A stretch of 64,000 bases of DNA, taken from contig NZ_JAIWPJ010000003.1 in assembly GCF_020515625.1 (NCBI RefSeq), forward strand, positions 496,001 through 560,000. Reading direction: 5' to 3'. The position numbers and the translations under genes were made by a program. Shown here piece by piece: positions 1 through 64,000 of the stretch. Below the pieces are notes generated by a model, which saw only the letters and a program-made list of their open reading frames with translations, was not told the DNA's origin and did not search any database. This DNA comes from Natrinema amylolyticum (GTDB taxonomy: Archaea > Halobacteriota > Halobacteria > Halobacteriales > Natrialbaceae). How positions within the stretch are numbered: the first letter of the stretch is position 1; each line of letters starts with the position of its first letter.

Positions 1-152
1 GTCGCGTTATGCGAGAGTCGGCTGACCAGCCGCATCGTCCGGTGTACCTCCGTCCGCTCGTGGGACGTATCGACCGTCTCCTCGAGCGCCTCGAGTTGCT
101 CGTAGACGTCGTCGATGGTCGTCTCTTCGCGCGGGTCCTCCGGCCTGGGCAT
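1..152 (-). CDS. hypothetical protein, N-terminal part only
   Basis: An open frame on the minus strand starts with ATG at base 152 and runs off the left edge. The first 50 residues are visible. They are hydrophilic and acidic, rich in Glu, Asp and Thr (beginning MPRPEDPREETTIDDVYEQL), with a heptad-like run LEALEETVD that could be a short coiled coil. Codon use is typical of haloarchaeal coding DNA, with G or C in most third positions. The gene is divergent from the aldehyde oxidoreductase, with about 155 bases between them. No family is recognised because most of the protein lies outside the window. Confidence 0.55.
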   Translation of the reverse strand, partial: MPRPEDPREETTIDDVYEQLEALEETVDTSHERTEVHRTMRLVSRLSHNA

Positions 153-307
153 GCCCGGACCCAGACGCCACGGGTAGATAAAGACGGCTCCGTCCCGCCA
201 TACCGCGGGCGATCCACCGACTGCGGACCGCCGACCGGCTATTACACCGGGCGAACGCGCCTGAAAAACCGATACCGTTTTGCGGCCGTGTCCATCACTG
301 TGGTACT

Positions 308-1996
308 ATGAAACACGTACGGGGACCGCTGTGTTCGATCGACGTCGGTGAGCGAACCGCCGAGACCGAGGACATCGACGACCTCCTCGAGTCGTATATC
401 GGCGGACGGGCGCTCGGAACGAAGCTCGCTCACGAACGGATCCCGTTCGACGTCGACCCGCTTGGGGCGGACAACCGCCTGTACTTCGCGACGGGGCCGC
501 TCCAGCACTCGACGATGAGCTTTACCGGCCGAATGTCGGCGACGGGCGTCTCGCCGCTGACCGACGGCCTGCTGTCCTCGAACGCCGGCGGCTTCCTCTC
601 GCGGAACTTCACCGGCACGGGGTACAGCGCCGTCGAGATCACCGGTGCGAGCGACGAACTCGTGATCCTCCACGTCACCGACGAGGGCGTCGAGTTCGAG
701 GAAGTCCCGGAACTCGCCGAGGCGACCGTCCCAGAGACTTGCGAGTACATCGAGGACGAACACGGCCTCGGCTCGGAGCACACTACGGTCATCGGCCCGG
801 CCGGTGAGAATCGGGTCCGGTTCGCCTCGATCATGACCTCCAAGGAGCGGGCCTTCGGCCGCGGCGGACTCGGTGCCGTCCTCGGCGCGAAGAACGTCAA
901 GGCGATCACCTTCGACGGCGACTCGACCAACGAGATCGAGTTCCCGGCGCTCCAGATGGAGATCCACGGCGAGGCCGCCCAGTCCGACAGTCCGATGCGA
1001 GATCAGGGCACGACCTCCGTCGCTGAGTACGCGAACATGGTCGAGGCGCTGCCGACCCGCTACTTCTCGGAGCTGTCCTTCGAGGGTATCGACGGGATCA
1101 GCGGCGACCGCGTCGAGGCGAAGAAGTACAAGAAGGGGACCTGCTCGTCGTGTGCCTTCGCCTGCAAACTGCCGACTCGAGACGAGGAGTCGGGCCTCGA
1201 GACCGAGGGCCCCGAGTACGAGACGCTGATGGCCTTCGGCTCGAACTCGGGCATCGACGACATCGTCGACCTGATGAAGTCGAACAAGCTGTGCGACGAG
1301 TACGGGCTCGACACCATCTCGGCGGGCGACACCGTCGCGGCCTACCTCGCGAGCGAGGACGAGTTCGGCAACGCCGACCTCATTCACGACCTCGTCGAGA
1401 AGATCGCCTACCGCGAGGGCGTCGGCGACACGCTCGCGGAGGGCGTCGACCGCGTCCACGACGAGCTCGGCGTCGAGAACTGGTCGGTCAAGGGAATGGA
1501 GTTCTCCGCCCACGACGGCCGCACGTTAAACGGGCAGGGGCTCGCGTTCGCCACCTCGAACCGCGGCGCTGACCACATGTACGCCGAGTTCTACCCCTAC
1601 GAGTACCCGCTGGTCGACGCCGACGACGCCTTCGACAAGGAGGGGCTCGAGGGCAAGCCGCCCAAGGTCGTCGAACTCGAGAACATCAACGCGATCAAGG
1701 ACAGCGGCGTCCTCTGTAAGTTCTCGCGGGACTTCATGACCGAAGAGCGCGTCGAGACGCTGCTCGACGCCGAGTACGACGAACTCCTAGAACTCGGCGG
1801 TGAGGTCGTCGCGATGGAACGCCACTTCAACAATCAGCGCGGCTTCGACCGGGGCGACGACACCCTTCCCTACGAGGTCCCTGGCTTCGATCAGGGCCTC
1901 GACGAGTACTACGCAGAACGCGGCTGGAACGACGACGGGACGGTCCCCGACGCGCAGTTCGAGGGCGGCAGCGCCGCGACGCCGGCCGACGACTGA
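308..1996 (+). CDS. aor: tungsten-containing aldehyde ferredoxin oxidoreductase
   Basis: This 562-residue protein belongs to the AOR family, cytoplasmic enzymes that oxidise aldehydes to carboxylic acids with a tungsten bis-pyranopterin cofactor and one [4Fe-4S] cluster, passing electrons to ferredoxin. The N-terminal domain has the family features GGRALGTKLAHE and the ATGPL stretch (residues 32-65). Cluster ligands are visible as C279, C282 and C286 (CSSCAFAC) and C470 (SGVLCKFSRDF). Length is a little under the usual 600-620. The last 20 residues are Gly/Ala/Asp-rich. It is a single gene, convergent with the MFS gene downstream. Which aldehyde it uses cannot be read from sequence; the nearby catabolic genes make fatty or amino-acid-derived aldehydes plausible. 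Confidence 0.93.
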   Translation: MKHVRGPLCSIDVGERTAETEDIDDLLESYIGGRALGTKLAHERIPFDVDPLGADNRLYFATGPLQHSTMSFTGRMSATGVSPLTDGLLSSNAGGFLSRNFTGTGYSAVEITGASDELVILHVTDEGVEFEEVPELAEATVPETCEYIEDEHGLGSEHTTVIGPAGENRVRFASIMTSKERAFGRGGLGAVLGAKNVKAITFDGDSTNEIEFPALQMEIHGEAAQSDSPMRDQGTTSVAEYANMVEALPTRYFSELSFEGIDGISGDRVEAKKYKKGTCSSCAFACKLPTRDEESGLETEGPEYETLMAFGSNSGIDDIVDLMKSNKLCDEYGLDTISAGDTVAAYLASEDEFGNADLIHDLVEKIAYREGVGDTLAEGVDRVHDELGVENWSVKGMEFSAHDGRTLNGQGLAFATSNRGADHMYAEFYPYEYPLVDADDAFDKEGLEGKPPKVVELENINAIKDSGVLCKFSRDFMTEERVETLLDAEYDELLELGGEVVAMERHFNNQRGFDRGDDTLPYEVPGFDQGLDEYYAERGWNDDGTVPDAQFEGGSAATPADD

Positions 1997-2032
1997 CCAC
2001 TGCCCGCGGCGGATTCCCGGACGAGGCTCGCG

Positions 2033-2047
2033 GACGCTCGTTTTTCG
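2033..2047 (+). terminator. possible U-rich terminator between convergent genes
   Basis: The 75-base gap between the stop of the aldehyde oxidoreductase and the stop of the MFS gene contains GCTCGTTTTTCGAC. A run of five T in GC-rich surroundings just after a stop codon fits the simple oligo-U terminators of archaea. No strong hairpin precedes it. Confidence 0.35.
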
Positions 2048-2071
2048 ACGCCGATCGCGACGGCTCAGCGC

Positions 2072-3247
2072 TCAGTCCGATGCCGTCGCAACCGTCGGCG
2101 CGGTCGCCGTTCCGGTCCACAGCCACGTCACCGCGACGGTGACGAAGAGCCCACCGGCGATGGCGACTGCGAGCCACAGCGCGTGTCTGATGCCGTACAG
2201 CTCCGCGAGAACGCCGACGGCGGCCGGTGCGGTCGCGATGCCCGCGTAGGTCGCGCCGGTCGTCACCGCGTTGAGCGGCCCGGTGTACCCCGGTGCGGCC
2301 TCGACGGCGTAGGCGGCCAGTATCGGGAATCCGCTCGAGAGACCGGCACCGGCGACGAAGACGGCGAGGAACAGAACGGGGCCGGCCTGTCCGGAGAACG
2401 CGATCGCCAGCGCCGGAACCGCGGGCAGGACGGCGACGAGCAACAGCGCGAGATACGGGATTCGGTCGACGGCGAGCGTGTACCCGAGCCGGGCGGGAAT
2501 ATACGCGAGCAGATACGTCGAGAGCAGCAGGTTCGCCGTCGTCGCGGCGTAGAACTCGCCCGCGTAGTACGCGAGCCAGGTGAACATGATCCCCTCGACG
2601 CCGCCGACCAGCAGCATGCCGACGCACGCGCCGACGACCGGCGGTCGCCGGAGCAGGGCCGCAAGCGCGTCCCGCGAGATCGATCGCTCGGCGGACGTCG
2701 ACGGCGCGTCGAGGCGACCGGCGACGACCGCCGTCGGGACAAAACAGAGCGCGATGACGACGAAGACCGCCCGCCAGTCGGCGACCGACAGCACGGCGCT
2801 GACGAGCTGGGGGCCGACGACCGCGCCGACGGCCCAGACGAGCGCGTAGACGGTGTACACCCGCCCGCGCCGGGCGGCGTGGAGGTGGCTCAGGACGACG
2901 CGATCGACGCCGCGAAACGCACCGGCGGCGGCCCCCTGTACGAGCAACGCGACCAGGAAGACGACGTACAGGGGCGCGGCCGCCATCGCGACGAGCGCAC
3001 CGACGACGCCGACGACCCCCGCGAGCAGCGTCTGTCGCACGGGGAGCCGTCCCGCGAGCAGCCCCGTCGCGACCACGACGACCACGAAGCCGGCGGTCCC
3101 GGCCGGCGCGATCAGTCCCAGCGCGCCCTCGGAGACGCCGAATCCCGCCTCGAGCTCCGAGAGGATCGGCCCTCGCGCCTGCATCGCCACTGCGTCGCCG
3201 AACACGAACACCAAGATCGCGATCGTCCACGTGCGGGCCCGGTCCAT
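2072..3247 (-). CDS. MFS transporter
   Basis: A 391-residue integral membrane protein with about 12 hydrophobic segments in two halves, separated by a short charged loop near residues 185-205 (SERSISRD region). This is the plan of the major facilitator superfamily. The N-terminal half contains the conserved GLLAGRLPVRQTL loop between segments 2 and 3. The start ATG at 3247 leaves only a few polar residues before the first segment, as usual for the family. It is probably a proton-coupled small-molecule exporter or a permease; no substrate can be assigned. It is convergent with the aldehyde oxidoreductase and 163 bases downstream of a small membrane protein on the same strand. Confidence 0.85.
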   Translation of the reverse strand: MDRARTWTIAILVFVFGDAVAMQARGPILSELEAGFGVSEGALGLIAPAGTAGFVVVVVATGLLAGRLPVRQTLLAGVVGVVGALVAMAAAPLYVVFLVALLVQGAAAGAFRGVDRVVLSHLHAARRGRVYTVYALVWAVGAVVGPQLVSAVLSVADWRAVFVVIALCFVPTAVVAGRLDAPSTSAERSISRDALAALLRRPPVVGACVGMLLVGGVEGIMFTWLAYYAGEFYAATTANLLLSTYLLAYIPARLGYTLAVDRIPYLALLLVAVLPAVPALAIAFSGQAGPVLFLAVFVAGAGLSSGFPILAAYAVEAAPGYTGPLNAVTTGATYAGIATAPAAVGVLAELYGIRHALWLAVAIAGGLFVTVAVTWLWTGTATAPTVATASD

Positions 3248-3410
3248 GATCGAGTTCCGCGGGGTCGCACAAAAACTATCAGTGTTCCGGTAACGTTCGT
3301 TCGTATCGTCTCCGTTCCGCGCCGCCGTCTGCCGCCCGCGATCTGCCAGAAATAAATAATAGATAATTCACTTCTCCGGTGAGCGGCCGCCGACGATTCA
3401 TCGGCCTCGG

Positions 3411-3746
3411 TCACTGCGACCGAGTCGGGTTCCCGTCGTCGTCCCGGTCGTCCTCCGGCGACAGCCGGTCGTCACCGCGTGACGGGAGCGGGCTGTCGTC
3501 GGCCCGCGAGGGATGGATGTTGAAGTTGTTGTCCCGATAGGGGTCGCTCTCCGGATCGTACGACAGCTCGCTGCGCTCGAACAGGTAGATGAAGAAGCCG
3601 ATCAGCGGGATGCAGAAGGTGATCGCCGCCCACTTCTTCGGCGGCTCGAGGCCCACCTGCCCGGCGTCGTAGTAGGCCACTGCGGTCAGCCCGAGATGCC
3701 AGGCCAGCGGGATGCCGACGAGTATCGCGAGGAGGCCCGTGCTCAT
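3411..3746 (-). CDS. small two-segment membrane protein with acidic tail
   Basis: The protein has 111 residues when started at ATG 3746 (MSTGLLAILVG). An upstream ATG at 3914 would add 56 Arg/Pro-rich residues with poor haloarchaeal codon use, so it was not chosen. Two hydrophobic segments lie at about residues 3-24 and 38-56, followed by an acidic tail full of Asp, Ser and Pro. The segment pair with KKWAAITFCIPLIGFFIYLFER resembles the membrane domain that precedes phospholipase-D-like proteins (PLDc_N), but no catalytic domain follows. Function unknown. Confidence 0.7.
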   Translation of the reverse strand: MSTGLLAILVGIPLAWHLGLTAVAYYDAGQVGLEPPKKWAAITFCIPLIGFFIYLFERSELSYDPESDPYRDNNFNIHPSRADDSPLPSRGDDRLSPEDDRDDDGNPTRSQ

Positions 3747-4205
3747 ACGTGGGCGTAGTATTCGAGAGTATAAAACGGCCGGCCAACCTGTGCAAGGGCC
3801 CCTCATCGAGTTATACGGTGCCTGACGGAGCCGTTCGGCGGGGCGCGAGACGGCGACCGAACACCCCACGCTGTCCGCTGCTTTCTCTACAGACGGCCCT
3901 TCGGGTCCGACCACCGGACCGAAACGATCGACTTTTCGAGCGCGATCTCGAGGGGGAGTGCCCGGCAGACAACCGCCGATTTTCCGTCCGCTGCTGCCGT
4001 TAGCCTCGGGCTATTCGTCTCGAGTCGTCGCCGTGTTCGGTGCGCCGGCGGGCTCACCGTCGCTCTCCCGTCCGTGTCGACTACCTGTACGGTGTCCCGA
4101 ACGCGATTTCAGCGGCGAAATCAGACGTTCGAGCGGCGAACGGCGCTGTCCATTTATTGTCACCACTGTCCTCCGCTCGGGCTGCCCACGACGGGCAGTA
4201 CAACA
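3747..4205. other. 459-base intergenic region without a recognisable gene
   Basis: Open frames on both strands here are Arg/Pro/Ser-rich with unbiased third positions and were judged non-coding. The region separates the divergent small membrane protein and the secreted acidic protein, so both promoters should lie in it. The sequence TTTATTGTCACC (about 4151-4162) is the most AT-rich point upstream of the plus-strand gene. No repeats or RNA genes were seen. Confidence 0.5.
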
Positions 4206-4586
4206 ATGACTCGGAGGAGAAATCGGTTCGGAACGGTACTCGTCGTCGCGATCGCGGTCGGCCTGCTCGCAACCGTCGTCGGGGCGGGAGCGGTCGCGGC
4301 CGTCCAATCGCAGTCGACCGTCGAAGACCAGACAATCACTGAAAACGCCAGCACCGTCGAGAACGAATCGATCAACGAGGTCGAACAGGAATCGTTCGAG
4401 GGAACGGAGCAGGACGCCGAGGAGGGCCCCCAGATCGAGCCGCCTGAGGACGTGCCCATAGAATCGCCCGACGAAGTTGAATCGCCGACGGAGCCGGTGG
4501 AGTCGCCGGAGATGCCCGACGAACCCGTGACGGTCCCGGACGATCCGTTCGCTGGCGCTCCGGAGTGGGTCAGCGGGCTGTTCTAA
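4206..4586 (+). CDS. small secreted acidic Glu/Pro-rich protein
   Basis: Started at ATG 4206, the product has 126 residues. It opens with MTRRRNRFG followed by a hydrophobic stretch of about 24 residues (VLVVAIAVGLLATVVGAGAV), a Sec-type signal peptide or anchor. The remainder is almost wholly acidic and polar, with repeated short units such as VESPE, PTEPV and IESPDEVESP, and ends APEWVSGLF. An in-frame upstream start at 4074 is rejected because the added residues look non-coding. No known domain is seen. It probably lies outside the membrane as a flexible acidic polypeptide. Function unknown. Confidence 0.65.
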   Translation: MTRRRNRFGTVLVVAIAVGLLATVVGAGAVAAVQSQSTVEDQTITENASTVENESINEVEQESFEGTEQDAEEGPQIEPPEDVPIESPDEVESPTEPVESPEMPDEPVTVPDDPFAGAPEWVSGLF

Positions 4587-4950
4587 GCCGCCCGTTCGCG
4601 CTCCGTTTTCGACCCCTTCGGGATCGAGCCGCGATCCGCCCCGTTAGTCGTCTCGCTCGTTCAACCCTGCGACCGACTCGGATTCTCGTCCCGTTTCCGT
4701 CGCGTACACCGCGGTTCACACTCCGTTCGAACCGCGACCCGTGAAACCTGTCCGGCGAGACGACGCTCCGACTGCCCTTCGCTCACTCGGTTTGCGAAGA
4801 GATCAAAAGGCTCGGACGAACCGTCTGCTCGCGGGTCACTGCTCACGGCTTACGCCGTTCGCTTCTCGAGACCCTCTCTACGCTCGGGCCTCGAATTCGT
4901 TCCCCGCTCGCAATTCCGCGGTTCTCGGCCGCTGGCCTCCGAACCGCGCT
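4587..4950. other. 364-base intergenic region, nothing recognised
   Basis: The region lies between convergent genes. CGCTCCGTTTTCGACC just after 4597 may act as a weak T-rich terminator for the secreted protein gene. Apparent frames on both strands have unnatural composition for this genome. No repeat, tRNA or conserved motif was found. Confidence 0.5.
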
Positions 4951-6087
4951 TCAGTTGACGTCGAACTCGATCGCCGCACCCTGACCGAAGCCGACGCAGA
5001 GCGTCGCCAACCCGAGGCCGCCGCCGCGCTTCTGAAGTTCGTTGATCAGCGTCACCGGCAGGCGAGCGCCCGAGGCACCCAGCGGATGGCCGAGCGCGAT
5101 CGCCCCGCCGTTGACGTTGAAGATCTCGGGGTCGATGCCGAGCTCATCGCGCGAGTAGATCGACTGACTCGCGAAGGCCTCGTTGAGTTCCACGAGGTCG
5201 TACTCGTCGATGTCTCGGCCGTTGCGCTCGAGCAGCCCCTTCGTCGCCGGGACCGGGCCGATCCCCATGACGGTCGGATCGACGCCGGCGACGTTGTTCT
5301 GGCCGACCTCGGCCATGATCTCGAGGTCGTGCTCCTCGGCGAACGCCTCGCTCGTGACGAGCAGGGCGGAGGCGCCGTCGGAGATCTGGGAGGCGTTGCC
5401 GGGCGTGACGGTGCCGTCGTCCTTGAAGACGGTCGGGAGTTCGGCGAGCTTCTCTTTGGTCGTTCCCGGGCGGATGCCCTCGTCTTCCTCGACGGTGCCG
5501 TCCTCGGTCTCGATCGGGACGATCTCGTCGTCGAAGCGGCCCGATTCGGTCGCTTCGGTGGCGTTTTGCTGGCTGCGGGCGGCGTACTCGTCCTGCTCTT
5601 CGCGGCTGACGCCGTACTCCTCGGCGACCTTCTCGGCGGTCATCCCCATCTGGAGATCGCCGAGGTCGTACATCTCGGCCAGTCGCGGGTGGATGTGTCC
5701 GTACCCCTCGCCCATCGGGACGCGGCTCATGCTCTCGACGCCGCCGGCGATGACGGCGTCCCGGTTGCCGGCCGCGATGGCGTCGGAGGCGGAGATGACC
5801 GCCTGCATCGAGGAGGCACACCAGCGGTTGATCGTCGTCGCCGGCACGTTCTCGCCGAGCTCCGAGAGGAGGGCGATGACGCGGGCGACGTTGTTGTCCT
5901 GCTCGCCGCGCTGCTGGGCACAGCCCCACATCAGATCGTCGATCTCGTCGCCCGAGAGCGCGGTCTCGGCCAGAATCTCGTCGATCAGCGGTACCGAGAG
6001 ATCCTCGCTGCGCACGTCGGCGTACACGCCGTCCTCTTTCCCTTGCGGCGTCCGTACTGCCTTGACCACGACTGGCGTCTGTGACAT
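4951..6087 (-). CDS. acetyl-CoA C-acetyltransferase (thiolase)
   Basis: A complete 378-residue type II thiolase of the cytoplasmic FadA/AtoB family. It catalyses reversible condensation of two acetyl-CoA, or thiolytic cleavage of 3-ketoacyl-CoA at the end of beta-oxidation. The catalytic triad is readable: the nucleophilic C90 in [12 protein letters not shown]334 in GHPLGASGA, and C364 in [22 protein letters not shown] is the usual thiolase signature. The start ATG at 6087 gives the canonical N terminus. It is a single gene, divergent from the beta-propeller gene with a shared 194-base promoter region. A second classical thiolase lies at 38492-39640. Chain-length preference is not evident. 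Confidence 0.93.
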
Positions 6088-6252
6088 ATACTACCGAACG
6101 CCCTTCACGTCCTTAAATCCGGTCGAACTCTCGAGGACGGGAAAATCGTTTACGCGACGCAGCAGCGTCGAATGGCGGGTTTTTCGGCGGCCAGGACGGG
6201 TCGTATCGGCGCGATCTCCTGACTGAAAGTGGCGTTTCACCTAGCCGAGAGC

Positions 6253-6262
6253 CCTTATTACG
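6253..6262 (+). promoter_or_regulatory. TATA-like box ahead of the beta-propeller gene
   Basis: CCTTATTACG lies about 25 bases upstream of the ATG at 6282 in an otherwise GC-rich leader. This spacing would place transcription initiation at or next to the start codon, giving a leaderless mRNA. Confidence 0.5.
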
Positions 6263-6281
6263 AGGTCCGAATGAAGGCACT

Positions 6282-8240
6282 ATGAACGGTCGAACGAGAC
6301 TGATCGCGGTCGCCCTCGCGGCGCTGCTCGTGGGCTCGGTCGTCGGTGCCGGCCTCGCGGGCGTGTTCGAGACGGAGCGCCCTGCGAGTACCGACCTTGA
6401 AGGGGAGAATAGCGCGCTCGCCGGTGCGAGCGAACCCGAACTGACGACGTTTGCGTCAGAGAAGGCGTTCGTCGAGTACGTCGCCGACGATCGGTCGCGG
6501 ACCGCCGCTTTCAGTCGGCCGCCCGTGACGGCACGGACGGGCGGTGCCGACATGGTCGAGGAGGATGACGCCGCATCGGCCGAGGACGGCGCGTCCGACG
6601 CGGGGACTTCCGCGTCGAGGTCGGCACCCGCGACGGGGGGTAGCGGCGAACAGCGCTACTCCGAGACGAACGTCCAGGAGGCGGCCCTCGACGAACCCGA
6701 CGTGCTGAAAACGGACGGCGAATCGGTCTACTACGCCGATCATCGCTACGCGTCCGGCTGGGACGAGACGTCGATCGTCGACGTGAGCGATCCCGACGCC
6801 CCCGAAGCGGTCGGATCGATTCCCCGCTCGGGCGACCTGCTGCTCGCGGGTGATACCCTCGTCGTCCTCGGCGACGAGGAGGCCGCCGGCTACGACGTGA
6901 GCGATCCCGAAAACCCGACCGAACAGTGGCGCAAAGACCTCGAGGCGCGGATCGAGACGGCCCGCCTGTACGAGGGCGACCTCTACCTCGTCCTCGTCGA
7001 CCGGCCGGGGGACGATCCGTGTCCGATCGAACCCTACGGCGATCAGGCGATCGAGTGTACCGACGTCGTTCGTCCGAGCACGGACGCGGACGCCGACGCC
7101 GTCTACACCGCCGCCCGCGTCGACCCCGAGACGGGCTCCCTCGAGAGCGAGGCGAGTGTCGTCGGCTCGCGCTCGCTGTCGGCGACCTACGTCTCCGAGA
7201 ACGGGATCTACCTCTCCTACACCCGCTCGACCGACGAGTACGACCTGCGCCGCGCGTACCTCGGCAGCGAGAACGGGTCCGCGATGCTCGATGCCCAAGC
7301 CCGCGAGCGCGTGGCGGCGCTGGACGACCTCGAGATCTCGCAGCGCGCCAAGGCCGTCGAACTGCGCGAGATCCTCGCGGACCGGTACGATCGGATGGAC
7401 GAGGACGAGCGCCGGGAGACTCGTCGAGCGTTCGAGCAGGGTCTCCGCGACTACGCCGAAGCCCACCAGCGCGAACTGACGTCGACCGGAATCGTCAGGG
7501 TCGACATCGACGGCGAGCTGTCCGCCGAGGCCAGCGGCGAGGTGCCCGGCACGCCGCTCAACCAGTTCTCGATGGACGAACACGAGGACCACCTCCGCAT
7601 CGCGACGACGATTCCTCGAACGCACGGCGTCGACTCCGTGAACGACGTCTACGTCCTCGATGCAGACCTCGAGACGGTCGGCTCGGTGACGGGACTGGGC
7701 GTCGACGAGCGCATCTACTCGGTCCGCTTCGAGGGTGACGAGGGCTACGTCGTCACCTACCGCGAGATTGACCCGTTCTACACGCTCGATCTCTCGGAGC
7801 CGACGGATCCGACCGTCGACGGCGAACTCAAACTGCCGGGCTTCTCGGAGTACCTGCATCCGCTCGAGGACGACCTCGTCCTCGGCGTCGGCCAGGAGGA
7901 CCGCCGGCCCAAGGCGACGCTCTTCGATGTGAGTGATCCCGAGGACCCCGTCGAACTGGACTCGGCGATCCTCTCCGCGGAGCGCTACAGTGACGTCAGC
8001 CGAACGCACACCGCGTTCCTGCAGGACGAGGCCCACGGCGTGTTCTTCATGCCCGGCAGCGAGAGCAGCTACGTGTTCGACTACGAGGGCGGCGATCTCG
8101 AGGAAGTCGCCCGCGTCGATCTCGGCGGTCGCGGCACCCGCGCGATGTACGTCGGCGATCACCTCTACGTCTTCGGCGAGGACGAAGCGGTCGTCCTCGA
8201 CGAGACCTCTTGGGAGGAAGAGACGCGACTCGACCTGTAG
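6282..8240 (+). CDS. secreted beta-propeller domain protein (PF09826-like)
   Basis: A 652-residue exported protein. The N terminus (MNGRTRLIAVALAALLVGSV) is a signal peptide or membrane anchor. A low-complexity linker follows to about residue 125. The rest begins with YSETNVQEAALDEPDVLKTDG (residues 126-146), the hallmark opening of the archaeal/bacterial beta-propeller family PF09826, and continues with repeated blade units such as DVSDPDAPE, DVSDPENPT and DVSDPEDPV. Two Cys near residues 246 and 258 could form a disulfide. An insert of about 90 residues near 330-410 is rich in charged helix formers. The protein probably sits on the cell surface as a binding scaffold; no enzymatic role is indicated. 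Confidence 0.85.
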   Translation: MNGRTRLIAVALAALLVGSVVGAGLAGVFETERPASTDLEGENSALAGASEPELTTFASEKAFVEYVADDRSRTAAFSRPPVTARTGGADMVEEDDAASAEDGASDAGTSASRSAPATGGSGEQRYSETNVQEAALDEPDVLKTDGESVYYADHRYASGWDETSIVDVSDPDAPEAVGSIPRSGDLLLAGDTLVVLGDEEAAGYDVSDPENPTEQWRKDLEARIETARLYEGDLYLVLVDRPGDDPCPIEPYGDQAIECTDVVRPSTDADADAVYTAARVDPETGSLESEASVVGSRSLSATYVSENGIYLSYTRSTDEYDLRRAYLGSENGSAMLDAQARERVAALDDLEISQRAKAVELREILADRYDRMDEDERRETRRAFEQGLRDYAEAHQRELTSTGIVRVDIDGELSAEASGEVPGTPLNQFSMDEHEDHLRIATTIPRTHGVDSVNDVYVLDADLETVGSVTGLGVDERIYSVRFEGDEGYVVTYREIDPFYTLDLSEPTDPTVDGELKLPGFSEYLHPLEDDLVLGVGQEDRRPKATLFDVSDPEDPVELDSAILSAERYSDVSRTHTAFLQDEAHGVFFMPGSESSYVFDYEGGDLEEVARVDLGGRGTRAMYVGDHLYVFGEDEAVVLDETSWEEETRLDL

Positions 8241-8332
8241 CCCCGGGTCGATTCCGATCGCGTCTCGGTCATCGACCGATCCGTCGAAGGGGGAGGGGAA
8301 TCCTTTTGTCCGCCGTTTGGTAATTGCTCGCC

Positions 8333-9088
8333 ATGGACGGTAACGAGACGGTCGATCGGTCCGAGTCCGAGCGCCCGGAGCGATCCGACGGGCCCGCCGG
8401 CACGGACGACGACTCGAGCGCTGACGATGACGACGCGACGGACGCGACTCCCGCGACGAACGGAGCCGGGATCTCGAGTGACGGCGACGAGGCTCCGGCC
8501 GACGGCGACGAGCGGGCGTCGGCCGCGAGCGGCGGCGACGCGTCGATGCCGGGCGTGCCGGACCCCGAGCCCCAGGAAGACGACGTCCCCGAGGACGTAC
8601 AGAAGTACGCTCGCTTCACGAAGATGGACGGCGCGCAGTACGACCGCGTTAACGAGTTCCTCCGGGATCGGACCTACATCACCGCCCGCGAGTGGGCCAT
8701 CGCACGCCTCTGTTCTGACTTCCGGACCGAGACCGGCGTCGAGATGACGAAAATCGGCGAGAACCTGCCGGATCTGGTCCCCTTCATGACCGACACCTAC
8801 TCGCCGCAGGCGGTCAATCAGGCCCGCTCGTCGTTCGAGGACAAGGTCCGAACTGCCGGCGCGACCTTCCTCTACGGCGCGATGTGCGACTTCTTCACCG
8901 CCGAGGAGCTCGACGACGTGATGTACGAGGCCACCGAGGTCGCCAAGTTCCTCCTCGAGGTCGAGGGCGTCGACCTCTCCGTCGAGGACGAACTCGAGGC
9001 CGAGGAGCGCATCTCGAGCGTCATGCGGGAGGTCCGCGAGGCCAGCGAGGAGCTCCGCGCGGAGGACATCGCCGAGAGCGAGGACTAG
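8333..9088 (+). CDS. DUF5806-like haloarchaeal protein
   Basis: The product has 251 residues from ATG 8333; a TTG three codons upstream is possible but less likely. The first 85 residues are a disordered acidic Asp/Ala/Ser region. From about residue 92 (DVPEDVQKYARFTKMDG) a conserved-looking helical domain runs to the end, with AREWAIARLCSDFRT and VEMTKIGENLPDLVPFM. I associate this with the haloarchaea-specific family DUF5806 from memory. There is no signal peptide or membrane segment, so it is cytoplasmic. The function of the family is unknown. The KptA gene follows 54 bases downstream on the same strand and may be co-transcribed. Confidence 0.75.
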   Translation: MDGNETVDRSESERPERSDGPAGTDDDSSADDDDATDATPATNGAGISSDGDEAPADGDERASAASGGDASMPGVPDPEPQEDDVPEDVQKYARFTKMDGAQYDRVNEFLRDRTYITAREWAIARLCSDFRTETGVEMTKIGENLPDLVPFMTDTYSPQAVNQARSSFEDKVRTAGATFLYGAMCDFFTAEELDDVMYEATEVAKFLLEVEGVDLSVEDELEAEERISSVMREVREASEELRAEDIAESED

Positions 9089-9142
9089 CGCCGCGCCCTC
9101 GCCGCCGAGCGAGTTTTTCCGCTCGAGCGGCCAGTGTCGCCC

Positions 9143-9817
9143 GTGACCGACCCCGTTCGAGTCTGCGAGGACCACGGCGCGTTTTCGGCCGAACGAGAGG
9201 GCTGTCCCGCCTGTAACGCGTGCGGAGTCCAGTCGCTCTCGGGGCCTCGACGTCGTCGCCTCTCGAAGTTCATGAGCGGTGCCCTCCGGCACTTTCCTGA
9301 CGACGTCGGCCTCGAACTCGATGAGCGCGGCTGGGCCGATTACAACGAACTGGTCGCCGCGGTCGAACGGACGTACGACTGGGCGCGATCGGCCCACGTC
9401 GCGGCCGTGATCGCCACCGATCCGAAGGGGCGGTTCGAGCGAACCGCCACCGAGACGGCGGCGGCCGACGACGATATCGGCGGCCGCGTTCGCGCGTCCT
9501 ACGGCCACTCCGTCGCCGTCGACCTCGAGCCGACGGACGCGCCGGTTCCGGACGACCTCTACCACGGGACCGCGCCGGACGCTCTCGAGTCGATTCGCGA
9601 GGAGGGGCTCCGGCCGATGAACCGCCGACAGGTCCACCTCTCGGAGCGCCCGGCGACGGCCCGCCGCGTCGGCCGGCGCCACGCTGACGAGCCGGTGGTG
9701 CTCGTCGTCGACGCCGCGGCGATGCTCGCGGACGGCCGCCGGATCACGAAACGGGGCCGAGAGACGTACACGACCGATCGCGTCCCGCCCGAGTATCTCT
9801 CGGTCCGAGGGGAGTGA
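9143..9817 (+). CDS. kptA: RNA 2'-phosphotransferase KptA/Tpt1
   Basis: KptA transfers a splice-junction 2'-phosphate from RNA to NAD+, giving ADP-ribose 1''-2'' cyclic phosphate. The protein has 224 residues from GTG 9143; GTG at 9134 would add three residues. Family landmarks are LSKFMSGALRHFP, DERGWADYNELV, RASYGHSV, LYHGTAPDALESI and NRRQVHLSE, which contain the conserved Arg, His and Arg of the active site. Ahead of the catalytic core is a short metal-binding-like extension, CEDHG then CPACNACG, common in archaeal versions. It stands downstream of the DUF5806-like gene. Assignment is firm. Confidence 0.92.
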   Translation: MTDPVRVCEDHGAFSAEREGCPACNACGVQSLSGPRRRRLSKFMSGALRHFPDDVGLELDERGWADYNELVAAVERTYDWARSAHVAAVIATDPKGRFERTATETAAADDDIGGRVRASYGHSVAVDLEPTDAPVPDDLYHGTAPDALESIREEGLRPMNRRQVHLSERPATARRVGRRHADEPVVLVVDAAAMLADGRRITKRGRETYTTDRVPPEYLSVRGE

Positions 9818-9908
9818 CGATGAAGCGACGAGACGCGGCTCACCGAACCGCGGAACCGACCGCGTGACAGCACCGTAATGTGGCTGCAGTGAGTCGGTCG
9901 ACGTACGC

Positions 9909-10337
9909 ATGAGCGGGTCACGCAGTACGGAGCCGGAGTCGACGGAGGACGGGCGACTGTCGCCGGACCTGATCGGCGGCGCGGTCGGTGTCCTCACCGT
10001 TCCGGTGTTCGCGTACCTCGGCCTCGAGTCGTTCGGCGATCCGGCGTTCGGCGCGTTCGCCGGACTCCTAATCGGTCTCGGGATATTCCTCTCCGCGCCC
10101 GCGTTCACGGCGGACGAGGGCCAACGGGACGCGACGGCCACACCGGTGGCCGTCGGCGATCGGCTCCGGCAGTTCCACCGGACCGCTGCCGGGCTCGCGC
10201 TCCCGCCGGCCGGCGTCCTGCTCTTCACGTGGCGGCTCGTCCCCGGGACGAGTCTCCTCAGCGCGCTCGTCGTCCCCGTCATCGCGGCGGTGATCTACGT
10301 CTCGCTCGCGGTGTTGCTTCCGCACCGACTCTCGTGA
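9909..10337 (+). CDS. four-segment membrane protein, hypothetical
   Basis: A 142-residue protein starting at ATG 9909. A polar N terminus of about 20 residues is followed by four hydrophobic segments at roughly residues 22-40, 46-64, 92-110 and 114-137. The loop between segments 2 and 3 carries DRLRQFHRTAAG. Codon use is normal for the genome. No family is recognised. It lies 91 bases after kptA on the same strand and is convergent with another small membrane gene. Confidence 0.65.
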   Translation: MSGSRSTEPESTEDGRLSPDLIGGAVGVLTVPVFAYLGLESFGDPAFGAFAGLLIGLGIFLSAPAFTADEGQRDATATPVAVGDRLRQFHRTAAGLALPPAGVLLFTWRLVPGTSLLSALVVPVIAAVIYVSLAVLLPHRLS

Positions 10338-10466
10338 GACGACGGCGACGGACGCCCGCTCGATCCGTCGATTCGCCCCGTTGCGCTTGCGTGTCCGTTC
10401 CTTTTCTCCGCTCGATGGGGAGTCCGATTGCCTGTTCTCTCCCCTCGTACTCGACGGGAAAACCGC

Positions 10467-10721
10467 TCACTGGAGCAGCGATACCAGCCGTCTCCAACTC
10501 CAGACGACGAGCCAGACCGCGAGCAGGAGAAAGAGGAGATAGAACGGCAACGCGTCGACGGCGATCCCGCGAACCCCGACGGACCCGAGCAGCCCGCGCC
10601 GAGCCAGGACGCCGATCACCACCGCGATCAGCAACGAGCCGATGGCGATGGCGACCGCCGCTCGGTTGGTCGCGATTCGCGATCCCCCGCCGTCTCGATC
10701 CCCGGCCTCTCGGTCGCTCAT
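10467..10721 (-). CDS. small two-segment membrane protein
   Basis: Started at ATG 10721, the product has 84 residues: a polar, Arg/Asp/Gly-rich N terminus (MSDREAGDRDGGG), a hydrophobic segment at about 23-42, a short loop and a second segment at about 53-76, ending RRLVSLLQ. A longer frame reaching 10952 crosses the tRNA-like remnant and has poor composition, so the internal ATG was chosen. The gene lies directly downstream of tRNA-Leu on the same strand. No function is assignable. Confidence 0.55.
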   Translation of the reverse strand: MSDREAGDRDGGGSRIATNRAAVAIAIGSLLIAVVIGVLARRGLLGSVGVRGIAVDALPFYLLFLLLAVWLVVWSWRRLVSLLQ

Positions 10722-10865
10722 CGCTCGTTTCGACGTACCGCTCCGCTCGAGGAAACGGTTGTACCTGCGCGTTCCGGTCGGCCAGAGTCGAACGAGACCG
10801 AGTCCGGAGTATATTCCTCTTTCTGAAATTCGATCGCTGTTGCTCGTGGCCGGTTCGTGACGAAT

Positions 10866-10943
10866 GGCGAGGGTCGGGATTCGAACCACGCCCGAGAACC
10901 TGCTCGCTTCGCTCGCAGAACCTCGGTCTGATTCAAACCCCGC
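10866..10943 (-). other. tRNA 3'-end-like remnant beside tRNA-Leu
   Basis: Read on the minus strand, bases 10885-10866 give TTCGAATCCCGACCCTCGCC, matching 18 of 20 bases of the T-loop to 3' end of the true tRNA-Leu at 10983-11066. The T-stem cannot pair fully and no anticodon arm can be built upstream, so it is not a functional tRNA. A second T-loop-like string (ATTCAAACCCC) lies at about 10931-10941, with a GC-rich near-palindrome between them. It could be an old integration scar or a tail duplication. Confidence 0.5.
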
Positions 10944-10945
10944 GT

Positions 10946-10988
10946 CTCGCATACACGACTCTCACCGTCGTTCGAGTCGGTATGCGAG
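10946..10988 (-). repeat. imperfect inverted repeat at the tRNA-Leu 3' end
   Basis: CTCGCATACACGACTC (10946-10961) is nearly the reverse complement of GAGTCGGTATGCGAG (10974-10988), with a 12-base loop. On the minus strand the first arm reached overlaps the last bases of tRNA-Leu, so the trailer could fold back on the tRNA 3' end. Confidence 0.5.
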
Positions 10989-11066
10989 GGTTGGGATTCG
11001 AACCCAAGGACCCCTACGGGAGCGGGTCTTAAGCCCACCGCCGTTGGCCTGCTTGGCTACCCTCGC
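10983..11066 (-). tRNA. tRNA-Leu (anticodon UAA)
   Basis: The minus strand folds into a full class II tRNA of 84 bases. The acceptor is GCGAGGG paired with CCCTCGC plus discriminator A. The D arm is GCC/GGC, and the anticodon stem GTGGG/CCCGC has loop CTTAAGA, giving anticodon TAA. A long variable arm (about TCCCGTAGGGGT) follows, and the T arm is TTGGG/CCCAA with loop TTCGAAT. The anticodon and the long variable arm identify leucine. No CCA is encoded and no intron is present. Confidence 0.95.
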
Positions 11067-11144
11067 ACAGAAGTGCACTCGAGCGTTGTCCCGGGTCGGG
11101 GATGTGCGTTTCGGTGTGTGCCCGTGGGTCTCCCGCCTCGAGGG

Positions 11145-11483
11145 CTACCAGTCGACGCTCAGCGTACCGTCGCCGTGGGGGTCGGGCGCGATCTCCTCGT
11201 CGGTCCGGCGGTCGACGACGTGGATGCAGCCGTCGTCTTTCTTCGCCGGGCAGATCTCCGCCGCGCGGACGTTGTGCTCGAGGTCGTCCTCGTCGATGAA
11301 GTACTCGTTCGGCTGGGCCATACCCGACGCGATGGACATCTCCCAGTTGTCGCTGACTTCGGCGCACTTGCCCGCGCCGAAGCACTTGTTCGCCTCGAAG
11401 ATTATCTTATAGGGCTTCTCCTCGACCGGCGGCGCGTCGCTCGACCCGACGTCGCTGGCGCGCTGAATGCCGTCGTCGCTCAT
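11145..11483 (-). CDS. short ferredoxin, probably single-cluster
   Basis: A 112-residue cytoplasmic protein from ATG 11483. The iron-sulfur motif is C34-x5-C40 (CFGAGKC), then C78-P (AAEICPAK), with a further C86. The C-x5-C...CP spacing, lacking the middle Cys of a normal CxxCxxC motif, is typical of the [3Fe-4S]-type ferredoxins that serve as electron donors to monooxygenases. An acidic N-terminal tail of about 22 residues precedes the fold. It is on the same strand as, and 71 bases downstream of, the SDR gene at 11555-12505. The redox partner is unknown; no P450 is in the window. Confidence 0.85.
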   Translation of the reverse strand: MSDDGIQRASDVGSSDAPPVEEKPYKIIFEANKCFGAGKCAEVSDNWEMSIASGMAQPNEYFIDEDDLEHNVRAAEICPAKKDDGCIHVVDRRTDEEIAPDPHGDGTLSVDW

Positions 11484-11554
11484 GTGTACTCGTTCGAGCG
11501 AGCGGTCTTTCGCGTTACGGTTGCCGCGGACGTGGAGGACGCGGGACTTCCGAC

Positions 11555-12505
11555 CTACGCGGGTACTTCGACCTTCGGTTCCGGGAGATCGTACTCGACG
11601 CCGGTCAGGTCTTCCGAGACGGCCCACAACCGACGAGCCGTCTCCTCGTCGTAGGAGCGATCCGAGGAAGCCTGTCGCTCGGGCGTGCCGCGCATGTTCT
11701 TGAACCCGCCGGGGCCGTAGTACGCGCCGCCCTCGGCCTCTGGCGCGGTCGCAGCGTACAGCGTCGGCAGCGCGCCCATCTCGGCCGACTGCGCGACGAC
11801 CGTGTTCATCAGTTTCATCGCCGCCATTCGGAGCCGACTCCCGCTCTGTTCGGGGCCGCGGAACTGGAGTTGCGTGTTCGCGTAGCCCGGATGCACGGCC
11901 ATGCTCTCGGCGTTCGTCCCCGCGGTGAGGAACCGCCGCTCGAGTTCGTACGCGAAGAGCACGTTCGCCAGTTTCGACTGGGCGTAGGCGTCCCACTCGT
12001 CGTAGGACTCCTCGCCCTGGAGGTCGTCGAAGTCGATCTCGCCGCGCTCGTGAACGCCGCTCGAGACGGTGACGACCCGCGCCGGCTCGCCCTCGTCGGT
12101 CGCCAGGTTCTCGAGGAGGAGCCCGGTCAGCGCGAAGTGACCGAGGTGGTTGACGCCGAACTGGGTCTCGAAGCCGTCCTCGGTCTCCGAGCGCGGAATC
12201 GCCATGACCCCCGCGTTGTTGATCAGCACGTCGATCGTCTCGTCCGCGAGGCGCTCCGCGAAGGCGCGGACCGATTCGAGGTCGCCCAGATCGCACTCCT
12301 CGACGCGGAGGTCAGCGTCGGGGACGTCCTCGCGGACGTCGCCGGCCGCGTCCTCGCCGCGCTCGACGCTCCGGCAGGCCATGATCACCGTCGCGCCGTT
12401 GCGCGCGAGTTCGCGGGTCGCCTCGCGACCAATGCCGCTGTTCGCGCCCGTGATAACGACCGTGCATCCGCTCTGATCGGGGATCTTGTCGGCTGTCCAA
12501 CTCAT
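11555..12505 (-). CDS. SDR oxidoreductase, retinol-dehydrogenase-like
   Basis: A 316-residue NAD(P)-dependent short-chain dehydrogenase. The nucleotide-binding loop is TGANSGIG (residues 19-26), NNAG is at 96-99, and the catalytic YxxxK is Y174/K178 (YAQSKLANVLF). The length above 300 and the SKLANVLF motif match the WW-oxidoreductase/retinol dehydrogenase branch rather than the classical 250-residue group. A C-terminal segment with AYYGPGGF also fits. Substrate unknown. The ferredoxin gene follows in the same direction and the two may share a transcript. Confidence 0.9.
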   Translation of the reverse strand: MSWTADKIPDQSGCTVVITGANSGIGREATRELARNGATVIMACRSVERGEDAAGDVREDVPDADLRVEECDLGDLESVRAFAERLADETIDVLINNAGVMAIPRSETEDGFETQFGVNHLGHFALTGLLLENLATDEGEPARVVTVSSGVHERGEIDFDDLQGEESYDEWDAYAQSKLANVLFAYELERRFLTAGTNAESMAVHPGYANTQLQFRGPEQSGSRLRMAAMKLMNTVVAQSAEMGALPTLYAATAPEAEGGAYYGPGGFKNMRGTPERQASSDRSYDEETARRLWAVSEDLTGVEYDLPEPKVEVPA

Positions 12506-12608
12506 ATCTGTTCTCTAGGCGTTGACAGCCTAAATGAATGTCCTGTCGACCGTTGACACGGTTTTCGGGGCAGAAGCCATCGCCCTGAATTGAGTATGTG
12601 CGGACGAT

Positions 12609-13268
12609 TCACGCGGAATCGACGGCGATCGACTCGAGGACGACCGCTTCTTTCGGTCGGTCGGCGTCGTCGGTCTCGACGCTGCCGATCTCGCGGACGA
12701 CGTCCATGCCGGTGGTGACCGCGCCGAAGACGGCGTGGCGATCGTCGAGGTGGGGCTGGGGAGCGAGCGTGATGAAGAACTGCGAGCCGTTGGTATCGGG
12801 CCCGGAGTTAGCCATGCTCAGGACGCCGGCCTCGTCGTGGCGCAGCTCCTCGTGGAACTCGTCGTCGAACGTGTAGCCGGGACCGCCGCGACCGGTGCCG
12901 GTCGGATCGCCGGTCTGGATCATGAAGTCCTCGATGACGCGGTGAAAGCGGAGGTCGTCGTACAGCGGTTCGCCCTCGACCGTCTCGCCCGTTTCGGGAT
13001 CGATCCACGCGCGCTCACCCGTCGCGAGCCCGACGAAATTCGCGACGGTCCGGGGCGCGCGCTCGTCGTAGAGTTCGACGTCGATATCGCCCTCGCTCGT
13101 GCGTATCGTCGCCGTCGTCCCCCCGCTCGCGGCCGCGTTCGCGGTCGAACTGTTCGCGTCGGGTTCCGATTGCGACGCGTCGTCCGAGCCGTCGCTCGCA
13201 CAGCCGGCGAGGGGCAGCGCGAGACTCGAGGCGGTGCCGGCTAGTAGCGTTCGTCGATGGTGAGTGAT
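12609..13268 (-). CDS. lipoprotein cyclophilin (peptidyl-prolyl isomerase) without a canonical start codon
   Basis: The frame encodes a complete exported cyclophilin: HHRRTLLAGT, a twin-arginine-like signal ending in lipobox LAGC, an Asn/Ser/Ala/Gly linker, then the isomerase domain (GDIDVELYDERAPRTV, FHRVIEDFMIQ, SQFFITLAPQPHLDDRHAVFG). No ATG, GTG or TTG occurs in frame upstream of the lipobox or between it and ATG 12923, which lies inside the isomerase domain. The position where the start is expected reads ATC (13268-13266), followed by THHRRT. Either ATC initiates, or the start was lost and the gene is a near-intact pseudogene, or the base is an error. The domain is very similar to the next gene, so this is a tandem duplication with one copy exported. 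Confidence 0.7.
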   Translation of the reverse strand: MTHHRRTLLAGTASSLALPLAGCASDGSDDASQSEPDANSSTANAAASGGTTATIRTSEGDIDVELYDERAPRTVANFVGLATGERAWIDPETGETVEGEPLYDDLRFHRVIEDFMIQTGDPTGTGRGGPGYTFDDEFHEELRHDEAGVLSMANSGPDTNGSQFFITLAPQPHLDDRHAVFGAVTTGMDVVREIGSVETDDADRPKEAVVLESIAVDSA

Positions 13269-13352
13269 ACCGCTGGTGGGTCCGGCGTCGAAGTAAGGAT
13301 ATCGGATTCTCTCGGCGAACGACTGCCGAAAACGGGGTGAGCGCGGCAGCGA

Positions 13353-13871
13353 TTACTCGTAGTCGACGGAGACGGACTCGAGGACGACGTCTTCTTTCGG
13401 CTGATCGTTCGCGTTCGTGTCGACGTCGCCGATCTCGTGGACGACGTCCATGCCGTCAGTGACTTTTCCGAAGACCGAGTGGCGGTCGTCGAGGTGCGGT
13501 TGCGGAGCGAGCGTGATGAAGAACTGCGAGCCGTTGGTATCGGGCCCGGAGTTGGCCATGCTCAGGATGCCCTCGTCGTCGTGGCGCAGTTCGTCGTGGA
13601 ACTCGTCGTCGAACTCGTAGCCGGGGCCGCCGCGACCGGTCTCAGTCGGGTCGCCGCCCTGGATCATGAAGTCCTCGATGACGCGGTGGAAGGCGACGTC
13701 GTCGTACAGCGGCTCGCCCTCGATCTCCTCGCCCGTTTCGGGGTCCTCCCAGGTCTCGCCGCCGGTCGCGAGGCCGACGAAGTTGTCGACGGTCCGCGGT
13801 GCGCGCTCGTCGTAGAGTTCGACATCGATATCGCCCTTGTTGGTGTGCAGCGTGGCAGTAACGTCTCCCAT
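13353..13871 (-). CDS. cytoplasmic cyclophilin-type peptidyl-prolyl isomerase
   Basis: A 172-residue single-domain cyclophilin, which speeds cis-trans isomerisation of proline peptide bonds during folding. The active-site Arg lies in FHRVIEDFMIQGGDP (residues 61-75). SQFFIT (115-120) and HLDDRHSVFGKVTDGMDVV follow. The tryptophan usual in eukaryotic cyclophilins is His here (PQPHLDD). The ATG at 13871 gives MGDVTATLHTNKGDIDVEL, a natural start with no signal peptide. A longer frame to 14888 only overlaps the opposite-strand deacylase gene and is not used. It is upstream of, and paralogous to, the exported copy. Confidence 0.93.
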   Translation of the reverse strand: MGDVTATLHTNKGDIDVELYDERAPRTVDNFVGLATGGETWEDPETGEEIEGEPLYDDVAFHRVIEDFMIQGGDPTETGRGGPGYEFDDEFHDELRHDDEGILSMANSGPDTNGSQFFITLAPQPHLDDRHSVFGKVTDGMDVVHEIGDVDTNANDQPKEDVVLESVSVDYE

Positions 13872-14021
13872 AGGTTCCGGGACGGCGGGACGAGTGAAAA
13901 CGCTAGTGGTCTCGAGGCGCGGGCCGCCGACCCGCGACCGACGATCCCTCGCGAGGGATGACGGTATCGAACACCGACGGCCGGCCGCAGGTACATACAA
14001 CGGGACGTGGTACGACCGTTC

Positions 14022-14993
14022 ATGAGCGACGGCGCGCACACGGCCGAGCAGATACCGCTCGCCCGGCTGCCATCGGGCGTGGAACTGACGACGACGGTCC
14101 ACACCTACCGCGGCGACGAACCGGGACCGACGCTGTACGTGCAGGCGGCCCAGCACGGCCGCGAAATCAACGGAACGGAGGTACTGCGGCGATTTCACGA
14201 GCGACTCCCCCTCGAGTCGCTGTCCGGGACGGTGATCGCCGTCCCCGTTGCGAACCCGCTGACCTTCGATCGCGTCTCCTACACGACGCCGGAGCAACTC
14301 GACAGCGTCAACCCCAACATGAACCGGATCTGGCCGGGCGATAGCGACGGGAGCATCCATCAGCGCATGGCCGCGCGCCTCTGGGAGTACGTCGCAGCGG
14401 CCGACGCCCTCGTCGACCTCCACACCGGGAGCCCGGACATGCACCCCCACGTCGTCTACCGCGAGGACGACGAGCGCTCTCGCCGCCTCGCCGAAGCGTT
14501 CGGGACCGACCTCCTGCTGTCCGAACAGGCCGACGAGGACGCGCCCGACGAGTGGCACCGCCGCGGCTTCGCCGGAAAGCTCCGCGTCGCCGCCGCCGAG
14601 GAGAACGTCCCGTCGATCACGCCCGAACTCGCCCACAACAAACAGATCCTCGAGGACGTCGTCGAGGAGGGCGTCGAGGGTCTGCTCGACGTCTGCCGGT
14701 ACCTCGAGCTGCTCCCCGGCGACGTCCCCGAGCGCGATCAGATCGTCGCCCGGAACCATCTCGGACAGGTCATCGCCGACGACTCCGGGCTCTTCCGGCC
14801 GAACCCGTCGCTCGAGGTTGGCGAGTCGATCGCCGAGGGAACGGCCATCGGGACGGTCTATCATCCGGCGACGTACGAGCCGCTCCACGACGCCAGCGCG
14901 GACCGCGACGGGGTGCTCTACGCGCTCACTCGCGAGGCGACGGTGACCGCGGGCGACCAGCTCGCGAGCGTGGCGCTGGTCCGCGGGGAGTGA
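14022..14993 (+). CDS. succinylglutamate desuccinylase/aspartoacylase family deacylase
   Basis: The 323-residue protein starts at ATG 14022; a GTG at 14007 is in frame but less likely. It is an M14-like zinc hydrolase. Metal ligands fit H45 and E48 in AAQHGREINGTE and the His of VDLHTGSPD. NPNMNRIWPGD is the family substrate loop, and TPELAHNK carries the expected catalytic Glu. The C-terminal third is a small beta domain. Members cleave N-acyl groups from amino acids or related amides; the exact substrate is unknown. It is divergent from the cyclophilin, with 150 bases between, and convergent with an SDR. Confidence 0.85.
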   Translation: MSDGAHTAEQIPLARLPSGVELTTTVHTYRGDEPGPTLYVQAAQHGREINGTEVLRRFHERLPLESLSGTVIAVPVANPLTFDRVSYTTPEQLDSVNPNMNRIWPGDSDGSIHQRMAARLWEYVAAADALVDLHTGSPDMHPHVVYREDDERSRRLAEAFGTDLLLSEQADEDAPDEWHRRGFAGKLRVAAAEENVPSITPELAHNKQILEDVVEEGVEGLLDVCRYLELLPGDVPERDQIVARNHLGQVIADDSGLFRPNPSLEVGESIAEGTAIGTVYHPATYEPLHDASADRDGVLYALTREATVTAGDQLASVALVRGE

Positions 14994-15020
14994 GACGACG
15001 GCGCGACCGTCGACGGCGGT

Positions 15021-15779
15021 TCAGGCCGAGAAGCCGCCGTCGACGACCAGACCGTGGCCGTTGACGAACGAGGACTCGTCGCTGGCCAGGAACAGGATCG
15101 CGTCCGCGATCTCCTCGGGCTCGGCGAGGCGCTTGAGCGGGTACTGCTCGATCATCCGCTCGCGAGCTTTTTCGGGGTTTTCCTGCTCCTCGAGGTACTG
15201 GTCGAGCAGGGAGGTCTCGGTGAACCCGGGACAGACCGTGTTCGCGCGGACGCCGTAGGGACCGGCCTCGGCGGCGACCGCCTTCGTCATGTTCAGCACC
15301 GCGCCCTTACTCATCGAGTAGGCGGCCTGCTTCGGGAGTCCGAGGATGCTCGCCAGCGATCCGACGTTGACGATCGAACCGTGGCCCTGCTCCTTCAGAT
15401 GCGGGAGCGCCGCGTGACAGCCGTTCCAGACCCCGTTGACGTTGATATCGGTGACGAAGTCCCGGATATCGTCCCCGAGTTCCTCGAGGTTCCCGGCCGG
15501 ATGGCCGGTCCCGGCGTTGTTGATCATCACGTCGAGGCCGTAGTCGTCGGCGACCGCGTCCACGACCGCGTGGAACTGGTCGCTGTCGGTGACGTCGAGT
15601 TCGTGGAACTCGGCTTCGCCGCCGTCTTCCTCGATCGCCCGTGCGACCGCAGCCCCGCTGTCGGTATCGACGTCGGTGACGATGACGTGTGCGCCTTCCT
15701 CGGCGCAGCGCTCGGCCGTCGCCTGTCCGATTCCCGACGCCGCGCCCGTGATGACTACCGTTTCGTTGTCGAGTCGCAT
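15021..15779 (-). CDS. SDR family dehydrogenase, FabG-like
   Basis: A 252-residue classical short-chain dehydrogenase. TGAASGIG (residues 11-18) binds NAD(P), and D35 in VTDVD suggests NAD preference. NNAG is at 87-90, S141 and Y154/K158 (YSMSK) complete the catalytic set, and the C terminus FVNGHGLVVDGGFSA is standard. Substrate unknown; 3-hydroxyacyl-CoA or secondary alcohol oxidation would suit the catabolic genes that follow. The ATG at 15779 is preceded by the AT-rich stretch CTACTACATAAATTCG at about 15799-15814, a likely promoter. Confidence 0.9.
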   Translation of the reverse strand: MRLDNETVVITGAASGIGQATAERCAEEGAHVIVTDVDTDSGAAVARAIEEDGGEAEFHELDVTDSDQFHAVVDAVADDYGLDVMINNAGTGHPAGNLEELGDDIRDFVTDINVNGVWNGCHAALPHLKEQGHGSIVNVGSLASILGLPKQAAYSMSKGAVLNMTKAVAAEAGPYGVRANTVCPGFTETSLLDQYLEEQENPEKARERMIEQYPLKRLAEPEEIADAILFLASDESSFVNGHGLVVDGGFSA

Positions 15780-16588
15780 AGGACCGGTATCGGGCAGCTA
15801 CTACATAAATTCGTTCATAATTTATCGTCCAAATACGGATGCTGTTCACGAAACTGCCGCCGAGAGCGAACAGTGGAAGCTATCGCCCGCTCGAATCGAC
15901 TCGCCCCCGTCTCGGCGTAGTTCGAAACCGGATCTGGTATCGGGCCGTCGCGGGTTCAGTCGGCCGGTCACTGGTTCCGCTGATAACTGTGCGAACACGA
16001 ATTGGTCAGTCTGTCTGAGATAGTGCTAATGGTCGGCGGGACGAACCACGTCCTGTATATAGTTACTATAGCTGGTAGCTCCTGTCTTCGATCACAATAT
16101 AGATGTGATCTCGCGATTCGTTCTCGAAACTCTGTTGAGCGGGCGATCGATAGCGGAAACGATCGCTCCGATGGCTTCTGCACGATTTATCGTACACTCG
16201 AGCAATCCCCTCAGGTAGCGCTCAATGAGAAGCGGGCGGAACCGATTACTGCCCGATTCCACTGGTTTCTTCTCCTGAAGTCGGGTACAGCGACGTTCGG
16301 ATAGGGAGCGATCTCGTTAAGCTTATACCAAAAATAATATAGTCAAGTGAAATTGGTACTATTGGCTCAACTGATTCGATCTGTTCTCGGTTTTGGTCGA
16401 TCCGTCTTCACTCCCTCGAGGTATGGTTCGATACACGTCACGACGAAACCACTCTCGTCGATTTACCCTCATATGGATGTAAATCGGGCGCTGACGACGA
16501 ACGAAAACCCGAGTCAGTTTCGAGACCACGATTTCAGGTCTCGAGGCGAGAGATGACACGAGGGGACGCGTTCACTCCTACTGAACGG
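15780..16588. other. 809-base AT-richer region without a recognisable gene
   Basis: This is the longest gene-free stretch and visibly lower in GC than its surroundings. Small frames on both strands have atypical codon use and resemble nothing known. AT-rich clusters occur at about 16056-16110 (TATATAGTTACTATAG) and 16317-16345 (TTAAGCTTATACC and AAAAATAATATAG), which could be promoters or remnants of decayed foreign DNA. No transposase fragment, tRNA or terminal repeat could be identified. Confidence 0.5.
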
Positions 16589-17362
16589 CTACGAGAACAT
16601 CATGTTCACTTCGATCGTGTTCGCCGTGGACAGCAACTGTGTGCGGAGGTCGTTTTCCTCCCACTCGTTCGTGAGTCGGTGTTCCGGCCCGGCGACGGTG
16701 ACCGCGCCGTAGACGGTCCCGTCGGTGTCGAGTATCGGGGCGGCGATCGCACCGATCCCCTGGATGTACTCCCCGCGGTGGTACGCGACGCCCTCCTCGC
16801 GAATCGCGGCGAGTTCGTCGAAGAGGACGTCTGGGTCGGTGATCGTCTCGTCGGTGAACGTCGGGAGCCCCCACTCGTCGATGATTTCGTTGACTCGCTC
16901 GTCCGAGAAGTGCGCGAGCATGGCTTTCCCGCCCGCCGAACTGTGAAGATAGGTGTGTGTTCCGACATCGATGTCGCTGGTAAACGAGCGAGTGCCCTCG
17001 CTGACGTTGATGATCGTTCCGAGCCCGTTCTGGTGTGTCGAACAGAGCACCCGTTCCCCCACTTGCTCCGCCAGGTCGTCGATGGGACCGTCGGACGCCG
17101 CGTACAGCGGCTCGGCGTGTTTGACGTGCTCGCCGAACGAGAGGAATCGGAGGCTCAGCCGGTATTCGTCTCCCTCCTGAACCACGTACCCCTTCGACCG
17201 CAGCGTCGTCAGGTGGGCGTGGACCGTGCTCTTCGCGAGCCCCGTCCGTTCGGTGAGCGCCGTGACGCCGGCCCCCTCGGCCTGCCACAGCGCCTCGAGG
17301 ATGTCTAACGTCTTGACCACCGCATCGATCCGCTTCCCCTCGTCCGTGTTCGATGTTGCCAT
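16589..17362 (-). CDS. IclR family transcriptional regulator
   Basis: A 257-residue DNA-binding regulator. A winged helix-turn-helix fills residues 10-75 (TLDILEALWQAEGAGVTAL, then LAKSTVHAHLTTLRSKGYV). An IclR effector domain follows from about 90 to 250, with HSSAGGKAMLAHFSDE and YIQGIGAIAAPILD. IclR proteins bind small acids or their derivatives and control adjacent catabolic genes. It is divergent from the acyl-CoA dehydrogenase at 17558 across a 195-base gap that contains two copies of GTTATRTGAC, one at each start. This suggests it controls both promoters. The ligand is unknown. Confidence 0.93.
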   Translation of the reverse strand: MATSNTDEGKRIDAVVKTLDILEALWQAEGAGVTALTERTGLAKSTVHAHLTTLRSKGYVVQEGDEYRLSLRFLSFGEHVKHAEPLYAASDGPIDDLAEQVGERVLCSTHQNGLGTIINVSEGTRSFTSDIDVGTHTYLHSSAGGKAMLAHFSDERVNEIIDEWGLPTFTDETITDPDVLFDELAAIREEGVAYHRGEYIQGIGAIAAPILDTDGTVYGAVTVAGPEHRLTNEWEENDLRTQLLSTANTIEVNMMFS

Positions 17363-17364
17363 GA

Positions 17365-17374
17365 GTCATATAAC
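17365..17374 (-). promoter_or_regulatory. candidate IclR operator at its own start
   Basis: Minus-strand GTTATATGAC lies three bases ahead of the iclR start codon. It differs by one base from GTTATGTGAC at 17541-17550 before the divergent acyl-CoA dehydrogenase. Confidence 0.4.
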
Positions 17375-17526
17375 ACCGCATCGAACCAAAGGTGTTCCGC
17401 TCTGCTGAACGCTGACTCTCGCCGAAAGAATCGACTCAAATCGAGTTCGGCCGTTCTCTCCGTCCAATTCGGCCGATGCATACAGTGTCTGCCGTCTATG
17501 ATGGTTGAAAGCTAGTAACACGGTAA

Positions 17527-17534
17527 CGCTTAAG
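17527..17534 (+). promoter_or_regulatory. TATA-like box of the acyl-CoA dehydrogenase
   Basis: CGCTTAAG is centred about 27 bases before ATG 17558, the distance expected for a leaderless haloarchaeal transcript. Confidence 0.4.
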
Positions 17535-17540
17535 TGATAC

Positions 17541-17550
17541 GTTATGTGAC
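17541..17550 (+). promoter_or_regulatory. candidate IclR operator before acyl-CoA dehydrogenase
   Basis: GTTATGTGAC sits between the TATA-like box and ATG 17558, where a bound repressor would block initiation. It is matched on the other strand at the iclR start. Confidence 0.4.
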
Positions 17551-17557
17551 ATAGGTT

Positions 17558-18754
17558 ATGGACTTCAGCGAACCGTCCGAAGCCGTGCAGATCAAGAAGG
17601 CCCTCGACGACTTCATCGAGCAGGAGGTCGCGCCCCTCGAGAACGAGTACGATCAGTTCCTCGGCGCCGACTACGAGAAGGAGATCGTTGACGACGAGCA
17701 CCGCCAGGTTCCCGAGTACCGCAACATCGTCGAGCAGATCCGTCAGAAGTCGGTCGAGGCGGGCTTTTACGGCATGACGATGCCCGAAGAGGTCGGCGGC
17801 GGTGACGTCGACATCCTCACGCGGGCGATCGTCGGCGAGCACATGTCGAACCGACCGCCGGGCTTTCACAGTGCTATCTTCGGCGGTGCCGGCGGACCGA
17901 CGCCGATCCTGCTGGCCTGTGACGAGCGCCAGCGCGAGGAGTACCTCGAGCCGCTGATGGACGGCGAGATCACGACCTGCTTCGCGCTGACCGAGCCGGG
18001 CCACGGCAGCGACGCCCACTACATGGATACTCGGGCGGAGAAAGACGGCGACGAGTGGGTGATCAGCGGGCAGAAGTGTTACATCACGAACGGCCCGTAC
18101 GCCGACTTCGCGATGGTGTTCGCCCGGACGAGCGGGGAGGACGGTGATCTGGGTGGGATCACCTGCTTCCTCGTCGACAAGGACAACCCCGGCTTCGAGG
18201 TTGGAAAGATCCACCGCGCGATGGGGATGACCCCCGGGACGCACTCCGAACTGTACTTCAACGACTGCCGCGTCGGCGAAGAACAGGTGCTGGGCGAAGT
18301 CGATAAGGGCTTCCAGTCCGCGATGGACTGGATCGGCGGCGGTCGGATCAACATCGCCGCCGGCTCCGTCGGAACGGCGCAGTTCCTGCTCGATATGTCG
18401 GTCGAGTACGCCCGCGAGCGGAAGACGTTCGACAAACCGATCGGTCACCGACAGGGGATCTCGTTCCAGCTGGCCGAACTCGCGACGGACATCGAGCAGG
18501 TCCGCCAGCTCTACCGCTACGCCGCCTGGAAGATGGACGAAGGCGAGCGAGCCCGCAAGGAGGAGTCGATGGCGAAGCTCCGCGGCGCGAAACTGGCCAA
18601 CGACGCGGCCGACATCGCGATGCAGGTCCACGGCGGAGCCGGTTTCATGAAGGACCTCCCGATCGAACGCAACTATCGATCGGCTCGCGTGTTCCGGATC
18701 TTCGAGGGGACAGACGAGATCATGAAACGAACGATCGCCCGCGAACTCATCTGA
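17558..18754 (+). CDS. acyl-CoA dehydrogenase
   Basis: A 398-residue FAD enzyme that forms the trans-2-enoyl-CoA in beta-oxidation, handing electrons to ETF. CFALTEPGHGSDA is the FAD/substrate loop, QKCYITNGPYADF follows, and the C terminus FRIFEGTDEIMKRTIAREL holds the expected catalytic glutamate E383. The domain order is helical, beta, helical, and the length is normal. It is followed six bases later by an MBL-fold hydrolase and is divergent from IclR, which probably regulates it. The acyl substrate is not predictable. Confidence 0.95.
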   Translation: MDFSEPSEAVQIKKALDDFIEQEVAPLENEYDQFLGADYEKEIVDDEHRQVPEYRNIVEQIRQKSVEAGFYGMTMPEEVGGGDVDILTRAIVGEHMSNRPPGFHSAIFGGAGGPTPILLACDERQREEYLEPLMDGEITTCFALTEPGHGSDAHYMDTRAEKDGDEWVISGQKCYITNGPYADFAMVFARTSGEDGDLGGITCFLVDKDNPGFEVGKIHRAMGMTPGTHSELYFNDCRVGEEQVLGEVDKGFQSAMDWIGGGRINIAAGSVGTAQFLLDMSVEYARERKTFDKPIGHRQGISFQLAELATDIEQVRQLYRYAAWKMDEGERARKEESMAKLRGAKLANDAADIAMQVHGGAGFMKDLPIERNYRSARVFRIFEGTDEIMKRTIARELI

Positions 18755-18760
18755 TCGACG

Positions 18761-19756
18761 ATGGAGGAACAGTCGGAGCGGGGAGTCTCGGGGGAGACGG
18801 TCGTCTCGCGGATCGACTTCGACATCGAGTGGCCGCCGAAACACGCCGCGGCCTACCTCATCGAGGAGCCGGCTCCGATCCTGATCGACACCGGCGATCC
18901 GGAGGAACGCGCCGAAGCGACGATCCGCGAGGGGTTGGCCGCGAGGGGGTACGACCTCGAGGACGTCGAAGCGGTCGTCGTCACGCATCCCCACAGCGAC
19001 CACATCGGGCAGGTCCCGCTGTTGCGCGAGACCGGGGCGACGGTGTACGCCCCCCGGCCCGTGCTCGAGCAACTCGAGCGCGACGAGGCCGACCTCGCGG
19101 CGGGGGTCCGCGAGATCGGTCGCTCGGCGGAGTACCACGGCGAGGCGATCGAGCGCGAGATCGAACGCGCGAAGTCATCCCTCGAGCGCAATCGCCGTCT
19201 GCTCGCGCCCGAGGAAGCCGTTCCGTTCGAGTTCGACGAGCCGTTTACGGTCGCGGGCCGGGAGTTCGAGGCCATCCATACGCCCGGCCATCAGATCCAC
19301 CACGCCAGCCTGGCGACGGACGTAAACGGCGAGCGCGTCCTCTTCTCGGGGGACGTGCTCATCGAGTCGTTCCGGCCCGGCGCGATCCATGTCGGGCTCG
19401 ATTACGGGGCCTACGACGCCGTTGACGCGTTCCACCGCTCGATGGACCGCCTCGAGGGGCGCGCATTCGACCGCGTCTTCCCCGGCCACGGCCCGGTTTT
19501 CACCGACTACGAGGGGGCCATCGAGAGCACGCGCTCGGCTCTGGAGTCGCTCACGGCCGAGACCCTCGAGGCGGTCACCGCCGTCGGACCCGCGACGCCG
19601 CGGGAGATCACCCGGAATCGCACCGGCGAGGTCCGCCATCCGGCCCAGTTGCTCGATACGCTCGGGGCGCTGGGCACGCTCGAGGGGCGGGGCAGAGTCG
19701 AGTACGAGGACCGCGACGGCGTCCGCTACTACTCGTTTAAGAAGGCCTCGCCGTGA
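18761..19756 (+). CDS. MBL-fold metallo-hydrolase
   Basis: A 331-residue cytoplasmic metallo-beta-lactamase-fold protein. The dinuclear metal site is clear: THPHSDHIG (H76, H78, D80, H81), a third-site His in HTPGHQIHHASL, the Asp in LFSGDVLIE, and PGHGPVF. A helical C-terminal domain of about 70 residues with EITRNRTGEVRHPAQLLDTL resembles a winged-helix tail (LACTB2/glyoxalase-II-like). The six-base gap to the acyl-CoA dehydrogenase implies one transcript, so a role as an acyl-CoA or thioester hydrolase relieving CoA sequestration is plausible but inferred. Confidence 0.88.
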   Translation: MEEQSERGVSGETVVSRIDFDIEWPPKHAAAYLIEEPAPILIDTGDPEERAEATIREGLAARGYDLEDVEAVVVTHPHSDHIGQVPLLRETGATVYAPRPVLEQLERDEADLAAGVREIGRSAEYHGEAIEREIERAKSSLERNRRLLAPEEAVPFEFDEPFTVAGREFEAIHTPGHQIHHASLATDVNGERVLFSGDVLIESFRPGAIHVGLDYGAYDAVDAFHRSMDRLEGRAFDRVFPGHGPVFTDYEGAIESTRSALESLTAETLEAVTAVGPATPREITRNRTGEVRHPAQLLDTLGALGTLEGRGRVEYEDRDGVRYYSFKKASP

Positions 19757-19841
19757 TCGAGGGGGAGGACGACGCGGTCGGCGATCCCGCCGTAGACGTC
19801 CTCGGCGAGAAACGGCGTTCGAACCCGACGGACGCGGTCGT

Positions 19842-20780
19842 TCAGACGACGCGGTTCTCGAGCGCGTCGCCCTCGCGAAACCGCTCGTAGTTGCGCACGA
19901 AGACGTCGGCACAGCGCTCCCAGTAGTGGGGCGTGCTCCCGGCCATGTGCGGCGTCACGAGCACGTCCTCGCGGTCCCACAGCGGCGACTCCTCGGGGAG
20001 GGGCTCCGTCTCGAAGACGTCGAGCGCAGCGCCGCCGAGTTCGTCGCCCTCGAGCGCGTCGACGAGCGCCGGTTCGTCGACGATCTCGCCGCGGGCGATG
20101 TTCACCAGCACCGCCTCGTCGCTCAGCGTCGCCAGCGCCTCGGCGTCGATCAGCCCTCGCGTCTCGTCGGTCAGCGGGCAGGCGATGACCAGGTAGTCAC
20201 TCTCGGAAAGCACCGTCTCGAGACCGTCCGGGCCGTGGATCTCGTCGACGGCCGCGGGCGCGTCGGTCGGATCGCGTTTGATGCCGATCACGCGGGCGTC
20301 GAACGGCCGGCAGTAGTCGGCGACCTGCGAGCCGATCGCGCCGACGCCGACGATGCCGACGGTTCGATCGCCGAGTTCGCCGCCCGTGTAGCGGTCCCAC
20401 TCCCGGCGGTGCTGCTGGGCGACCGCTCGATCGAAGCGCCGCTCGAAGTACAGCAGGTAGCCCAGCACCTGCTGACCGATCGGTTTCGCGTGGATGCCCG
20501 AGACGTTCGTCAGGGCGACGTCGCGGTCGGTCAGCGCGTCGTAGTCGTAGACGTCGGTGCCGGCGCTCAGCGCCTGCACCCACTCGAGGGCGTCGGCGGC
20601 CTCGAGGACGTCGTCGGGAAGCCGGTGGGTGACGAGGATCTCCGCGTCGCCGACGGTCTCGAGCAACTCGTCCTCGTCGTCGACGTGCTCGAGGTCGATT
20701 CCCGGACGGCGCTCGCGGATCTCCTCGGCGATGAGCGGCCCGCCGCCCCCGAGGACGTGGGGTGTGACGACGACGCGCAC
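19842..20780 (-). CDS. D-2-hydroxyacid dehydrogenase
   Basis: A 312-residue NAD(P)-dependent enzyme reducing 2-oxo acids to D-2-hydroxy acids, or the reverse. The Rossmann loop is GVGAIG (145-150). The catalytic set is R230 in NIARGEIVDE, E259 in DVFETEPLPEESPLW, and H278 in TPHMAGSTPHYWER. The terminus matches the GyaR/SerA-like branch without an ACT domain. It starts three bases after the stop of the CoA ligase on the same strand, so the two are almost surely an operon. The substrate may be a branched or aromatic 2-hydroxy acid; this is inference. Confidence 0.92.
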   Translation of the reverse strand: MRVVVTPHVLGGGGPLIAEEIRERRPGIDLEHVDDEDELLETVGDAEILVTHRLPDDVLEAADALEWVQALSAGTDVYDYDALTDRDVALTNVSGIHAKPIGQQVLGYLLYFERRFDRAVAQQHRREWDRYTGGELGDRTVGIVGVGAIGSQVADYCRPFDARVIGIKRDPTDAPAAVDEIHGPDGLETVLSESDYLVIACPLTDETRGLIDAEALATLSDEAVLVNIARGEIVDEPALVDALEGDELGGAALDVFETEPLPEESPLWDREDVLVTPHMAGSTPHYWERCADVFVRNYERFREGDALENRVV

Positions 20781-20783
20781 GAG

Positions 20784-22373
20784 TCAGGCCTCCCCCTCCT
20801 CGCGATCCTCGTCTCGCTCTCGGTCCTCGAGCTTGTACTTCTGGATCTTGCCGCTGGTCGTCCGCGGGAGTTCGTCGATGAACTCGACCTCGCGGGGGTG
20901 CTTGTAGGAGGCGACGTTGTCGAGGAAGAACTCCCTGATCTCCTCGCTCGTGACGTCCTCGCCGGGTTCGACGCCCGGTGCGGTGACGACGTACGCCTTC
21001 GGGACCTCGTTGCGCCGCTCGTCGGGGACGCCGACCACCGCGCCCTCCGCGACGGCCTCGTGTTCGGCCAGTAGCTCCTCGAGCTCGCTGGGGTAGACGT
21101 TGTAGCCGGCCGTGTTGATCATGTGCTTCTTCCGGTCGACGATCTCGTAGTAGTTGTCCGCGTCCCGGCGGGCGATGTCGCCGGTTCGGAACCAGTTGTC
21201 TTCCGTAAAGGCCCGCTCGGTCGCCTCGGGCATGCCGTGATACCCCTTCATCACCTGCGGCCCGCGGACGAGGAGTTCACCCTCCTCGCCGACGGCGACC
21301 GTTTCGCCGCTGCCGTCGACGATCTTGGCCTCGGTCATCCGGGTCGGCTGGCCGATCGTACCGTGGCGCAGGCCGAACGTCGAGCCGCTCTGGGAGTGGG
21401 TCGCGCCGTTGGTCTCGGTCAGGCCGTACCCCTCGGTCATGTCGACGCCGGCGGTCTCCTCGAACTCCTCCTGGACCGCGACGGACAGCTTCGCGCCGCC
21501 CTCGCCGGCCGACTCGAGGCTGGTGAGGTCGTACTCGCCGAAGCGCTCGCTGTTTATCATGTCGACGTACATCGCGGTGACGCCGACGTAGTGGGTGATC
21601 CCCTCCCCCTCGATCAGTTCCATCGCGGCGTCGCCGTCCCAGTTGGCGGCGCTTCGCAGATAGACGCTGCCGCCGCGGACGAGGGGCTGCCAGGCGGTGT
21701 GCGTGAAGCCGGTGATGTGATAGAGCGGCAGCCAGACGAGGCTCTTGACGTCCTCGTCGTCGAGCGCCTGGTCCTGAGAGAGGACCGAGAACGTCTGGGC
21801 CCGGAAGTTGCGGTGGGTCAGCTGGACGCCCTTCGGTTTCCCCGTTGTCCCCGAGGTGTAGGGCAGCAGCGCCACGTCGTCGTCAGCCCGCTCGACGAAC
21901 GTCTCCTCGCCGCGGACGTCCTCGAAGGCGCGGACGCCGTCGGCGTCGGTCCCGACCGAAATCACGACTGGGTCCCAGTCGATTTCGGCGAGGGCCTCCT
22001 CGAGGTGGGGCTCCAGCGCCTCGTGGGTGAGCACGGCGGTCGCCTCGGTGTCCTCGAGCTGGTAGGTCAACTCGCGCTTGCGGTACTGGGGGTTGACCGG
22101 CGAGACGACGACGCCGGCCTTGAACGCGCCGAGCGCGCCGATCAGGTACGGCGGACAGTTCGGCAGGTACTGGAGCATGATATCGCCCGGTTCGATCCCC
22201 AGATCGGCCAGCCCGCCGGCGAAGCGGGCGCTCTCGGCCGCGAGTTCGTCGTGGGTCAGCGTCCGCCCGTGGTACTCGATCGCCCGTGCGTCGCCGTGGT
22301 GGCGGGCGGTCTCGTCGTGGAGTCGGGCCACGTTCCCTTCCCTCGCACTCTCGGTAACGTCTACCAAATCCAT
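20784..22373 (-). CDS. AMP-forming acyl-CoA ligase
   Basis: The 529-residue enzyme starts at ATG 22373; GTG 22388 would add five residues but lies too near the TATA box. It activates a carboxylic acid with ATP to the acyl-AMP, then to the CoA thioester. The P-loop is YTSGTTGKPKG (about 172-182). EGYGLTETNG, WFRTGDIARRDADNYYEIVDRKKHMI and the C-terminal TTSGKIQKYKL with the catalytic Lys are all present. Two paralogues lie at 26623 and 42193. It is co-transcribed with the D-2-hydroxyacid dehydrogenase. Substrate unknown. Confidence 0.93.
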   Translation of the reverse strand: MDLVDVTESAREGNVARLHDETARHHGDARAIEYHGRTLTHDELAAESARFAGGLADLGIEPGDIMLQYLPNCPPYLIGALGAFKAGVVVSPVNPQYRKRELTYQLEDTEATAVLTHEALEPHLEEALAEIDWDPVVISVGTDADGVRAFEDVRGEETFVERADDDVALLPYTSGTTGKPKGVQLTHRNFRAQTFSVLSQDQALDDEDVKSLVWLPLYHITGFTHTAWQPLVRGGSVYLRSAANWDGDAAMELIEGEGITHYVGVTAMYVDMINSERFGEYDLTSLESAGEGGAKLSVAVQEEFEETAGVDMTEGYGLTETNGATHSQSGSTFGLRHGTIGQPTRMTEAKIVDGSGETVAVGEEGELLVRGPQVMKGYHGMPEATERAFTEDNWFRTGDIARRDADNYYEIVDRKKHMINTAGYNVYPSELEELLAEHEAVAEGAVVGVPDERRNEVPKAYVVTAPGVEPGEDVTSEEIREFFLDNVASYKHPREVEFIDELPRTTSGKIQKYKLEDRERDEDREEGEA

Positions 22374-22395
22374 GGCCCATGGTATCACGGATTGC

Positions 22396-22407
22396 TATAA
22401 AATAGTA
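22396..22407 (-). promoter_or_regulatory. TATA box of the CoA ligase/hydroxyacid dehydrogenase operon
   Basis: TATAAAATAGTA (plus-strand reading) is centred about 27 bases upstream of the minus-strand ATG at 22373. This is a near-ideal leaderless promoter and also supports the chosen start. Confidence 0.65.
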
Positions 22408-22499
22408 TCCATGTTTGGCAGGTGACGGCGCCGGATTTCGTTACGCTGGTAGCGAACGACGCCTCGTTACGAAACAGTGGTACTCGAGTGATGGCTATC

Positions 22500-22516
22500 G
22501 TGGTACTATCTACCAC
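22500..22516. promoter_or_regulatory. perfect 17-base interrupted palindrome, likely operator
   Basis: GTGGTA-CTATC-TACCAC has six-base perfect arms and a five-base spacer. It lies directly against the TATA-like CTATTT (22520-22525) of the thiolase-DUF35 operon, a typical location for a transcription-factor dimer site. The regulator is unknown. Confidence 0.55.
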
Positions 22517-22519
22517 AAG

Positions 22520-22525
22520 CTATTT
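22520..22525 (+). promoter_or_regulatory. TATA-like box upstream of a mini-ORF
   Basis: CTATTT lies about 29 bases ahead of ATG 22552, which begins a 12-codon ORF, and 60 bases ahead of the GTG of the thiolase-like gene. Confidence 0.4.
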
Positions 22526-22551
22526 GCGTTCGGTCGGGATATCGGCAGACC

Positions 22552-22590
22552 ATGGTAGGATCCGACACGCGGAGGGACGCCCGTGGCTGA
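22552..22590 (+). CDS. possible 12-residue leader ORF overlapping the thiolase-like start
   Basis: ATG 22552 opens MVGSDTRRDARG and stops at TGA 22588-22590, just inside the thiolase-like gene that begins at GTG 22583 in another frame. The ATG is at the distance from the TATA-like box expected for a leaderless transcript. A GGAGGG lies inside it. Ribosomes finishing this ORF would sit on the thiolase start, so it may couple translation. Existence as a peptide is inference. Confidence 0.3.
   Translation: MVGSDTRRDARG
22571..22576 (+). promoter_or_regulatory. Shine-Dalgarno site deciding the GTG start
   Basis: GGAGGG ends seven bases before GTG 22583 and is complementary to the archaeal 16S rRNA tail. 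It supports translation from a GTG in the absence of an in-frame ATG. Confidence 0.6.
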
Positions 22591-23731
22591 ACCCATCCTC
22601 GCGGGCGTCGCCGAGAGCGACCTCGGCGAGACGCCCGACCGAAACTGGCTGGACAACGCGGCGATCGCGACCGTCCGCGCCCTCGAGGACGCCGGCTGTT
22701 CCCTCGACGACGTCGACGGCGTCGCGGTCGCCGGCGGCGACGACTACATGCCGGCGCTGGTGCTCTCGGAGTACCTCGATCTCGACGAGCCTTCGTTCCT
22801 CGAGGGGACCGAAATCGGCGGCTCGTCGTTCGAGCACTTCTGTGGCCACGTTCGCAGCGCGATGGCTCGCGACGAGGCCGACGTGGTGGTCGTCGCCTAC
22901 GGTTCCACCCGAAAGACGGGGCCAACCGACGAACGGTCGCTCGAGGAGACCCACCCGATCGACGGCTTCGTTCGGCCGACGGGGCTCTTTCGACCGCCCG
23001 GCGCGTACGCGATGGCCGCGCGTCGGCATATGCACGAGTACGGCACCACGGAGGAGCAACTCGCCGAAATCGCCGTTGCGACCCGCGAGTGGGCCGCGAT
23101 GAACCCCGAGGCCGCCCATCGAGAGCCGATCACGGTCGATGACGTCCTCGAGTCGCGGAAAATCGCGGAGCCGTTCAACCTGCTCGACTGTTGTCTCGTC
23201 TCGGACGGCGGCGGCGCGGTCGTGCTCGTGAGCGAGGAGAAGGCCGCAGAACTCGGCGTTCCGGAGATCGCCGTCGCAGGGGTCGCTTCGACGAGCACCC
23301 ATCGCCAGGACATCAGCGAGATGCCCGATATGACGACCACCGGCGCGGCGGTAACGGGACCGAAAGCCTTCGAACAAGCCGGGATTACCCACGACGACGT
23401 CGATGTCGCCGAAATTTACGACTCGTTTACCTACACCGCCCTGGTCACCCTCGAGGATCTGGGCTTCTGCGAGAAGGGCGAGGGCGGCGAGTTCGTCTCG
23501 GGCGGCACCACCGCTCCCGGCGGCGACCTCCCGATGAACACGCAGGGCGGCGGGCTCTCGTACTGCCATCCCGGCCACTTCGGCGTCTTCGTCCTCATCG
23601 AGGCCGCCCGTCAGCTTCGCGGCGACTACGAGGGCGACCGACAGGTCGACGACGCCGAGGTCGCGGTCGCCCACGGTACCGGCGGCTTACTGTCCTCGAG
23701 TAGCACCGTCGTCTTACGGAGGGAATCATGA
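22583..23731 (+). CDS. SCP2/Ltp2-like thiolase-fold protein (probable acyl-CoA aldolase or lipid-transfer type)
   Basis: A 382-residue thiolase-superfamily protein starting with GTG. At the place of the classical nucleophilic Cys it has Ser (GGSSFEHFCGH, S81-S82). The second active-site region reads GGGLSYCHPGHFG (H329), as in the SCP2-thiolase group. EIYDSFTYTALVTLEDLGF (around Y279) matches the region of Ltp2-type steroid side-chain aldolases. In that family the enzyme forms a complex with a DUF35 protein and does retro-aldol cleavage of a hydroxyacyl-CoA. The next gene here is a DUF35 protein overlapping by four bases. Function as an aldolase is inferred; plain lipid transfer or a 3-ketoacyl role remain possible. 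Confidence 0.85.
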   Translation: MAEPILAGVAESDLGETPDRNWLDNAAIATVRALEDAGCSLDDVDGVAVAGGDDYMPALVLSEYLDLDEPSFLEGTEIGGSSFEHFCGHVRSAMARDEADVVVVAYGSTRKTGPTDERSLEETHPIDGFVRPTGLFRPPGAYAMAARRHMHEYGTTEEQLAEIAVATREWAAMNPEAAHREPITVDDVLESRKIAEPFNLLDCCLVSDGGGAVVLVSEEKAAELGVPEIAVAGVASTSTHRQDISEMPDMTTTGAAVTGPKAFEQAGITHDDVDVAEIYDSFTYTALVTLEDLGFCEKGEGGEFVSGGTTAPGGDLPMNTQGGGLSYCHPGHFGVFVLIEAARQLRGDYEGDRQVDDAEVAVAHGTGGLLSSSSTVVLRRES

Positions 23732-24153
23732 GCGCACCGGTCGAGGACCGCCGCGAGGAGTGGGAGGGGCCGGTCCCCGTCCCCACCGGCGCGACGGTCC
23801 CGTTCTGGGCGGGCGCGCTCGAGGGCGAACTGCGCTATCAGGAGTGCGACTGTGGCCACCGCCAACTGTACCCGCGGGCGGTCTGTACCGCCTGCGGGTC
23901 CGAGGACCCACCCTTCGCGGCGAGCGATGGCGTCGGCACGATCTACACCTACACCGTCTGCCACGTCCCCGGCGAACCCGGCTTCGGCGATCGTACGCCC
24001 TACGTCGTCGGCGCGATCGACCTCGCCGAGGGGCCGCGCCTGCTCGCCCTGATCGACGCCGAGCCCGAGTCCCTCGAGATCGGCGCTCGCGTCGCGGTCA
24101 CCTTCTGGCGGGTCTCCGAGGCGGCCGCGATTCCGGTGTTCGTGCCGGAGTGA
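23728..24153 (+). CDS. DUF35 OB-fold/zinc-ribbon acyl-CoA-binding protein
   Basis: A 141-residue protein with an N-terminal helix, a rubredoxin-like zinc ribbon (C40, C42, C53, C56 in CDCGH...CTACG) and a C-terminal OB fold (IYTYTVCHVPGEPGFGDRTP, then VGAIDLAEGPRLLALID). DUF35 proteins are obligate partners of SCP2-type thiolases, for example in archaeal acetoacetyl-CoA thiolase/HMG-CoA synthase assemblies and in ChsH2-Ltp2, where they present the CoA substrate. The ATGA overlap with the thiolase-like gene and a GGAGGG four bases before the start show translational coupling and a likely 1:1 complex. Confidence 0.92.
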   Translation: MSAPVEDRREEWEGPVPVPTGATVPFWAGALEGELRYQECDCGHRQLYPRAVCTACGSEDPPFAASDGVGTIYTYTVCHVPGEPGFGDRTPYVVGAIDLAEGPRLLALIDAEPESLEIGARVAVTFWRVSEAAAIPVFVPE

Positions 24154-24175
24154 AGCAATCGGCGCGCGTCTCTTT

Positions 24176-25207
24176 CTACTCGAGATCGGCCGTCGCCGTC
24201 CCGGTCAGCAGCGTCTCGCCGTCGGTCGTCCGCGCCTCGAGTTCCGTTTCGACCGTGCCCGCGTTCCGATCGACCTCGGCGACTTCGCCGCTCGCTACGA
24301 CGGTGTCGCCGGGGAAGACCCGCGACTGGAACCGGACGCCGAACGACGAGACGTCCCGCAGGTCGAACCAGTTGGCGACGACGCGGGAGGTGATCCCGGC
24401 GGTGAACATCCCCTGCCCGAAGACGCTCTCGTTGCCCGCCGCCGTCGCGTAGGGCTCGTCGTAGTGGATCGGGTTGAAATCGCCGCTGGCCCCGGCGTAC
24501 TTGACGAACTGCTTTCGCTCGAGGTCTTCCGCGACGACGGTGGGGCCGGCGTCGCCGGGCTCGAGGGAGTCGGTCGTGCGGACCCGCTCGAACTCGTCGA
24601 CGGTCGGCGAGGGGGTCGCCGGCTCGGTCTCCGCAGTGCCGCCGTCGGGTTCCGTCGCGCCGTCGCTCGCGGTGCTGGCAGCGTCGCCGTCGTCCGCTCC
24701 GCTTCCGTCGCCCCCGTCGTCGACCGCGCCCTCCGTTTCGATTGCAGTCGAGCGGTCGGTCAGGACGAGGTCGCCGTCCCGGGTCCGGTACTCGGTCTCG
24801 AGGACGGCGAAGGTCATCGTCCCCGCGCGGCCGCCCTCGCGCTGGAAGACGTCCGCAAGGGTGGTCGTCCCCTCGAGGACGTCGCCGACGTAGATGGGGC
24901 GTTCGTACTCGTGGGCCTGCTCACCGTGGAGGACGTACTCCGGCCGGAACCCGAGGTCGAACCCCTTCCCGTCGACGTCGGCGGGCGTGTACCGCGGGAA
25001 CCGGCCGACCTGCGTGTAGGTCAGCGGCGCGGGGACGCGGTCGTAGCCTCGGTCCACCGCTGCGGCCTCGTTCCGGAAGACCGGATCCTCGGCCGTGATC
25101 GCCCGCGCGAACTCCTCGACCTTGCCGGGCTCGATGCGGAACTCCTCGACCGTGACTCGGGAATCGCCGACCATCGCCTCGAGGTCCGCGAGCGGCCTAG
25201 TCGGCAT
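24176..25207 (-). CDS. MaoC-like enoyl-CoA hydratase with two hot-dog domains
   Basis: A 343-residue fusion. The N-terminal half (about 15-160) is a MaoC_N/FAS1-type hot-dog domain with YTQVGRFPRY and RPIYVGDVLEGTT. A Ser/Asp/Gly/Thr-rich linker spans about 160-205. The C-terminal half (about 208-343) carries the hydratase-2 motif YAGASGDFNPIHYDEPYA with catalytic D243 and H248. It hydrates 2-enoyl-CoA to the 3R-hydroxy form. It is convergent with the thiolase-DUF35 pair, 22 bases away. In actinobacterial steroid side-chain degradation the same three folds (MaoC, DUF35, Ltp2) work together. Confidence 0.9.
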   Translation of the reverse strand: MPTRPLADLEAMVGDSRVTVEEFRIEPGKVEEFARAITAEDPVFRNEAAAVDRGYDRVPAPLTYTQVGRFPRYTPADVDGKGFDLGFRPEYVLHGEQAHEYERPIYVGDVLEGTTTLADVFQREGGRAGTMTFAVLETEYRTRDGDLVLTDRSTAIETEGAVDDGGDGSGADDGDAASTASDGATEPDGGTAETEPATPSPTVDEFERVRTTDSLEPGDAGPTVVAEDLERKQFVKYAGASGDFNPIHYDEPYATAAGNESVFGQGMFTAGITSRVVANWFDLRDVSSFGVRFQSRVFPGDTVVASGEVAEVDRNAGTVETELEARTTDGETLLTGTATADLE

Positions 25208-25456
25208 CGTGGCCCTCCGTGGCTCGAGCGAACGCCGTCGGTCGGTCGGTCGTCGTCTGCCGGTCGGTCGTCGCGGTGCGGTCCGCGGGTCCGTGCTGTC
25301 CGCGTTTCATTGCCACCACGGTTTGGCCAGGATTGCCATAACAGTACCCCTCTCGGACGCTCTTCGTCGGTGCTCTCGTTCGATATGGATTCGCCAGTCG
25401 ATTTCCTCTCGTCACAACGGAGACGAGTGTCCTGCTATCTCGGCAACGGGGGATCG

Positions 25457-25521
25457 CCACGCCCTCCCCAGCCGATTCGTTCGTTCACTCCGTTCACTCA
25501 CTCACCCTCGCGCATCGTCGG
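25457..25521 (+). repeat. partial third copy of the 47-kb inverted-repeat sequence
   Basis: It shares CCACGCCCTCCCCAGCCGAT and the following TTCG with the right arm near 47233-47255, then diverges into variable GTTCACTC-type repeats before CCTCGCGCA, which is also found in the other arm. This is a single copy, not a palindrome. Confidence 0.6.
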
Positions 25522-25615
25522 CCCGCGGTTCGCCGTCGGTTCGGGTTCCCGACGGTCACCGCTCACGCGGCTCACCGCGGTCCAGCGCGTGCCACCGCAG
25601 CCGGGTGGGCGAATA

Positions 25616-25623
25616 GCTTATAC
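25616..25623 (+). promoter_or_regulatory. TATA-like box upstream of a leader ORF
   Basis: GCTTATAC is about 31 bases upstream of ATG 25651, which opens a 24-codon ORF, and about 100 bases before the SDR gene. Confidence 0.45.
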
Positions 25624-25650
25624 CGGCGGTCGATGAATTCGGACACGATC

Positions 25651-25725
25651 ATGCCAGTGACTATCACACTCGGCTCGAGAGAACGGTCAATCGAACGGAG
25701 TCGCGTCGCGGAGGGGCGTCGATGA
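25651..25725 (+). CDS. possible 24-residue leader ORF coupled to the SDR gene
   Basis: The ORF begins MPVTITLGSRERSIERSR and ends at TGA 25723-25725, overlapping the SDR ATG (25722) as ATGA. It starts near the expected transcription start set by the TATA-like box at 25616. GGAGGG at 25710-25715 lies inside it, six bases before the SDR start. The layout repeats that of 22552-22590. Composition is too short to judge; a translated leader is inferred. Confidence 0.35.
   Translation: MPVTITLGSRERSIERSRVAEGRR
25710..25715 (+). promoter_or_regulatory. Shine-Dalgarno site for the SDR gene
   Basis: GGAGGG is six bases before ATG 25722, the same arrangement as before GTG 22583, and supports the chosen start. 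Confidence 0.6.
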
Positions 25726-26495
25726 CGACCGACCAGTTCAGCGTCGCGGGTCAGACCGCGATCGTCACCGGCTCCTCGAGCGGGATCGGGAAAACGATCG
25801 TCGAGCGGTTCGCGGACGACGGCGCGAACGTCGTCGTCACCTCTCGAGAGCTAGAGAACGTCGAGCCGGTCGCCGACGCGATCAACGAGAGCGACCGGCC
25901 GGGCGAGGCCATCGCGATCGAGTGCGACGTGACGGATCGGGCGGCCGTCGAGCGCCTCGTCGACGAGACTGTCGAGACGTTCGGCGGCCTCGACATCCTG
26001 ATCAACAACGCGGGGGCGAGCTTTCAGGCTCCGCTCTCGGAGATCAGCGAGAACGGCTGGAAGACGATCGTCGACATCAATCTCCACGGCACGTTCCACT
26101 GCTCGCAGATCGCCGTCGAGCACATGCGCGAGCACGGCGGCGGGCGGATCGTCAACTTCGCTAGCGTCGCGGGAACCCGGGGCTCGAAATCGATGAGCCA
26201 CTACGGCGCGGCCAAGGCCGGCGTCGTCAACTTCACCACCTCCGCCGCGGCCGACTGGGCGGAAGACGGTATCTGGGTCAACTGCATCGCCCCCGGCCTC
26301 GTCGCGACCGAGGGCGTCCGGACCCAGATGGGCGTCGAGGACGACGCCGAGGAGATCGCCCGCACGACGCCGGACCGCACGATCGGCAAACCCGAAGAGG
26401 TCGCCGACCTCGCGCAGTTCCTCGCCAGCCCGGCCGCCTCCTACATGGTGGGCGAAACGGTCACGATCAAGGGAATCCCGCGCCTCGAGGAGTGA
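25722..26495 (+). CDS. SDR family dehydrogenase
   Basis: A 257-residue classical short-chain dehydrogenase. TGSSSGIG is at 16-23, NNAG at 95-98, and S148, Y161 and K165 (YGAAK) form the catalytic set. The C terminus AASYMVGETVTIKGIPRLEE lacks the usual VDGG ending. It probably oxidises a hydroxyacyl-CoA or alcohol intermediate with NAD(P). It precedes the CoA ligase at 26623 on the same strand with a 127-base gap containing a separate promoter. Confidence 0.9.
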   Translation: MTTDQFSVAGQTAIVTGSSSGIGKTIVERFADDGANVVVTSRELENVEPVADAINESDRPGEAIAIECDVTDRAAVERLVDETVETFGGLDILINNAGASFQAPLSEISENGWKTIVDINLHGTFHCSQIAVEHMREHGGGRIVNFASVAGTRGSKSMSHYGAAKAGVVNFTTSAAADWAEDGIWVNCIAPGLVATEGVRTQMGVEDDAEEIARTTPDRTIGKPEEVADLAQFLASPAASYMVGETVTIKGIPRLEE

Positions 26496-26585
26496 CGGCG
26501 GGGATCACGTCTCGTGCGGCCGGATCGCGCCCGAGCACGGAGCGATCCCGATTCCCCCGAAACGTGGACCCTGTTACCAGTACCC

Positions 26586-26595
26586 GTATATTTTT
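26586..26595 (+). promoter_or_regulatory. TATA box of the second CoA ligase
   Basis: GTATATTTTT is centred about 33 bases before ATG 26623 in GC-rich DNA, giving a predicted 5' leader of fewer than ten bases. Confidence 0.6.
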
Positions 26596-26622
26596 CAGCC
26601 GGAACGACAAACCACGGGCAAC

Positions 26623-28200
26623 ATGGAGCTCGATATCGTCTCCGCAGAGACCCTCTTGGAGCCGCCCTACGACGGGAACGTCGCTCGCTTGCTCGAGCGA
26701 GCGGTCGCAGAACATCCCGACGCGGTCGCCGTCGAACACGCCGGCGAGACCATCACGTATCGCGACTTGGGCGACCGCGTCGCTCGGTTCGCGACCGCTC
26801 TCCGGGAACTCGGCCTCGAGGCGGGCGACCGAGTCGGCGTCTACATGCCGAACGGAATCCCCTTCTGTACCGTTATCTGGGCCTGCTGTCGCGCCGGGAT
26901 CATCGCGAGTCCACTGAACCCCGAGTACCGCCGCCGCGAGATCGAATACCAGCTCGAGCACGCCGATGCCGAGACCGTGCTGGTTGAGGGGAGTGCCGAC
27001 GAGTACGTCCGCGAGGCCGTCGCCGACCTCGAGACCGAGATCGTCAGCGCGACGGCTGGCAGTGACCACCCCTCGCTGCCTGAACTGGGAACCGACGCCG
27101 AGGCGGCCGTTGTCGATCGCGAGGACGACGACGTGCTCCTCCAGCCCTACACCTCTGGGACGACCGGGAAACCGAAGGGCGTCCTGCTGACCCACCGCAA
27201 CTTCCGGGTCCAGATCGCACAGAGCGTCTCGAGCTACAGCGCCGGGCCGATCGAGGGTGACGGGATCATCGTCCTGCCGATGTACCACATCACGGGGATG
27301 ATCGGGATGATGGCGTCGCTCTGTGCCGGCCGGACGCTGCACCTGCTCCGGCCGGACCAGTGGGATCCCGAGCTCGTCCTCCGGAAACTCGACGAACACG
27401 ACATCCCGTCCTTCGTCGGCGTCGCCGCGATGTTCGTCGATCTGCTCGAGGCCCACGATCCCGACGAGTACGACCTGTCGACGCTGATCAAGGCAGGGCA
27501 GGGCGGGGACAAGCTCCCGAAACCGACCCAGGAGCAGTTCGAGGAGGCGTTCGACGTCCCGCTCACGGAGGGGTACGGCCTGACGGAGACGACCGCGACG
27601 AGCCACACGATCCGGTGGTCGTCGCTGGGCAACCGGCCTGGGAGCGTCGGCCAGCCGGTCGGCCACACCCGCTCGAAGGTCGTCGACGAGGACGGCGAGG
27701 AGGTCGACCCCGGCGAAGAAGGCGAGATCCTCATCGCCGGCTCGCAGGTGATGAAGGGCTACTACAAGAATCCCGAGGCCAACGAGGAAGTCTTCACCGA
27801 GGACGGCTACTTCCGGACCGGCGACATCGGCACCCGCGACGCGGACAACTACTACTACATCAAGGGCCGCGAGAAGGAGATGATCCTGACCGCGGGATAC
27901 AACGTCTATCCCCGCGAAATCGAAGATTTGCTCTACGAGCACCCGGAGATCCACGAGGCGGCGGTCTTCGGCGTTCCGGACGACCGGCGCGGCGAGACCG
28001 TCGCCGCCGCGATCGCTCCGAAAGAGGGCGCAGAACTGACCGCCGCGGACGTCGAGGCGTACGTCCTCGACGAACTCGCTCCCTACAAACACCCGCGGAT
28101 CGTCGAGATCCGGCGCGACCTCCCCAAGACGGGCAGCGGAAAGATCCGAAAGACGGTCCTGCGCGACGAATTCCTCGACGAGAACGAAATCGAATCGTGA
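26623..28200 (+). CDS. AMP-forming acyl-CoA ligase
   Basis: A 525-residue class I adenylate-forming enzyme. It has YTSGTTGKPKG (176-186), EGYGLTETTATS, YFRTGDIGTRDADNYYYIKGR and the catalytic Lys in GSGKIRKTVL. It is close in plan to long-chain acyl-CoA synthetase/4-coumarate-CoA ligase-like proteins and clearly related to the ligase at 20784. The MFS gene follows after 42 bases on the same strand, suggesting uptake and activation of the same acid. Confidence 0.93.
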   Translation: MELDIVSAETLLEPPYDGNVARLLERAVAEHPDAVAVEHAGETITYRDLGDRVARFATALRELGLEAGDRVGVYMPNGIPFCTVIWACCRAGIIASPLNPEYRRREIEYQLEHADAETVLVEGSADEYVREAVADLETEIVSATAGSDHPSLPELGTDAEAAVVDREDDDVLLQPYTSGTTGKPKGVLLTHRNFRVQIAQSVSSYSAGPIEGDGIIVLPMYHITGMIGMMASLCAGRTLHLLRPDQWDPELVLRKLDEHDIPSFVGVAAMFVDLLEAHDPDEYDLSTLIKAGQGGDKLPKPTQEQFEEAFDVPLTEGYGLTETTATSHTIRWSSLGNRPGSVGQPVGHTRSKVVDEDGEEVDPGEEGEILIAGSQVMKGYYKNPEANEEVFTEDGYFRTGDIGTRDADNYYYIKGREKEMILTAGYNVYPREIEDLLYEHPEIHEAAVFGVPDDRRGETVAAAIAPKEGAELTAADVEAYVLDELAPYKHPRIVEIRRDLPKTGSGKIRKTVLRDEFLDENEIES

Positions 28201-28242
28201 GCCACTTGTACGCGAGCGCTCGAATCAGTGAGTACTGCCCGA

Positions 28243-29538
28243 ATGTCTGAACAGTCCTCCTATTCGACGGCCGAGATACGAACGATCGCGCTCGCCGTTA
28301 TCGCCGGCGTCTTCTTCGGCGGCGTCGCGACGGGCGTCGCCTTTCCGACGCTCCCGCTGCTCGACGAGAAACTCGTGATCAGCGCGGTCATGCTGAGCGT
28401 GATCCTCTCGGCCAATCGGATCGCGCGACTGTTCATGAACACGCCGGCGGGGACGATCATCGACCGGGTCGGCGCGCGGAAACCGATGATCTTCGGGCTG
28501 TTCACGCAGGCGCTGGCTCCGTTCGGCTACATCGTCGGCCTCCACACGCCGCCGACCGAACTCGGAACGGTGCCGTTGCTCGGCGAGGTGTCGCTGCCGG
28601 GAGTCGTCTTCATCCTGGCGCGGCTGTTCTGGGGCGTCGGCAGCGCGTTCGTCTTTATCGGCGCGTTCGCGACGATCACGTATGTGACGACGTCCGACAA
28701 CCGCGGCCGGTGGGTCGGCTACATGCGGGGCGGACAGTCACTGGGCTTTCCGACCGGCCTCGTCGTCGGCGGCGTGCTGACCGATCTCGCCAGCATGCAG
28801 ACGGCCTTTCTCGCCGCGGGCGTCCTCGCGCTGATCGCCGGCACCCTCGCGACGCTGGTCCTGCCGGACGTCCACGGCGGCGCGGACGAGAGCCGCGCCG
28901 CGAAACTCCGGGAGGTCCCCGCGCTGCTCGCCGCGAATCCGACCGTCGTCCTGATCGGCTACGGGAACTTCACCGTGCGGCTCCTCTGGGGCGGGATCAT
29001 CCTCTCGACGCTCGCCCGCTACGCCAGCGAGTACGGCCTCGAGCTCTCGGCGCTCGGCGCGGCGGGCATCAGCGGGATCGTGATGGGACTGGGCGTGCTC
29101 ACCTCGGGGTCGATGACGATCGTCACCGGCTGGGTATCGGACATGGTCAGCGACCGCACGCTGCTGACGGTCCCCGCGTTTCTCTCGATGGGTGCGGGCT
29201 TTCTGGTGATCGCTTACGTGCCGACGATCGAGGCCCTGCTCGGGGCCATCGTCCTCGTCGGCGGTGGGATGGGTGCGGCCGCGCCCGCGATGCTGGCGAT
29301 CATGGGCGATCTGACTCCCGGCGACGAACTCGGCCGGATGGGCGGCGTCTATCAGGTGATGGGCGACGTCGGGCTCAGTCTCGGCCCGCTCGTAGCCATC
29401 CCCGCCGTCGATCTCTGGTTCGGCTACCGATTGACGTACGTGCTCTGTGCCGCGCTCGTCTTGAGCTGCCTGACGATCGTCTCGCTCCCGCTGTTGCGGA
29501 ATCCCGACGTCTCGAGGACGGGCGTCAAAGCGGACTGA
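28243..29538 (+). CDS. MFS transporter
   Basis: The product has 431 residues from ATG 28243; GTG 28228 would add five. About 12 membrane segments are present in two halves with a central loop near residues 205-225 (ADESRAAKLREVP). The loop between segments 2 and 3 reads FMNTPAGTIIDRVGARKP, a good match to the MFS G-x3-D-R-x-G-R motif. Its position after a CoA ligase suggests it imports the carboxylate that the ligase activates, but direction and substrate are inference. Confidence 0.88.
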   Translation: MSEQSSYSTAEIRTIALAVIAGVFFGGVATGVAFPTLPLLDEKLVISAVMLSVILSANRIARLFMNTPAGTIIDRVGARKPMIFGLFTQALAPFGYIVGLHTPPTELGTVPLLGEVSLPGVVFILARLFWGVGSAFVFIGAFATITYVTTSDNRGRWVGYMRGGQSLGFPTGLVVGGVLTDLASMQTAFLAAGVLALIAGTLATLVLPDVHGGADESRAAKLREVPALLAANPTVVLIGYGNFTVRLLWGGIILSTLARYASEYGLELSALGAAGISGIVMGLGVLTSGSMTIVTGWVSDMVSDRTLLTVPAFLSMGAGFLVIAYVPTIEALLGAIVLVGGGMGAAAPAMLAIMGDLTPGDELGRMGGVYQVMGDVGLSLGPLVAIPAVDLWFGYRLTYVLCAALVLSCLTIVSLPLLRNPDVSRTGVKAD

Positions 29539-29668
29539 GCGTTTCGGACGCTATTTCGTGCGGCGGCGAACGCGGCCACGACGGCCTCCGCGCGATCCGC
29601 CCCCTCCGAACCCTACTGACGTGCGCGAAGCTTTCATGTTCGCCCGACCCCCATTGACACACAGCATC

Positions 29669-31210
29669 ATGGTAAAGTCACGCATATGGGGGGCGGCCGC
29701 TCGCGTGCGCCCGTGGCTCCCGGCGTTCGCCGTGGCGCTCGCTGCGGGACTCGCCGCCGTTGGGGGGTCGTACCTGTCCGTCGGTCGACGGCCGGCCTTC
29801 GTCGCGACGCCGATCGACCGGCTCGTCATCGCGGCCAGCCCCGACGCGCTCGTGACGTTCGCGATCACCCAGTTGGGGACGCTCGGCCACCGGGTGGCCT
29901 TTCTGACAGCCATCGCACTGACGGCCGTGCTCTTGGGGCTGGCGGCCCTGCCCGGCGCGGTGCTCCTCCAGGGTCGCGGGTCCGTCTCCGGCGCGTCGGG
30001 CGTCCGAGGCGGCGCGCTCGTCGGCGTCGCCGCCGGAACGGTCCTGCCGGGCGCAGTCGCGTTCGGACTGACGCGGTCGCCGATATCGAGCGCCGGCACC
30101 GCCGCCGGGGCCGGACTCGTCTTCCTCGTCACGGCCGGGACGACCCTCCTCGTCGGCACCGAGGACGTCGCCCTCGGTTCGCTCGGCCGGCGGCGCGTCC
30201 TCGGTGCCGTCGGCTCGGCGATCGGCGTGAGCGCGCTCGGACTCTTCGTCCGCGGCACCGGCGAGGAGACCGTCCCGTCGGGCCTCGAGATCCCCGAGGA
30301 CGCCCGACCCGAGGTTCGGGAGTCACTTGCGCGGGCGAGAGACCGCTCTCTCGACGTCGAGGGGCTCGAGCCGCTGGTCAGCACGGACTTCTACGAGGTC
30401 GACATCGCGAACGTCAACCCCGCCGTCGACCGCGAGGCGTGGACGCTCTCGATCACGGGGGCCGTCGAGGAGGAGGTGTCGTACGACGTCGCGGATGTCG
30501 AGGCCATGGACATTGAGGACCGGTTCGTCACGCTGCGCTGCGTCGGCGACCAACTCAACGGCCGGCAGATGGACACCGCCCTCTGGAGCGGTGTGCCCGT
30601 CGAGCGGCTGCTCGAGGCGGCGAACCCCCAGGGCGACCGCGTCGTCCTGCGCGGGGCCGACGACTACTACAACGAGTTCCCGATCGACGCGCTGTGGCCG
30701 GGACTGTTGGCCTACCGAATGAACGGCCGGCCGTTGCCGCGGGCCCACGGTGCGCCGGTGCGCGCCCTCGTCCCGGGTCACTGGGGCGAGATCAACGTGA
30801 AGTGGCTGACCGAGATCGAGGTTCGCGACGAGGAGACCATGGGCTACTGGGAGCACCGCGGCTGGCACGGCACCGGTCCGGTCGAGACGGTCGCCAAACT
30901 CTGGCAGGTCAACCGCCTCGGAGGCGGCCGCTACGAGGTGGCCGGGCACGCTTACGCGGGCACCAGGGGTATCGAGGGCGTCGAGGTCTCGACCGATGGC
31001 GGCGACACCTGGGTCGCCGCCGAACTGTCCGAGCCCCTGCCGGGAGACGATGTCTGGCGGCAGTGGCGTCACGAGTACGGGGCGGGCGGGAGACACGACG
31101 TGATCGTCCGGGCTCGCGACGGCGACGGCAACCTCCAGATTCCCGAGCAGGACGGCCCGAAACCCGACGGCGCTACCGGATGGGTCACGGAGACCGTCCG
31201 GCCGCAGTAA
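29669..31210 (+). CDS. membrane-anchored sulfite-oxidase-family molybdopterin oxidoreductase
   Basis: The product has 513 residues from ATG 29669; ATGs at 29636 and 29558 give Arg/Pro-rich extensions that look non-coding. The first about 200 residues contain five hydrophobic segments. After a linker comes a sulfite-oxidase-type molybdenum domain with the cofactor-ligating C291 in FVTLRCVGDQLNG. DYYNEFPIDALWPGLLAYRMNG, PGHWGEINVKWLTEIEV and a C-terminal dimerisation/Ig-like domain (GTRGIEGVEVSTDGGDTW) follow. It probably faces the outside and oxidises or reduces a small oxo substrate such as sulfite or a sulfoxide. The electron partner is unknown; no cytochrome is adjacent. Confidence 0.88.
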   Translation: MVKSRIWGAAARVRPWLPAFAVALAAGLAAVGGSYLSVGRRPAFVATPIDRLVIAASPDALVTFAITQLGTLGHRVAFLTAIALTAVLLGLAALPGAVLLQGRGSVSGASGVRGGALVGVAAGTVLPGAVAFGLTRSPISSAGTAAGAGLVFLVTAGTTLLVGTEDVALGSLGRRRVLGAVGSAIGVSALGLFVRGTGEETVPSGLEIPEDARPEVRESLARARDRSLDVEGLEPLVSTDFYEVDIANVNPAVDREAWTLSITGAVEEEVSYDVADVEAMDIEDRFVTLRCVGDQLNGRQMDTALWSGVPVERLLEAANPQGDRVVLRGADDYYNEFPIDALWPGLLAYRMNGRPLPRAHGAPVRALVPGHWGEINVKWLTEIEVRDEETMGYWEHRGWHGTGPVETVAKLWQVNRLGGGRYEVAGHAYAGTRGIEGVEVSTDGGDTWVAAELSEPLPGDDVWRQWRHEYGAGGRHDVIVRARDGDGNLQIPEQDGPKPDGATGWVTETVRPQ

Positions 31211-31383
31211 GCGCGACGCCGCCGTCCGTGCGGAGAGCGGTTCGCTCGATTCGACGCAGTCCGTCTCACTGACCGCCGTATGATAACTGGAAGTAATCGG
31301 GCCGTAAATCATCTGAAAAGATGGTGAAGTTTTATGTGGTTGCCCGAATCTGTTAGCACTGTGCAGGCGTGGCTTGATTACAC

Positions 31384-32796
31384 ATGACAAGGAATGAGTT
31401 CAACAGACGTCGGGTGCTCGCGGGTGCCGGTGCGGGACTGACCGGTGCAATAGCGGGTTGTCTGGGTGGCGGCGGCGGTGGTGACGACGAGGTTCACTTC
31501 ATCACGGACTACTACAACGACTCCTGGGAGGCCCTCTGGGGCGACCTCGAGTCGGAGTTCGAGGACGAAACCGACATCCCCATGAACATCGAGGAGGGCG
31601 GGATGTCCGGGACCCAGGAGGGTCGTCTCGCCCAGTTGATCCAGTCGGGCAATCCGCCGGACGCGAACACGTCCACGTTCGATCAGGTGGCCGACATCTG
31701 GGAGACCGGACAGCTCGACACCGTCAACGACGTCGTTTCGTCGATCGAAGAGGTGAACGGAGAGATAAACACCGACGCGTTCCTCGGCGAGGGCGACGAC
31801 CTCTATCAGATCCCACACGGGCTGTACGTGTCGAACTTCCAGTACCGGGCGGACATCTACGAACAACTGGGTCTGGAGGAACCGCAGACCTTCCAGGACG
31901 TCCTCGACAACGCCCAGGCCATCGACGAGGCGGACGAGGTGGACGCCCGTGGGTACGGGCTGGCCGGGATGCCGACCGGCAAGAGTCAAGACGAGTTCCT
32001 CGTCCTCCTGGCGAGCGCCGGTGTCCCCGGCATCGGTCTCCGCTGGAGCGACCCGGACGCCCGCGAAGAGCTCGAGATTCACTTCCCCGAGGAGGAGGTG
32101 ACGACGGTCCTGCAGTACATGAAGGACCTCTCCCAGTACTCGCCTGACCCGACAAGCATCGGCTGGGCGGAGTCACTCAGCCAGTGGCTTCAGGGCCAGT
32201 ACGCCCAGTGCTACCACCTCAACGCCTGGCCGGTCGGTCTCGCCGCGGCCCAGGCCGAGGCCCAGGACAGCGACGCCCTGCGCGGACTGGCCGAGGCCAC
32301 TCAGGTCAGGGCGTACCCGACCTGGGGCGAGATCGACAAAGACGAGAACTGGCTGTCCGCCCCGGCGCCGGACGGCTACCACGTCTTCGCGAACGGCACG
32401 AACCCGGACGGCGCCAAGGAGTGGTTCGAGTGGCTCTACGCCGACAGCATGGAGCGGACCGTGCAGTTCTACGAGGCGGATCCGGGCCGGTTCCTGCCGA
32501 CCTACGCCGACGTACTCGGGTCGGACGCGTTCCAGAACCAGGACCTCTTCCAGGCCCACCCCCACCTGCTCGAGAAGCTCGAGTACTGTCAGAACGAGAT
32601 CTGGGCCAACCACTACGGCAGCGTCGACGAGGCCGACATCTCCTCGCCCGAGTCGCTGTACATGCAACGCCAGTGGTTCTACGGCGAGATGGTCAATCGC
32701 GTCGTCACCGACTCGATGTCCGTCCAGGAGGCCTACGAGTGGGGATACGGGCAGCTCGAGGACGCCTTCGCGGACGCTCAGGAGCAGTTCGGATAG
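31384..32796 (+). CDS. ABC transporter substrate-binding lipoprotein, sugar type
   Basis: A 470-residue family 1 solute-binding protein. The N terminus RRRVLAGAGAGLTGAIAGC is a twin-arginine signal with lipobox AGC, so the folded protein is exported and lipid-anchored. A Gly-rich spacer precedes the binding lobes (VHFITDYYNDSWEAL onward). Such proteins bind mono- or oligosaccharides or glycerol phosphates. It is the first gene of a four-gene importer (31384-35856). TATA-like GTTTTATG lies at about 31333-31340. The ligand is unknown. Confidence 0.92.
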   Translation: MTRNEFNRRRVLAGAGAGLTGAIAGCLGGGGGGDDEVHFITDYYNDSWEALWGDLESEFEDETDIPMNIEEGGMSGTQEGRLAQLIQSGNPPDANTSTFDQVADIWETGQLDTVNDVVSSIEEVNGEINTDAFLGEGDDLYQIPHGLYVSNFQYRADIYEQLGLEEPQTFQDVLDNAQAIDEADEVDARGYGLAGMPTGKSQDEFLVLLASAGVPGIGLRWSDPDAREELEIHFPEEEVTTVLQYMKDLSQYSPDPTSIGWAESLSQWLQGQYAQCYHLNAWPVGLAAAQAEAQDSDALRGLAEATQVRAYPTWGEIDKDENWLSAPAPDGYHVFANGTNPDGAKEWFEWLYADSMERTVQFYEADPGRFLPTYADVLGSDAFQNQDLFQAHPHLLEKLEYCQNEIWANHYGSVDEADISSPESLYMQRQWFYGEMVNRVVTDSMSVQEAYEWGYGQLEDAFADAQEQFG

Positions 32797-32901
32797 TCGA
32801 CCCGCGACCTGTCGACACTCCTTCGGCCGCGTTCGGTGCGGAGCGGATCATTCACGAACGACCGTGAGATTAACATACATGGATGCAGAAGCAACGTAAA
32901 T

Positions 32902-33855
32902 ATGGCCAGTGAAACCGGAGAATCGATTCGACCTCGCGGGACGTATATCCCGTGGGATGAGTTGCCCGTAGAGCGGGAGACCGTCGCTGGGATCGGGACG
33001 GTTCTTCCAGTCGTCGTACTGTACCTACTCATCGCGGTGTTCCCGATCGCCTTCGCGTTCTGGGCATCGCTCCACAACATTCACACGCTCAACCCCCAGT
33101 GGGAGTGGGTCGGCCTCGCGAACTACGTCGAGGTCCTGAACATTTCGACGTTCTGGGGGTCGCTGTGGCGCGGGATCGTGTATATGGTCGGCAGCACCCT
33201 TCTCCAGCTCGCCGTCGGGCTCTGGATGGCGCTCGTCCTCAACCGCATCACTCGCGGCCAGAAGCTGCTCACCGCGGTGGTCTTCACGGCCTACCTGATT
33301 CCGACGATCATCGTCTCGCTGGTGGCGCTGCGGGTGTTCGACCCGCTCGGCGGCGTGTTCCAGATGATGGGTGCCGAGTGGTTCGGCCTGTGGGACAGCC
33401 AGACGGCCCCGTTGGGCTCGCGCGATTGGGCCATGCGGCTGCTGATCCTCATCGGGAGCTGGAAGTTCGCCGTCTTCGTCACCATCTTCACGCTCGCGCA
33501 GTTGCGCGCGATTCCTGACCGGTTCTACGAGGCGGCGAAGGTCTGCGGCGCGAACCGCTGGCAGATGTTCCGCGACATCACGCTGCCGCGTCTCATGGGG
33601 ATCGTCCTGGTCGTCGTCTTGCTCCGGTCGATCTTCATGTTCAACAAGTTCGACATCATCTGGCAGCTCACGCAGGGCGGCCCCGGTAACGCCACGACGA
33701 CGCTCCCCGTGCTGGCCTACAAGACCGTCTACACCGACCAGGCCTACGGTCTCGCCAACGCGATCTCCGTCGTCATGTTCTTGTTCCTCTTTGCAGCGGC
33801 GATCATCTACTTCAAACTCTTCAATCCCAGCGAGGAGGTGGAGACGACAACATGA
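32902..33855 (+). CDS. sugar-type ABC transporter permease, MalF-like
   Basis: The protein has 317 residues from ATG 32902 (MASETGESIRPRG); an in-frame ATG at 32836 adds residues of poor coding quality. Six membrane segments are present, and the cytoplasmic EAA loop is EAAKVCGANRWQMFRDITLP, which contacts the ATPase. The next permease overlaps its stop by four bases (ATGA), so the two subunits are made together. Confidence 0.92.
   Translation: MASETGESIRPRGTYIPWDELPVERETVAGIGTVLPVVVLYLLIAVFPIAFAFWASLHNIHTLNPQWEWVGLANYVEVLNISTFWGSLWRGIVYMVGSTLLQLAVGLWMALVLNRITRGQKLLTAVVFTAYLIPTIIVSLVALRVFDPLGGVFQMMGAEWFGLWDSQTAPLGSRDWAMRLLILIGSWKFAVFVTIFTLAQLRAIPDRFYEAAKVCGANRWQMFRDITLPRLMGIVLVVVLLRSIFMFNKFDIIWQLTQGGPGNATTTLPVLAYKTVYTDQAYGLANAISVVMFLFLFAAAIIYFKLFNPSEEVETTT
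33833..33839 (+). promoter_or_regulatory. Shine-Dalgarno site for the second permease
   Basis: GGAGGTG lies inside the end of the upstream permease gene, 12 bases before ATG 33852, and supports coupled translation. Confidence 0.5.
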
Positions 33856-34724
33856 GTCAGAGCGAACCACCGGGAGGCCTGCTGGGCCTCTCATACGACG
33901 GCGAGACTCGGGTCTTCGAAGCACTGAAGATCGTTAGCACCGCGATCATCGTCCTCGTCGGCGCCTGGCCGATCTACTGGATGACCCAGCTCGCGTTCAC
34001 CGAGTACGAGACCGTCGAGGGAGCCGTCACCGTCTTCCCCACACCCGAGATCTTCACGGTCGGTAATTTCACGGTCCTGACGGACCCGGAGATGTACACC
34101 TATATGTTCAACACGGTCGTGGTGGCCATCGGCACCATCGTCACGGTCGTCATCGTCTCGTTGGTCGCCGGCTACGGCCTCGCACGACTGGACTTCCCAC
34201 AGAAGGAGAACTTCGCGCGGATCCTCCTGCTCGGTTACCTCTTCAGCCCCATCGTCATCGGCATCCCGCTCTACCAGATCTGGCGGAGCATCGGGCTGCT
34301 CGGCACCCGTATCGGGCTCATCATCGCGCTGTCGGCGGTCTCGATGCCCTTCGCGGTGTGGCTGATGTGGAAGTACATCATGACGATCCCGGAGGCCCAC
34401 GAGGAGGCGGCGTGGGTCGACGGGGCCTCGCGCTGGCGGGGCTTCCGCGACGTCGTCGTGCCGCAGTGCCGTCCGGCGATCATCGCCGCGGCCCTGTTCG
34501 CCTTCGCACTCGCCTGGAACGACTTCACGTTCGCACAGATCCTCCTGCCCCAGACCGACACCACGACGTTCGCTCCCGGGATCCTCCGGGCGATGGGGCA
34601 GGCCCAGTTCCTGCCGGACGCCTACCTGATGGCGATCTCGCTGGCCATGACGCTGCCACCGCTGCTGTTCGCCTACTTCATGCAGAGCTACCTGCTGAAG
34701 GGGTTCCAGGTCAGGGCCCTCTGA
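33852..34724 (+). CDS. sugar-type ABC transporter permease, MalG-like
   Basis: A 290-residue membrane protein with six segments and the EAA loop HEEAAWVDGASRWRGFRDVV. A MalG-type C terminus (YLLKGFQVRAL) is present. It pairs with the MalF-like subunit to form the channel. A 46-base gap separates it from the ATPase gene. Confidence 0.92.
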   Translation: MSQSEPPGGLLGLSYDGETRVFEALKIVSTAIIVLVGAWPIYWMTQLAFTEYETVEGAVTVFPTPEIFTVGNFTVLTDPEMYTYMFNTVVVAIGTIVTVVIVSLVAGYGLARLDFPQKENFARILLLGYLFSPIVIGIPLYQIWRSIGLLGTRIGLIIALSAVSMPFAVWLMWKYIMTIPEAHEEAAWVDGASRWRGFRDVVVPQCRPAIIAAALFAFALAWNDFTFAQILLPQTDTTTFAPGILRAMGQAQFLPDAYLMAISLAMTLPPLLFAYFMQSYLLKGFQVRAL

Positions 34725-34770
34725 GATCGTGCACCACACTTACAACTACTACCACGAGATACACTAACAT

Positions 34771-35856
34771 ATGCCAGACATTAAGATCCGAGATCTGACG
34801 AAAGTGTACGAGGAATCGGGCAATAGAATCGTCGCCGTGGACGACATCGACCTGACCATCGAGGATGGCGAGTTCGTGACGCTCGTCGGCCCCTCGGGCT
34901 GTGGCAAGACCACGACGCTACGCTGTGTCGCGGGGCTGAACAAGCCGACCAGCGGGACGATCACGTTCGGCGACCGCGACGTGACGGACAAGCCGGTCCA
35001 GGAGCGCAACATCGCGTTGCTCTTCCAGGACATCGCGCTGTACCCGCACATGAGCGTTCAGGAGAACATGGCCTACGGCCTCAAGATCGCCGGCTTCTCT
35101 CGAGAGGAGCGCATCGCCCGCGTCCAGGAGGCCGCGGAGCTGCTCCAGATCACCGACCAGCTCGAGAAGATGCCCGCGGACCTCTCCGGCGGCCAACAAC
35201 AGCGCGTCGCGCTCGGCCGGTCGCTCGTGCGCGATCCGGAGATCTTCCTGTTCGACGAGCCGATGTCGGACTTAGACGCCAAGCTCAAGGCGGAACTGCG
35301 GCCGGTCATCGAGAAGGTGACCGACGAGATCGGCTGTCCGACGCTGTACGTGACCCACGATCAGGAGGAGGCGATGACGATGTCCGACCGCGTCGCGGTC
35401 ATCAACGACGGCGAACTGGCACAGGTCGCCCCGCCGAAGGAGGTGTACGACGAGCCGAACTCGCAGTTCGTCAGCCAGTTCATCGGCCAGCCGTCGACCC
35501 AGTTCTTCGACGGGAACGTCAGGGCCGTCAACGGGACCGCCGAGCTGGTCGTCAGCGGCTACGAGTACGACCTCGCCCGCGATGGGCTCGAGGGGTGGGC
35601 CGGCGACGACGTCCGCGTCGGCCTCCGGCCACAGTACATTCAGGTCAGCGACGACCCTGAGGTCGGCATCCCGGCGACGCACCTGCTGGACGAGCCCCTG
35701 GGGGACGCGACGCACAGCTTCTTCGACACGGAGTTCGGCGAGATCGTCGTCGTCACCGACCCGGACTTCGAGGGCGGCGGCGAGCAGTACGGGCTCGTCT
35801 TCCGGGACGAGTACATCCAGCTGTTCGACGCGGACTCAGGCGTTCGAATCGCGTGA
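34771..35856 (+). CDS. ABC transporter ATP-binding protein, MalK/UgpC-like
   Basis: A 361-residue ATPase that powers the importer. Walker A is GPSGCGKTT (40-48), the signature LSGGQQQR (about 139-146), Walker B IFLFDEPMSDLDA (about 160-172), and the switch His is in YVTHDQEEAM. The C-terminal about 120 residues form a TOBE/OB regulatory domain as in MalK. D-loop MSDLDA replaces the usual LSNLDA. It completes the operon and is convergent with the RDD gene. Confidence 0.94.
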   Translation: MPDIKIRDLTKVYEESGNRIVAVDDIDLTIEDGEFVTLVGPSGCGKTTTLRCVAGLNKPTSGTITFGDRDVTDKPVQERNIALLFQDIALYPHMSVQENMAYGLKIAGFSREERIARVQEAAELLQITDQLEKMPADLSGGQQQRVALGRSLVRDPEIFLFDEPMSDLDAKLKAELRPVIEKVTDEIGCPTLYVTHDQEEAMTMSDRVAVINDGELAQVAPPKEVYDEPNSQFVSQFIGQPSTQFFDGNVRAVNGTAELVVSGYEYDLARDGLEGWAGDDVRVGLRPQYIQVSDDPEVGIPATHLLDEPLGDATHSFFDTEFGEIVVVTDPDFEGGGEQYGLVFRDEYIQLFDADSGVRIA

Positions 35857-35872
35857 GTCATTGATCGGAGAA

Positions 35873-36448
35873 TCAGTTATTTCCGTTCCGATCCGCTCGA
35901 GCGGCCGCGCTCGTGTCCGCGTCGGCCGAGACAGCCGCATCGCGATCGGTCGGGGCCGTCGAGCGGACGACGATCGTGCCGCCGGCGCGGTCACCCAGTC
36001 GACGGCCGTCGGTCGCGAGCGCTGCGACGAGGCCGAGGACGAGCGGCGGGACGCCGAGCAGGTCGACGTACAGCAGGAGGTTTCGCACGGCGCTGGCGCG
36101 GTAGGTACACGGGCTGCCGTCGGCCATGACGACCAGCAGGTCGCGATTGACTTTCCCCGGCGTCCGGCCGTAGCGCCACTCGAAGACGAACGAGTAGGTG
36201 GCGTAAATCGGGAGGAGGACGAGCAGCGAGAGGGGGACGACGTATCCGCCGAGCGCCTCGTAGGGTTCGCTGAACACCGTCCCCAGCACGTAGATCGCCG
36301 GGAATTCGATCAGGACGTAACAGACGAACAGGTCGATCGCCGCCGCACCGCCGCGGGCGAGCACCACGTCGCGGTCGCCCGCGGTCTCCGGTACCGGTGC
36401 CGGTTGCCGTCGGGTCGGCAGGAACCCGTCCAGCTTCCAGTCGATCAC
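35873..36448 (-). CDS. RDD family membrane protein
   Basis: A 191-residue protein with about three to four hydrophobic segments. The family Arg-Asp-Asp pattern appears as ARGGAAAIDLFVCYV near residues 32-46, and the conserved FEWRYGRTPGKV loop and RRLGDRAGGTIVV near the end also fit. RDD proteins are linked to ion transport in some bacteria, but their role is mostly unknown. The C-terminal 30 residues are Asp/Ala-rich. It is followed upstream on the same strand by a small two-segment membrane gene. Confidence 0.88.
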   Translation of the reverse strand: MIDWKLDGFLPTRRQPAPVPETAGDRDVVLARGGAAAIDLFVCYVLIEFPAIYVLGTVFSEPYEALGGYVVPLSLLVLLPIYATYSFVFEWRYGRTPGKVNRDLLVVMADGSPCTYRASAVRNLLLYVDLLGVPPLVLGLVAALATDGRRLGDRAGGTIVVRSTAPTDRDAAVSADADTSAAARADRNGNN

Positions 36449-36542
36449 GGTGCCACCGCCTCGCCGTTCATGGCGGAGTCATTCATCAGGGCGCACAAAA
36501 TACCTGCCCTCTCCCCCGACTGCGGGTCGGCGTCAGCGACGC

Positions 36543-36821
36543 TCACTCCATCTGGACGTCCGTCCGGAGCGTCACGAGGAAGTAGAGCAACAGGAGGGCG
36601 GTGATCCCGGCGAACACCTGCGAGTCGAGCGAGAGGTAGCCGTCCACGCGGTACAGCAGAACGCTCGTGACCGCCAGCACGACGATGGAGCCGACCGTTC
36701 GCTGCCGCTCCCAGATCTTCTCCATAGTCACCGCTGCCGTGGACTTCTCCACCGCGTCCGACGCCTCGCGGATGTTTTCCAGACCGCCGCCTTCCGAGGT
36801 CCGATTCGTATCTCCGCTCAT
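36543..36821 (-). CDS. small membrane protein, hypothetical
   Basis: Started at ATG 36821 the protein has 92 residues; the longer frame to 36941 is rejected as Pro/Arg/His-rich. A polar half (MSGDTNRTSEGGGLENIREA) precedes two hydrophobic segments at about 48-62 and 68-85. TATA-like TAAATAG at about 36849-36855, some 27-30 bases upstream, supports this start and leaderless transcription. No family recognised. Confidence 0.6.
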   Translation of the reverse strand: MSGDTNRTSEGGGLENIREASDAVEKSTAAVTMEKIWERQRTVGSIVVLAVTSVLLYRVDGYLSLDSQVFAGITALLLLYFLVTLRTDVQME

Positions 36822-37089
36822 ATATACCGGGTATCCCGGTCCGGACGTAAATAGCTGTGGGTGAGTATGACACGCACTCGAGAGGGGAGGGAGAGGATGC
36901 TGTCGACGTCTGACCGCCGCGTCGCGGTCGGCCGATCTCACGCGTCGCCCGATCTCGATTCTCGGGCACCGACGCGGCGACTATCGGCGTCGAACTCCGA
37001 CAGCGACGCCGCATCGACCGTCGACCGACGACCCGCGCGCCGGATCAGCACGCGGAGTCCGAAATCGACCGCTCGAGTTCGATCTCGGG

Positions 37090-38340
37090 TTACTCGTCGA
37101 GTTCGTCGATCCGCAGCTCCTCGTCGAACTGCAGGGTGTTTTCGATCTCGGCCTCGTCGACGTCCTCGAAGGCCCAGCGGGCGATCGAGCGGCGGTGGAC
37201 CTCGTCGGCCCCGTCGACGATGCGGAACGCGCGGACGTTCTCGTAGAAGTGGGCGATCGGGAGGTCCTTACCGATCCCGTTGCCGCCACAGCACTGCAGG
37301 GCGAGGTCGATCGTCTCGTTCGTGACGTTCGCGGCGAACATCTTCGACATCGCGACCTCGATGCGGGCGTCGCTGCGGTCGAGTTCGCGCGCGGCGTGGC
37401 GAACCATACAGCGAGTGGCGTGCAGGCGCGTCTCGGCGTCGGCGATGCGGTGGCGCAGCGCCTGCTTCTCCTCGAGTTTCGAGCCGAAGGCCTCGCGCTC
37501 CTGCAGGTAGGCCTTGGCGATGTCGAGCGAGCGCTCGGCCATCCCGGAGTAGCGCATGCAGTGGGTCAGTCGGCCGCCGCCGAGTCGCTTCTGGGCGATG
37601 CGGAACCCCTCTCCTTCCTCCCCGATCGTGTTCTCGACGGGGACGCGGACGTTGTCGAACTTCACTTCGGCGTGGCCGCCCTCGCGCTCGGTGATCCCGT
37701 GACCGCCCAGGTGGGGGATGTTCCGCTGGACTTCGACGCCGTCGGCGTCCCGCGGCACGAGGATGATCGAGGTCCCCTCGTAGGGGTGGGCGTCCAGATC
37801 GGTCCGGGCCATCAGCAGATAGAAGTCGGCGTCCAGCCCGTCCGAGGTCCACCACTTGTGGGCGTTGATGACCCACTCGTCGCCGTCCTTGACGGCGGTG
37901 CTCTGGAGCATCTTGGGGTCCGATCCGGCACCGACCTTGGGCTCGGTCATCGCGAACGCCGAGGAGATCTCGCCCTGCACGAGCGGGCGCAGGTACTCTT
38001 CTTTCTGCTCTTCGGTGCCGGCGAACTCGAGGGTGTGCATGTTCCCCTCCTGGGGCGCGTTGGCCCGGATCGAGATCGCGCCGATCAGCGAGCGGCCGAC
38101 CTGTTCGAACGATGGCAGCATGTCGCTGAAGTCCAGCCCCTGGCCGCCGTACTCCTCGGGGACCTGCGGTGCGAACAGGTCCCGTTCCTTGGCCATCTCC
38201 CACATGTCCTCGATCTCGTCCATCGTGATCTCTTCGTCCGTGGCGAGCGCCTCTCGCTCGCGCGGGATGACGACCTCGTCCATGAAGTCTGCTACGCGGC
38301 CCGCAACCTCTTTCGCTTTCTCGGAGTCGTGGTACTCCAT
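37090..38340 (-). CDS. acyl-CoA dehydrogenase, ACAD10/11-like
   Basis: The product has 416 residues from ATG 38340 (MEYHDSEKAKEV); ATGs at 38349 and 38364 are also in frame. The FAD loop is SAFAMTEPKVGAGSDP, and WVINAHKWWTSDGLDADF follows. The C-terminal active-site region reads FRIVDGADEVHRRSIAR, with Asp where medium-chain enzymes have the catalytic Glu, a feature of the ACAD10/11 branch that acts on long or hydroxylated acyl-CoAs. It lies downstream of thiolase 38492-39640 on the same strand. The substrate class is inference. Confidence 0.92.
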   Translation of the reverse strand: MEYHDSEKAKEVAGRVADFMDEVVIPREREALATDEEITMDEIEDMWEMAKERDLFAPQVPEEYGGQGLDFSDMLPSFEQVGRSLIGAISIRANAPQEGNMHTLEFAGTEEQKEEYLRPLVQGEISSAFAMTEPKVGAGSDPKMLQSTAVKDGDEWVINAHKWWTSDGLDADFYLLMARTDLDAHPYEGTSIILVPRDADGVEVQRNIPHLGGHGITEREGGHAEVKFDNVRVPVENTIGEEGEGFRIAQKRLGGGRLTHCMRYSGMAERSLDIAKAYLQEREAFGSKLEEKQALRHRIADAETRLHATRCMVRHAARELDRSDARIEVAMSKMFAANVTNETIDLALQCCGGNGIGKDLPIAHFYENVRAFRIVDGADEVHRRSIARWAFEDVDEAEIENTLQFDEELRIDELDE

Positions 38341-38491
38341 ATCACCCATGATCGTATACAGCATTGTAAAGCTATAGGTACGCGATCACATAAATTGGCA
38401 ACCGGTGGAGAAACGGTCGGCTCTTCGCCCCCGAGACGCCCGAGTCGGCGCGGTCGGTCGCTCGACGCGAGCCCCGACGACTGCGTCCGGG

Positions 38492-39640
38492 TCAGACTCG
38501 CTCGAGGATCGTCGCGACGCCCTGGCCGAAGCCGATACACATCGCCGAGAGCGCGGTGTCCTGACCGGTCCGCTCGAGTTCGTGGGCCAGCTTGGTCAGC
38601 AACATCGCGCCGGTCGCGCCCAGCGGGTGGCCGTGAGCGATCGCGCCGCCGTTGACGTTGACGTCCTCCCAGGACGCGCCCGTCTCCTCGAGCCAGGCCG
38701 CGACGACCGACGCGAAGGCCTCGTTCACCTCGAAGAGGTCGACGTCGCTGATCGACATGTCGGCCTTCTCGAGGACGTTCTCGGTCGCCGGGATCGGCCC
38801 CTTCAACATCGTCACGGGATCGACACCGACGACTTCGGTCTGGCGGATGCGGGCCATCGGTTCCCAGCCGTGTTCTTCGGCGGCTTCCTCGCTCGTAATG
38901 AGGAGTGCAGCGGAGCCGTCGACGATCCCCGACGAGTTGCCCGGGTGATGGAATCCGTTGCCCTCCTCGCGGAACGACAGCGGCAGTTCGGAGAGCGTCT
39001 CGACGTCAGTCCCCGGTCGGGGATGTTCGTCCTGCTCAACGACCACATCTTCCCCATCGAGCTCGGTTTCGACCGGCGTGATCTGGTCGTCGTAACGACC
39101 CTCGTCCCAGGCCTCCTTCCAGCGGCGCTGGGAGTCGGCGGCGATCTCGTCAAGTTCCGTCCGAGTCAGGTCGTACTCCTCGGCGATGCGCTCTGCGCCC
39201 TCGCCCTGGGTGGTCAGCTCGTCGAAGTGCTCGAAGTACGTGTCCGTCAGTTCGTCGCCGTCCGACCCCATCGGGACGCAAGTCATGTGCTCGACGCCGC
39301 CGGCGATCAGCACGTCGTGCTGACCCGCCATGACGTTCGCGGCGGCGAAGTTGGCCGCCTGCTGGCCCGAGCCGCACATCCGGTTGAGCTGGACCCCGGG
39401 AACGATATCGCCCCAGCCGGCGACCATCGGCGCGAGCCGGGCGATGTTCAGTCCCTGCTCGTCGACCGGCGTCACACAGCCGTAGATGACGTCCTCGATC
39501 GTCTCCGGTTCGAACCCGTTGCGTTCGCGCAGCGCCTCGAGCGGTTCGGCGGCCAGGTCTTGGGGATGCGTGTCTCTGAACGAGCCGTCGCGTTTTCCGA
39601 AGGGCGTCCGGACGGCGTCGACGATGACTGCGGAGTTCAT
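38492..39640 (-). CDS. acetyl-CoA C-acyltransferase (thiolase)
   Basis: A 382-residue thiolase from ATG 39640 (MNSAVIVDAVRTPFGK); the frame reaches ATG 39685 but that tail is not family-like. The catalytic C89 is in LNRMCGSGQQAA, H338 in GHPLGATGA and C368 in CIGFGQG. It cleaves 3-ketoacyl-CoA with CoA. Together with the acyl-CoA dehydrogenase downstream it supplies the first and last step of beta-oxidation. It is divergent from the SDR at 39802. Confidence 0.94.
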   Translation of the reverse strand: MNSAVIVDAVRTPFGKRDGSFRDTHPQDLAAEPLEALRERNGFEPETIEDVIYGCVTPVDEQGLNIARLAPMVAGWGDIVPGVQLNRMCGSGQQAANFAAANVMAGQHDVLIAGGVEHMTCVPMGSDGDELTDTYFEHFDELTTQGEGAERIAEEYDLTRTELDEIAADSQRRWKEAWDEGRYDDQITPVETELDGEDVVVEQDEHPRPGTDVETLSELPLSFREEGNGFHHPGNSSGIVDGSAALLITSEEAAEEHGWEPMARIRQTEVVGVDPVTMLKGPIPATENVLEKADMSISDVDLFEVNEAFASVVAAWLEETGASWEDVNVNGGAIAHGHPLGATGAMLLTKLAHELERTGQDTALSAMCIGFGQGVATILERV

Positions 39641-39773
39641 GACGTACCCCTGAGTATTCCACGATTCGTCATAGAAGTTGTGCATAAATTCGTGTTCGTC
39701 TGTTCTGGACTCTTTCCGGACCGATTCGAGTCGCCGTCAGCAATGTTGTCTGCTACCTCGCCACAATCGTTAA

Positions 39774-39783
39774 GTCAGATAAC
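39774..39783 (-). promoter_or_regulatory. candidate IclR-type operator before SDR gene
   Basis: GTCAGATAAC differs by one base from GTCATATAAC at the iclR start. It lies 18 bases before ATG 39802 and just after TATA-like CGTTAAG. Confidence 0.3.
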
Positions 39784-39801
39784 GAAGTAGTCGATCGGGA
39801 G

Positions 39802-40587
39802 ATGGATCTCGGAATCAGTGACCGGACCGCCGTGGTCACCGGCGGGGCCGGACGGATCGGAAGCGCCGACTGCCGACTGCTCGCGAACGAAGGGGCGAAC
39901 GTCGTCGTCCTCGACGTCGACGCGGACGGCGCGGCTGAAACTGCCGACGAAATCAACGAGACGGCCGATAGCGGCGAGGCGATGGCGCTGGAGTGCGACC
40001 TCACCGACCGCGAGGACGTCGCCGACTCGATGGCCGAGGTCCGCGACGCCTTCGGCGGCGTGGACATCCTCGTCAACAACGCGGCGATGGTCGACGCGCG
40101 CTCGCGGATCGGCGACTACGACGACGACGTCTGGGACCGCGACGTCGAGATCAACCTGACCGGCACCTACAACATCAGCAAGGAACTATTCCCGCGGATG
40201 TGCGAGCGCGGCTGGGGCCGGATCGTCAACATGTCCTCGATGGCCGGCTGGTACGGCGGCTTCGGCCAGTTCTCCTACTCCGCGACGAAGGCCGCCATGA
40301 TCGGCGTCGGCCGAACGATGGCGCTCGAGGGGGCCCAGTCCGGGGTCACCTCGAACGTCATCGCGCCAAACATCGTCGTCGGCGACTGGGCGGACATGGA
40401 TCCCGACGAACTCCGGGAGAACGTCGACGAGTACTACGCCCGCATCGCCGAGGCGACACCGATGCGCCACCTCGGCACGGAGGAGGACGTCGCCAACATG
40501 GTGACCTACCTCTGTTCGGACCAGGCCTCGTACGTCACCGGGCAGGTGATCGGGGTGACCGGCGGGATCGATCTGTTCAGCTTCTAA
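39802..40587 (+). CDS. SDR family dehydrogenase
   Basis: A 261-residue classical short-chain dehydrogenase with TGGAGRIG (13-20), Ser near 143 and Y157/K161 (YSATK). NNAA replaces the usual NNAG at 90-93. The end reads SYVTGQVIGVTGGIDLFSF. It probably acts on a 3-hydroxyacyl-CoA or hydroxyacid. It is divergent from the thiolase across 161 bases and convergent with the amidase. Confidence 0.9.
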   Translation: MDLGISDRTAVVTGGAGRIGSADCRLLANEGANVVVLDVDADGAAETADEINETADSGEAMALECDLTDREDVADSMAEVRDAFGGVDILVNNAAMVDARSRIGDYDDDVWDRDVEINLTGTYNISKELFPRMCERGWGRIVNMSSMAGWYGGFGQFSYSATKAAMIGVGRTMALEGAQSGVTSNVIAPNIVVGDWADMDPDELRENVDEYYARIAEATPMRHLGTEEDVANMVTYLCSDQASYVTGQVIGVTGGIDLFSF

Positions 40588-40621
40588 TCGCTGTCCCGCA
40601 GTGGCGCTCGGGCTCCGTCTC

Positions 40622-42061
40622 TCATCGCCCGGGATACGCGTCGCGCCACGGCCGCTGCCGTTCGACGGCGGCGCTGGCCGCGATGACGTCGTTGTCGCCG
40701 TGTCGCCGGCCCGCGATCTGCATTCCGACCGGGAGCCCGTCGACGAACCCGGCCGGGACCGAGGCCGCCGGATGGCCGGTGAGGTTGTACGGCTGCGTGA
40801 GCACCCAGCCGCGGTACGGTTCGATTTCGACGCCGTCGATTTCCTCGGGCTCCTCGCCGTAGGGAAACGGCGTCGTTCCCGCCGTCGCCGTCACGAGGAG
40901 GTCGTACTCCGCGAACAGGTCCGCAAACCCGTCCAGAACCCGCGTCCGAACCACGTCAGCGCGCTTGTACTCCCGCGTCGTCGGCTCGTCGGCGTCCATG
41001 ATGAGGTCTACGAGATACGGCCGCAGGCGGTCGCGGTCCTCGCCTCGCGGGTCGAATCCTTCGTCCTCCAAATTATCGAGCAGCGACTGCCACCGGACGG
41101 TCGCCATGGTGTAGTAGGCGTTTAGGATCTCCTCGTTGTCGTGTCCCAGTTCGGGATCGACCGCGTCGACGGTCGCGCCGGCGCGCTCGAGCGCCGAGAG
41201 GGCGTCCTCGAGCACCTCGCGCACGGCGGGCTCGACGGGATAGGTACCCATGTCCGGACTGTAGGCGATCGTCATCCCGTCGATCGGACGGTCGACGGCG
41301 GCGCGGTACTCGCCCCCCTTCGGGACCGAGAAGGGGTCCCGCGGGTGGGATCCCGCCATCACGTCCAGCGAGAGCGCCGCGTCCTCGACGGTTCGGGCCA
41401 GTGGCCCCTTCGTGGCGAAGGGTGTGTGGCTCGCGAACGCGTTCGGCCGCGTGACGTTCGGGATCACGCCCTGCGTGGGCTTGAGTCCGTACACGCCGCA
41501 GAAGCTCGCCGGAATTCGGACCGAGCCGCCGGCGTCCGAGCCCGGCGCGAGCGGGACGAGTCGGTCGGCCAGCGCCGCGCCGGCCCCGCCGGAGGACCCC
41601 CCCGAGACGCGGTCGGGATCGAACGGCGTCCCCGTCGGCCCGGTGACGCGGTTGTCGGTCGTCGTCCCGAGTCCGAACTCCGGCGTGTTGGTCTTCCCGA
41701 CGACGATCGCGCCTGCCTCCTTCAGCCGGGTGACGAACGGCGAGTCCGACTCAGCGACGCGGTCCTCGAAGAGCAGGGAGCCCGACGTCGTCCGGACGCC
41801 CGCGACGTCGTCGAGGTCTTTGATCGCGACGGGGACGCCGTGTAACGGTCCGAGCGGCTCGCCCTCGGCGATCGCGCGGTCGGCCTCTTCGGCCATCTCG
41901 CGGGCCAGGTCGTCCGTGACGGTGACGAAGGCGTTCGTGCGATCGTTCCGCTCGCGGATCCGCTCGAGGACGGACTCCACGACTTCGGTCGGCGAGCACT
42001 CGCCGTCCCGAATCGCCCTCGCGAGGCCGGCAGCGGTCATGTCTGTGGGGTGTGCGACCAT
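40622..42061 (-). CDS. amidase (amidase signature family)
   Basis: A 479-residue hydrolase with the Ser-cisSer-Lys triad: K81 in VPVAIKDLDD, S156/S157 in GGSSGGAGA and S180 in GSDAGGSVRIP. YGLKPTQG follows. Amidases of this family release ammonia from carboxamides, and the free acid could feed the CoA ligase gene directly upstream on the same strand (131-base gap). GatA is a paralogue, but there are no gatB/C neighbours, so a catabolic amidase is favoured. Start ATG 42061; ATG 42040 is an alternative. Confidence 0.9.
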   Translation of the reverse strand: MVAHPTDMTAAGLARAIRDGECSPTEVVESVLERIRERNDRTNAFVTVTDDLAREMAEEADRAIAEGEPLGPLHGVPVAIKDLDDVAGVRTTSGSLLFEDRVAESDSPFVTRLKEAGAIVVGKTNTPEFGLGTTTDNRVTGPTGTPFDPDRVSGGSSGGAGAALADRLVPLAPGSDAGGSVRIPASFCGVYGLKPTQGVIPNVTRPNAFASHTPFATKGPLARTVEDAALSLDVMAGSHPRDPFSVPKGGEYRAAVDRPIDGMTIAYSPDMGTYPVEPAVREVLEDALSALERAGATVDAVDPELGHDNEEILNAYYTMATVRWQSLLDNLEDEGFDPRGEDRDRLRPYLVDLIMDADEPTTREYKRADVVRTRVLDGFADLFAEYDLLVTATAGTTPFPYGEEPEEIDGVEIEPYRGWVLTQPYNLTGHPAASVPAGFVDGLPVGMQIAGRRHGDNDVIAASAAVERQRPWRDAYPGR

Positions 42062-42192
42062 ATCGTATCAGCTCGTTGCGCTCGATGAACGCGACTCGTC
42101 CGGACCGTCGTGGATCGACTCGGTCTCCCCGCTGTCGAAACGCATACTGCTCGTGGTGGGTGATATCATACTGAAATAGTTCGTCGGAACGG

Positions 42193-43866
42193 TTACTGCT
42201 GAGGTGCCTGCTCGTCGTCCTCGGCCTCGAGTTCGTCGTCTTCGGTCTCGAGGACCACGTCGAACTGGTCCCGGAGCGTCTTCTTGTCGAACTTTCCGGT
42301 CGAGGTCTTCGGAATCTCGTCGATGAACTCGTAGACATCGGGCAGCCACCACGAGGGGAACGTCTCGCCGAGGTGGGCCTCGAGGTCGTCCGCGGTGAGG
42401 TCGGCCCCGCCCCGCGGAACCACGATCGCCATGGGTCGCTCCTGCCAGCGCTCGTGCTCGACCGCGATGACGGTCGCCTCGGTGACGGCCTCGTGGCCGA
42501 TCAGTTCGTTCTCGAGTTGCACCGAGGAGATCCACTCGCCGCCGGACTTGATCACGTCCTTGTCGCGGTCGACGACGTCGACGTAGCCCAGTTCGTCGCG
42601 GGTGGCGATGTCGCCGGTCCGGAGATAGCCATCGTCGGTGAACGCCTGCTCGTTCTCCTCGGGCCGGTTGTGATAGCCGTCGGTCACCCACGGGCTCCGG
42701 ACCTGCAACTCGCCCATCGTCTCCCCGTCTGCGGGGACCTCCTCGCCGTCCTCGTCGACGATCCGCGTCTTCATCCCCGGAACCGGAAGGCCAGCCTTCG
42801 CGCGGTACTCGTACTGCTCGTCTTTCGGGAGGTCGGCGGCCTCCTTGCGGAGCGTACTGAGGGTACCCAGCGGCGAGGTCTCGGTCATCCCCCAGCCCTG
42901 GATGATCGGCGCGTCGTACTCCTCGTCGTACTTCCGAATGAGCGACTCCGGCGGCGCGGAGCCCCCGACCGTCAGCCGATCGATGTTCGAGATGTCGACC
43001 TCGGGATTCTCGTCCAAGAACTCGGCCATCTCGAGCCAGATGGTCGGCACCGCCGCGGAGAACGTGACGCCTTCCTCGTCGATCAGGCGGGCGATCGCCT
43101 CGGGATCGGTGTGGACCGAGGGGAAGACCTGCTTCGCGCCGACGAACGTCGCGGCGTAGGGCGTCCCCCAGCCGTTGGCGTGGAACATCGGGACCACCGG
43201 CAGGACGACGTCGTCCTCGCCGATCCCGTTGGCGTCCGTATGGCCGCACATGATGCTGTGGAGGTACATCGCCCGGTGGGAGTAGGGGACGCCCTTCGGC
43301 AGTCCCGTGGTCCCCGAGGTGTGACACATGCCGTACTCCGCGTCCTCGTCGATGTCCGGCCACTCGTACTCCGTCGACTGGCCGGAGAGCAGCGACTCGT
43401 AGTCGGTCACCGGCTCGAGGCTCGTCTCGGGCACCTCGTCGTCGAGGACGACGTACTGCTCGACCGTCTCGAGATCGTCGGCGTTGGCCTCGACCTTCTC
43501 GATGAGTTCCGGATCGACGAAGATCACCCGGTCCTCGGCGTCGTCGATCGTGTGGACGAAGTGGTGGTCGGGCAGCCGCATGTTGCACATGTGGATCGAC
43601 CGCCCCGAACACGCCGGGCCGAAGTAGAGTTCGAAGTGTCGGTAGTGGTTCGTCGCGACGACGCCGACCCGGTCGCCGTCGTCGAGCCCGAGGTCGTCGA
43701 GCGCGCCCGCGAGTTGGTTGATTCGTTCGTACGCGTCGGCGTACGTGTACCGGTGCGTGCTCCCGTCGGGCAGTTTCGTCACCAGTTCCCGGTCGGGGAA
43801 CAGGTCGACCGCCCGATCGAGTATCTTGTCAAGCGTTAACTCGACTCCCATCATGGTCGTCTCCAC
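42193..43866 (-). CDS. long-chain-type AMP-forming acyl-CoA ligase
   Basis: A 557-residue enzyme. The P-loop is TSGTTGLPKG (183-192). QGWGMTETSPLG, YLRTGDIATRDELGYVDVVDR and the catalytic Lys in TSTGKFDKKTL are present. The plan matches medium/long-chain fatty acid-CoA ligases of the AlkK type. Acidic C-terminal tail. ATG 43866 is about 25 bases from TATA-like CCTAAATCC, which supports this start over internal ATGs. It belongs to a minus-strand run: R2lox, CaiB, ligase, amidase. Confidence 0.92.
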   Translation of the reverse strand: METTMMGVELTLDKILDRAVDLFPDRELVTKLPDGSTHRYTYADAYERINQLAGALDDLGLDDGDRVGVVATNHYRHFELYFGPACSGRSIHMCNMRLPDHHFVHTIDDAEDRVIFVDPELIEKVEANADDLETVEQYVVLDDEVPETSLEPVTDYESLLSGQSTEYEWPDIDEDAEYGMCHTSGTTGLPKGVPYSHRAMYLHSIMCGHTDANGIGEDDVVLPVVPMFHANGWGTPYAATFVGAKQVFPSVHTDPEAIARLIDEEGVTFSAAVPTIWLEMAEFLDENPEVDISNIDRLTVGGSAPPESLIRKYDEEYDAPIIQGWGMTETSPLGTLSTLRKEAADLPKDEQYEYRAKAGLPVPGMKTRIVDEDGEEVPADGETMGELQVRSPWVTDGYHNRPEENEQAFTDDGYLRTGDIATRDELGYVDVVDRDKDVIKSGGEWISSVQLENELIGHEAVTEATVIAVEHERWQERPMAIVVPRGGADLTADDLEAHLGETFPSWWLPDVYEFIDEIPKTSTGKFDKKTLRDQFDVVLETEDDELEAEDDEQAPQQ

Positions 43867-43928
43867 TGATTCCGTCCAGTACCTTAGGATTTAGGGTGCG
43901 TACGCCGCCCTCTCGACCGAACGGCTCT

Positions 43929-45092
43929 CTAGCGGACGGCCCCCGTCTCGCGGAGGTCGGCCCGCTCGCTCTCGTCGTACCCGACCTCCGCGAGCAGTTC
44001 GTCGGTATGCTCCCCGTGGGCCGGCACCGACTCGTCGCGGTGCTCCGGGACGTTCGTCCCCGTCGCGGGGAAGCCCACCCGCGGCGGCGCGTCGTCCGGC
44101 CGCTCGATCAGCCCGCGGGCCTCGAGCTGCGGGTGTTCGACGGCTTCGGCCGGCGTACACACCGGCCCGGTCATCGTCTCGTCGCTCAGGTCCGCGAGCC
44201 AGGCGTCCCGCGACCGGCTCGCGAACAGCGCCTCGAGTTCCTCGCGGACGGCCGCCAGCTCGGCCGGGTCGTCGGTCCCGTGGGCGTCGATCAGTTCCTC
44301 GCGGTCGACCTCCTCGCAGAAGGCGGTCCAGAACTTCGGCTCGAGCGCGGCGAGAGTGACGTATCGCCCGTCGGCGGTCTCGTAGACGTCGTACCAGGGG
44401 AACTCCCCGGTGAGCGCGGTCTCGCCCGGCCGCGGGTCGTCGCCGGTCAGCGCCCCGTGGGCGATCGCCTGCGAGAAGGAGGCGACCACGTCAGTCATGG
44501 CCACGTCGACGTACTCGCCGCCGTTGCCCAGTTCGCGAGACAGGAGGCCGCCGACGATCGAGAAGGCGGCGAACAGGCCGCCGCCGAGATCGCCGATCTG
44601 GTAGCCCGGTATCTGGGGGGCCATCGCCTCGTCCTCTCGAGTCATGTCGAGCAGGCCCGCGACGCCGACGTAGTTGAGGTCGTGGCCCGCGCGCTCGGCG
44701 TACGGGCCAGTCTGTCCGTAGCCCGACAGCGAGCAGTAGACGAGGTCCTCGTTGTGTTCCGCGAGCGTCTCGTAGTCGATCTCGAGACGCTCGGCGACGC
44801 CGGGCCGGAACTGCTCGAAGACGACGTCCGCCTCCTCGACGAGTCGGTAGAAGGCGGCCCGCCCCGCCCCCGATTTCAGGTCGAGCGCGATGCTCCGCTT
44901 GCCGCGATTGACGCTGTCGAACAGCGCGCCGACGTCTCGTTCAGTCATCGGCGGCGTGTGTCGGGCGTAGTCGCCCGCCTCGGTGTCCTCTACCTTGACG
45001 ACGTCGGCACCCGCGTCGGCGAGCAGTTGCGTCGCGTACGGGCCCGGTAGCAGGCGCGAGAGATCGAGTATTCGAACCGAATCGAGCTGCAT
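43929..45092 (-). CDS. CaiB/BaiF family CoA-transferase
   Basis: A 387-residue family III CoA-transferase, moving CoA between acyl-CoA and a free acid without ATP. The N terminus has RILDLSRLLPGPYATQLLADAGADVVKVE, and the catalytic Asp lies in GEYVDVAMTDVVASF (about 195-209). FPWYDVYETADGRYVTLAALE and the C-terminal FPATGTNVPEHRDES segment are typical. Some relatives are alpha-methylacyl-CoA racemases, which share the fold, so either a transferase or a racemase of branched acyl-CoA is possible. It follows the R2lox gene by 75 bases in the same direction. Confidence 0.9.
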   Translation of the reverse strand: MQLDSVRILDLSRLLPGPYATQLLADAGADVVKVEDTEAGDYARHTPPMTERDVGALFDSVNRGKRSIALDLKSGAGRAAFYRLVEEADVVFEQFRPGVAERLEIDYETLAEHNEDLVYCSLSGYGQTGPYAERAGHDLNYVGVAGLLDMTREDEAMAPQIPGYQIGDLGGGLFAAFSIVGGLLSRELGNGGEYVDVAMTDVVASFSQAIAHGALTGDDPRPGETALTGEFPWYDVYETADGRYVTLAALEPKFWTAFCEEVDREELIDAHGTDDPAELAAVREELEALFASRSRDAWLADLSDETMTGPVCTPAEAVEHPQLEARGLIERPDDAPPRVGFPATGTNVPEHRDESVPAHGEHTDELLAEVGYDESERADLRETGAVR

Positions 45093-45167
45093 GGTACCAC
45101 GTCCCGGTCGCCTCTCAAAAGTGTACTGTCCCCAGTCATCCGCACACCGCGCGATCGCGTCGGGTCC

Positions 45168-46100
45168 TCAGTCGTCGCCCTCGAGCGCCACCAGTTCGTC
45201 GACGTCCGGAACGTCCGCCGCGGCGTCCGTGATCTGTCGCATCCGGTCGGTGTGTTTCTCGACCGCGTACTCGGCGAGCTTCCCGTCTTCTAAGCCGACA
45301 CGCTCCTCGGGGTCGTCGGGCTGGAACCGCTCGTCCTCGGTGATCCCCTGTACGAGCGGGACGAGGTCCTCGACCGTCTCCCGGACGAGTTCGGGATCGA
45401 CGCCCTCGGCGATGAGCTTCTTGAGCTGGTTCATCCCGAAGCCGACGTGGCGGCCCTCGTCGCTGCGGATCTTCGTGAAGCCCTGGACGAGCCCCGGCAG
45501 ATGCGGGAGGTCCTCGAAGTCGCCGCCGTAGGAGGTCTGCATCCCGTAGTAGCCCGTCTGCGCGAGGATGCCCTCGACCGTGAGGTGATAGTGGCAGTAC
45601 GCTTTCGCCCGATTTTCGGGGGTGTCCTCCTCGAGCAGCCGGAACTGCGCCTTCCGATTGCGGTCGAACAGCTCGATGTACGGGTCGTTGAACCACCGGT
45701 CGTGGCGGGGGTCCGATCGCTCCCAGCCCAGTTCGTCCTCGACCGTCCAAACGACTTCCCGCCAGTAGCGGTCGAAGAAGTCCGCGTGTTTCGCCTCCTC
45801 GTACAGCTGCGTCGTCAGGAACAGCTGATCGTCGATGTCGTCGAGAACCGCTCCGAGCGGTGCGAGGTCCTCGGTGACGGCGTCCTCGCCCGCCCCGAAC
45901 TTCGCGATGCCGTTGAGCGTGCCGTACCACGATTCTCGGTCGTACTCGTCCGAGGCCTCGATATGGGACAGCAGGTTTTCGACGTCCCGCTCGAGGTCGA
46001 TCTCGCCGGGATCCCAGTGGCGTTCGACCGCATTGCGATAGTAACGGTTCGACCTGGACTCCCGATCCATCATCTCGGTCGGCGTGTACTCAGTTCCCAT
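45168..46100 (-). CDS. R2-like ligand-binding oxidase (R2lox) family protein
   Basis: A 310-residue ferritin-like protein, often mislabelled as ribonucleotide reductase small subunit. Six metal ligands can be placed: E72, E102, H105 (EEAKH), E176, E215 and H218 (DEGRH). V75 (EDAV, three after the first ligand) and Y171 (five before E176) match the Val and Tyr that form an ether crosslink in R2lox, which uses a Mn/Fe site and binds a fatty-acid-like ligand. There is no R1 gene nearby. Placement at the head of a run with CaiB and a fatty acyl-CoA ligase supports an oxidation of a lipid-like substrate, by inference. Confidence 0.85.
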   Translation of the reverse strand: MGTEYTPTEMMDRESRSNRYYRNAVERHWDPGEIDLERDVENLLSHIEASDEYDRESWYGTLNGIAKFGAGEDAVTEDLAPLGAVLDDIDDQLFLTTQLYEEAKHADFFDRYWREVVWTVEDELGWERSDPRHDRWFNDPYIELFDRNRKAQFRLLEEDTPENRAKAYCHYHLTVEGILAQTGYYGMQTSYGGDFEDLPHLPGLVQGFTKIRSDEGRHVGFGMNQLKKLIAEGVDPELVRETVEDLVPLVQGITEDERFQPDDPEERVGLEDGKLAEYAVEKHTDRMRQITDAAADVPDVDELVALEGDD

Positions 46101-46112
46101 ACCACACGGTAT
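46099..46112. promoter_or_regulatory. palindrome at the R2lox start
   Basis: ATACC-ACAC-GGTAT overlaps the start codon and predicted transcription start of the R2lox gene. It is a perfect five-base inverted repeat and a candidate repressor site. Confidence 0.4.
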
Positions 46113-46121
46113 ACGGGGTGA

Positions 46122-46129
46122 CTATTAAA
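46122..46129 (-). promoter_or_regulatory. TATA box of the R2lox operon
   Basis: TTTAATAG on the minus strand is centred 26 bases upstream of the ATG at 46100, giving a leaderless transcript. Confidence 0.6.
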
Positions 46130-46216
46130 TGTGCAGGCGTTGAGACGTCCGCCGGCACCCCCGACGTTCGCTCCGGGTTGACAAGAACTAAGTCGATTCT
46201 CGTGAAGGATGGTGCC

Positions 46217-46954
46217 ATGGCACAACAGAGTGCTGCCGTCGTCGGTGGCGGCATCATGGGCGCCGGTATCGCGCAGGTACTCGCACGGAACGGCTACGAG
46301 GTGGCCGTCCGCGAGATCAACGAGGAGCTGGCCGACGAGGCCCGCGAGCGCGTGATCTCGGGCAACTACGGCCTCGAGGACGCCGTCGAGGGCGGCTATC
46401 TCTCGGAGGAGGAGAAAGACGAGGTCCTCGATCGGATGACGTTCACGACGGACCTCGACGCGGCGACCGACGGCACCGACTTCACAATCGAGGCGGTCAC
46501 GGAGGACCTGGCGATCAAGGGGCAGGTCTTCCGTGATCTCGACGAGGTGACCGACGATCAGCCGCTGTACTCGAACACGAGCGGGTTCGCCGTCACATCG
46601 ATCGCCAACGCCGTCGACGACCCCTCGCGGGTCGCGGTGACGCACTTCTTCAACCCGGTCGCGGTCATGGACATGGTCGAGATCGTGCAAGCGCCCGAGA
46701 CCGACGAGGCCGTCGTCGAGCGCGCCGAGGAACTCGTCGACGAACTCGGGAAGACGCGCGTCACCATCGACGACGACCCCGGCTCCTACGGCTTCCTCGC
46801 GAACCGCTGTCACGCGGCGATGCGCGAAGAGGCCAAGAAGATCGTCGACGAGGGGATCGCCACGGAGGAACAGGTCGACAAGGCGCTCGAGGACGGCTAC
46901 AACCTTCCCGTCGGCCCGTTCTCGCTGGCCGGCATCGGCGAGGAATGGGACTGA
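46217..46954 (+). CDS. 3-hydroxyacyl-CoA dehydrogenase, short form
   Basis: The product has 245 residues from ATG 46217; ATG 46118 would add 33 residues of poor quality. It oxidises 3-hydroxyacyl-CoA to 3-ketoacyl-CoA with NAD+. VVGGGIMGAGIAQ (8-20) binds NAD. S119, H143 and N146 (THFFNPVAVMDMVEIV) form the active site, and the C-terminal domain starts at FLANRCHAAM. The protein ends GPFSLAGIGEEWD, about 35-45 residues earlier than the usual 280-290. It may be a natural short form or may have lost its end next to the repeat region that follows. Confidence 0.88.
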   Translation: MAQQSAAVVGGGIMGAGIAQVLARNGYEVAVREINEELADEARERVISGNYGLEDAVEGGYLSEEEKDEVLDRMTFTTDLDAATDGTDFTIEAVTEDLAIKGQVFRDLDEVTDDQPLYSNTSGFAVTSIANAVDDPSRVAVTHFFNPVAVMDMVEIVQAPETDEAVVERAEELVDELGKTRVTIDDDPGSYGFLANRCHAAMREEAKKIVDEGIATEEQVDKALEDGYNLPVGPFSLAGIGEEWD

Positions 46955-47386
46955 CGTCTCGGTTTGCTCCCGTACGGACTCGGTTCTATTCGGACCGACG
47001 AACCAATATGCGGCGGCGCGCGCTGAACCGCAGTGAGCGACGAGCGAACTGCGGTTCGATACTGCGCGAGGGATGAGCGAAGGAACGGAGTGACTGAGCG
47101 AATCGGTTGGGGAGGACGTGGAATCCCTAGTTGCCACGATAGCAGGATGCGCTTACTCGTCGGTTCTACACACCGCTCAACGAGTATCGTCGACCAAGAT
47201 AGAGTTCGCTGCTATCGTGGCAACTAGGGATTCCACGCCCTCCCCAGCCGATTCGCTCGCTACACTCGCTCATCCCTCGCGCACTGTCATCGGCCGCCCT
47301 CACTATCGTTCGGACGACCGACAGCGCGCGCCACCGCAGGTCGAACATCGGTCGAGAGTGAGACGGCGTTCGCCAGTCTCGCGCCG
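46955..47386. other. 432-base intergenic region holding a long inverted repeat
   Basis: No gene is convincing on either strand. The region between two convergent fatty-acid genes is mostly occupied by the inverted repeat described separately at 47062-47285. Confidence 0.6.
47062..47285. repeat. long interrupted inverted repeat, MITE-like
   Basis: The left arm (47062-47145) and right arm (47209-47285) are inverted copies. The inner 48 bases (47098-47145 against 47209-47256) differ at only two positions; the outer parts differ by small insertions. The 63-base centre contains its own pair TACTCGT (47154-47160) and ACGAGTA (47180-47186). The arms share GGGATTCC, CGCCCTCCCCAGCCGATT and CATCCCTCGCGCA-type strings. 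A partial third copy lies at 25457. No transposase is linked, so it may be a non-autonomous element or a folded RNA. Confidence 0.75.
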
Positions 47387-48184
47387 TTACTTCCCTTCGA
47401 ACTCGGGCTCGCGGTCCTCGGAGAACGCCGCCGCGCCTTCGGCGTGGTCCTCGGTCTCGAGGAGGCCCTCGAAGAGCTGGCGGTCGTACTCCAGCCCCTC
47501 CACGAGCCCGCTATGAACGGCCATGTCGGCGGATTTCTTAATCGCCTGGACGGCCAGCGGTGCCTGGCCGGCCAGATCGGTGACGAACGCGTCGACCTCG
47601 TCTTCGAACTCGTCGTCGGCGTAGACGTGGTTGACGATGCCTTCCTCGCCCGCGCGCTCAGCGGAGATGTGCTCGCCGGTCATCGCCAGCTCCTTTGCGA
47701 CCGCGGGGCCGGCCAGCTTCGTGACGTACTGGACGCCGCCGGCACCGGGGAGGATGCCAAGGTTCACTTCGGGGAAGCCGAACGTCGAGCCCTCGCTGGC
47801 CAGCCGGAAGTCACAGGCCAGCGCGGTCTCCAAGCCGCCGCCGAGACAGTAGCCGTCGATCTTCGCGATGACGGGCGCGGGGAAGTCCCGGATGAAATCG
47901 TAGTGCGAGCGGGCCGAGGAGCCGCCGGCCGACTCCTCGGAGAAACCGCCGATGTCCGCGCCCGCACAGAACGCCTTCTCGCCGGCCCCCTCGAGCACGA
48001 CGGCTCGCAGCGCGACCCCGTCGCGTTCCTCGTTTCGCTCCTCGAGCAGTTCGAGCCCCGCGACAATGTCGTCTCTCAACTGCCCGTTCAGCGCGTTCAA
48101 CGCGTCCGGACGGTTCATCGTGAGCGTGCCGACGCCGCGCTCGTCATCGTACGCTACCAGGACCGTTTCGAGTTCGTCGTCCAT
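47387..48184 (-). CDS. enoyl-CoA hydratase/isomerase (crotonase family)
   Basis: A 265-residue crotonase. The oxyanion-hole segments are AFCAGADIGGF (71-81) and GYCLGGGLETALACD (111-125). The two catalytic glutamates fit E119 and E139 (FGFPEVNLGILPGAGG), so it should hydrate trans-2-enoyl-CoA to the 3S-hydroxyacyl-CoA. This product suits the 3-hydroxyacyl-CoA dehydrogenase encoded convergently at 46217. Length and ends are complete. Confidence 0.93.
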   Translation of the reverse strand: MDDELETVLVAYDDERGVGTLTMNRPDALNALNGQLRDDIVAGLELLEERNEERDGVALRAVVLEGAGEKAFCAGADIGGFSEESAGGSSARSHYDFIRDFPAPVIAKIDGYCLGGGLETALACDFRLASEGSTFGFPEVNLGILPGAGGVQYVTKLAGPAVAKELAMTGEHISAERAGEEGIVNHVYADDEFEDEVDAFVTDLAGQAPLAVQAIKKSADMAVHSGLVEGLEYDRQLFEGLLETEDHAEGAAAFSEDREPEFEGK

Positions 48185-48638
48185 GGACGATGGTCACGGC
48201 CATCGATCAAAAAGGTATACCGTTCGGTTTCGTCTCGAGCGGTGCGAATCGACCGCTCGCGCGCGAATTCGGTCGCTGCCGTCCGCGATCGAGTTCGGTC
48301 GACGAGTTCCGGGACGATTTCCCTGTGGGTGTCTCTCTCTCGGCCGGAACCATCAGTTATGTTTCAATGGTTGAATTCAATCATGTTGATAAGCGAGCCC
48401 GTTCGCTCACCCGATCTCGTTAGCGGAGTCGCACCGGGCGACGAATCCGATGGAGCACGGAAGGACGGCGACGCGACGACCGGTGGGACGCTCGTATCGC
48501 CAGAAGTCGGCCCAGAGAGGGTCCCCATCGATCGCCCATCGAACGAGCACCGGCGAAAAGACGACTCTATTCGTGCCACCGCCCGTCCGGGAACCGAATT
48601 TCGACGAGGCGAACGCCCGTTCCGACGTCGCCGATCGA
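48185..48638. other. 454-base intergenic region with one near-palindrome
   Basis: No gene supported. An 18-base near-palindrome centred on GAATTC (ATGGTTGAATTCAATCAT, 48367-48384) is the only structure seen. It lies about 180 bases upstream of the enoyl-CoA hydratase start and after the stop of the TrpD-like gene. Confidence 0.5.
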
Positions 48639-49706
48639 TCAGAACGCTCGGAGGTCCTCGAGGACGGCCTGCGCGCTGCCGTCCGAAATGACCTCGCGGG
48701 CCCGCTCGAGCCCGTCGTCTAAGCTGTCGACGTCTTGGCGGGCGTACATCCGGAACGCGCCGTTGAGGGCGATGGCGTCGGCGAAGTGGTCCTCGCGGTC
48801 GCCGGCGAGCACCTCCTCGGTGATCGTCGCCGAATCGGCGGTGACGTCGTCGACCTCGAGGTCCTCGTTTTCCATGTCCATGCCGTACTCGGCGGTCTCG
48901 ATCTCGTAGTCCGCTAACTCCTCGCCCTCGTCCCACTCGGCCACCTTCGTATAGCCGGGACGGATGTCGTCGTAGCCCTCCATCCCCTGGAAGAAGATGG
49001 CGCGGGAGTAGTCGAGCTGCGCGCTCTCGTCCATGAGATCGGTCATCTTCTTTGCGAAGGTGAGGTGGTAGAACGAGCCCAGGTGGACGTCGGCGTTCGC
49101 GGGGTTGGCGACGGTTTCGACCGTGTTGACGAACGTCCGCACGCCCATCTCGTCACGTCGGTCATAGAGGTCGTCGACGCCGGGGTTGAACTTCGGCTGG
49201 TAGTAGAAGCCGAAGCCGGTGTCGTCGACCATGTCCGCGCTCTCGTCGGGCTCGAGTTCCGTCCGGACGCCGAGTTCGTCGAGGACGTGCTTGTACGCCG
49301 TGGCCTTCTGCGTCGGAACGCGGTCGCCGGAGTGGGCGACGACGGGGGTCCCCGCGGCGGCGGCGACGATGCCGGCACCGACGCCGAGGACGGCCGAACT
49401 GTGCTTGCCGTCGTAGTTCGCGCCGCAGTCGACCGGATCGCAGTCCGGCTCGGCAGTCACGACCGACTCCTCGCGCATGACGTCGGTGTAGGCCGCCAGC
49501 TCCTCGGGGTTGTTGCGCTTCCAGCGGTTGGCCAGCCAGAACGCGCCGAGCGTGGTCGCGTCCGGTTCGCCCGCCAGAATCCGCTGGAAGGCCTCGCGGG
49601 CCTGCTCGCGGTTCATGTCGTCGGCCGATTTGGGACCCGAGCCGACGACCTCCGTCATCAGGCGTTTCAACGGCCATTCGCCGAATTCCTGCGTTGCCTG
49701 CGCCAT
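48639..49706 (-). CDS. anthranilate phosphoribosyltransferase-like protein (TrpD paralogue)
   Basis: A 355-residue protein from ATG 49706. It has the two-domain plan of nucleoside phosphorylase/TrpD proteins: a helical N domain (NREQAREAFQRILAGEPDATTLGAFWLANRWK) and an alpha/beta domain (SSAVLGVGAGIVAAAAGTPV, then AHSGDRVPTQKATAYKHVLDELGV). The PRPP-binding GTGGD loop of true TrpD is replaced by DCGANYDGK, so anthranilate phosphoribosyl transfer is doubtful. No other trp gene is near. It may act on another amine or a nucleoside; function unproven. Confidence 0.8.
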   Translation of the reverse strand: MAQATQEFGEWPLKRLMTEVVGSGPKSADDMNREQAREAFQRILAGEPDATTLGAFWLANRWKRNNPEELAAYTDVMREESVVTAEPDCDPVDCGANYDGKHSSAVLGVGAGIVAAAAGTPVVAHSGDRVPTQKATAYKHVLDELGVRTELEPDESADMVDDTGFGFYYQPKFNPGVDDLYDRRDEMGVRTFVNTVETVANPANADVHLGSFYHLTFAKKMTDLMDESAQLDYSRAIFFQGMEGYDDIRPGYTKVAEWDEGEELADYEIETAEYGMDMENEDLEVDDVTADSATITEEVLAGDREDHFADAIALNGAFRMYARQDVDSLDDGLERAREVISDGSAQAVLEDLRAF

Positions 49707-50306
49707 GTGTCGCCGTTGGGTCGGCCGGCGCAAAAACCCCCCGTTTCCGGTCCCTCCTCGCCGTCGAATACGGGAGTTCGATCGCCGACGGACGGGACCG
49801 AAAACGGACCTCCGGCCTCGGTTTCACCGCGGCGTCTCGTTCGCGGAGTCGGTGCCAACGGCCCGGCCGCCTCGACGCGCCGCTCGACGGCCCACCGACC
49901 GGCGCGCTACAATAGTACGTGTACTGGTGTGTTCAGAGAAATATTTCACGAGTGAAATGATTATCGGATCGAATTCGCCGAGATGCGAGATGCCCACCGT
50001 TTAGCGTTCGTTTCGTTCCCCTCGTCTGCTCGCCGTCTCCGAGTCTCCTTTCCGTTCCCTTTCCGATTCGATATGGGAGACGACGACGACATCCGATTAC
50101 CTATCGTGTATTTAGGCGCACGCTACTGGAAATAACGGATGGAAACTATCCGGCCGCCAGCGAGGCCGATCCGCGGCGCAGTCGGCTCCGCTCTCGACCG
50201 CCCTGCGCCGCCGATATGGGTCCGTTCCGTTCCTCGAGACGAGCGCTGTAAGATGATATTGAGACCGTCCGGAGACGCGCCGCGAGCGCGAACAGAACGC
50301 ATAGCT
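49707..50306. other. 600-base intergenic region with a perfect palindrome and a TATA-like box
   Basis: The region separates the divergent TrpD-like and surface-protein genes. ATTTCAC-GA-GTGAAAT (49943-49958) is a perfect interrupted palindrome in an AT-rich patch, and AGTAC-GT-GTACT lies just before it (about 49914-49925). TATA-like GTATTTAG is at 50108-50115. An in-frame extension from ATG 50139 into this region is possible but compositionally poor. Confidence 0.5.
49943..49958. promoter_or_regulatory. perfect interrupted palindrome, possible operator
   Basis: ATTTCAC-GA-GTGAAAT, seven-base arms with two-base spacer, within the divergent promoter region of the TrpD-like gene and the DUF4129 surface protein. 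Confidence 0.4.
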
Positions 50307-52502
50307 ATGTGTCCCCGACTCGAACGCGAGGCCGTGAGTGATTCGCACGCGAGTAGCGTCGTCTTCGTCGCCGTCCTCCTCGTGCTCGCGAGCGGCGGTG
50401 TCGGCGTCGTCGCGGGCACCGCGACCGCGTCGCCCGCGGCGGTCGCCGCTGAGCCGGCGGTCGAGACGTCCCAGTCCCGCCTCCTCTTCCAGGCGGACGA
50501 CGATCCCGACGACAACGTCACCCGTCGGCACAGGGACCCTCGCGAGTACGACGAGGACGGCGACCTCGAGGCGCTGGAGAGCCGACTGATGACTCGAATG
50601 ATCGACGACCTCGAGGCGGGCGCCGTCAGTCTCGAGGACGGGGAGTACGAGCGCGCGGCTCGATCCGTCGACGAGTCGTATTACGACTCGCTCGGTCGGT
50701 ACGCGGAGATCGCGGACGACACGGGCGGCGAAAACTACGACGAGCTATTCGAGCTCGCGGGCGAGAATCAGGAGCGGATCGTCGAGGCGGCCCGGCGGTA
50801 CAACGAGACCAGCGCCGAGTACGAGCGAGCGCGGGCGGCCGGCGACGAGGGACGCGCGCGGTCGCTCGCCCGCGAACTCGAGACGATCGCGACGTCGGTC
50901 AACGAGTCGAGTCACGAGCTCCGCGCGAACTACGACGACCTCGAGGCGGAGACCGACGCGAACCTCTCCGAGTCCGACGCGGCGATCGAGGCGGTCAACG
51001 AGGAGATTCAGGCCGAACAGGCGACGGTCCGCGAGACGGAGTTCGTGGCGACCGACCTCACCGTCGACGCCGACCGCGAGTCGATCTCGTTTCGCGAGCC
51101 GCTGACCGCCACCGGGCGGCTGCGAACGGCGACCGGTCGGCCGGTCGGATCCGAGACGATCCGGCTCGAGGTCGGGAACGGCTCCGTCCGGACCGAGACG
51201 GCCGCCGACGGCTCGTTCGCGTTCGAGTACCGGTCGACGGCCGAACCGCTATCGACGGAGCGGCTCTCGATCGAGTACGTTCCAGCCAACGAGTCGATCT
51301 ATCTCGGCAGCGAGACGGCCGTCGACGTCTCGATCGAGCAGGTCGAACCCACCGTCTCGGCCCTCGAGACGCCGACCGAGACCGCCTACGGCGAAACCGC
51401 GACCGTCGGCGGGGAGCTCCGCGTCGACGGGACCCCCGTCGACGGCGTCCCGCTCGCGGTGACGCTCGGCGACGAGCGGATCGGGCGGACCGAGACCGCG
51501 GACGGCTCGTTCGAGACTGCCGTCGAGGTGCCCGCGTCGGTCGCCGACGGCGAGCGCGAACTCGGCGTCCGGCTCGACTACGAGGACCGGGCGCTCGCCG
51601 GGACGGCGGCGACGAACGACGTGACGGTCCGCGAAACCGGGGTCGACGTCACCGTTTCCGCGAGTCGCGTCGGTGACACCGGGCGAACGGTCGCGGTCGA
51701 CGGTACGCTCGAGACGGCCGACGGGGCGACGATCGCCGGACGGTCGGTCCGACTGGACGCGGACGGAACCACCCTCGAGACGGTGACGACTGACGACGAC
51801 GGGTCGTTCGCTGCCACGGTCGAGATCCCCGACGAGGCCGCTCGCGGCGACGGAGAGATCGTCGCTGTACACGACGGATCCGGATCGAATCTCGCCTCTG
51901 ACACCGCGACGTCGACCGTGACGTTCTCGAGCGACGGGCGCTCGTGGGTGGGGCTCCCCGCGTGGGCGTGGCTCGGGGTCGGGGGCGGGCTGATCGTCCT
52001 CCTCGGGGCCGCCGCGATCAGGCGATGGTCGCGTCTCGGATCCTCTCGCGCGAGTCCGTCGGCGTCTGCGGGAGAGGCGACGACCGACGCGGCGACGGGC
52101 CGGATCGCCGAGCGATCCGGTACCGAGATCGCCGAATCGGTCCTCGAGCAGGGTCGCGACTCCCTCTCGCGCGGCCGTCCCGAGCGGGCGGTCGAACTGG
52201 CGTACGCGGCCGTCCGCCACGCCCTATCGGATCGCATCGACGCGAGCGCCTCGAGTGCGGCCCTGACGCACTGGGAGTTCTACCGGCGCTGGGTCGATCG
52301 CCGTGACGACGAGCCCGACGACGACGGCCGGTCCGATCGCGCGCTCCTCCGAACCGTGACCGAACGCTACGAACGAGCGACGTTCGACGTCGCGGACGTC
52401 TCGGCTGCAGAGGCCGAGCGCGTCCTCGACGGTGGAGCGCAGTTGTGCGATCGATACGCGGACGGCGACGGTGGGACTCGGTCGGAAACGGACGATCGAT
52501 AA
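50307..52502 (+). CDS. surface protein: signal, coiled coil, Ig-like repeats, membrane segment, DUF4129
   Basis: The product has 731 residues from ATG 50307. GTG 50334 (then SDSHASSVVF) or ATG 50139 with a TATA-like box 27 bases ahead are alternatives; the 50139 extension is Arg/Pro-rich. After a signal (VVFVAVLLVLASGGVGVVAG) come acidic, probably coiled-coil helices to about residue 250. At least three Ig-like/carboxypeptidase-regulatory-type repeats follow (units with ADGSFAFEYR, ADGSFETAVEV, DDGSFAATVEI). A membrane segment lies near 547-575, and then a cytoplasmic DUF4129 domain (about 600-731; RPERAVELAYAAVRHALSDR). DUF4129 usually accompanies transglutaminase or MoxR systems; here the partner is a DUF1616 protein. 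Confidence 0.78.
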   Translation: MCPRLEREAVSDSHASSVVFVAVLLVLASGGVGVVAGTATASPAAVAAEPAVETSQSRLLFQADDDPDDNVTRRHRDPREYDEDGDLEALESRLMTRMIDDLEAGAVSLEDGEYERAARSVDESYYDSLGRYAEIADDTGGENYDELFELAGENQERIVEAARRYNETSAEYERARAAGDEGRARSLARELETIATSVNESSHELRANYDDLEAETDANLSESDAAIEAVNEEIQAEQATVRETEFVATDLTVDADRESISFREPLTATGRLRTATGRPVGSETIRLEVGNGSVRTETAADGSFAFEYRSTAEPLSTERLSIEYVPANESIYLGSETAVDVSIEQVEPTVSALETPTETAYGETATVGGELRVDGTPVDGVPLAVTLGDERIGRTETADGSFETAVEVPASVADGERELGVRLDYEDRALAGTAATNDVTVRETGVDVTVSASRVGDTGRTVAVDGTLETADGATIAGRSVRLDADGTTLETVTTDDDGSFAATVEIPDEAARGDGEIVAVHDGSGSNLASDTATSTVTFSSDGRSWVGLPAWAWLGVGGGLIVLLGAAAIRRWSRLGSSRASPSASAGEATTDAATGRIAERSGTEIAESVLEQGRDSLSRGRPERAVELAYAAVRHALSDRIDASASSAALTHWEFYRRWVDRRDDEPDDDGRSDRALLRTVTERYERATFDVADVSAAEAERVLDGGAQLCDRYADGDGGTRSETDDR

Positions 52503-52586
52503 CGGCGGGTAGTCTCGTCTTTACGGTCGCGGCTATCGCGAATCGGCACGGCTAACTTTCAGTCTCGACCGTCGGTACTGGAACCG

Positions 52587-53645
52587 ATGGCCGTATTCAG
52601 TTCACTGTGGCGGCTCCTCCCGAGATCGGTTCGCGAAGTGCCGGCGGACCTCGTCGCAGTCGTCGGTGTGGTCGTCGCGACGAACCTGGCCGTGTTCGCG
52701 CCGGTAGTGAGGGACACGCGGCTGCGAGTTCCGCTCGGACTCGCGTTCGTGCTGTTCGTTCCCGGATACGCGTTCGTCGCGGCGCTGTTTCCCGAACGCG
52801 GGACTCGGTCCGTCGCCGGTGCTGACGGGACGAACGATGGCGGCGAGTTCGAGACCGACCCGTTTCGACGCCGCGTGCTGGCTGACCCGATCACCGACGC
52901 CGGACGCGTCGTTCTCTCGGTCGCCTCGAGCGTCGCGATCGTCCCGTTGCTCGGTCTCGCGATACACTTCTCCCCGGTAGCGATCCGACTGCAATCGATC
53001 GCGGTCGTCCTGAGCGCGGTGACGGTCGCGCTGGCGGTCGTCGCGACGGTCAGACGGCGATCGGTCCCGCTGGAATCGCGCTTTCGAACGCCGTACCGAC
53101 GGTGGGTCGCTTCGGCTCGAACCGCGCTGTTCGACGCGGATTCGCGGGCCGAGACGGCACTGACGGTTCTGGCGGCGACGACGCTCGTCCTCGCCGTCGG
53201 CGGCGTCGGCTACGCCGTTACCGCTCCCCAACACGGCGAGACGTTCACCGAGGTGTCCGTGCTGACCGATGCCGGCGACGGCGAACGCACCGCCGACGTC
53301 TCTCCGTCGTCCGATGGCAACGGTTCCGAGAGCGTCATCGTCACGCTCGAGAACAACGAACGTCGGACGGTCAGCTACGCCGTCGTCGCCGTGGAACAGC
53401 GGATCGCGTCCGACGGCGACCCCGATAACGCGACCGTCCTCGAGCAGAACGAACTGCGACGGTTCGAGCCGCGGCTCGCACACGGCGAGACGTGGTCGCA
53501 CGCACACGACGTCGAGCCGACGCTGACTGGCGACGCGGTTCGCGTCGCCTGGCTCGTCTACGCGGGCGGGGACGTTCCCGCGACGCCCTCCCTCGAGAAC
53601 GCCGACTACTCGGCGCATCGGTGGGTCAACGCGTCGACGGAGTGA
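52587..53645 (+). CDS. DUF1616 membrane protein
   Basis: A 352-residue protein with four hydrophobic segments in the first half: about 22-40, 48-66, a pair around 110-155, plus one at about 192-212. An extracellular-looking beta-rich domain with ENNERRTVSYAVVAVEQRI completes it. LAFVLFVPGYAFVAALFP is characteristic of DUF1616, common in archaeal surface-glycan loci. It lies 84 bases after the DUF4129 gene on the same strand, and the two are a plausible two-gene unit. Biochemical function unknown. Confidence 0.82.
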   Translation: MAVFSSLWRLLPRSVREVPADLVAVVGVVVATNLAVFAPVVRDTRLRVPLGLAFVLFVPGYAFVAALFPERGTRSVAGADGTNDGGEFETDPFRRRVLADPITDAGRVVLSVASSVAIVPLLGLAIHFSPVAIRLQSIAVVLSAVTVALAVVATVRRRSVPLESRFRTPYRRWVASARTALFDADSRAETALTVLAATTLVLAVGGVGYAVTAPQHGETFTEVSVLTDAGDGERTADVSPSSDGNGSESVIVTLENNERRTVSYAVVAVEQRIASDGDPDNATVLEQNELRRFEPRLAHGETWSHAHDVEPTLTGDAVRVAWLVYAGGDVPATPSLENADYSAHRWVNASTE

Positions 53646-53680
53646 GCGGGATCGAGCCGAACTGCGGACGCCCGATTCGT

Positions 53681-55480
53681 CTATTCGTCGGGGTCGACGA
53701 GCCAGACGCTGAAATCGCCGTTGCTGTAGACGCGGTGGGCCGTCGGGTCGGCTCGCAGGCGGGCGAGGTCGCCGGCGGTGTAATGATCGATCTCCGCTCG
53801 GCGATCCGGCGGTCGGTTCGCCGCCCACTCGACGTCGGCCGTTTTCGTGACGAGGTACGTCTCGTTCTCGTAGACATCGCCGACCGACCCGTGATCGTCG
53901 TAGCCTACCCTCGTCGGGAGCTGATATCCCTCGAGCGATCGGTGGAACTGACGGTCGTCGGGGTCCGCACCGGTCGTCCCGTCGAAGTACCGTTGAAGTT
54001 GTTCGGACATTCGGAACGCCCGCGTGTCGATTCCGGACTCGTGATTTTCGTGATGCCACTCCGCACCGGCCATCGTCGCGTGAGTCACGTGGCGCTCGTC
54101 CTCGTACGCGACCGCGCCCGCCAGCAACGCGACGACGATAACGGTCACGCAGAGGCCGCAGAGGGCGACCGTCGCCCCTCGTCGTTTCCACCGGTCGTCG
54201 ACGGTGTCGCGGAACGATGCGAGGCCGGTGATCGCCAGTCCGATCAGTAGAATCGCTCCGATCACGGTGTAGTTGTTGATCCGGACGACGTTGCGGGAGA
54301 GCACCCGCGCACCGATGAAGAGGACCGCGACGCCGATCCCCGCGCCGTACTGGGCGACACAGAGTGTCTCGAGACGGCTGCTGTGTCTCCTGAGGAGGCG
54401 ACCGAGGATCACGGCGGCGACGACCGCCCCGACGCCGGCGTAGACGAGTACCGTTCCCCATTCCAAGACGAGAAACTCCCAGACCAGTTCCCACGTCGAG
54501 TAACTGGTCTGCTGGGCGGTGCTCGCGTAGCCGGCGGCACCGCCGTCGATATCGCTGGTGACCACCCGCTCGAGGAAGTGGGTAACGCGGCTGATCGAGA
54601 GATACCACAGGACGCCAGCGATCGCGAGGACGATCGGATACCAGTAGGGGACTGCGTACACCCGTCCGGATTCCGTTTCGTCGCGGCGAACACGGCGGAG
54701 CGACGGCGCGGCGACGACGCCCGCGTACAGTACGAGCGCGAGCACGGTCACGAGCGCCGTCACCGGGTGGTAGAACACGAGCGCGAGACCACAGACGAGT
54801 GCCGCGCCGAAGATGCCCGTCCGACTCGAGCGCCGTCTCGCCCAGCGGTGAGCGAGGGACAGCGAGAGCGGGAGAGACGGGAGCGCGAACAGCCAGGGGA
54901 GCGTCGTCAGGTGATGCGAGACGAAGACGAGCGGCATCGCGGCCCCGAGCGTCGCGAGGCCGCCGCGCCGGCCGAAAAACGACAGCCCGAGGAGGAAACA
55001 CGAGCCGACGAACAACAGGAAAAAGCAGAACGTGACGATCGGTTGTAACACGCGTACAGGGACGCCGGTGACGGTCGTCAGCGTCGTGTACAGCAAGTGA
55101 GTGGCCGGATACCCGGTTTCGGGGATCGTGCCGGTTTCGAGAACGTCTCGGACGATTCCGAAGTGGTAGAAGGCGTCGGACATCGGCGTGCCGTAAACGT
55201 AGTAGCCGCGAAAGAGCGGCAGTGCGAAGAAGACGGCGTACACGCTGCCGAGCGTGACGACACCGTGGTGCCATCCCGGACGATCGGTGATCGCTGAGCG
55301 AAACACCAGCGTGAGGCCGCCGACGAGTGCCAGCCCGAATCCGACCCACGCTTGCGGCGGGTAAGCGTCGTGGATCGACGATTCGTATCCCGTGGCCGGC
55401 GGCGTCGTCAGGACGCTCCCGACGAAGCCGATCGCAGCCAGCGCAGTGACTGCCGAGACGAGTCGCCACCGGTGGTTCAT
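53681..55480 (-). CDS. GT-C-like multi-spanning membrane protein
   Basis: A 599-residue protein with about 12 to 13 membrane segments and a hydrophilic C-terminal domain (from about 450). In the loop after the third segment it carries PMSDAFYHFGIVRDVLETG, an acidic residue plus His arrangement as in GT-C glycosyltransferases that use lipid-linked sugars. The C-terminal part contains YFDGTTGADPDDR and DVYENETYLVTK. It lies in a surface-glycan locus, convergent with the DUF1616 gene. A polyprenyl-phosphate-sugar-dependent transferase or a polymerase is plausible. Identity is not certain. Confidence 0.7.
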   Translation of the reverse strand: MNHRWRLVSAVTALAAIGFVGSVLTTPPATGYESSIHDAYPPQAWVGFGLALVGGLTLVFRSAITDRPGWHHGVVTLGSVYAVFFALPLFRGYYVYGTPMSDAFYHFGIVRDVLETGTIPETGYPATHLLYTTLTTVTGVPVRVLQPIVTFCFFLLFVGSCFLLGLSFFGRRGGLATLGAAMPLVFVSHHLTTLPWLFALPSLPLSLSLAHRWARRRSSRTGIFGAALVCGLALVFYHPVTALVTVLALVLYAGVVAAPSLRRVRRDETESGRVYAVPYWYPIVLAIAGVLWYLSISRVTHFLERVVTSDIDGGAAGYASTAQQTSYSTWELVWEFLVLEWGTVLVYAGVGAVVAAVILGRLLRRHSSRLETLCVAQYGAGIGVAVLFIGARVLSRNVVRINNYTVIGAILLIGLAITGLASFRDTVDDRWKRRGATVALCGLCVTVIVVALLAGAVAYEDERHVTHATMAGAEWHHENHESGIDTRAFRMSEQLQRYFDGTTGADPDDRQFHRSLEGYQLPTRVGYDDHGSVGDVYENETYLVTKTADVEWAANRPPDRRAEIDHYTAGDLARLRADPTAHRVYSNGDFSVWLVDPDE

Positions 55481-55690
55481 TTGTCGTCGCTATCACCGTC
55501 GACTACCGTGACGACCAAAAGGTTACCCCAATCGGTACGATCTCGTGTATTTCATCCCGACGTTTGACTTCGCTATCGATTTTCGTCGGGAACGCCGATC
55601 CGGATGACGCACCATTATTTGCGAAACTATACGGTATGAACTAATTTACTCCGGTCGTTGATACGTTTGGCACTCCGTTCGACAACTAGG

Positions 55691-55704
55691 TTTAAGCGTT
55701 TTTA
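55691..55704 (+). promoter_or_regulatory. TATA box of the phosphatase-fold gene
   Basis: TTTAAGCGTTTTTA lies with its TTTAAG about 27 bases before ATG 55721, in agreement with a leaderless start. Confidence 0.55.
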
Positions 55705-55720
55705 CAGTGACGAGCGGGAC

Positions 55721-56611
55721 ATGTCAGACACGCTCTGTGTACTCGGTCTCGACGCCGCCGACTACCGCCTCGCGAATCGGTGGGGGTGTGAGAACATGCT
55801 CCTCGAGAACCACGGCGAACTCGAGTCGATCACGCACTCGTTGGATGTCCCGGCGACGCTCGAGGTGTGGCCGACGATCGCGACCGGACTGTTGCCGACG
55901 GATCACGGCGTCACGCTCGATACCGTCGGCTGGGACAATGCGACCGGCCTGAGCGCCGTCGTCCGCGCGGTACGACTGCTCCCCGATCCCATGCACGAGC
56001 GCCTCGCCGATCTCAAAGCACAGTTTTCGGACGGCGGCTACCCGCGCACCGACGAGACGACCGTCTTCGACGACGGGACCGTCCGCAATTGGCCCGGCGT
56101 GACGCCCTGTCACGTCTGGGAGCGCGAGGGCGAGTGGTTCGAGCGAGTGACCGACGGCGACCTGTCGACCGACGAGTTCGTTCGTCGTTACTTCGGCACG
56201 ACCGGCTCCTGTTTCGGGTGGCTCGCCGGGCAATCGCTGTCGTCCGTTCCGATCGTCGGCGTTCACGCTCACATCCTCGACCACACGGGCCATATGTACG
56301 CGCGACGGCCGACGGCGCTTCGCCGGATCTACGAGCGGGTCGATTCGCTGCTCGGCTGGCTCCGGTCTCGCGTGGACCGACTCGTCGTCCTCTCCGATCA
56401 CGGGATGCAGACGACCGCGACTGACGATCCCGAGCCCGGCGTTCACTCCGATCACGCGCTCGTCTCGACGACGGAACCCGGCCCGTTGCCGACGGACGTG
56501 CTGTCGGTTCGCGAGTGGCTCGAGGAGCGGATCGACGCGGACCGATCCGAACGGACGAACGCGACGATCGATGCCCCTCGAGAGCATCTCGAGGACCTCG
56601 GCTACCTCTGA
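55721..56611 (+). CDS. alkaline-phosphatase-superfamily hydrolase
   Basis: The product has 296 residues from ATG 55721 (MSDTLCVLGLDAADY); an earlier in-frame ATG is not supported by the TATA position. Metal ligands of the superfamily can be placed: D11, a Thr nucleophile candidate T52 (EVWPTIATG), D187/H188 in ILDHTGHMY, D226/H227 in LSDHGMQ and a later His in VHSDH. This plan is that of nucleotide pyrophosphatase/phosphodiesterases. The C terminus EHLEDLGYL resembles that of sulfatases. No signal peptide, so cytoplasmic. It may cut a phosphodiester or nucleotide-sugar linked to glycan synthesis. Confidence 0.85.
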   Translation: MSDTLCVLGLDAADYRLANRWGCENMLLENHGELESITHSLDVPATLEVWPTIATGLLPTDHGVTLDTVGWDNATGLSAVVRAVRLLPDPMHERLADLKAQFSDGGYPRTDETTVFDDGTVRNWPGVTPCHVWEREGEWFERVTDGDLSTDEFVRRYFGTTGSCFGWLAGQSLSSVPIVGVHAHILDHTGHMYARRPTALRRIYERVDSLLGWLRSRVDRLVVLSDHGMQTTATDDPEPGVHSDHALVSTTEPGPLPTDVLSVREWLEERIDADRSERTNATIDAPREHLEDLGYL

Positions 56612-56681
56612 CCGGTCGGCTGAGCGCCGCATCCACGCTGCGTCGATCCACCCGTGGCGGTTCGGATCCCTCGCGACCGAT

Positions 56682-58220
56682 CTACCCGTCGCGATCCCTC
56701 GATCCGACTGCGTCGACGACCCGATCGGGACAGAGCACCGCCAGTCGGGTCGTCGGAACGGGACTGGCCGACGCGACGCGTCGAATCTCTCCCGGGCGTA
56801 CCGCACCGGTCGCGAGCGCGAGCGCGGCGAACGCCGCGGCACCGACCGGCGGCACGACGATCAGCGAGAGCAGGTCCGACTCGAGGAGGCGGGGGAGACC
56901 GAGGATCGGCACCGCGGCAGCCAGCACGGTTCCCGCGACCGGGAGGGCGCGGACGTCGGCGAGGGGATCGAACCCGAGCCCGCGGGCGTTCCAGACGTGG
57001 AGTCCGAACATCGATCCGTAGCCGAGACTCGTCGCGATCGCGGCCCCGCTCGGCCCGAATCGAGGGACGAGCACGAGGTTCAACGCGGCGTTCAGCAGCG
57101 CCGCGACGCCCGTGACGCCGAGCAGGAGACGCAGCCGCTCCTGTCCCTGGCTGATCGCGAAGACGGGGCGGGCGATCGCGAACCCGATCGCGCCGGGCAG
57201 CAACAACAGTAGCGGGACGACGGCCGCGTCGAACGCCGGTCCGAAGTAGAGCGTGAGAACCGGTTCGGCGAGCCCGGCGACACCGAGGGCCAGCAGCGCC
57301 GTACAGAGGACGGTGTACCGGACCGCTCGCGTACTGATCTCCGTGAGCCGATCGTATCGTTCCTCGACCCAGAGTTGCGACGTTGAGTGCAGGAGGGTGA
57401 TCTGAATGGCGGTGGGCACAAACCAGAGGAACTCGGCGATGACGAGGGCCGCGCGGTAGTAGCCGGTCGCCGTGTTCCCGACGAGCAGTCTGAGGAGGAT
57501 GACGTCGACGTGGTACAGCGAGAGCAACAGGAACGACAGCGCCATCGTCGATCCGCTGTAGATCGCGAGGCGCTTCGCCGGCACCGGCCCCGCCGAACGG
57601 CTCGCCAGCTTCGAGAGATCGATCCGACGCGAGACGAGCGCGAGCGCGAGGAGGGCCGCGATCCCGGTCGAGACGACCCGACTCGTCAGGGCGGCCGCGA
57701 CGCCCCCGCCGACGACGCTCACGGTGACGATCATCGCCGCGAAGAGGATGCGGTCGAGTATCTGGAGCGGCTCCGAGTACGACTCGAGGCCGAGCCCCAT
57801 GAGGGTGCTCCGTCCGATTCGGAAGACGGCTCGAACGGGGATGATGAGCGCGAGAACGGCGAAGTACCGGGAGAACTCCGGACCGAGGAACGAGACCACG
57901 TGCGACGATCGGGAGAGGAGGACGACGGCGGTCACCACGACGGCCGCGAGGACGACCACGAGCCGGAAGTAGAACGCGAACACGTGGTCCGTCCAGTCGT
58001 CGGATCGGTCTTCGGCGATGAACTTCCGGGTCCCCTTGAACGCCCCGGCGTAGACGAACACCAGCACCCACTGCAGCGTCGAGAGCAGGAACGAGTAATC
58101 GCCGTAGCCGCCGCTCCCGAGGAGGCGAACCAGGATCGGCGTCGTGACGAGCGTCAGCGCTAACACGCCGACCTTGGAGCCGAAGACGGCGCTGAACCGT
58201 CGGACGATGCTTCGACTCAT
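56682..58220 (-). CDS. oligosaccharide/polysaccharide flippase (Wzx-like)
   Basis: A 512-residue protein of the MATE/MVF superfamily with about 14 membrane segments. The N terminus SAVFGSKVGVLALTLVTTPILVRLLGSGGYGDYSFLL is characteristic of RfbX/Wzx-type flippases that turn lipid-linked oligosaccharides across the membrane. The mid-part VDVILLRLLVGNTATGYYRAAL also fits. The last 60 residues are hydrophobic and then polar. It is 28 bases after GT4 gene 58249-59451 on the same strand, so an operon is likely. Confidence 0.9.
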   Translation of the reverse strand: MSRSIVRRFSAVFGSKVGVLALTLVTTPILVRLLGSGGYGDYSFLLSTLQWVLVFVYAGAFKGTRKFIAEDRSDDWTDHVFAFYFRLVVVLAAVVVTAVVLLSRSSHVVSFLGPEFSRYFAVLALIIPVRAVFRIGRSTLMGLGLESYSEPLQILDRILFAAMIVTVSVVGGGVAAALTSRVVSTGIAALLALALVSRRIDLSKLASRSAGPVPAKRLAIYSGSTMALSFLLLSLYHVDVILLRLLVGNTATGYYRAALVIAEFLWFVPTAIQITLLHSTSQLWVEERYDRLTEISTRAVRYTVLCTALLALGVAGLAEPVLTLYFGPAFDAAVVPLLLLLPGAIGFAIARPVFAISQGQERLRLLLGVTGVAALLNAALNLVLVPRFGPSGAAIATSLGYGSMFGLHVWNARGLGFDPLADVRALPVAGTVLAAAVPILGLPRLLESDLLSLIVVPPVGAAAFAALALATGAVRPGEIRRVASASPVPTTRLAVLCPDRVVDAVGSRDRDG

Positions 58221-58248
58221 CGCCGCCTCCGCGTTCGCCCGTCGGTCG

Positions 58249-59451
58249 TCATACGCTTTCCCGACCCGATTCGGCGTCTCGACCCGATTCAGCAGTCGCT
58301 CGTTCCGTCTCGCCCTCCAGGAGGATGCGGCGATACCGCTCCCTGATCGTCGAATAGGCGTAGTTGCGCTCGATGTAGTCGCGAGCGGCGTCGCTCACCG
58401 CGTCCAGATCGTCGCGCTCGAGGACGGCAGTCACCGTCCGCTCGATCGAGGCCGGGTCCGTGTCTCCGAGCAGGAACCCGTTCGATCCGTCGTCGACGAG
58501 GTCGGGAATGCCCCCGACCGCGGCGGCGACCGGGACCGTCCCGCAGGCCATCGCCTCGAGAACGGCTTTCGGAACGCCCTCCGACCTCGAGGGCAGGAGC
58601 AGCGTTCGCGCGTCGTCGAGATGTGCCGGGAGCTCGTCGTGGTCGACCCAGCCGGTGCAGGTCACGTTCTCCGAGAGGTCGTGGCGGTCGACGAACGCCG
58701 CGACCTCCGCCGAGAGTTCGCCGTCGCCGATCAACGCGATCCGGATATCCGGATTCGACTCGACGAGCAGGGGGAGCGCTCCCAGGATGTCGTCGATCCC
58801 TTTGACGGCCGCGAACCGCCCGACGAAGGCGACGTCGACCGGTCGCTCTTCGATCGGCGTTCGCTTCGCGAACGCCTCGCAGTCGACGTAGTTGACGTTG
58901 ACGGCCCGGACCGTCGGCGACGTCGGCCACTCGAGCGCCGGATGGTCCATCCCGCTCGAGAGGAGGATTACGTCGTCGGCGAGCGTACACGTGACGCGTT
59001 CGACGAGGTCCACGATGCTGGCGAGTCCCCGGACGAGCGGTCCCGTCCCGCGGCGGGCGTAGACGCCCTCGGTAACGGTTCCGGTCACGAACAGCAGCGT
59101 TCGAACGCCTGCGAGTTTGCACGCGAGCAGGGGGAGGAGGAGCATGGTCCCGCCGATGTGAAAGAACGCGGCGTCGAGCCGGTCGCGGTCCCGCCAGAGC
59201 GCCGCTGCGATCCGTAACTGATAGCCGACGTATCCGGTGACCGCCGCCGGCGGGACGCTCGATTCCGGGCGCTGTACCGGGACCGGATCGACGACCGACC
59301 GATCGATATCGATGTGCTCCGGGCCGACGACGGCGATTCGGTCGACGTCGGACTCGTAGACGTCGACGAAGTTCTGTACTGCCCCGTAGGCCGCGTGTTC
59401 GCGATCCAACTCCGCTGCGAACACGACGAGCGCTATCGAACTCGAGGGCAT
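58249..59451 (-). CDS. GT4 family glycosyltransferase
   Basis: A 400-residue GT-B enzyme. The acceptor-side N domain contains FHIGGTMLLLPLLACKLAGVRTLLFVTGTV. The donor-side C domain has FVGRFAAVKGIDDILGALPLL, LLPSRSEGVPKAVLEAMACGTVPVAA and GGIPDLVDDGSNGFLL, with the E-x7-E motif of retaining GT4 enzymes. It transfers a sugar from a nucleotide donor to a growing lipid-linked glycan in the cytoplasm. It sits upstream of the flippase. Donor sugar unknown. Confidence 0.93.
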   Translation of the reverse strand: MPSSSIALVVFAAELDREHAAYGAVQNFVDVYESDVDRIAVVGPEHIDIDRSVVDPVPVQRPESSVPPAAVTGYVGYQLRIAAALWRDRDRLDAAFFHIGGTMLLLPLLACKLAGVRTLLFVTGTVTEGVYARRGTGPLVRGLASIVDLVERVTCTLADDVILLSSGMDHPALEWPTSPTVRAVNVNYVDCEAFAKRTPIEERPVDVAFVGRFAAVKGIDDILGALPLLVESNPDIRIALIGDGELSAEVAAFVDRHDLSENVTCTGWVDHDELPAHLDDARTLLLPSRSEGVPKAVLEAMACGTVPVAAAVGGIPDLVDDGSNGFLLGDTDPASIERTVTAVLERDDLDAVSDAARDYIERNYAYSTIRERYRRILLEGETERATAESGRDAESGRESV

Positions 59452-59724
59452 CCGACCCGGTCTTCCACCGACCGCACCTTAATTCTTGACGCGATACTCG
59501 TGATCGATACCGTCGGCCATGATCCCCGAGACCGCGGCCGGCGGGGCATCGAGACGCGACCACGCGCGGTCCGTTCGTCGGACCCACCGCACCGTTCGCA
59601 CGCGATCCGAGAGCCATTACGGATCTCCATTACCGTTCGTAATGGCCCCGTACTCGTTCCACTGCGCGCGAAGACGGGGGATTCACCGAAACTTTCCTTA
59701 CAGTGCGGGTGATCAGTTGGGCCG

Positions 59725-60960
59725 ATGACAGCTAGCCGTCAGCTCGTCGCGGCGCTCGAGGCGCTCGAGGTGGAAAACGTGTTCGTCTACGTCGGCGACG
59801 CCGTCCGTTGGGACGCGACGTCGGATCGAATATCCGATCGGGCGGCGACGGTGCGAACGGTGAGCGCCTCGACGCACAGTCCCAGTTCGTTCGCCTCGCT
59901 GGCGACCGGTCGCTACGCGACGAACCACGGCGTCGTCACGTTCGATCGCCGACTGCCGTCCGACGCGTTCCGGCTGTTCGACGTGCCGGACCGCGAGACG
60001 CGCTTTCTCAACTCGATCTTCGCGTACGCCGAGCGGGAGCACGGAAACGCCGTCGATCCGATCCACTCCGTCCTCGACGTCGAGCCGCCGGCCGTCGACG
60101 ACCCGTTCGACGGCCTCGAGCCGCCGTTCGTCGCGATGGAACGGGGGCCCGGCGGACACGCGCCGTACGGCGACTTCGCCGGGACCGCATCGGAGTACTT
60201 CCGGCGGCGGGGCGGTGCGGACGCGGAGCGACTCCGCGACGAGTATCGGCGGAGCGTCGAACTGGACACCGACCGCTTCTTCGAGCGGCTGACGCGCCTC
60301 GAGGAGGCAGGGCTCGCCGAGGAGACGCTCGTCATTTACACCTCGGATCACGGTGAACTGCTCGGCGAGGGCGGCGAACTCGGGCACAGTTCGCCGATGC
60401 GGCCCGAACTCGTCTACGTGCCGACGGCGTTCTTCCATCCGGAGCTCCCGGCAATGACGATCGACGACGTCGCATTCCACCACGCCGATCTGCTCCCGAC
60501 GATCCTCGACGCGCTCGGCGTCGAGCCGCCGGTGGACCGGTCGACGTCGTTCGACGGCCGGTCGGCGGCGCGAGCACTCGCGGACGAGCCCCGACCCTGT
60601 GCGTACGAGAATCGGGTGCTACCGTCGTCGCTCCCGCTCGGGTCCGGCTCGCTCCACTACGAGGGGGTCTGGGACGCTGGCGGGGGCTACGCGTTCGCCC
60701 GGACGCCGCTGCCGGAACGGCTGCTCGTCCTCGCCGGAAAGGCGGTCGCGAGCGCGAAGCGCGGATACGTTCGCCGACACCTCCCGCACGCGCTCGGCGC
60801 GTACGTCAGCGGCGGCGCGAGCGAGTACGGCGAGCCGGCGTTTTCCGAGCGCGAGGCGACGCAACTGCTCGAGCGACTGACGGCGGATTCGGTCACCGGC
60901 GAGCGGGTCGATCTCTCGGCGGACGCGGAGCAACGACTTCGGGATCTGGGGTACACGTAG
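59725..60960 (+). CDS. sulfatase-like hydrolase/transferase
   Basis: A 411-residue alkaline-phosphatase-superfamily protein of the sulfatase branch. Metal-binding residues fit D25/D30 (VYVGDAVRWD) and D208/H209 (YTSDHGELLG). The nucleophile region is STHSPSSFASLATGRYATNHG; the formylglycine signature C/S-x-P-x-R is absent because the Arg is missing, so it is unlikely to be a classical sulfatase and may be a phosphodiesterase or phosphoethanolamine-type transferase. The C terminus is LRDLGYT. TATA-like CTTTCCTTA lies about 29 bases ahead. No signal peptide is seen. Confidence 0.85.
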   Translation: MTASRQLVAALEALEVENVFVYVGDAVRWDATSDRISDRAATVRTVSASTHSPSSFASLATGRYATNHGVVTFDRRLPSDAFRLFDVPDRETRFLNSIFAYAEREHGNAVDPIHSVLDVEPPAVDDPFDGLEPPFVAMERGPGGHAPYGDFAGTASEYFRRRGGADAERLRDEYRRSVELDTDRFFERLTRLEEAGLAEETLVIYTSDHGELLGEGGELGHSSPMRPELVYVPTAFFHPELPAMTIDDVAFHHADLLPTILDALGVEPPVDRSTSFDGRSAARALADEPRPCAYENRVLPSSLPLGSGSLHYEGVWDAGGGYAFARTPLPERLLVLAGKAVASAKRGYVRRHLPHALGAYVSGGASEYGEPAFSEREATQLLERLTADSVTGERVDLSADAEQRLRDLGYT

Positions 60961-61053
60961 CGCGACCCCCGTCCGGCGTAGCGCCGACCTACGATCGTTT
61001 CGCGCGGCGTCGGCCGCGAGTAAACGGCGAGTTTTCCCGCCGCTCACCGGTAC

Positions 61054-61060
61054 GTTTTAT
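61054..61060 (+). promoter_or_regulatory. TATA box of the GT4 gene
   Basis: GTTTTAT is centred about 34 bases before ATG 61091, giving a leader of about eight bases. Confidence 0.5.
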
Positions 61061-61090
61061 ACCGAACCGCGTCGAACGCTTCGGGCACGA

Positions 61091-62275
61091 ATGCGGGTCC
61101 TCAATAGCCTCGCCGACCCTCGAGTGGGCGGTCCCCAGTTGCGCGCGCTCGCCGTCGCGACGGGGCTTCGCGACCGCGGTATCGAGACGGTGTTTCACCT
61201 GCCCGACGGCGACGACGCGTTCGAGCGCACGGCGACGGACGAGGGATTCGAGGTCGTTCGTCCGGGGCCGTCACAGATGCGACCGCCGCCGAACGTCCTC
61301 GCGAACGCGCGCTTCGCCGCTCGCTTTCTCCCGTCCGTCTCCCGGCTCGCGGCGACGATCGAGCGCCGGGAGATCGACGTCGTCCACGCGAGCATGACCC
61401 TCGCCGTTCCGGCCGCGATCGCCGCCCGGCGGACGGACACGCCGCTGGCGTGGTTCTTCAACGACACCGGCACGCCGTGGCCGCTCGACCGGATCGCGGC
61501 CCGGCTCGCTCGAGCGACGGCGGACGAGATCGCCCTCGCCGCGGACGCGGTCGGCGACCACTTCTTCGACGACGCGGTTCCGACGCGGACGGTGTACCCG
61601 CCGGTCGACGTCGACGCGTTCGATCCGTCGACGGTGGCCGACGGCGGGACCGTCCGCGAGGAGTTGGGCGTCGCCGACGACGTCCCGATCGTCGGGACCG
61701 TCGGCAACGTCAACCCGGTCAAGGGTCACGAGTACCTGCTGCGGGCGATCGCTCGCGTCCGCGACCGGGTCGGACCGATCGCCGTTCCGATCGCCGGCAA
61801 ACTGCTCGAGTCTCGCCGGGAGTACGCGGACCGACTCCGCCGCCTTCGCGCGCGCCTCGGGCTCGAGGGGACCGTTCGGTTCCTCGGCCATCGCTCGGAC
61901 GTGCCGCGACTCCTCTCGTCGTTCGACGTGTTCGTCCTGCCCTCCGTGACGGAAGCGTGCCCGATAGCCGTCTTGGAGGCCATGGCGATGGAGTCGGCGA
62001 TCGTCGCCACGCGGGTCGGCGGCGTGCCCGAACAGCTCGCGGACGGTACCCACGGCTGGCTCGTGCCCCCGGCCGACCCGGACACGCTCGCGACCGCGAT
62101 CCGGGAGGCGCTCGCGGCCCCCGCGGAACGGCGTCGACGGGGCGCGGCGGCGCGACGCCGGGCGATCGCCCGTTTCTCGACGGAGCGATGCGTCGAACGC
62201 CATCACGACCTGTACGAGGCGGCCCTGTCCCGGTCGGCGACGTCGCGGCCGATCGAGTCGGTACGCGCCCGATAG
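61091..62275 (+). CDS. GT4 family glycosyltransferase
   Basis: A 394-residue GT-B enzyme. The N domain opens MRVLNSLADPRVGGPQLRALAV, and the mid-part DTPLAWFFNDTGTPWPLDR is the interdomain region. The C domain contains VGTVGNVNPVKGHEYLL, LGHRSDVPRLLSSFDVFVLP and EACPIAVLEAMAMESAIVAT, with the E-x7-E pair. It is a second transferase of the locus, placed immediately upstream of wecB (85-base gap). Donor and acceptor unknown. Confidence 0.93.
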   Translation: MRVLNSLADPRVGGPQLRALAVATGLRDRGIETVFHLPDGDDAFERTATDEGFEVVRPGPSQMRPPPNVLANARFAARFLPSVSRLAATIERREIDVVHASMTLAVPAAIAARRTDTPLAWFFNDTGTPWPLDRIAARLARATADEIALAADAVGDHFFDDAVPTRTVYPPVDVDAFDPSTVADGGTVREELGVADDVPIVGTVGNVNPVKGHEYLLRAIARVRDRVGPIAVPIAGKLLESRREYADRLRRLRARLGLEGTVRFLGHRSDVPRLLSSFDVFVLPSVTEACPIAVLEAMAMESAIVATRVGGVPEQLADGTHGWLVPPADPDTLATAIREALAAPAERRRRGAAARRRAIARFSTERCVERHHDLYEAALSRSATSRPIESVRAR

Positions 62276-62324
62276 GGGCGGCGAACGGTCGGCTTGCCTC
62301 GCGAAGCCGGTCGTTACGGGCTGC

Positions 62325-62332
62325 GTATTTTT
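62325..62332 (+). promoter_or_regulatory. TATA box of wecB
   Basis: GTATTTTT is centred about 33 bases before ATG 62361. Confidence 0.5.
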
Positions 62333-62360
62333 CACCCCAGACGTATTGGGGAAGACACAC

Positions 62361-63440
62361 ATGTCGACCCCCCGAATAGCGTTCGTGCTCGGCACTCGAC
62401 CGGAGATCATCAAGCTCTCGCCGCTCGTTCGGGCGTGTCTCGAGCGGGCGATCCCGCACGTCGTCGTCCACACCGGACAGCACTACTCCGAGTCGCTCGA
62501 TACGGTCTTCTTCGAGCAACTCGAGTTGCCGACGCCGGCCCACGACCTCGCGGTCGGTTCCGGCGACCACGGCGAGCAGACGGCCGCGATGATCCGCGGG
62601 CTCGAGGGCGTTCTCGAGACGGAGCGACCCGACCACGTCGTCGTCCAGGGCGACACGAACTCCGCGCTCGCCGGGGCGATCACGGCGAGCAAACGCGAGG
62701 CCTCGCTGGCGCACGTCGAGGCCGGACTGCGGAGCTTCGACCGCGAGATGCCCGAGGAGATCAACCGCGTACTGGTCGATCACGTCGCCGATCACTGCTT
62801 CGCGCCGACCGACGAGTCGGCGCGGCTGCTCGCGGCGGAGGGGATCGACGGCAATCGCGTCCGCGTCACCGGTAACACGATCGTCGACGCCGTCTTGCAG
62901 CACCGCGAGCTGGCGACGGAGAAGAGCGACGTGCTCGCGGAATACGACCTCGAGCCCGGGTCGTTCTCTCTCCTGACGGCCCACCGAGCGGAGAACGTCG
63001 ACGACCCCGAGCGCTTCGCGGGGATCCTCGAGGGCGTCGGCGCGTTCGCGACGCGGACCGACCGCGAGGTCGTCTATCCGATCCATCCGCGGGCGCGAGA
63101 GACGCTCGCGGCGTTCGAGCTGTCGGTCCCGGAGCCGATTCGGCTCGTCGACCCGCTCGACTTCCTCGACTTCCTGACCCTCGAGGACCACGCGAGCCTC
63201 GCGATCACTGATTCGGGCGGGGTCCAGGAGGAAGCGTGCATCCTCGGGACGCCGTGCGTCACGGTTCGAGACAGCACCGAACGACCGGAGACGGTCGATA
63301 TCGGTGCGAACCGACTCGTCGGGACCGACCCGGCGGCCGTCGTCGAGGGGGCCGAGGCGATGGTCGATCGGCCCAGTACGTGGTCGAATCCGTTCGGCGA
63401 CGGCGACGCCGCCGACCGGATTTTGGACGCCTTACTGTAG
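62361..63440 (+). CDS. wecB: UDP-N-acetylglucosamine 2-epimerase (non-hydrolysing)
   Basis: The product has 359 residues from ATG 62361; the TTG at 62346 is unlikely. It converts UDP-GlcNAc to UDP-ManNAc in the cytoplasm. Family motifs are GTRPEIIKLSPL (11-22), HTGQHYS, QGDTNSALAGA (D98), AHVEAGLRSFDREMPEEINR (118-136), LLTAHRAENVD, YPIHPRAR and TDSGGVQEEA. It provides ManNAc-type donors for the glycan made by the neighbouring transferases. A UDP-ManNAc dehydrogenase (wecC) is not in the window, though it could lie just beyond. Assignment is firm. Confidence 0.95.
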   Translation: MSTPRIAFVLGTRPEIIKLSPLVRACLERAIPHVVVHTGQHYSESLDTVFFEQLELPTPAHDLAVGSGDHGEQTAAMIRGLEGVLETERPDHVVVQGDTNSALAGAITASKREASLAHVEAGLRSFDREMPEEINRVLVDHVADHCFAPTDESARLLAAEGIDGNRVRVTGNTIVDAVLQHRELATEKSDVLAEYDLEPGSFSLLTAHRAENVDDPERFAGILEGVGAFATRTDREVVYPIHPRARETLAAFELSVPEPIRLVDPLDFLDFLTLEDHASLAITDSGGVQEEACILGTPCVTVRDSTERPETVDIGANRLVGTDPAAVVEGAEAMVDRPSTWSNPFGDGDAADRILDALL

Positions 63441-63506
63441 GGTATCTGTACCTTTCGGCGGACAACTGTCATAAGATAATTACCACTGTCCGTGGAGCGT
63501 CGAGTC

Positions 63507-64000
63507 ATGGCATCAGTGCTGGTAACCGGTGGACTGGGAGCGATCGGTGCGCCCCTGACCGAAGAGCTCGAACGACGCGGCCACGACGTCTGGGTCGCCG
63601 ACCGCCCGTGGAACGAACGCGAGCGGTACTACCGCTGTGACGTCAGCGAGTACCGACAGCTCGAGCGGGTCTTCGCGGACCGCGAGTTCGACTACGTCTA
63701 CCACCTCGGCGCGGAGTTCGGCCGCCGGAACGGCGAGGACTTCTACGAGACGATGTGGCAGTCCAACGCCGTCGGCACGAAGAACGTGTGCCGACTGCAG
63801 GCCGAGCACGACTTCCGACTGATCTTCTCCTCGAGCAGCGAGGTGTACGGCGATTACGACGACGTGATGGAGGAGTCCGTACCCCTCGAGGAGGGGCCGC
63901 GGCAGCTGAACGACTACGCGATCTCGAAGTGGGTCAACGAACAGCAGATCATGAACGCGGCCGACCGGCACGGCACCGAGTCCGTGCGGGTCCGCTTTTT
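63507..64000 (+). CDS. NAD-dependent sugar epimerase/dehydratase, N-terminal part
   Basis: Starts at ATG 63507 and runs past the right edge; 164 residues are visible. It is an extended SDR: VLVTGGLGAIGAPLTEEL (Rossmann GxxGxxG), YHLGAEFGRRN, SSSSEVYGDYDD and the catalytic YAISKWVNE are clear. Such enzymes interconvert nucleotide sugars (UDP-glucose/galactose epimerase, dTDP-glucose dehydratase). TATA-like CATAAGATAATT lies about 33 bases upstream. It continues the surface-glycan locus after wecB. The specific reaction cannot be set from the fragment. Confidence 0.9.
   Translation, partial: MASVLVTGGLGAIGAPLTEELERRGHDVWVADRPWNERERYYRCDVSEYRQLERVFADREFDYVYHLGAEFGRRNGEDFYETMWQSNAVGTKNVCRLQAEHDFRLIFSSSSEVYGDYDDVMEESVPLEEGPRQLNDYAISKWVNEQQIMNAADRHGTESVRVRF

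Follow-up and report, generated by a model that had tools for sequence, protein, structure and literature searches.

Organization of the locus

The region at 22583-25207 of the window (the whole 64,000-nucleotide stretch of Natrinema amylolyticum DNA analysed here) raises the question of whether an archaeon encodes a thiolase-fold enzyme that splits side chains from acyl-CoAs by retro-aldol cleavage, as the original prediction proposed, or whether this protein carries out another reaction of its superfamily. As shown by ORF calls and Pfam matches, the three predicted genes are real and correctly placed. The gene of the thiolase-fold protein (22583-23731, forward strand; 382 aa, GTG start), a putative retro-aldolase of PRK06158 type without nucleophilic Cys, is followed by a DUF35 gene (23728-24153, forward strand; 141 aa, ATG start). 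The ATG of the second gene is located inside the last codons of the first, and the four-base overlap was borne out as ATGA. The gene of a MaoC-type hydratase with two hot-dog domains (24176-25207, reverse strand; 343 aa) converges on this pair from the opposite strand and therefore cannot belong to one operon with it.

An AMP-forming acyl-CoA ligase (20784-22373, reverse strand) is divergently transcribed from the putative aldolase gene. Downstream, an SDR oxidoreductase and a second AMP-forming acyl-CoA ligase (25722-28200, forward strand) show synteny with the pair at most of the orthologous loci. An acyl-CoA dehydrogenase (ACAD; 17558-18754, forward strand) belongs to a subfamily that adjoins the pair in bacteria and in one divergent haloarchaeon; an MBL-fold hydrolase (18761-19756, forward strand) comes after it, and an IclR-type regulator (16589-17362, reverse strand) lies at the edge of the conserved block. 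Since the gene block around the pair is syntenic in haloarchaeal orthologues, and since 73 of the 85 bacterial loci examined for the PRK06158-type family have a DUF35 gene within 2 kb of the thiolase-like gene, the pairing is far beyond chance. Gene overlap and co-conservation thus support DUF35 as the partner of the thiolase-like protein, and the two predicted products may form a complex.

The DUF35 protein matched the Pfam families OB_ChsH2_C and zf-ChsH2 (PF01796 and PF12172, 2.8e-19 and 5.7e-9, both above the cut-off), which indicates a zinc ribbon joined to an OB fold. The zinc ribbon (23845-23895, forward strand) reads C40-x-C42-x-H44-x8-C53-x2-C56 and lacks one residue compared with the usual CxxC knuckle. 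The best solved relative of this protein is the DUF35 domain of CtShy.

Active-site residues of the thiolase-fold protein

The thiolase-fold protein matched Thiolase_C_1 of Pfam (3e-62) and exceeded the cut-off of 421 for the NCBIfam model PRK06158 (NF004811) with 456.4 bits. Its database name is acetyl-CoA acetyltransferase. The original prediction placed a Ser of the stretch GGSSFEHFCGH at the position of the nucleophilic Cys. According to the alignment the residue at this position is Gly80 (22820-22822, forward strand), and Ser as a substitute nucleophile was rejected.

The residues Tyr279-Asp280-Ser281 of the YDSF motif (23417-23425, forward strand) and His329 (23567-23569, forward strand) were located by the same alignment. 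All 110 aligned members of the PRK06158-type family share Gly80, Tyr279, Asp280, Phe282 and His329. Tyr279 aligns with Tyr294 of TcLtp2 and Tyr302 of CtSal, the catalytic Tyr of both enzymes. Ser281 aligns with His296 of TcLtp2 and Cys304 of CtSal, and is replaced by Ala in 17 of the 110 members. His329 takes the position of the acid Tyr344 of TcLtp2, of Gln352 of CtSal and of the His in the thiolase GHP motif (302, 304 and 352 are the published numbers of the CtSal Tyr, Cys and Gln). Ser281 cannot be a plain substitute for Cys304, as the C304S variant of CtSal is inactive. Two stretches had been called Ltp2-like. The first, EIYDSFTY, has the Tyr and Asp in common with the YDHF motif of Ltp2 but differs by the Ser at the third position; the second, GGGLSYCHPGHFG, is not Ltp2-like, since at the position of Tyr344 of Ltp2 it retains the His of the GHP motif of thiolases. 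An active site of aldolase rather than thiolase type is nevertheless supported by both alignment and tree.

Loss of both thiolase Cys residues, together with the variable Ser or Ala at the third position of the motif, would also suit a catalytically dead thiolase that, with DUF35, binds CoA or acts as a scaffold. Tyr279 and His329 do not vary across 110 sequences of several phyla, a constraint not expected of a scaffold, and we regard this explanation as improbable. We give a still smaller chance to a genuine thiolase working by retro-Claisen cleavage through a different Cys. The database name agrees with such an enzyme, and C204 (110 of 110 rows) and C296 (100 of 110) are strongly conserved. 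These are the sole strongly conserved Cys, but both lie off the catalytic Cys sites of thiolases, neither of which is occupied by a Cys in the alignment, and both are also found in thiolases or in Ltp2/Sal; C87 and C328 are near the motifs but not conserved in the family.

Phylogenetic position and predicted structure

The PRK06158-type family formed a supported clade (100/98, 42 rows, including 4U4E), and this clade, Ltp2 and Sal were jointly separated from thiolases in the tree (99/97). AU tests rejected grouping of the family with Ltp2 (p 0.0037), with Sal (p 0.0005) and with archaeal acetoacetyl-CoA thiolases (p 5e-8). The phylogeny proposed as a check therefore ruled out a placement with the mevalonate thiolases of archaea; it also argued against the claimed Ltp2-like identity, as do Ser281 and His329, which differ from the Ltp2 residues. 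Membership in Ltp2 or Sal was rejected by tree and residues alike, and the window protein is placed by its sequence in a third, mainly bacterial clade beside them.

An acetoacetyl-CoA thiolase of the mevalonate pathway that, like its methanogen counterpart, acts with HMG-CoA synthase and DUF35 has hardly any chance of being the correct explanation. A DUF35 partner is present in the methanogen complex 6ESQ as well. However, this reading was rejected by the tree (p 5e-8), by the residues (Gly80 at the nucleophile site) and by the patchy distribution of the pair: 6 of the 16 genomes of its genus lack it, and so do most haloarchaea. A separate thiolase is also encoded elsewhere in the genome beside an HMG-CoA synthase-like gene.

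The model of the thiolase-fold protein (pLDDT 91) best matched 4U4E (Z 54.3), followed by CtSal (53.3), TbSLP (52.5) and TcLtp2 (52.3). The archaeal thiolase 6ESQ was close behind (Z 51.4); with a score nearly as high, the fold does not decide the function. The MaoC model had a pLDDT of 64 and was left out of the fold search.

Comparison with known systems

In the publications consulted, retro-aldol chemistry is reported for only two clades of the thiolase fold, Ltp2 (with IpfD) and Sal, both partnered by DUF35. IpfD/IpfE of ibuprofen degradation is a further precedent, and its aldolase was placed in the Ltp2 clade of our tree. Ltp2/ChsH2-DUF35 of Thermomonospora curvata (6OK1), a steroid C3 side-chain aldolase, and IpfD/IpfE resemble the window pair in the missing nucleophilic Cys, the base Tyr in YDxF and the DUF35 partner, and ACAD and MaoC genes occur near Ltp2 in steroid clusters. 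They differ in clade and in having YDHF with the acid Tyr344 instead of YDSF with His329. Sal/Shy-DUF35 of Comamonas testosteroni (9MYR), a bile-acid C5 side-chain aldolase, likewise has Gly at the Cys position, the base Tyr and a DUF35 partner, and its Shy DUF35 domain is the closest to that of the window. However, Sal belongs to another clade and uses a Tyr-Cys dyad in YDCY, with the essential Cys304 and Gln352 in place of Ser281 and His329, respectively. The DUF35 domain of Shy is fused to MaoC, whereas that of the window is a free protein and MaoC is a separate gene.

The archaeal acetoacetyl-CoA thiolase of 6ESQ is similar in fold and DUF35 partnership but has its own Cys nucleophile, an HDCF motif, a separate clade and a link to HMG-CoA synthase. 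The closest likeness was found in 4U4E, a 'putative thiolase' of Sphaerobacter thermophilus from a structural genomics entry whose title gives no function: it has about 50% identity, the YDSF and HP motifs, membership in the same clade and the best structural match. It is bacterial, and the context of its close relatives contains SDR and DUF35 genes without a MaoC of the window type.

A putative retro-aldolase

Taken together, the pair at 22583-24153 probably encodes a two-subunit, CoA-dependent retro-aldolase with DUF35. We infer that it would act in the direction of cleavage. With Gly80 instead of an acyl-accepting Cys, the thiolase-fold subunit would form no acyl-enzyme. By analogy with Ltp2 and Sal, Tyr279 of YDxF may deprotonate the 3-hydroxyl group of a 3-hydroxyacyl-CoA, and breakage of the C2-C3 bond would leave a short-chain acyl-CoA enolate. 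Protonation of the enolate would most likely fall to His329, a guess from its position. The DUF35 subunit may bind to the outside of the dimer and shape the cleft for substrate and CoA. Acetyl-CoA or propionyl-CoA and an aldehyde or ketone would be the products.

Another reaction of the superfamily was considered, with Tyr279 and His329 holding an enolate during decarboxylation of 3-carboxyacyl-CoA or malonyl-type CoA, or during a biosynthetic aldol or Claisen-like condensation. Thiolase-fold enzymes partnered by DUF35 also transfer acyl groups (PhlC, 5M3K) and condense (6ESQ), TbSLP weakly decarboxylates malonyl-CoA, and the GHP His of thiolases is kept in the PRK06158-type family. The neighbours, however, are catabolic (CoA ligases, acyl-CoA dehydrogenases, a hydratase and an IclR regulator), and CtSal, a tested relative, showed no decarboxylation of malonyl-CoA. 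We consider such a reaction rather unlikely.

For the retro-aldolase, the neighbouring genes suggest that a substrate may be supplied by a CoA ligase, then the ACAD at 17558, then a hydratase (MaoC at 24176 or another). Acids not shortened by ordinary beta-oxidation are the likely class of candidate substrates. The proposed sterol- or terpenoid-like substrate found no support, as no ring-degradation, sterol or terpenoid genes were recognised among the scanned genes of the window.

Distribution of the PRK06158-type family

Members of the clade were found in SAR202 Chloroflexota, Rokubacteria, Proteobacteria and haloarchaea. Among the haloarchaea sampled the pair is confined to one family, and it looks accessory there. 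The predicted archaeal counterpart is accordingly not an archaeal invention but belongs to a haloarchaeal branch of patchy occurrence, within a family that is mostly bacterial. Haloarchaeal origin of the family is not favoured, though the AU test was compatible with a single clade uniting the two haloarchaeal YDSF groups (p 0.36). Our literature search found no publication naming PRK06158 and nothing relevant on steroid degradation or retro-aldol chemistry of acyl-CoAs in haloarchaea, and the SAR202 literature looked at had no mention of thiolases.

To our knowledge, activity has been demonstrated for no member of the clade. We also know of no archaeal retro-aldolase of Ltp2/Sal type, and the window protein would be the first. 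A wider proposal is offered tentatively and with more doubt than confidence: the PRK06158 clade may constitute a third class of retro-aldolases on the thiolase fold, marked by an invariant catalytic Tyr-His pair. Such enzymes, widespread among SAR202 Chloroflexota, Rokubacteria and Proteobacteria, picked up by one haloarchaeal family and misnamed acetyl-CoA acetyltransferase, would cleave 3-hydroxyacyl-CoAs that are tertiary or resist beta-oxidation for other reasons (isoprenoid, alicyclic). If so, they would allow their hosts to bypass beta-oxidation where it is blocked. A third large clade, its catalytic pair different yet invariant, would make a testable prediction for hundreds of proteins labelled acetyl-CoA acetyltransferase, many of them from SAR202 bacteria, presumed oxidisers of resistant organic matter in the sea.

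MaoC and acyl-CoA dehydrogenase neighbours

The MaoC protein matched FAS1_DH_region and MaoC_dehydratas of Pfam, and its hot-dog domains are linked by an acidic linker. The His/Asp dyad D243xNPxH248, invariant in 23 sequences, is present in the C-terminal domain and missing from the N-terminal one. The closest NCBIfam model was a fused HadA/HadB, below the cut-off. ChsH3, CasD and CasQ, double-MaoC hydratases of actinobacterial steroid degradation, likewise have two MaoC domains per chain, no attached DUF35 and the dyad in one domain only. An orthologue of the window MaoC occurs in 17 genomes of the haloarchaeal family that have no pair. Away from the pair, this gene is found next to those of a normal thiolase and of an acyl-CoA dehydrogenase. 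The predicted three-gene module thus holds for the thiolase-like and DUF35 genes, but the link to MaoC, on the opposite strand and persisting without the pair, is looser, and a tight module of three is weakened.

The ACAD at 17558, which the original prediction did not name, belongs to the picture. Among the 24 ACADs of the genome it is the best or near-best match to those that Dictyobacter and Polaromonas encode next to the pair, and it is by sequence comparison a putative partner common to haloarchaeal and bacterial pairs. An exclusive partnership was not upheld, as the ACAD occurs without the pair too. In most Chloroflexota the pair has housekeeping genes as neighbours, and neither MaoC nor ACAD accompanies it.

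Gene pair, phylogeny and fold

Reading frames were found for all three genes of the module originally predicted. The thiolase-like gene (22583-23731, + strand; Pfam Thiolase_C_1) and the DUF35 gene (23728-24153, + strand; OB_ChsH2_C and zf-ChsH2) have the bases ATGA in common, which confirms their four-base overlap. The MaoC gene (24176-25207; FAS1_DH_region and MaoC_dehydratas) is encoded on the − strand and runs towards the pair, convergent with it. From the observed sequence, clade, motif and gene context we infer, as a moderately likely reading, that the pair is a CoA-dependent retro-aldolase, together with its reaction, complex and substrate.

A maximum-likelihood tree of 61 rows separated thiolases (support 99/97), Sal bile-acid aldolases (100/99), Ltp2 with IpfD (95/83) and the clade of the window's protein (100/98). 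Grouping of the haloarchaeal proteins with archaeal acetoacetyl-CoA thiolases, the placement named in the original prediction as speaking against it, was rejected by the AU test (p 5e-8), and the aldolase proposal therefore withstood this comparison. Its Ltp2 assignment did not, since grouping with Ltp2 was rejected as well (p 0.0037), as was grouping with Sal (p 0.0005). The predicted structure (pLDDT 91.3) matched 4U4E, a 'putative thiolase' of the same clade (Z 54.3), CtSal (53.3), TbSLP (52.5), TcLtp2 (52.3) and a methanogen thiolase (51.4). Fold alone does not tell aldolase from thiolase.

Active site

We aligned 110 family members with thiolases, TcLtp2 and CtSal. Gly80 occupies the column of the thiolase Cys nucleophile, as does a Gly in CtSal. 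The predicted loss of Cys was thus upheld, and the Ser proposed as its replacement lies one residue off. Tyr279 of the YDSF motif aligns with TcLtp2 Tyr294 and CtSal Tyr302, both marked as the base by mutagenesis. Ser281 corresponds to TcLtp2 His296 and CtSal Cys304, and His329 to TcLtp2 Tyr344, the published acid, and CtSal Gln352. Gly80, Tyr279, Asp280, Phe282 and His329 were invariant (110/110); residue 281 was Ser in 93 members and Ala in 17. Because residues 279, 281 and 329 are Tyr, Ser or Ala, and His, neither the Tyr-Tyr pair of Ltp2 nor the Tyr-Cys pair of Sal is present. Tyr-His is a natural candidate for a third catalytic pair, in which His329, judging by its position, would be the acid.

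The DUF35 protein was nearest to the DUF35 domain of CtShy, the partner of Sal (1e-24), ahead of ChsH2 (9e-14). Its zinc ribbon is one residue under the usual length and carries an extra Cys and a His, resembling the C3H1 finger of CtShy.

MaoC hydratase

The hydratase dyad D243xNPxH248 occurs only in the second MaoC domain and was invariant in 23 orthologues. ChsH1-ChsH2 and double-MaoC steroid hydratases share this one-dyad layout, their inert domain leaving space for a bulky substrate. By analogy the layout hints at a bulky acyl group; it is no specific pointer to sterols.

Of the 12 haloarchaeal orthologous loci fetched, 10 had MaoC next to the pair. The tie is not exclusive, however, as 17 genomes of the family carry MaoC orthologues without the pair. 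Most of the 11 such loci fetched had it beside genes for a canonical thiolase, a 37090-type acyl-CoA dehydrogenase (ACAD) and often a 3-hydroxyacyl-CoA dehydrogenase. MaoC is therefore first of all part of a beta-oxidation core with canonical thiolase, and may serve both this core and the aldolase branch. A MaoC gene lay within 5.5 kb of the pair in 13/23 Pseudomonadota, 4/5 plasmid and only 3/47 Chloroflexota loci, for example in Dictyobacter, an Alphaproteobacterium, Achromobacter plasmid pA82 and Nitratireductor.

Gene neighbourhood and proposed pathway

Within the window's genus, the gene order of orthologous loci was largely conserved: IclR, ACAD, MBL, CoA ligase, aldolase, DUF35, MaoC, SDR, CoA ligase, MFS transporter. 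Other haloarchaeal genera had a reduced set (MaoC, CoA ligase, MFS, 3-hydroxyacyl-CoA dehydrogenase).

The ACAD at 17558-18754, unnamed in the original prediction, belongs to the subfamily adjoining the pair in Comamonadaceae, an Alphaproteobacterium and Dictyobacter. Those neighbours of the pair matched it at 36-41% (229-301 bits); the remaining ACADs of the bacterial loci scored 63-195 bits. In the reverse search, with 24 ACADs from the window's genome as targets, 17558 was the top match of the Dictyobacter protein; the Polaromonas protein matched 17558 and a paralogue 60% identical to it about equally well. One divergent haloarchaeal locus (L124) has no MaoC, and there a 17558-type ACAD (70% identical) directly adjoins the pair. 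This type also occurs without the pair.

The pathway would run from CoA ligase through dehydrogenase and hydratase to C2-C3 cleavage, yielding acetyl- or propionyl-CoA and an aldehyde or ketone. A retro-aldol step is required for acids whose 3-position cannot be oxidised, such as those that are branched or attached to a ring. Steroid side chains and ibuprofen are its best-known examples. Neither the fold nor the type of chemistry is new, nor is the partnership with DUF35. A literature search, with subscription journals mostly outside its reach, found no paper on PRK06158, the family of the thiolase-like protein. The novelty lies in a third large clade of undescribed function, with its own invariant candidate catalytic pair and an archaeal branch.

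A carbohydrate-type ABC importer (31414-35856, +; binding protein, two permeases, ATPase) lies near the cluster in most orthologous loci, even in genera whose copies of the transporter share only ~60% identity; what it imports could give a hint to the pathway. A sulfite-oxidase-like molybdopterin oxidoreductase (29705-31210, +) falls within the conserved block in several haloarchaea. The acyl-CoA gene island also encodes a relative of R2-like ligand-binding oxidases (45168-46100, −; best solved matches R2lox-type, 2e-24), with homologues beside MaoC in two loci (L152, L154) and, in Dictyobacter (L074), next to the ACAD-aldolase pair. At its end lies an anthranilate phosphoribosyltransferase-like gene (48639-49706, −), odd for a catabolic cluster.

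Distribution

A scan of the genome collection found relatives encoded in more than 580 stretches; the 80 kept were chiefly from Chloroflexota (SAR202 and other Dehalococcoidia), Rokubacteria and Proteobacteria. Of the 292 haloarchaeal genomes sampled, 18 had clear orthologues, and these belong to five genera of a single family. Within the window's genus 6 of 16 sampled genomes lacked an orthologue, and one further copy was frameshift-split. Such a distribution is that expected of accessory catabolic genes. The window's contig is 667 kb long in a 4.7-Mb genome, and Halostagnicola larsenii (Natrialbaceae) carries a 93% identical orthologue on a plasmid of 465 kb. The haloarchaeal pair was probably acquired from bacteria; the branch order around the haloarchaea is weakly settled in the tree.

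The split copy (L144/L145; G210 C48:93679-94814) reads in two frames and reflects an assembly error or a pseudogene. Many SAR202/Dehalococcoidia genomes (L039-L081) hold the pair amid housekeeping genes, not in a catabolic cluster, and contig CATOSP010000002.1 among them has two copies. The window's genome encodes a second Cys-less YDSF thiolase-like protein with a DUF35 partner (L002, C4:134862-135995; PRK08142 subfamily), with orthologues in other members of the family. A very divergent thiolase-like protein with a DUF35 partner (L009, C1:1675859-1676944) has YDxF degraded to YAPF.

Follow-up and report, generated by a model that had tools for sequence, protein, structure and literature searches.

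An R2lox-family gene beside an alpha-methylacyl-CoA racemase homologue in a Natrinema fatty-acid gene run

The locus and its gene run

The window analysed here, a stretch of 64,000 nucleotides from the haloarchaeon Natrinema amylolyticum, carries on its minus strand an open reading frame for which a sequence-only reading had proposed a complete R2lox-like di-metal oxidase, lying in a run of fatty-acid genes. The reading frame is indeed complete, with an ATG start, and the run does exist and is kept across Natrinema loci. Its features, numbered from the first letter of the window, are as follows:

37090..38364, minus strand: acyl-CoA dehydrogenase
38492..39685, minus strand: acetyl-CoA C-acyltransferase (thiolase), TIGR01930 above cut-off
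39802..40587, plus strand: FabG-like short-chain dehydrogenase/reductase, which stays near R2lox in several loci
40622..42061, minus strand: amidase, PF01425
42193..43866, minus strand, start perhaps at 43854: long-chain fatty acyl-CoA ligase, NF004837 at 567.9 bits (cut-off 476), PDB 1ult at E = 3.9e-159
43929..45092, minus strand: alpha-methylacyl-CoA racemase (AMACR/MCR) homologue of the CaiB/family III fold, 387 aa, PF02515
45168..46100, minus strand: R2lox gene, 310 aa, ATG start
45447..45887, minus strand: codons of the six metal ligands, V75, Y171, A180 and Y184
46101..46216: divergent intergenic stretch of 116 bp, presumed control region by position only
46217..46954, plus strand: 3-hydroxyacyl-CoA dehydrogenase, 245 aa, PF02737/PF00725, divergent from R2lox
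47387..48184, minus strand: enoyl-CoA hydratase

The CaiB-family gene, the acyl-CoA ligase and the amidase are co-directional with R2lox, as had been read from the sequence, and follow it with gaps of 75, 62 and 131 bp, respectively. From its position only, the divergent stretch is presumed to control both R2lox and the 3-hydroxyacyl-CoA dehydrogenase. A truncation of the latter, in which PF00725 is half covered, was considered and dropped, since its homologue in locus L009 is also 245 aa long.

Among the neighbours of R2lox at 37-50 kb, we identified neither a ferredoxin nor a reductase, nor an alcohol or aldehyde dehydrogenase (ADH, ALDH) of the alkane type, only one short-chain dehydrogenase/reductase of unassigned role; the nearest ferredoxin-like ORF in the window is at 11145. 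A search of the host genome for AlkB-type (PF00487) genes gave none. The island of acyl-CoA genes is broad, extending from about 5 to 48 kb. In its distal part (4951-28200) lie a thiolase, the ferredoxin-like protein (11145), an acyl-CoA dehydrogenase (17558), a MaoC hydratase and two AMP-ligases, and at 22583-24153 a thiolase-like protein is accompanied by an OB-fold partner of the ChsH2 type. On the other side, a TrpD-like phosphoribosyltransferase homologue (48639-49706, scoring under the cut-off of its model) accompanies the run in Natrinema loci.

Family identity of the 310-aa protein

All six metal ligands (E72, E102, H105, E176, E215 and H218) and both crosslink residues (V75 and Y171) are present at the positions first assigned to them. 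The protein matches the PDB sequence 4hr0, R2loxI of Geobacillus kaustophilus (GkR2loxI), with an E-value of 1.9e-24, so the resemblance is not due to chance. In the HMMER alignment, E72/V75/E102/H105/Y171/E176/E215/H218 correspond to E69/V72/E102/H105/Y162/E167/E202/H205 of GkR2loxI (R2loxI numbering from PMC10867098, a 14-residue offset of the deposited 4hr0 chain being allowed for). Y171 lies five residues before the third Glu (E176), a spacing that had been likened to that of characterised R2lox proteins, and it does align with GkY162. Two further positions are informative. The protein has A180 where R2lox has the ligand-tunnel Ala (GkA171) and where a Phe is conserved in R2 proteins (PMC6399176), and Y184 at the place of the cavity-lining Tyr of R2lox (GkY175; PMC4118035). 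These markers discriminate, since an R2-like protein of Streptomyces taken as a contrast sequence has G, F and Q in place of the Val and both Tyr.

In the NCBIfam search, the top five models are all R2lox, the best scoring 136 bits where the curated cut-off is 194; the other two R2lox-like proteins encoded in the same genome also fall under the NCBIfam R2lox cut-offs, from which we infer that these models were trained mainly on bacteria. The AlphaFold2 model, built from an alignment of 54 sequences, has a pLDDT of 92.2 and a pTM of 0.90. Foldseek places R2lox structures at ranks 1-34 and the first ribonucleotide reductase (RNR) R2, that of Chlamydia, at rank 35. With VIA-align, R2lox entries fill the first 27 rows, at Z values between 29.9 and 33.2, the best at an rmsd of 1.7 over 261 residues, against a best Z of 26.6 for an RNR R2; the fold, as modelled, appears closer to the R2lox crystal structures than to any RNR R2. 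Taken together, sequence, diagnostic residues and predicted fold make it nearly certain that the protein belongs to the R2lox family, and from its residues it should bind an Mn/Fe (or Fe/Fe) pair.

The alternative, an RNR R2 working with a distant R1, could draw on a weak PF00268 match (27 bits, below cut-off) and on public records, which label homologues “ribonucleoside-diphosphate reductase”. The sequence-only reading had seen no RNR large subunit nearby and had named a distant R1 as one of the cases that would overturn it. We found no class I R1 gene near R2lox or in the host genome (G000; 4.71 Mb, 99.98% complete), whose sole large-subunit (PF02867) gene is a class II (B12) NrdJ, with TIGR02504 above cut-off. 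An R2 identity was, thus, rejected as most improbable, given the lack of a class I R1, the presence of V75/Y171, A180 instead of the Phe conserved in R2 proteins, and a predicted structure nearer R2lox than any R2.

The R2lox family is ordinary among haloarchaea, with a match in 64 of the 195 genomes of this order (28 of 66 genera), and the host genome itself holds three R2lox-like genes: the one at 45168-46100, a 58% paralogue and a 33% one. We extracted 125 proteins from haloarchaeal loci, 104 of them distinct, in order to follow the conservation of the residues. E72 and V75 are kept in 103 of these 104 homologues, with one gap at both, and the other six ligand and crosslink residues are invariant (104/104). 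When three haloarchaeal plasmid proteins are added, the position of A180 is Ala in 105 and that of Y184 is Tyr in 99 of the 107 sequences. The tree was built from 90 of 113 proteins, after removal of those at least 93% identical to a kept row; the R2lox of the window falls in a Natrialbaceae clade of 20 rows (100/100), nested in a haloarchaeal group of 64 rows (100/99), and two more haloarchaeal clades, C and D, stand apart.

The racemase homologue and its linkage to R2lox

The product of 43929-45092, which had been called a CaiB-type transferase, does have the CaiB-family fold (PF02515, 333.8 bits), and transferase models and structures score on it as well as racemases overall; its active site, H137/D168/E251, is of the racemase type. 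Indeed, the alignment to the M. tuberculosis racemase MCR (1x74) places H137 on H126 and D168 on D156, two of the MCR catalytic residues H126, D156 and E241 (PMC10967716), and E251 was placed by a motif resembling the E241 region. At the catalytic His position, a Tyr is found both in the formyl-CoA transferase 10uh and in the CaiB-family protein 4ed9. Within the host genome, the H/D/E triad occurs in two of the seven PF02515 genes (this one and one 67% copy), while the remaining five have F or Y at the His site and N or S at the Asp site. Across the R2lox-linked copies, the His and the Asp are each kept in 16 of 16 and the Glu in 14 of 16, with two gaps. We, therefore, rejected a CoA-transferase role on the basis of these racemase-type active-site residues, and an alpha-methylacyl-CoA racemase homologue is the better reading of the product. 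Enzymes of the AMACR type convert the epimers of 2-methylacyl-CoA into one another and so let beta-oxidation proceed (PMC12682127), and one has been linked to the breakdown of methyl-branched alkanes in Mycobacterium sp. P101 (the title of a reference within PMC10967716).

The racemase gene directly follows R2lox in all 11 Natrinema loci (the window and L008-L017), in which five different kinds of gene come after the racemase (a ligase, a thiolase, either of two acyl-CoA dehydrogenases or an opposed gene) and three kinds lie upstream of R2lox. Elsewhere in clade A, it adjoins R2lox in 2 of 20 loci (L023 and L094) and lies 4.5 kb off in L022; the pair is, therefore, fixed in one genus and loose elsewhere. 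Ligase remnants are present in L014 and L016, together with a remnant (L014) or a split copy (L016) of the 3-hydroxyacyl-CoA dehydrogenase, and the Natrinema loci L014, L016 and L017 suggest that parts of the run were lost while R2lox and the racemase were retained. Two genomes of the same genus (G164 and G193) keep the racemase without a close (at least 80%) R2lox homologue.

On a wider scale, R2lox is found in 64, the racemase family in 52 and both in 38 of the 195 genomes, where “racemase” means similarity at E <= 1e-110, the triad itself having been checked in the 16 R2lox-linked copies and in the host's own genome. With the own genus left out, 27 genomes have both, 14 the racemase only, 26 R2lox only and 117 neither (odds ratio 8.7); the same test for the ligase (8/18/45/113) gives an odds ratio of 1.1, that is, no excess. 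Still outside the genus, R2lox and the racemase are less than 20 kb apart in 6 of the 27 genomes with both (two of the six being of the same genus), where about 0.6 would be expected for 57 R2lox genes.

At least one acyl-CoA family of the window type is found within 7 kb of R2lox in 11 of 11 Natrinema loci, 12 of 17 other clade-A loci, 0 of 3 basal clade-A loci, 6 of 24 loci of the clade-B bin, 7 of 21 of the Halorientalis type, 2 of 8 of clade C and 5 of 12 of clade D, against 4 of 40 random regions of Natrialbaceae genomes with the same 7-kb reach. For these counts, the loci were sorted into groups manually, from their numbers; the “B” bin is loose, two of its members, L077 and L078, lying near clade A in the tree (as L059 and L060 there), and L027/L096 and L093/L138, whose contigs are of equal length, are seemingly the same genome twice. 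The loci are related and their counts are, therefore, not independent; as the co-occurrence, linkage and enrichment tests all ignore shared ancestry, we take them as supportive, not as proof.

Other haloarchaeal R2lox genes have surroundings of their own. In clade D (L114-L117, L119, L121, L125-L130; R2lox at ~8-9 kb), an acidic protein of 86-100 aa directly follows R2lox in 12 of 12 loci and a 2Fe-2S ferredoxin then follows in 9 of 12, with SCP2 and acyl-CoA dehydrogenase genes often near. This ferredoxin is possibly a dedicated electron donor, a partner that would fit a multi-turnover oxygenase. A methane-monooxygenase-like effector was considered for the small protein and found no support (model pLDDT 61.6, best PDB E-value 0.025). 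The divergent R2lox of Haloferax mediterranei pHME505, with Gly and Phe at the A180 and Y184 positions, lies near phaC in a cluster (L139:6980-12602) with genes for an acyl carrier protein, a ketoacyl synthase, a malonyltransferase and FabG, and its role is possibly biosynthetic. HTH_10 regulators (L033:7197-7904, L080:9074-9709, L101:7325-7978 and L115:7257-7913) stand directly upstream of several other haloarchaeal R2lox genes.

Proposed function and known systems

The sequence-only reading had held that R2lox proteins usually lack a substrate context; several bacterial loci do not bear this out. GK2771, which codes for GkR2loxI, sits in a large alkane/beta-oxidation cluster with ADH, ALDH and acyl-CoA ligase genes, and the protein has been reported as an alkane monooxygenase (PMC10867098). 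Six bacterial regions were chosen among the R2lox matches in PLSDB. Those of Rhodococcus opacus and R. oxybenzonivorans carry R2lox with a ferredoxin, an FAD oxidoreductase, an NDMA-dependent ADH, an ALDH, SCP2 and an acyl-CoA ligase; a Rhodococcus sp. 008 copy lies with a ferredoxin, an oxidoreductase and an ADH, a Mycobacterium plasmid copy with a ligase and an ADH, and that of Geobacillus pHTA426 with an ADH, an ALDH and an adenylating enzyme. The chosen Streptomyces region was set aside, its protein not being an R2lox (G, F and Q at the marker positions). On the Rhodococcus plasmids (L133:5768-13186, L134:4312-14614), the genes around R2lox, FdxA ferredoxin included, resemble a complete oxygenase pathway. 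For haloarchaea, an R2lox gene has been reported as hexadecane-induced (Kumar 2020, as cited by PMC10867098), and haloarchaea are reported to degrade pristane (PMC6140281, PMC4005966).

We, thus, propose tentatively, and with a little less than even confidence, that the R2lox of the window is a monooxygenase, that it hydroxylates a long hydrophobic substrate, probably a methyl-branched or isoprenoid chain, and that the product enters beta-oxidation. The Mn/Fe (or Fe/Fe) pair of the ferritin-like helical bundle would activate O2, an internal Val75-Tyr171 ether link would be formed by the protein, and the long hydrophobic ligand would be held in a channel leading to the metals. Once hydroxylated, the chain would be oxidised to the acid, which the neighbouring long-chain acyl-CoA ligase would join to CoA; the adjacent racemase would epimerise its 2-methyl centre, and the acyl-CoA dehydrogenase, enoyl-CoA hydratase, 3-hydroxyacyl-CoA dehydrogenase and thiolase nearby would shorten it. 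The electron donor, for which there is no gene beside R2lox, would be encoded away from it. A methyl-branched substrate is put forward because of the racemase alone; the monooxygenase feeding beta-oxidation is suggested by analogy with the Geobacillus work and by the partner genes in relatives.

The fixed racemase of Natrinema, the co-occurrence odds ratio of 8.7 and the enrichment in acyl-CoA genes are supportive of this proposal. Against it stand the adjacency of the racemase at no more than 2 of the 20 clade-A loci outside Natrinema, the basal clade-A loci without window-type acyl-CoA genes in a 7-kb reach (0/3), the absence of any ferredoxin, reductase, ADH or ALDH identified adjacent to R2lox, and the racemase of G164 and G193 without a close R2lox; in addition, the alkane loss reported for GkR2loxI was seen in crude lysate and was only partly reduced in the E202A/H205A double mutant (PMC10867098). 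The same GkR2loxI cluster and activity (PMC10867098) speak for an n-alkane hydroxylase, with the racemase serving unrelated branched acids in a general fatty-acid island. The ligase, which resembles a long-chain fatty-acid ligase, the lack of a PF00487 (AlkB-type) gene found in the genome and the breadth of the acyl-CoA island (~5 to 48 kb) would all agree with it. This leaves unexplained, however, both the racemase as sole fixed neighbour in Natrinema and a co-occurrence excess that concerns the racemase and not the ligase, and we consider it fairly unlikely.

In R2lox structures, a fatty acid is bound at the metals, and a role as desaturase has been proposed (PMC4118035); the enzyme of the window could, thus, oxidise a fatty acid, either free or bound to CoA (by alpha- or beta-hydroxylation or by desaturation), rather than a hydrocarbon, for lipid remodelling or for the removal of a blocking methyl. 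The fatty-acid-synthase-like cluster of the H. mediterranei homologue would fit such a role, but the run in the window looks catabolic rather than biosynthetic, and we regard this reading as unlikely. Less likely again, and in our view quite improbable, is a single-turnover metalloprotein (a ligand carrier, a sensor or an oxygen/metal stress protein) that makes only its own crosslink, with lipid genes as chance neighbours. Papers of 2014 and 2019 gave the physiological role of R2lox as unknown (PMC4118035, PMC6399176), acyl-CoA genes are lacking at many clade-B loci and at all three basal loci of clade A, and several homologues adjoin HTH_10 regulators instead; yet chance neighbours would sit poorly with the enrichment over random regions, with the ADH, ALDH and ligase genes of the bacterial contexts, and with the ferredoxin beside a distant haloarchaeal clade.

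Returning to the monooxygenase proposal, a more specific form of it, which we put forward as an unlikely conjecture, would place the R2lox/racemase pair at the start of a haloarchaeal pathway for the breakdown of methyl-branched isoprenoid chains, the Mn/Fe oxidase being the missing first oxygenase. Pristane-type hydrocarbons or the phytanyl chains of archaeal membrane lipids would be its candidate substrates. If true, R2lox would be a candidate first enzyme of haloarchaeal hydrocarbon or isoprenoid breakdown, perhaps of archaeal membrane-lipid recycling. The role of R2lox has been open since its discovery, with one group reporting alkane hydroxylation. A lipid context was already known for the family; what is new is the racemase beside R2lox, a testable link which, being fixed next to a haloarchaeal R2lox, points to a specific class of substrates. 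Our literature search, which left most subscription journals outside, found no publication linking a haloarchaeal R2lox to a racemase.

Among known systems, GkR2loxI (4hr0) shares with the protein of the window the six ligands, the Val/Tyr pair, the tunnel Ala, the cavity Tyr, the fold (Z ~33) and beta-oxidation genes nearby, although identity in the structural alignment is about 30%; the Geobacillus cluster has an ADH and an ALDH near R2lox, whereas the window has a racemase and an amidase and no ADH or ALDH identified. The R2lox proteins of M. tuberculosis (3ee4, 4ac8), Saccharopolyspora (7qbp) and Sulfolobus (6qrz, 7qbk) are relatives in both fold and sequence, at 24-28% identity in structural alignments. 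The class Ic R2 of Chlamydia trachomatis (1syy, 4m1i) has the same ferritin-like fold but belongs to the next-best group (Z ~26, 16% identity), and there is no R1 partner for such a protein in the host. As for the neighbouring gene, MCR of M. tuberculosis (1x74) resembles it in the H126 and D156 equivalents and in a Glu within an E241-like motif; unlike MCR, the window homologue is archaeal and linked to R2lox, and its racemase activity is a prediction from these residues.
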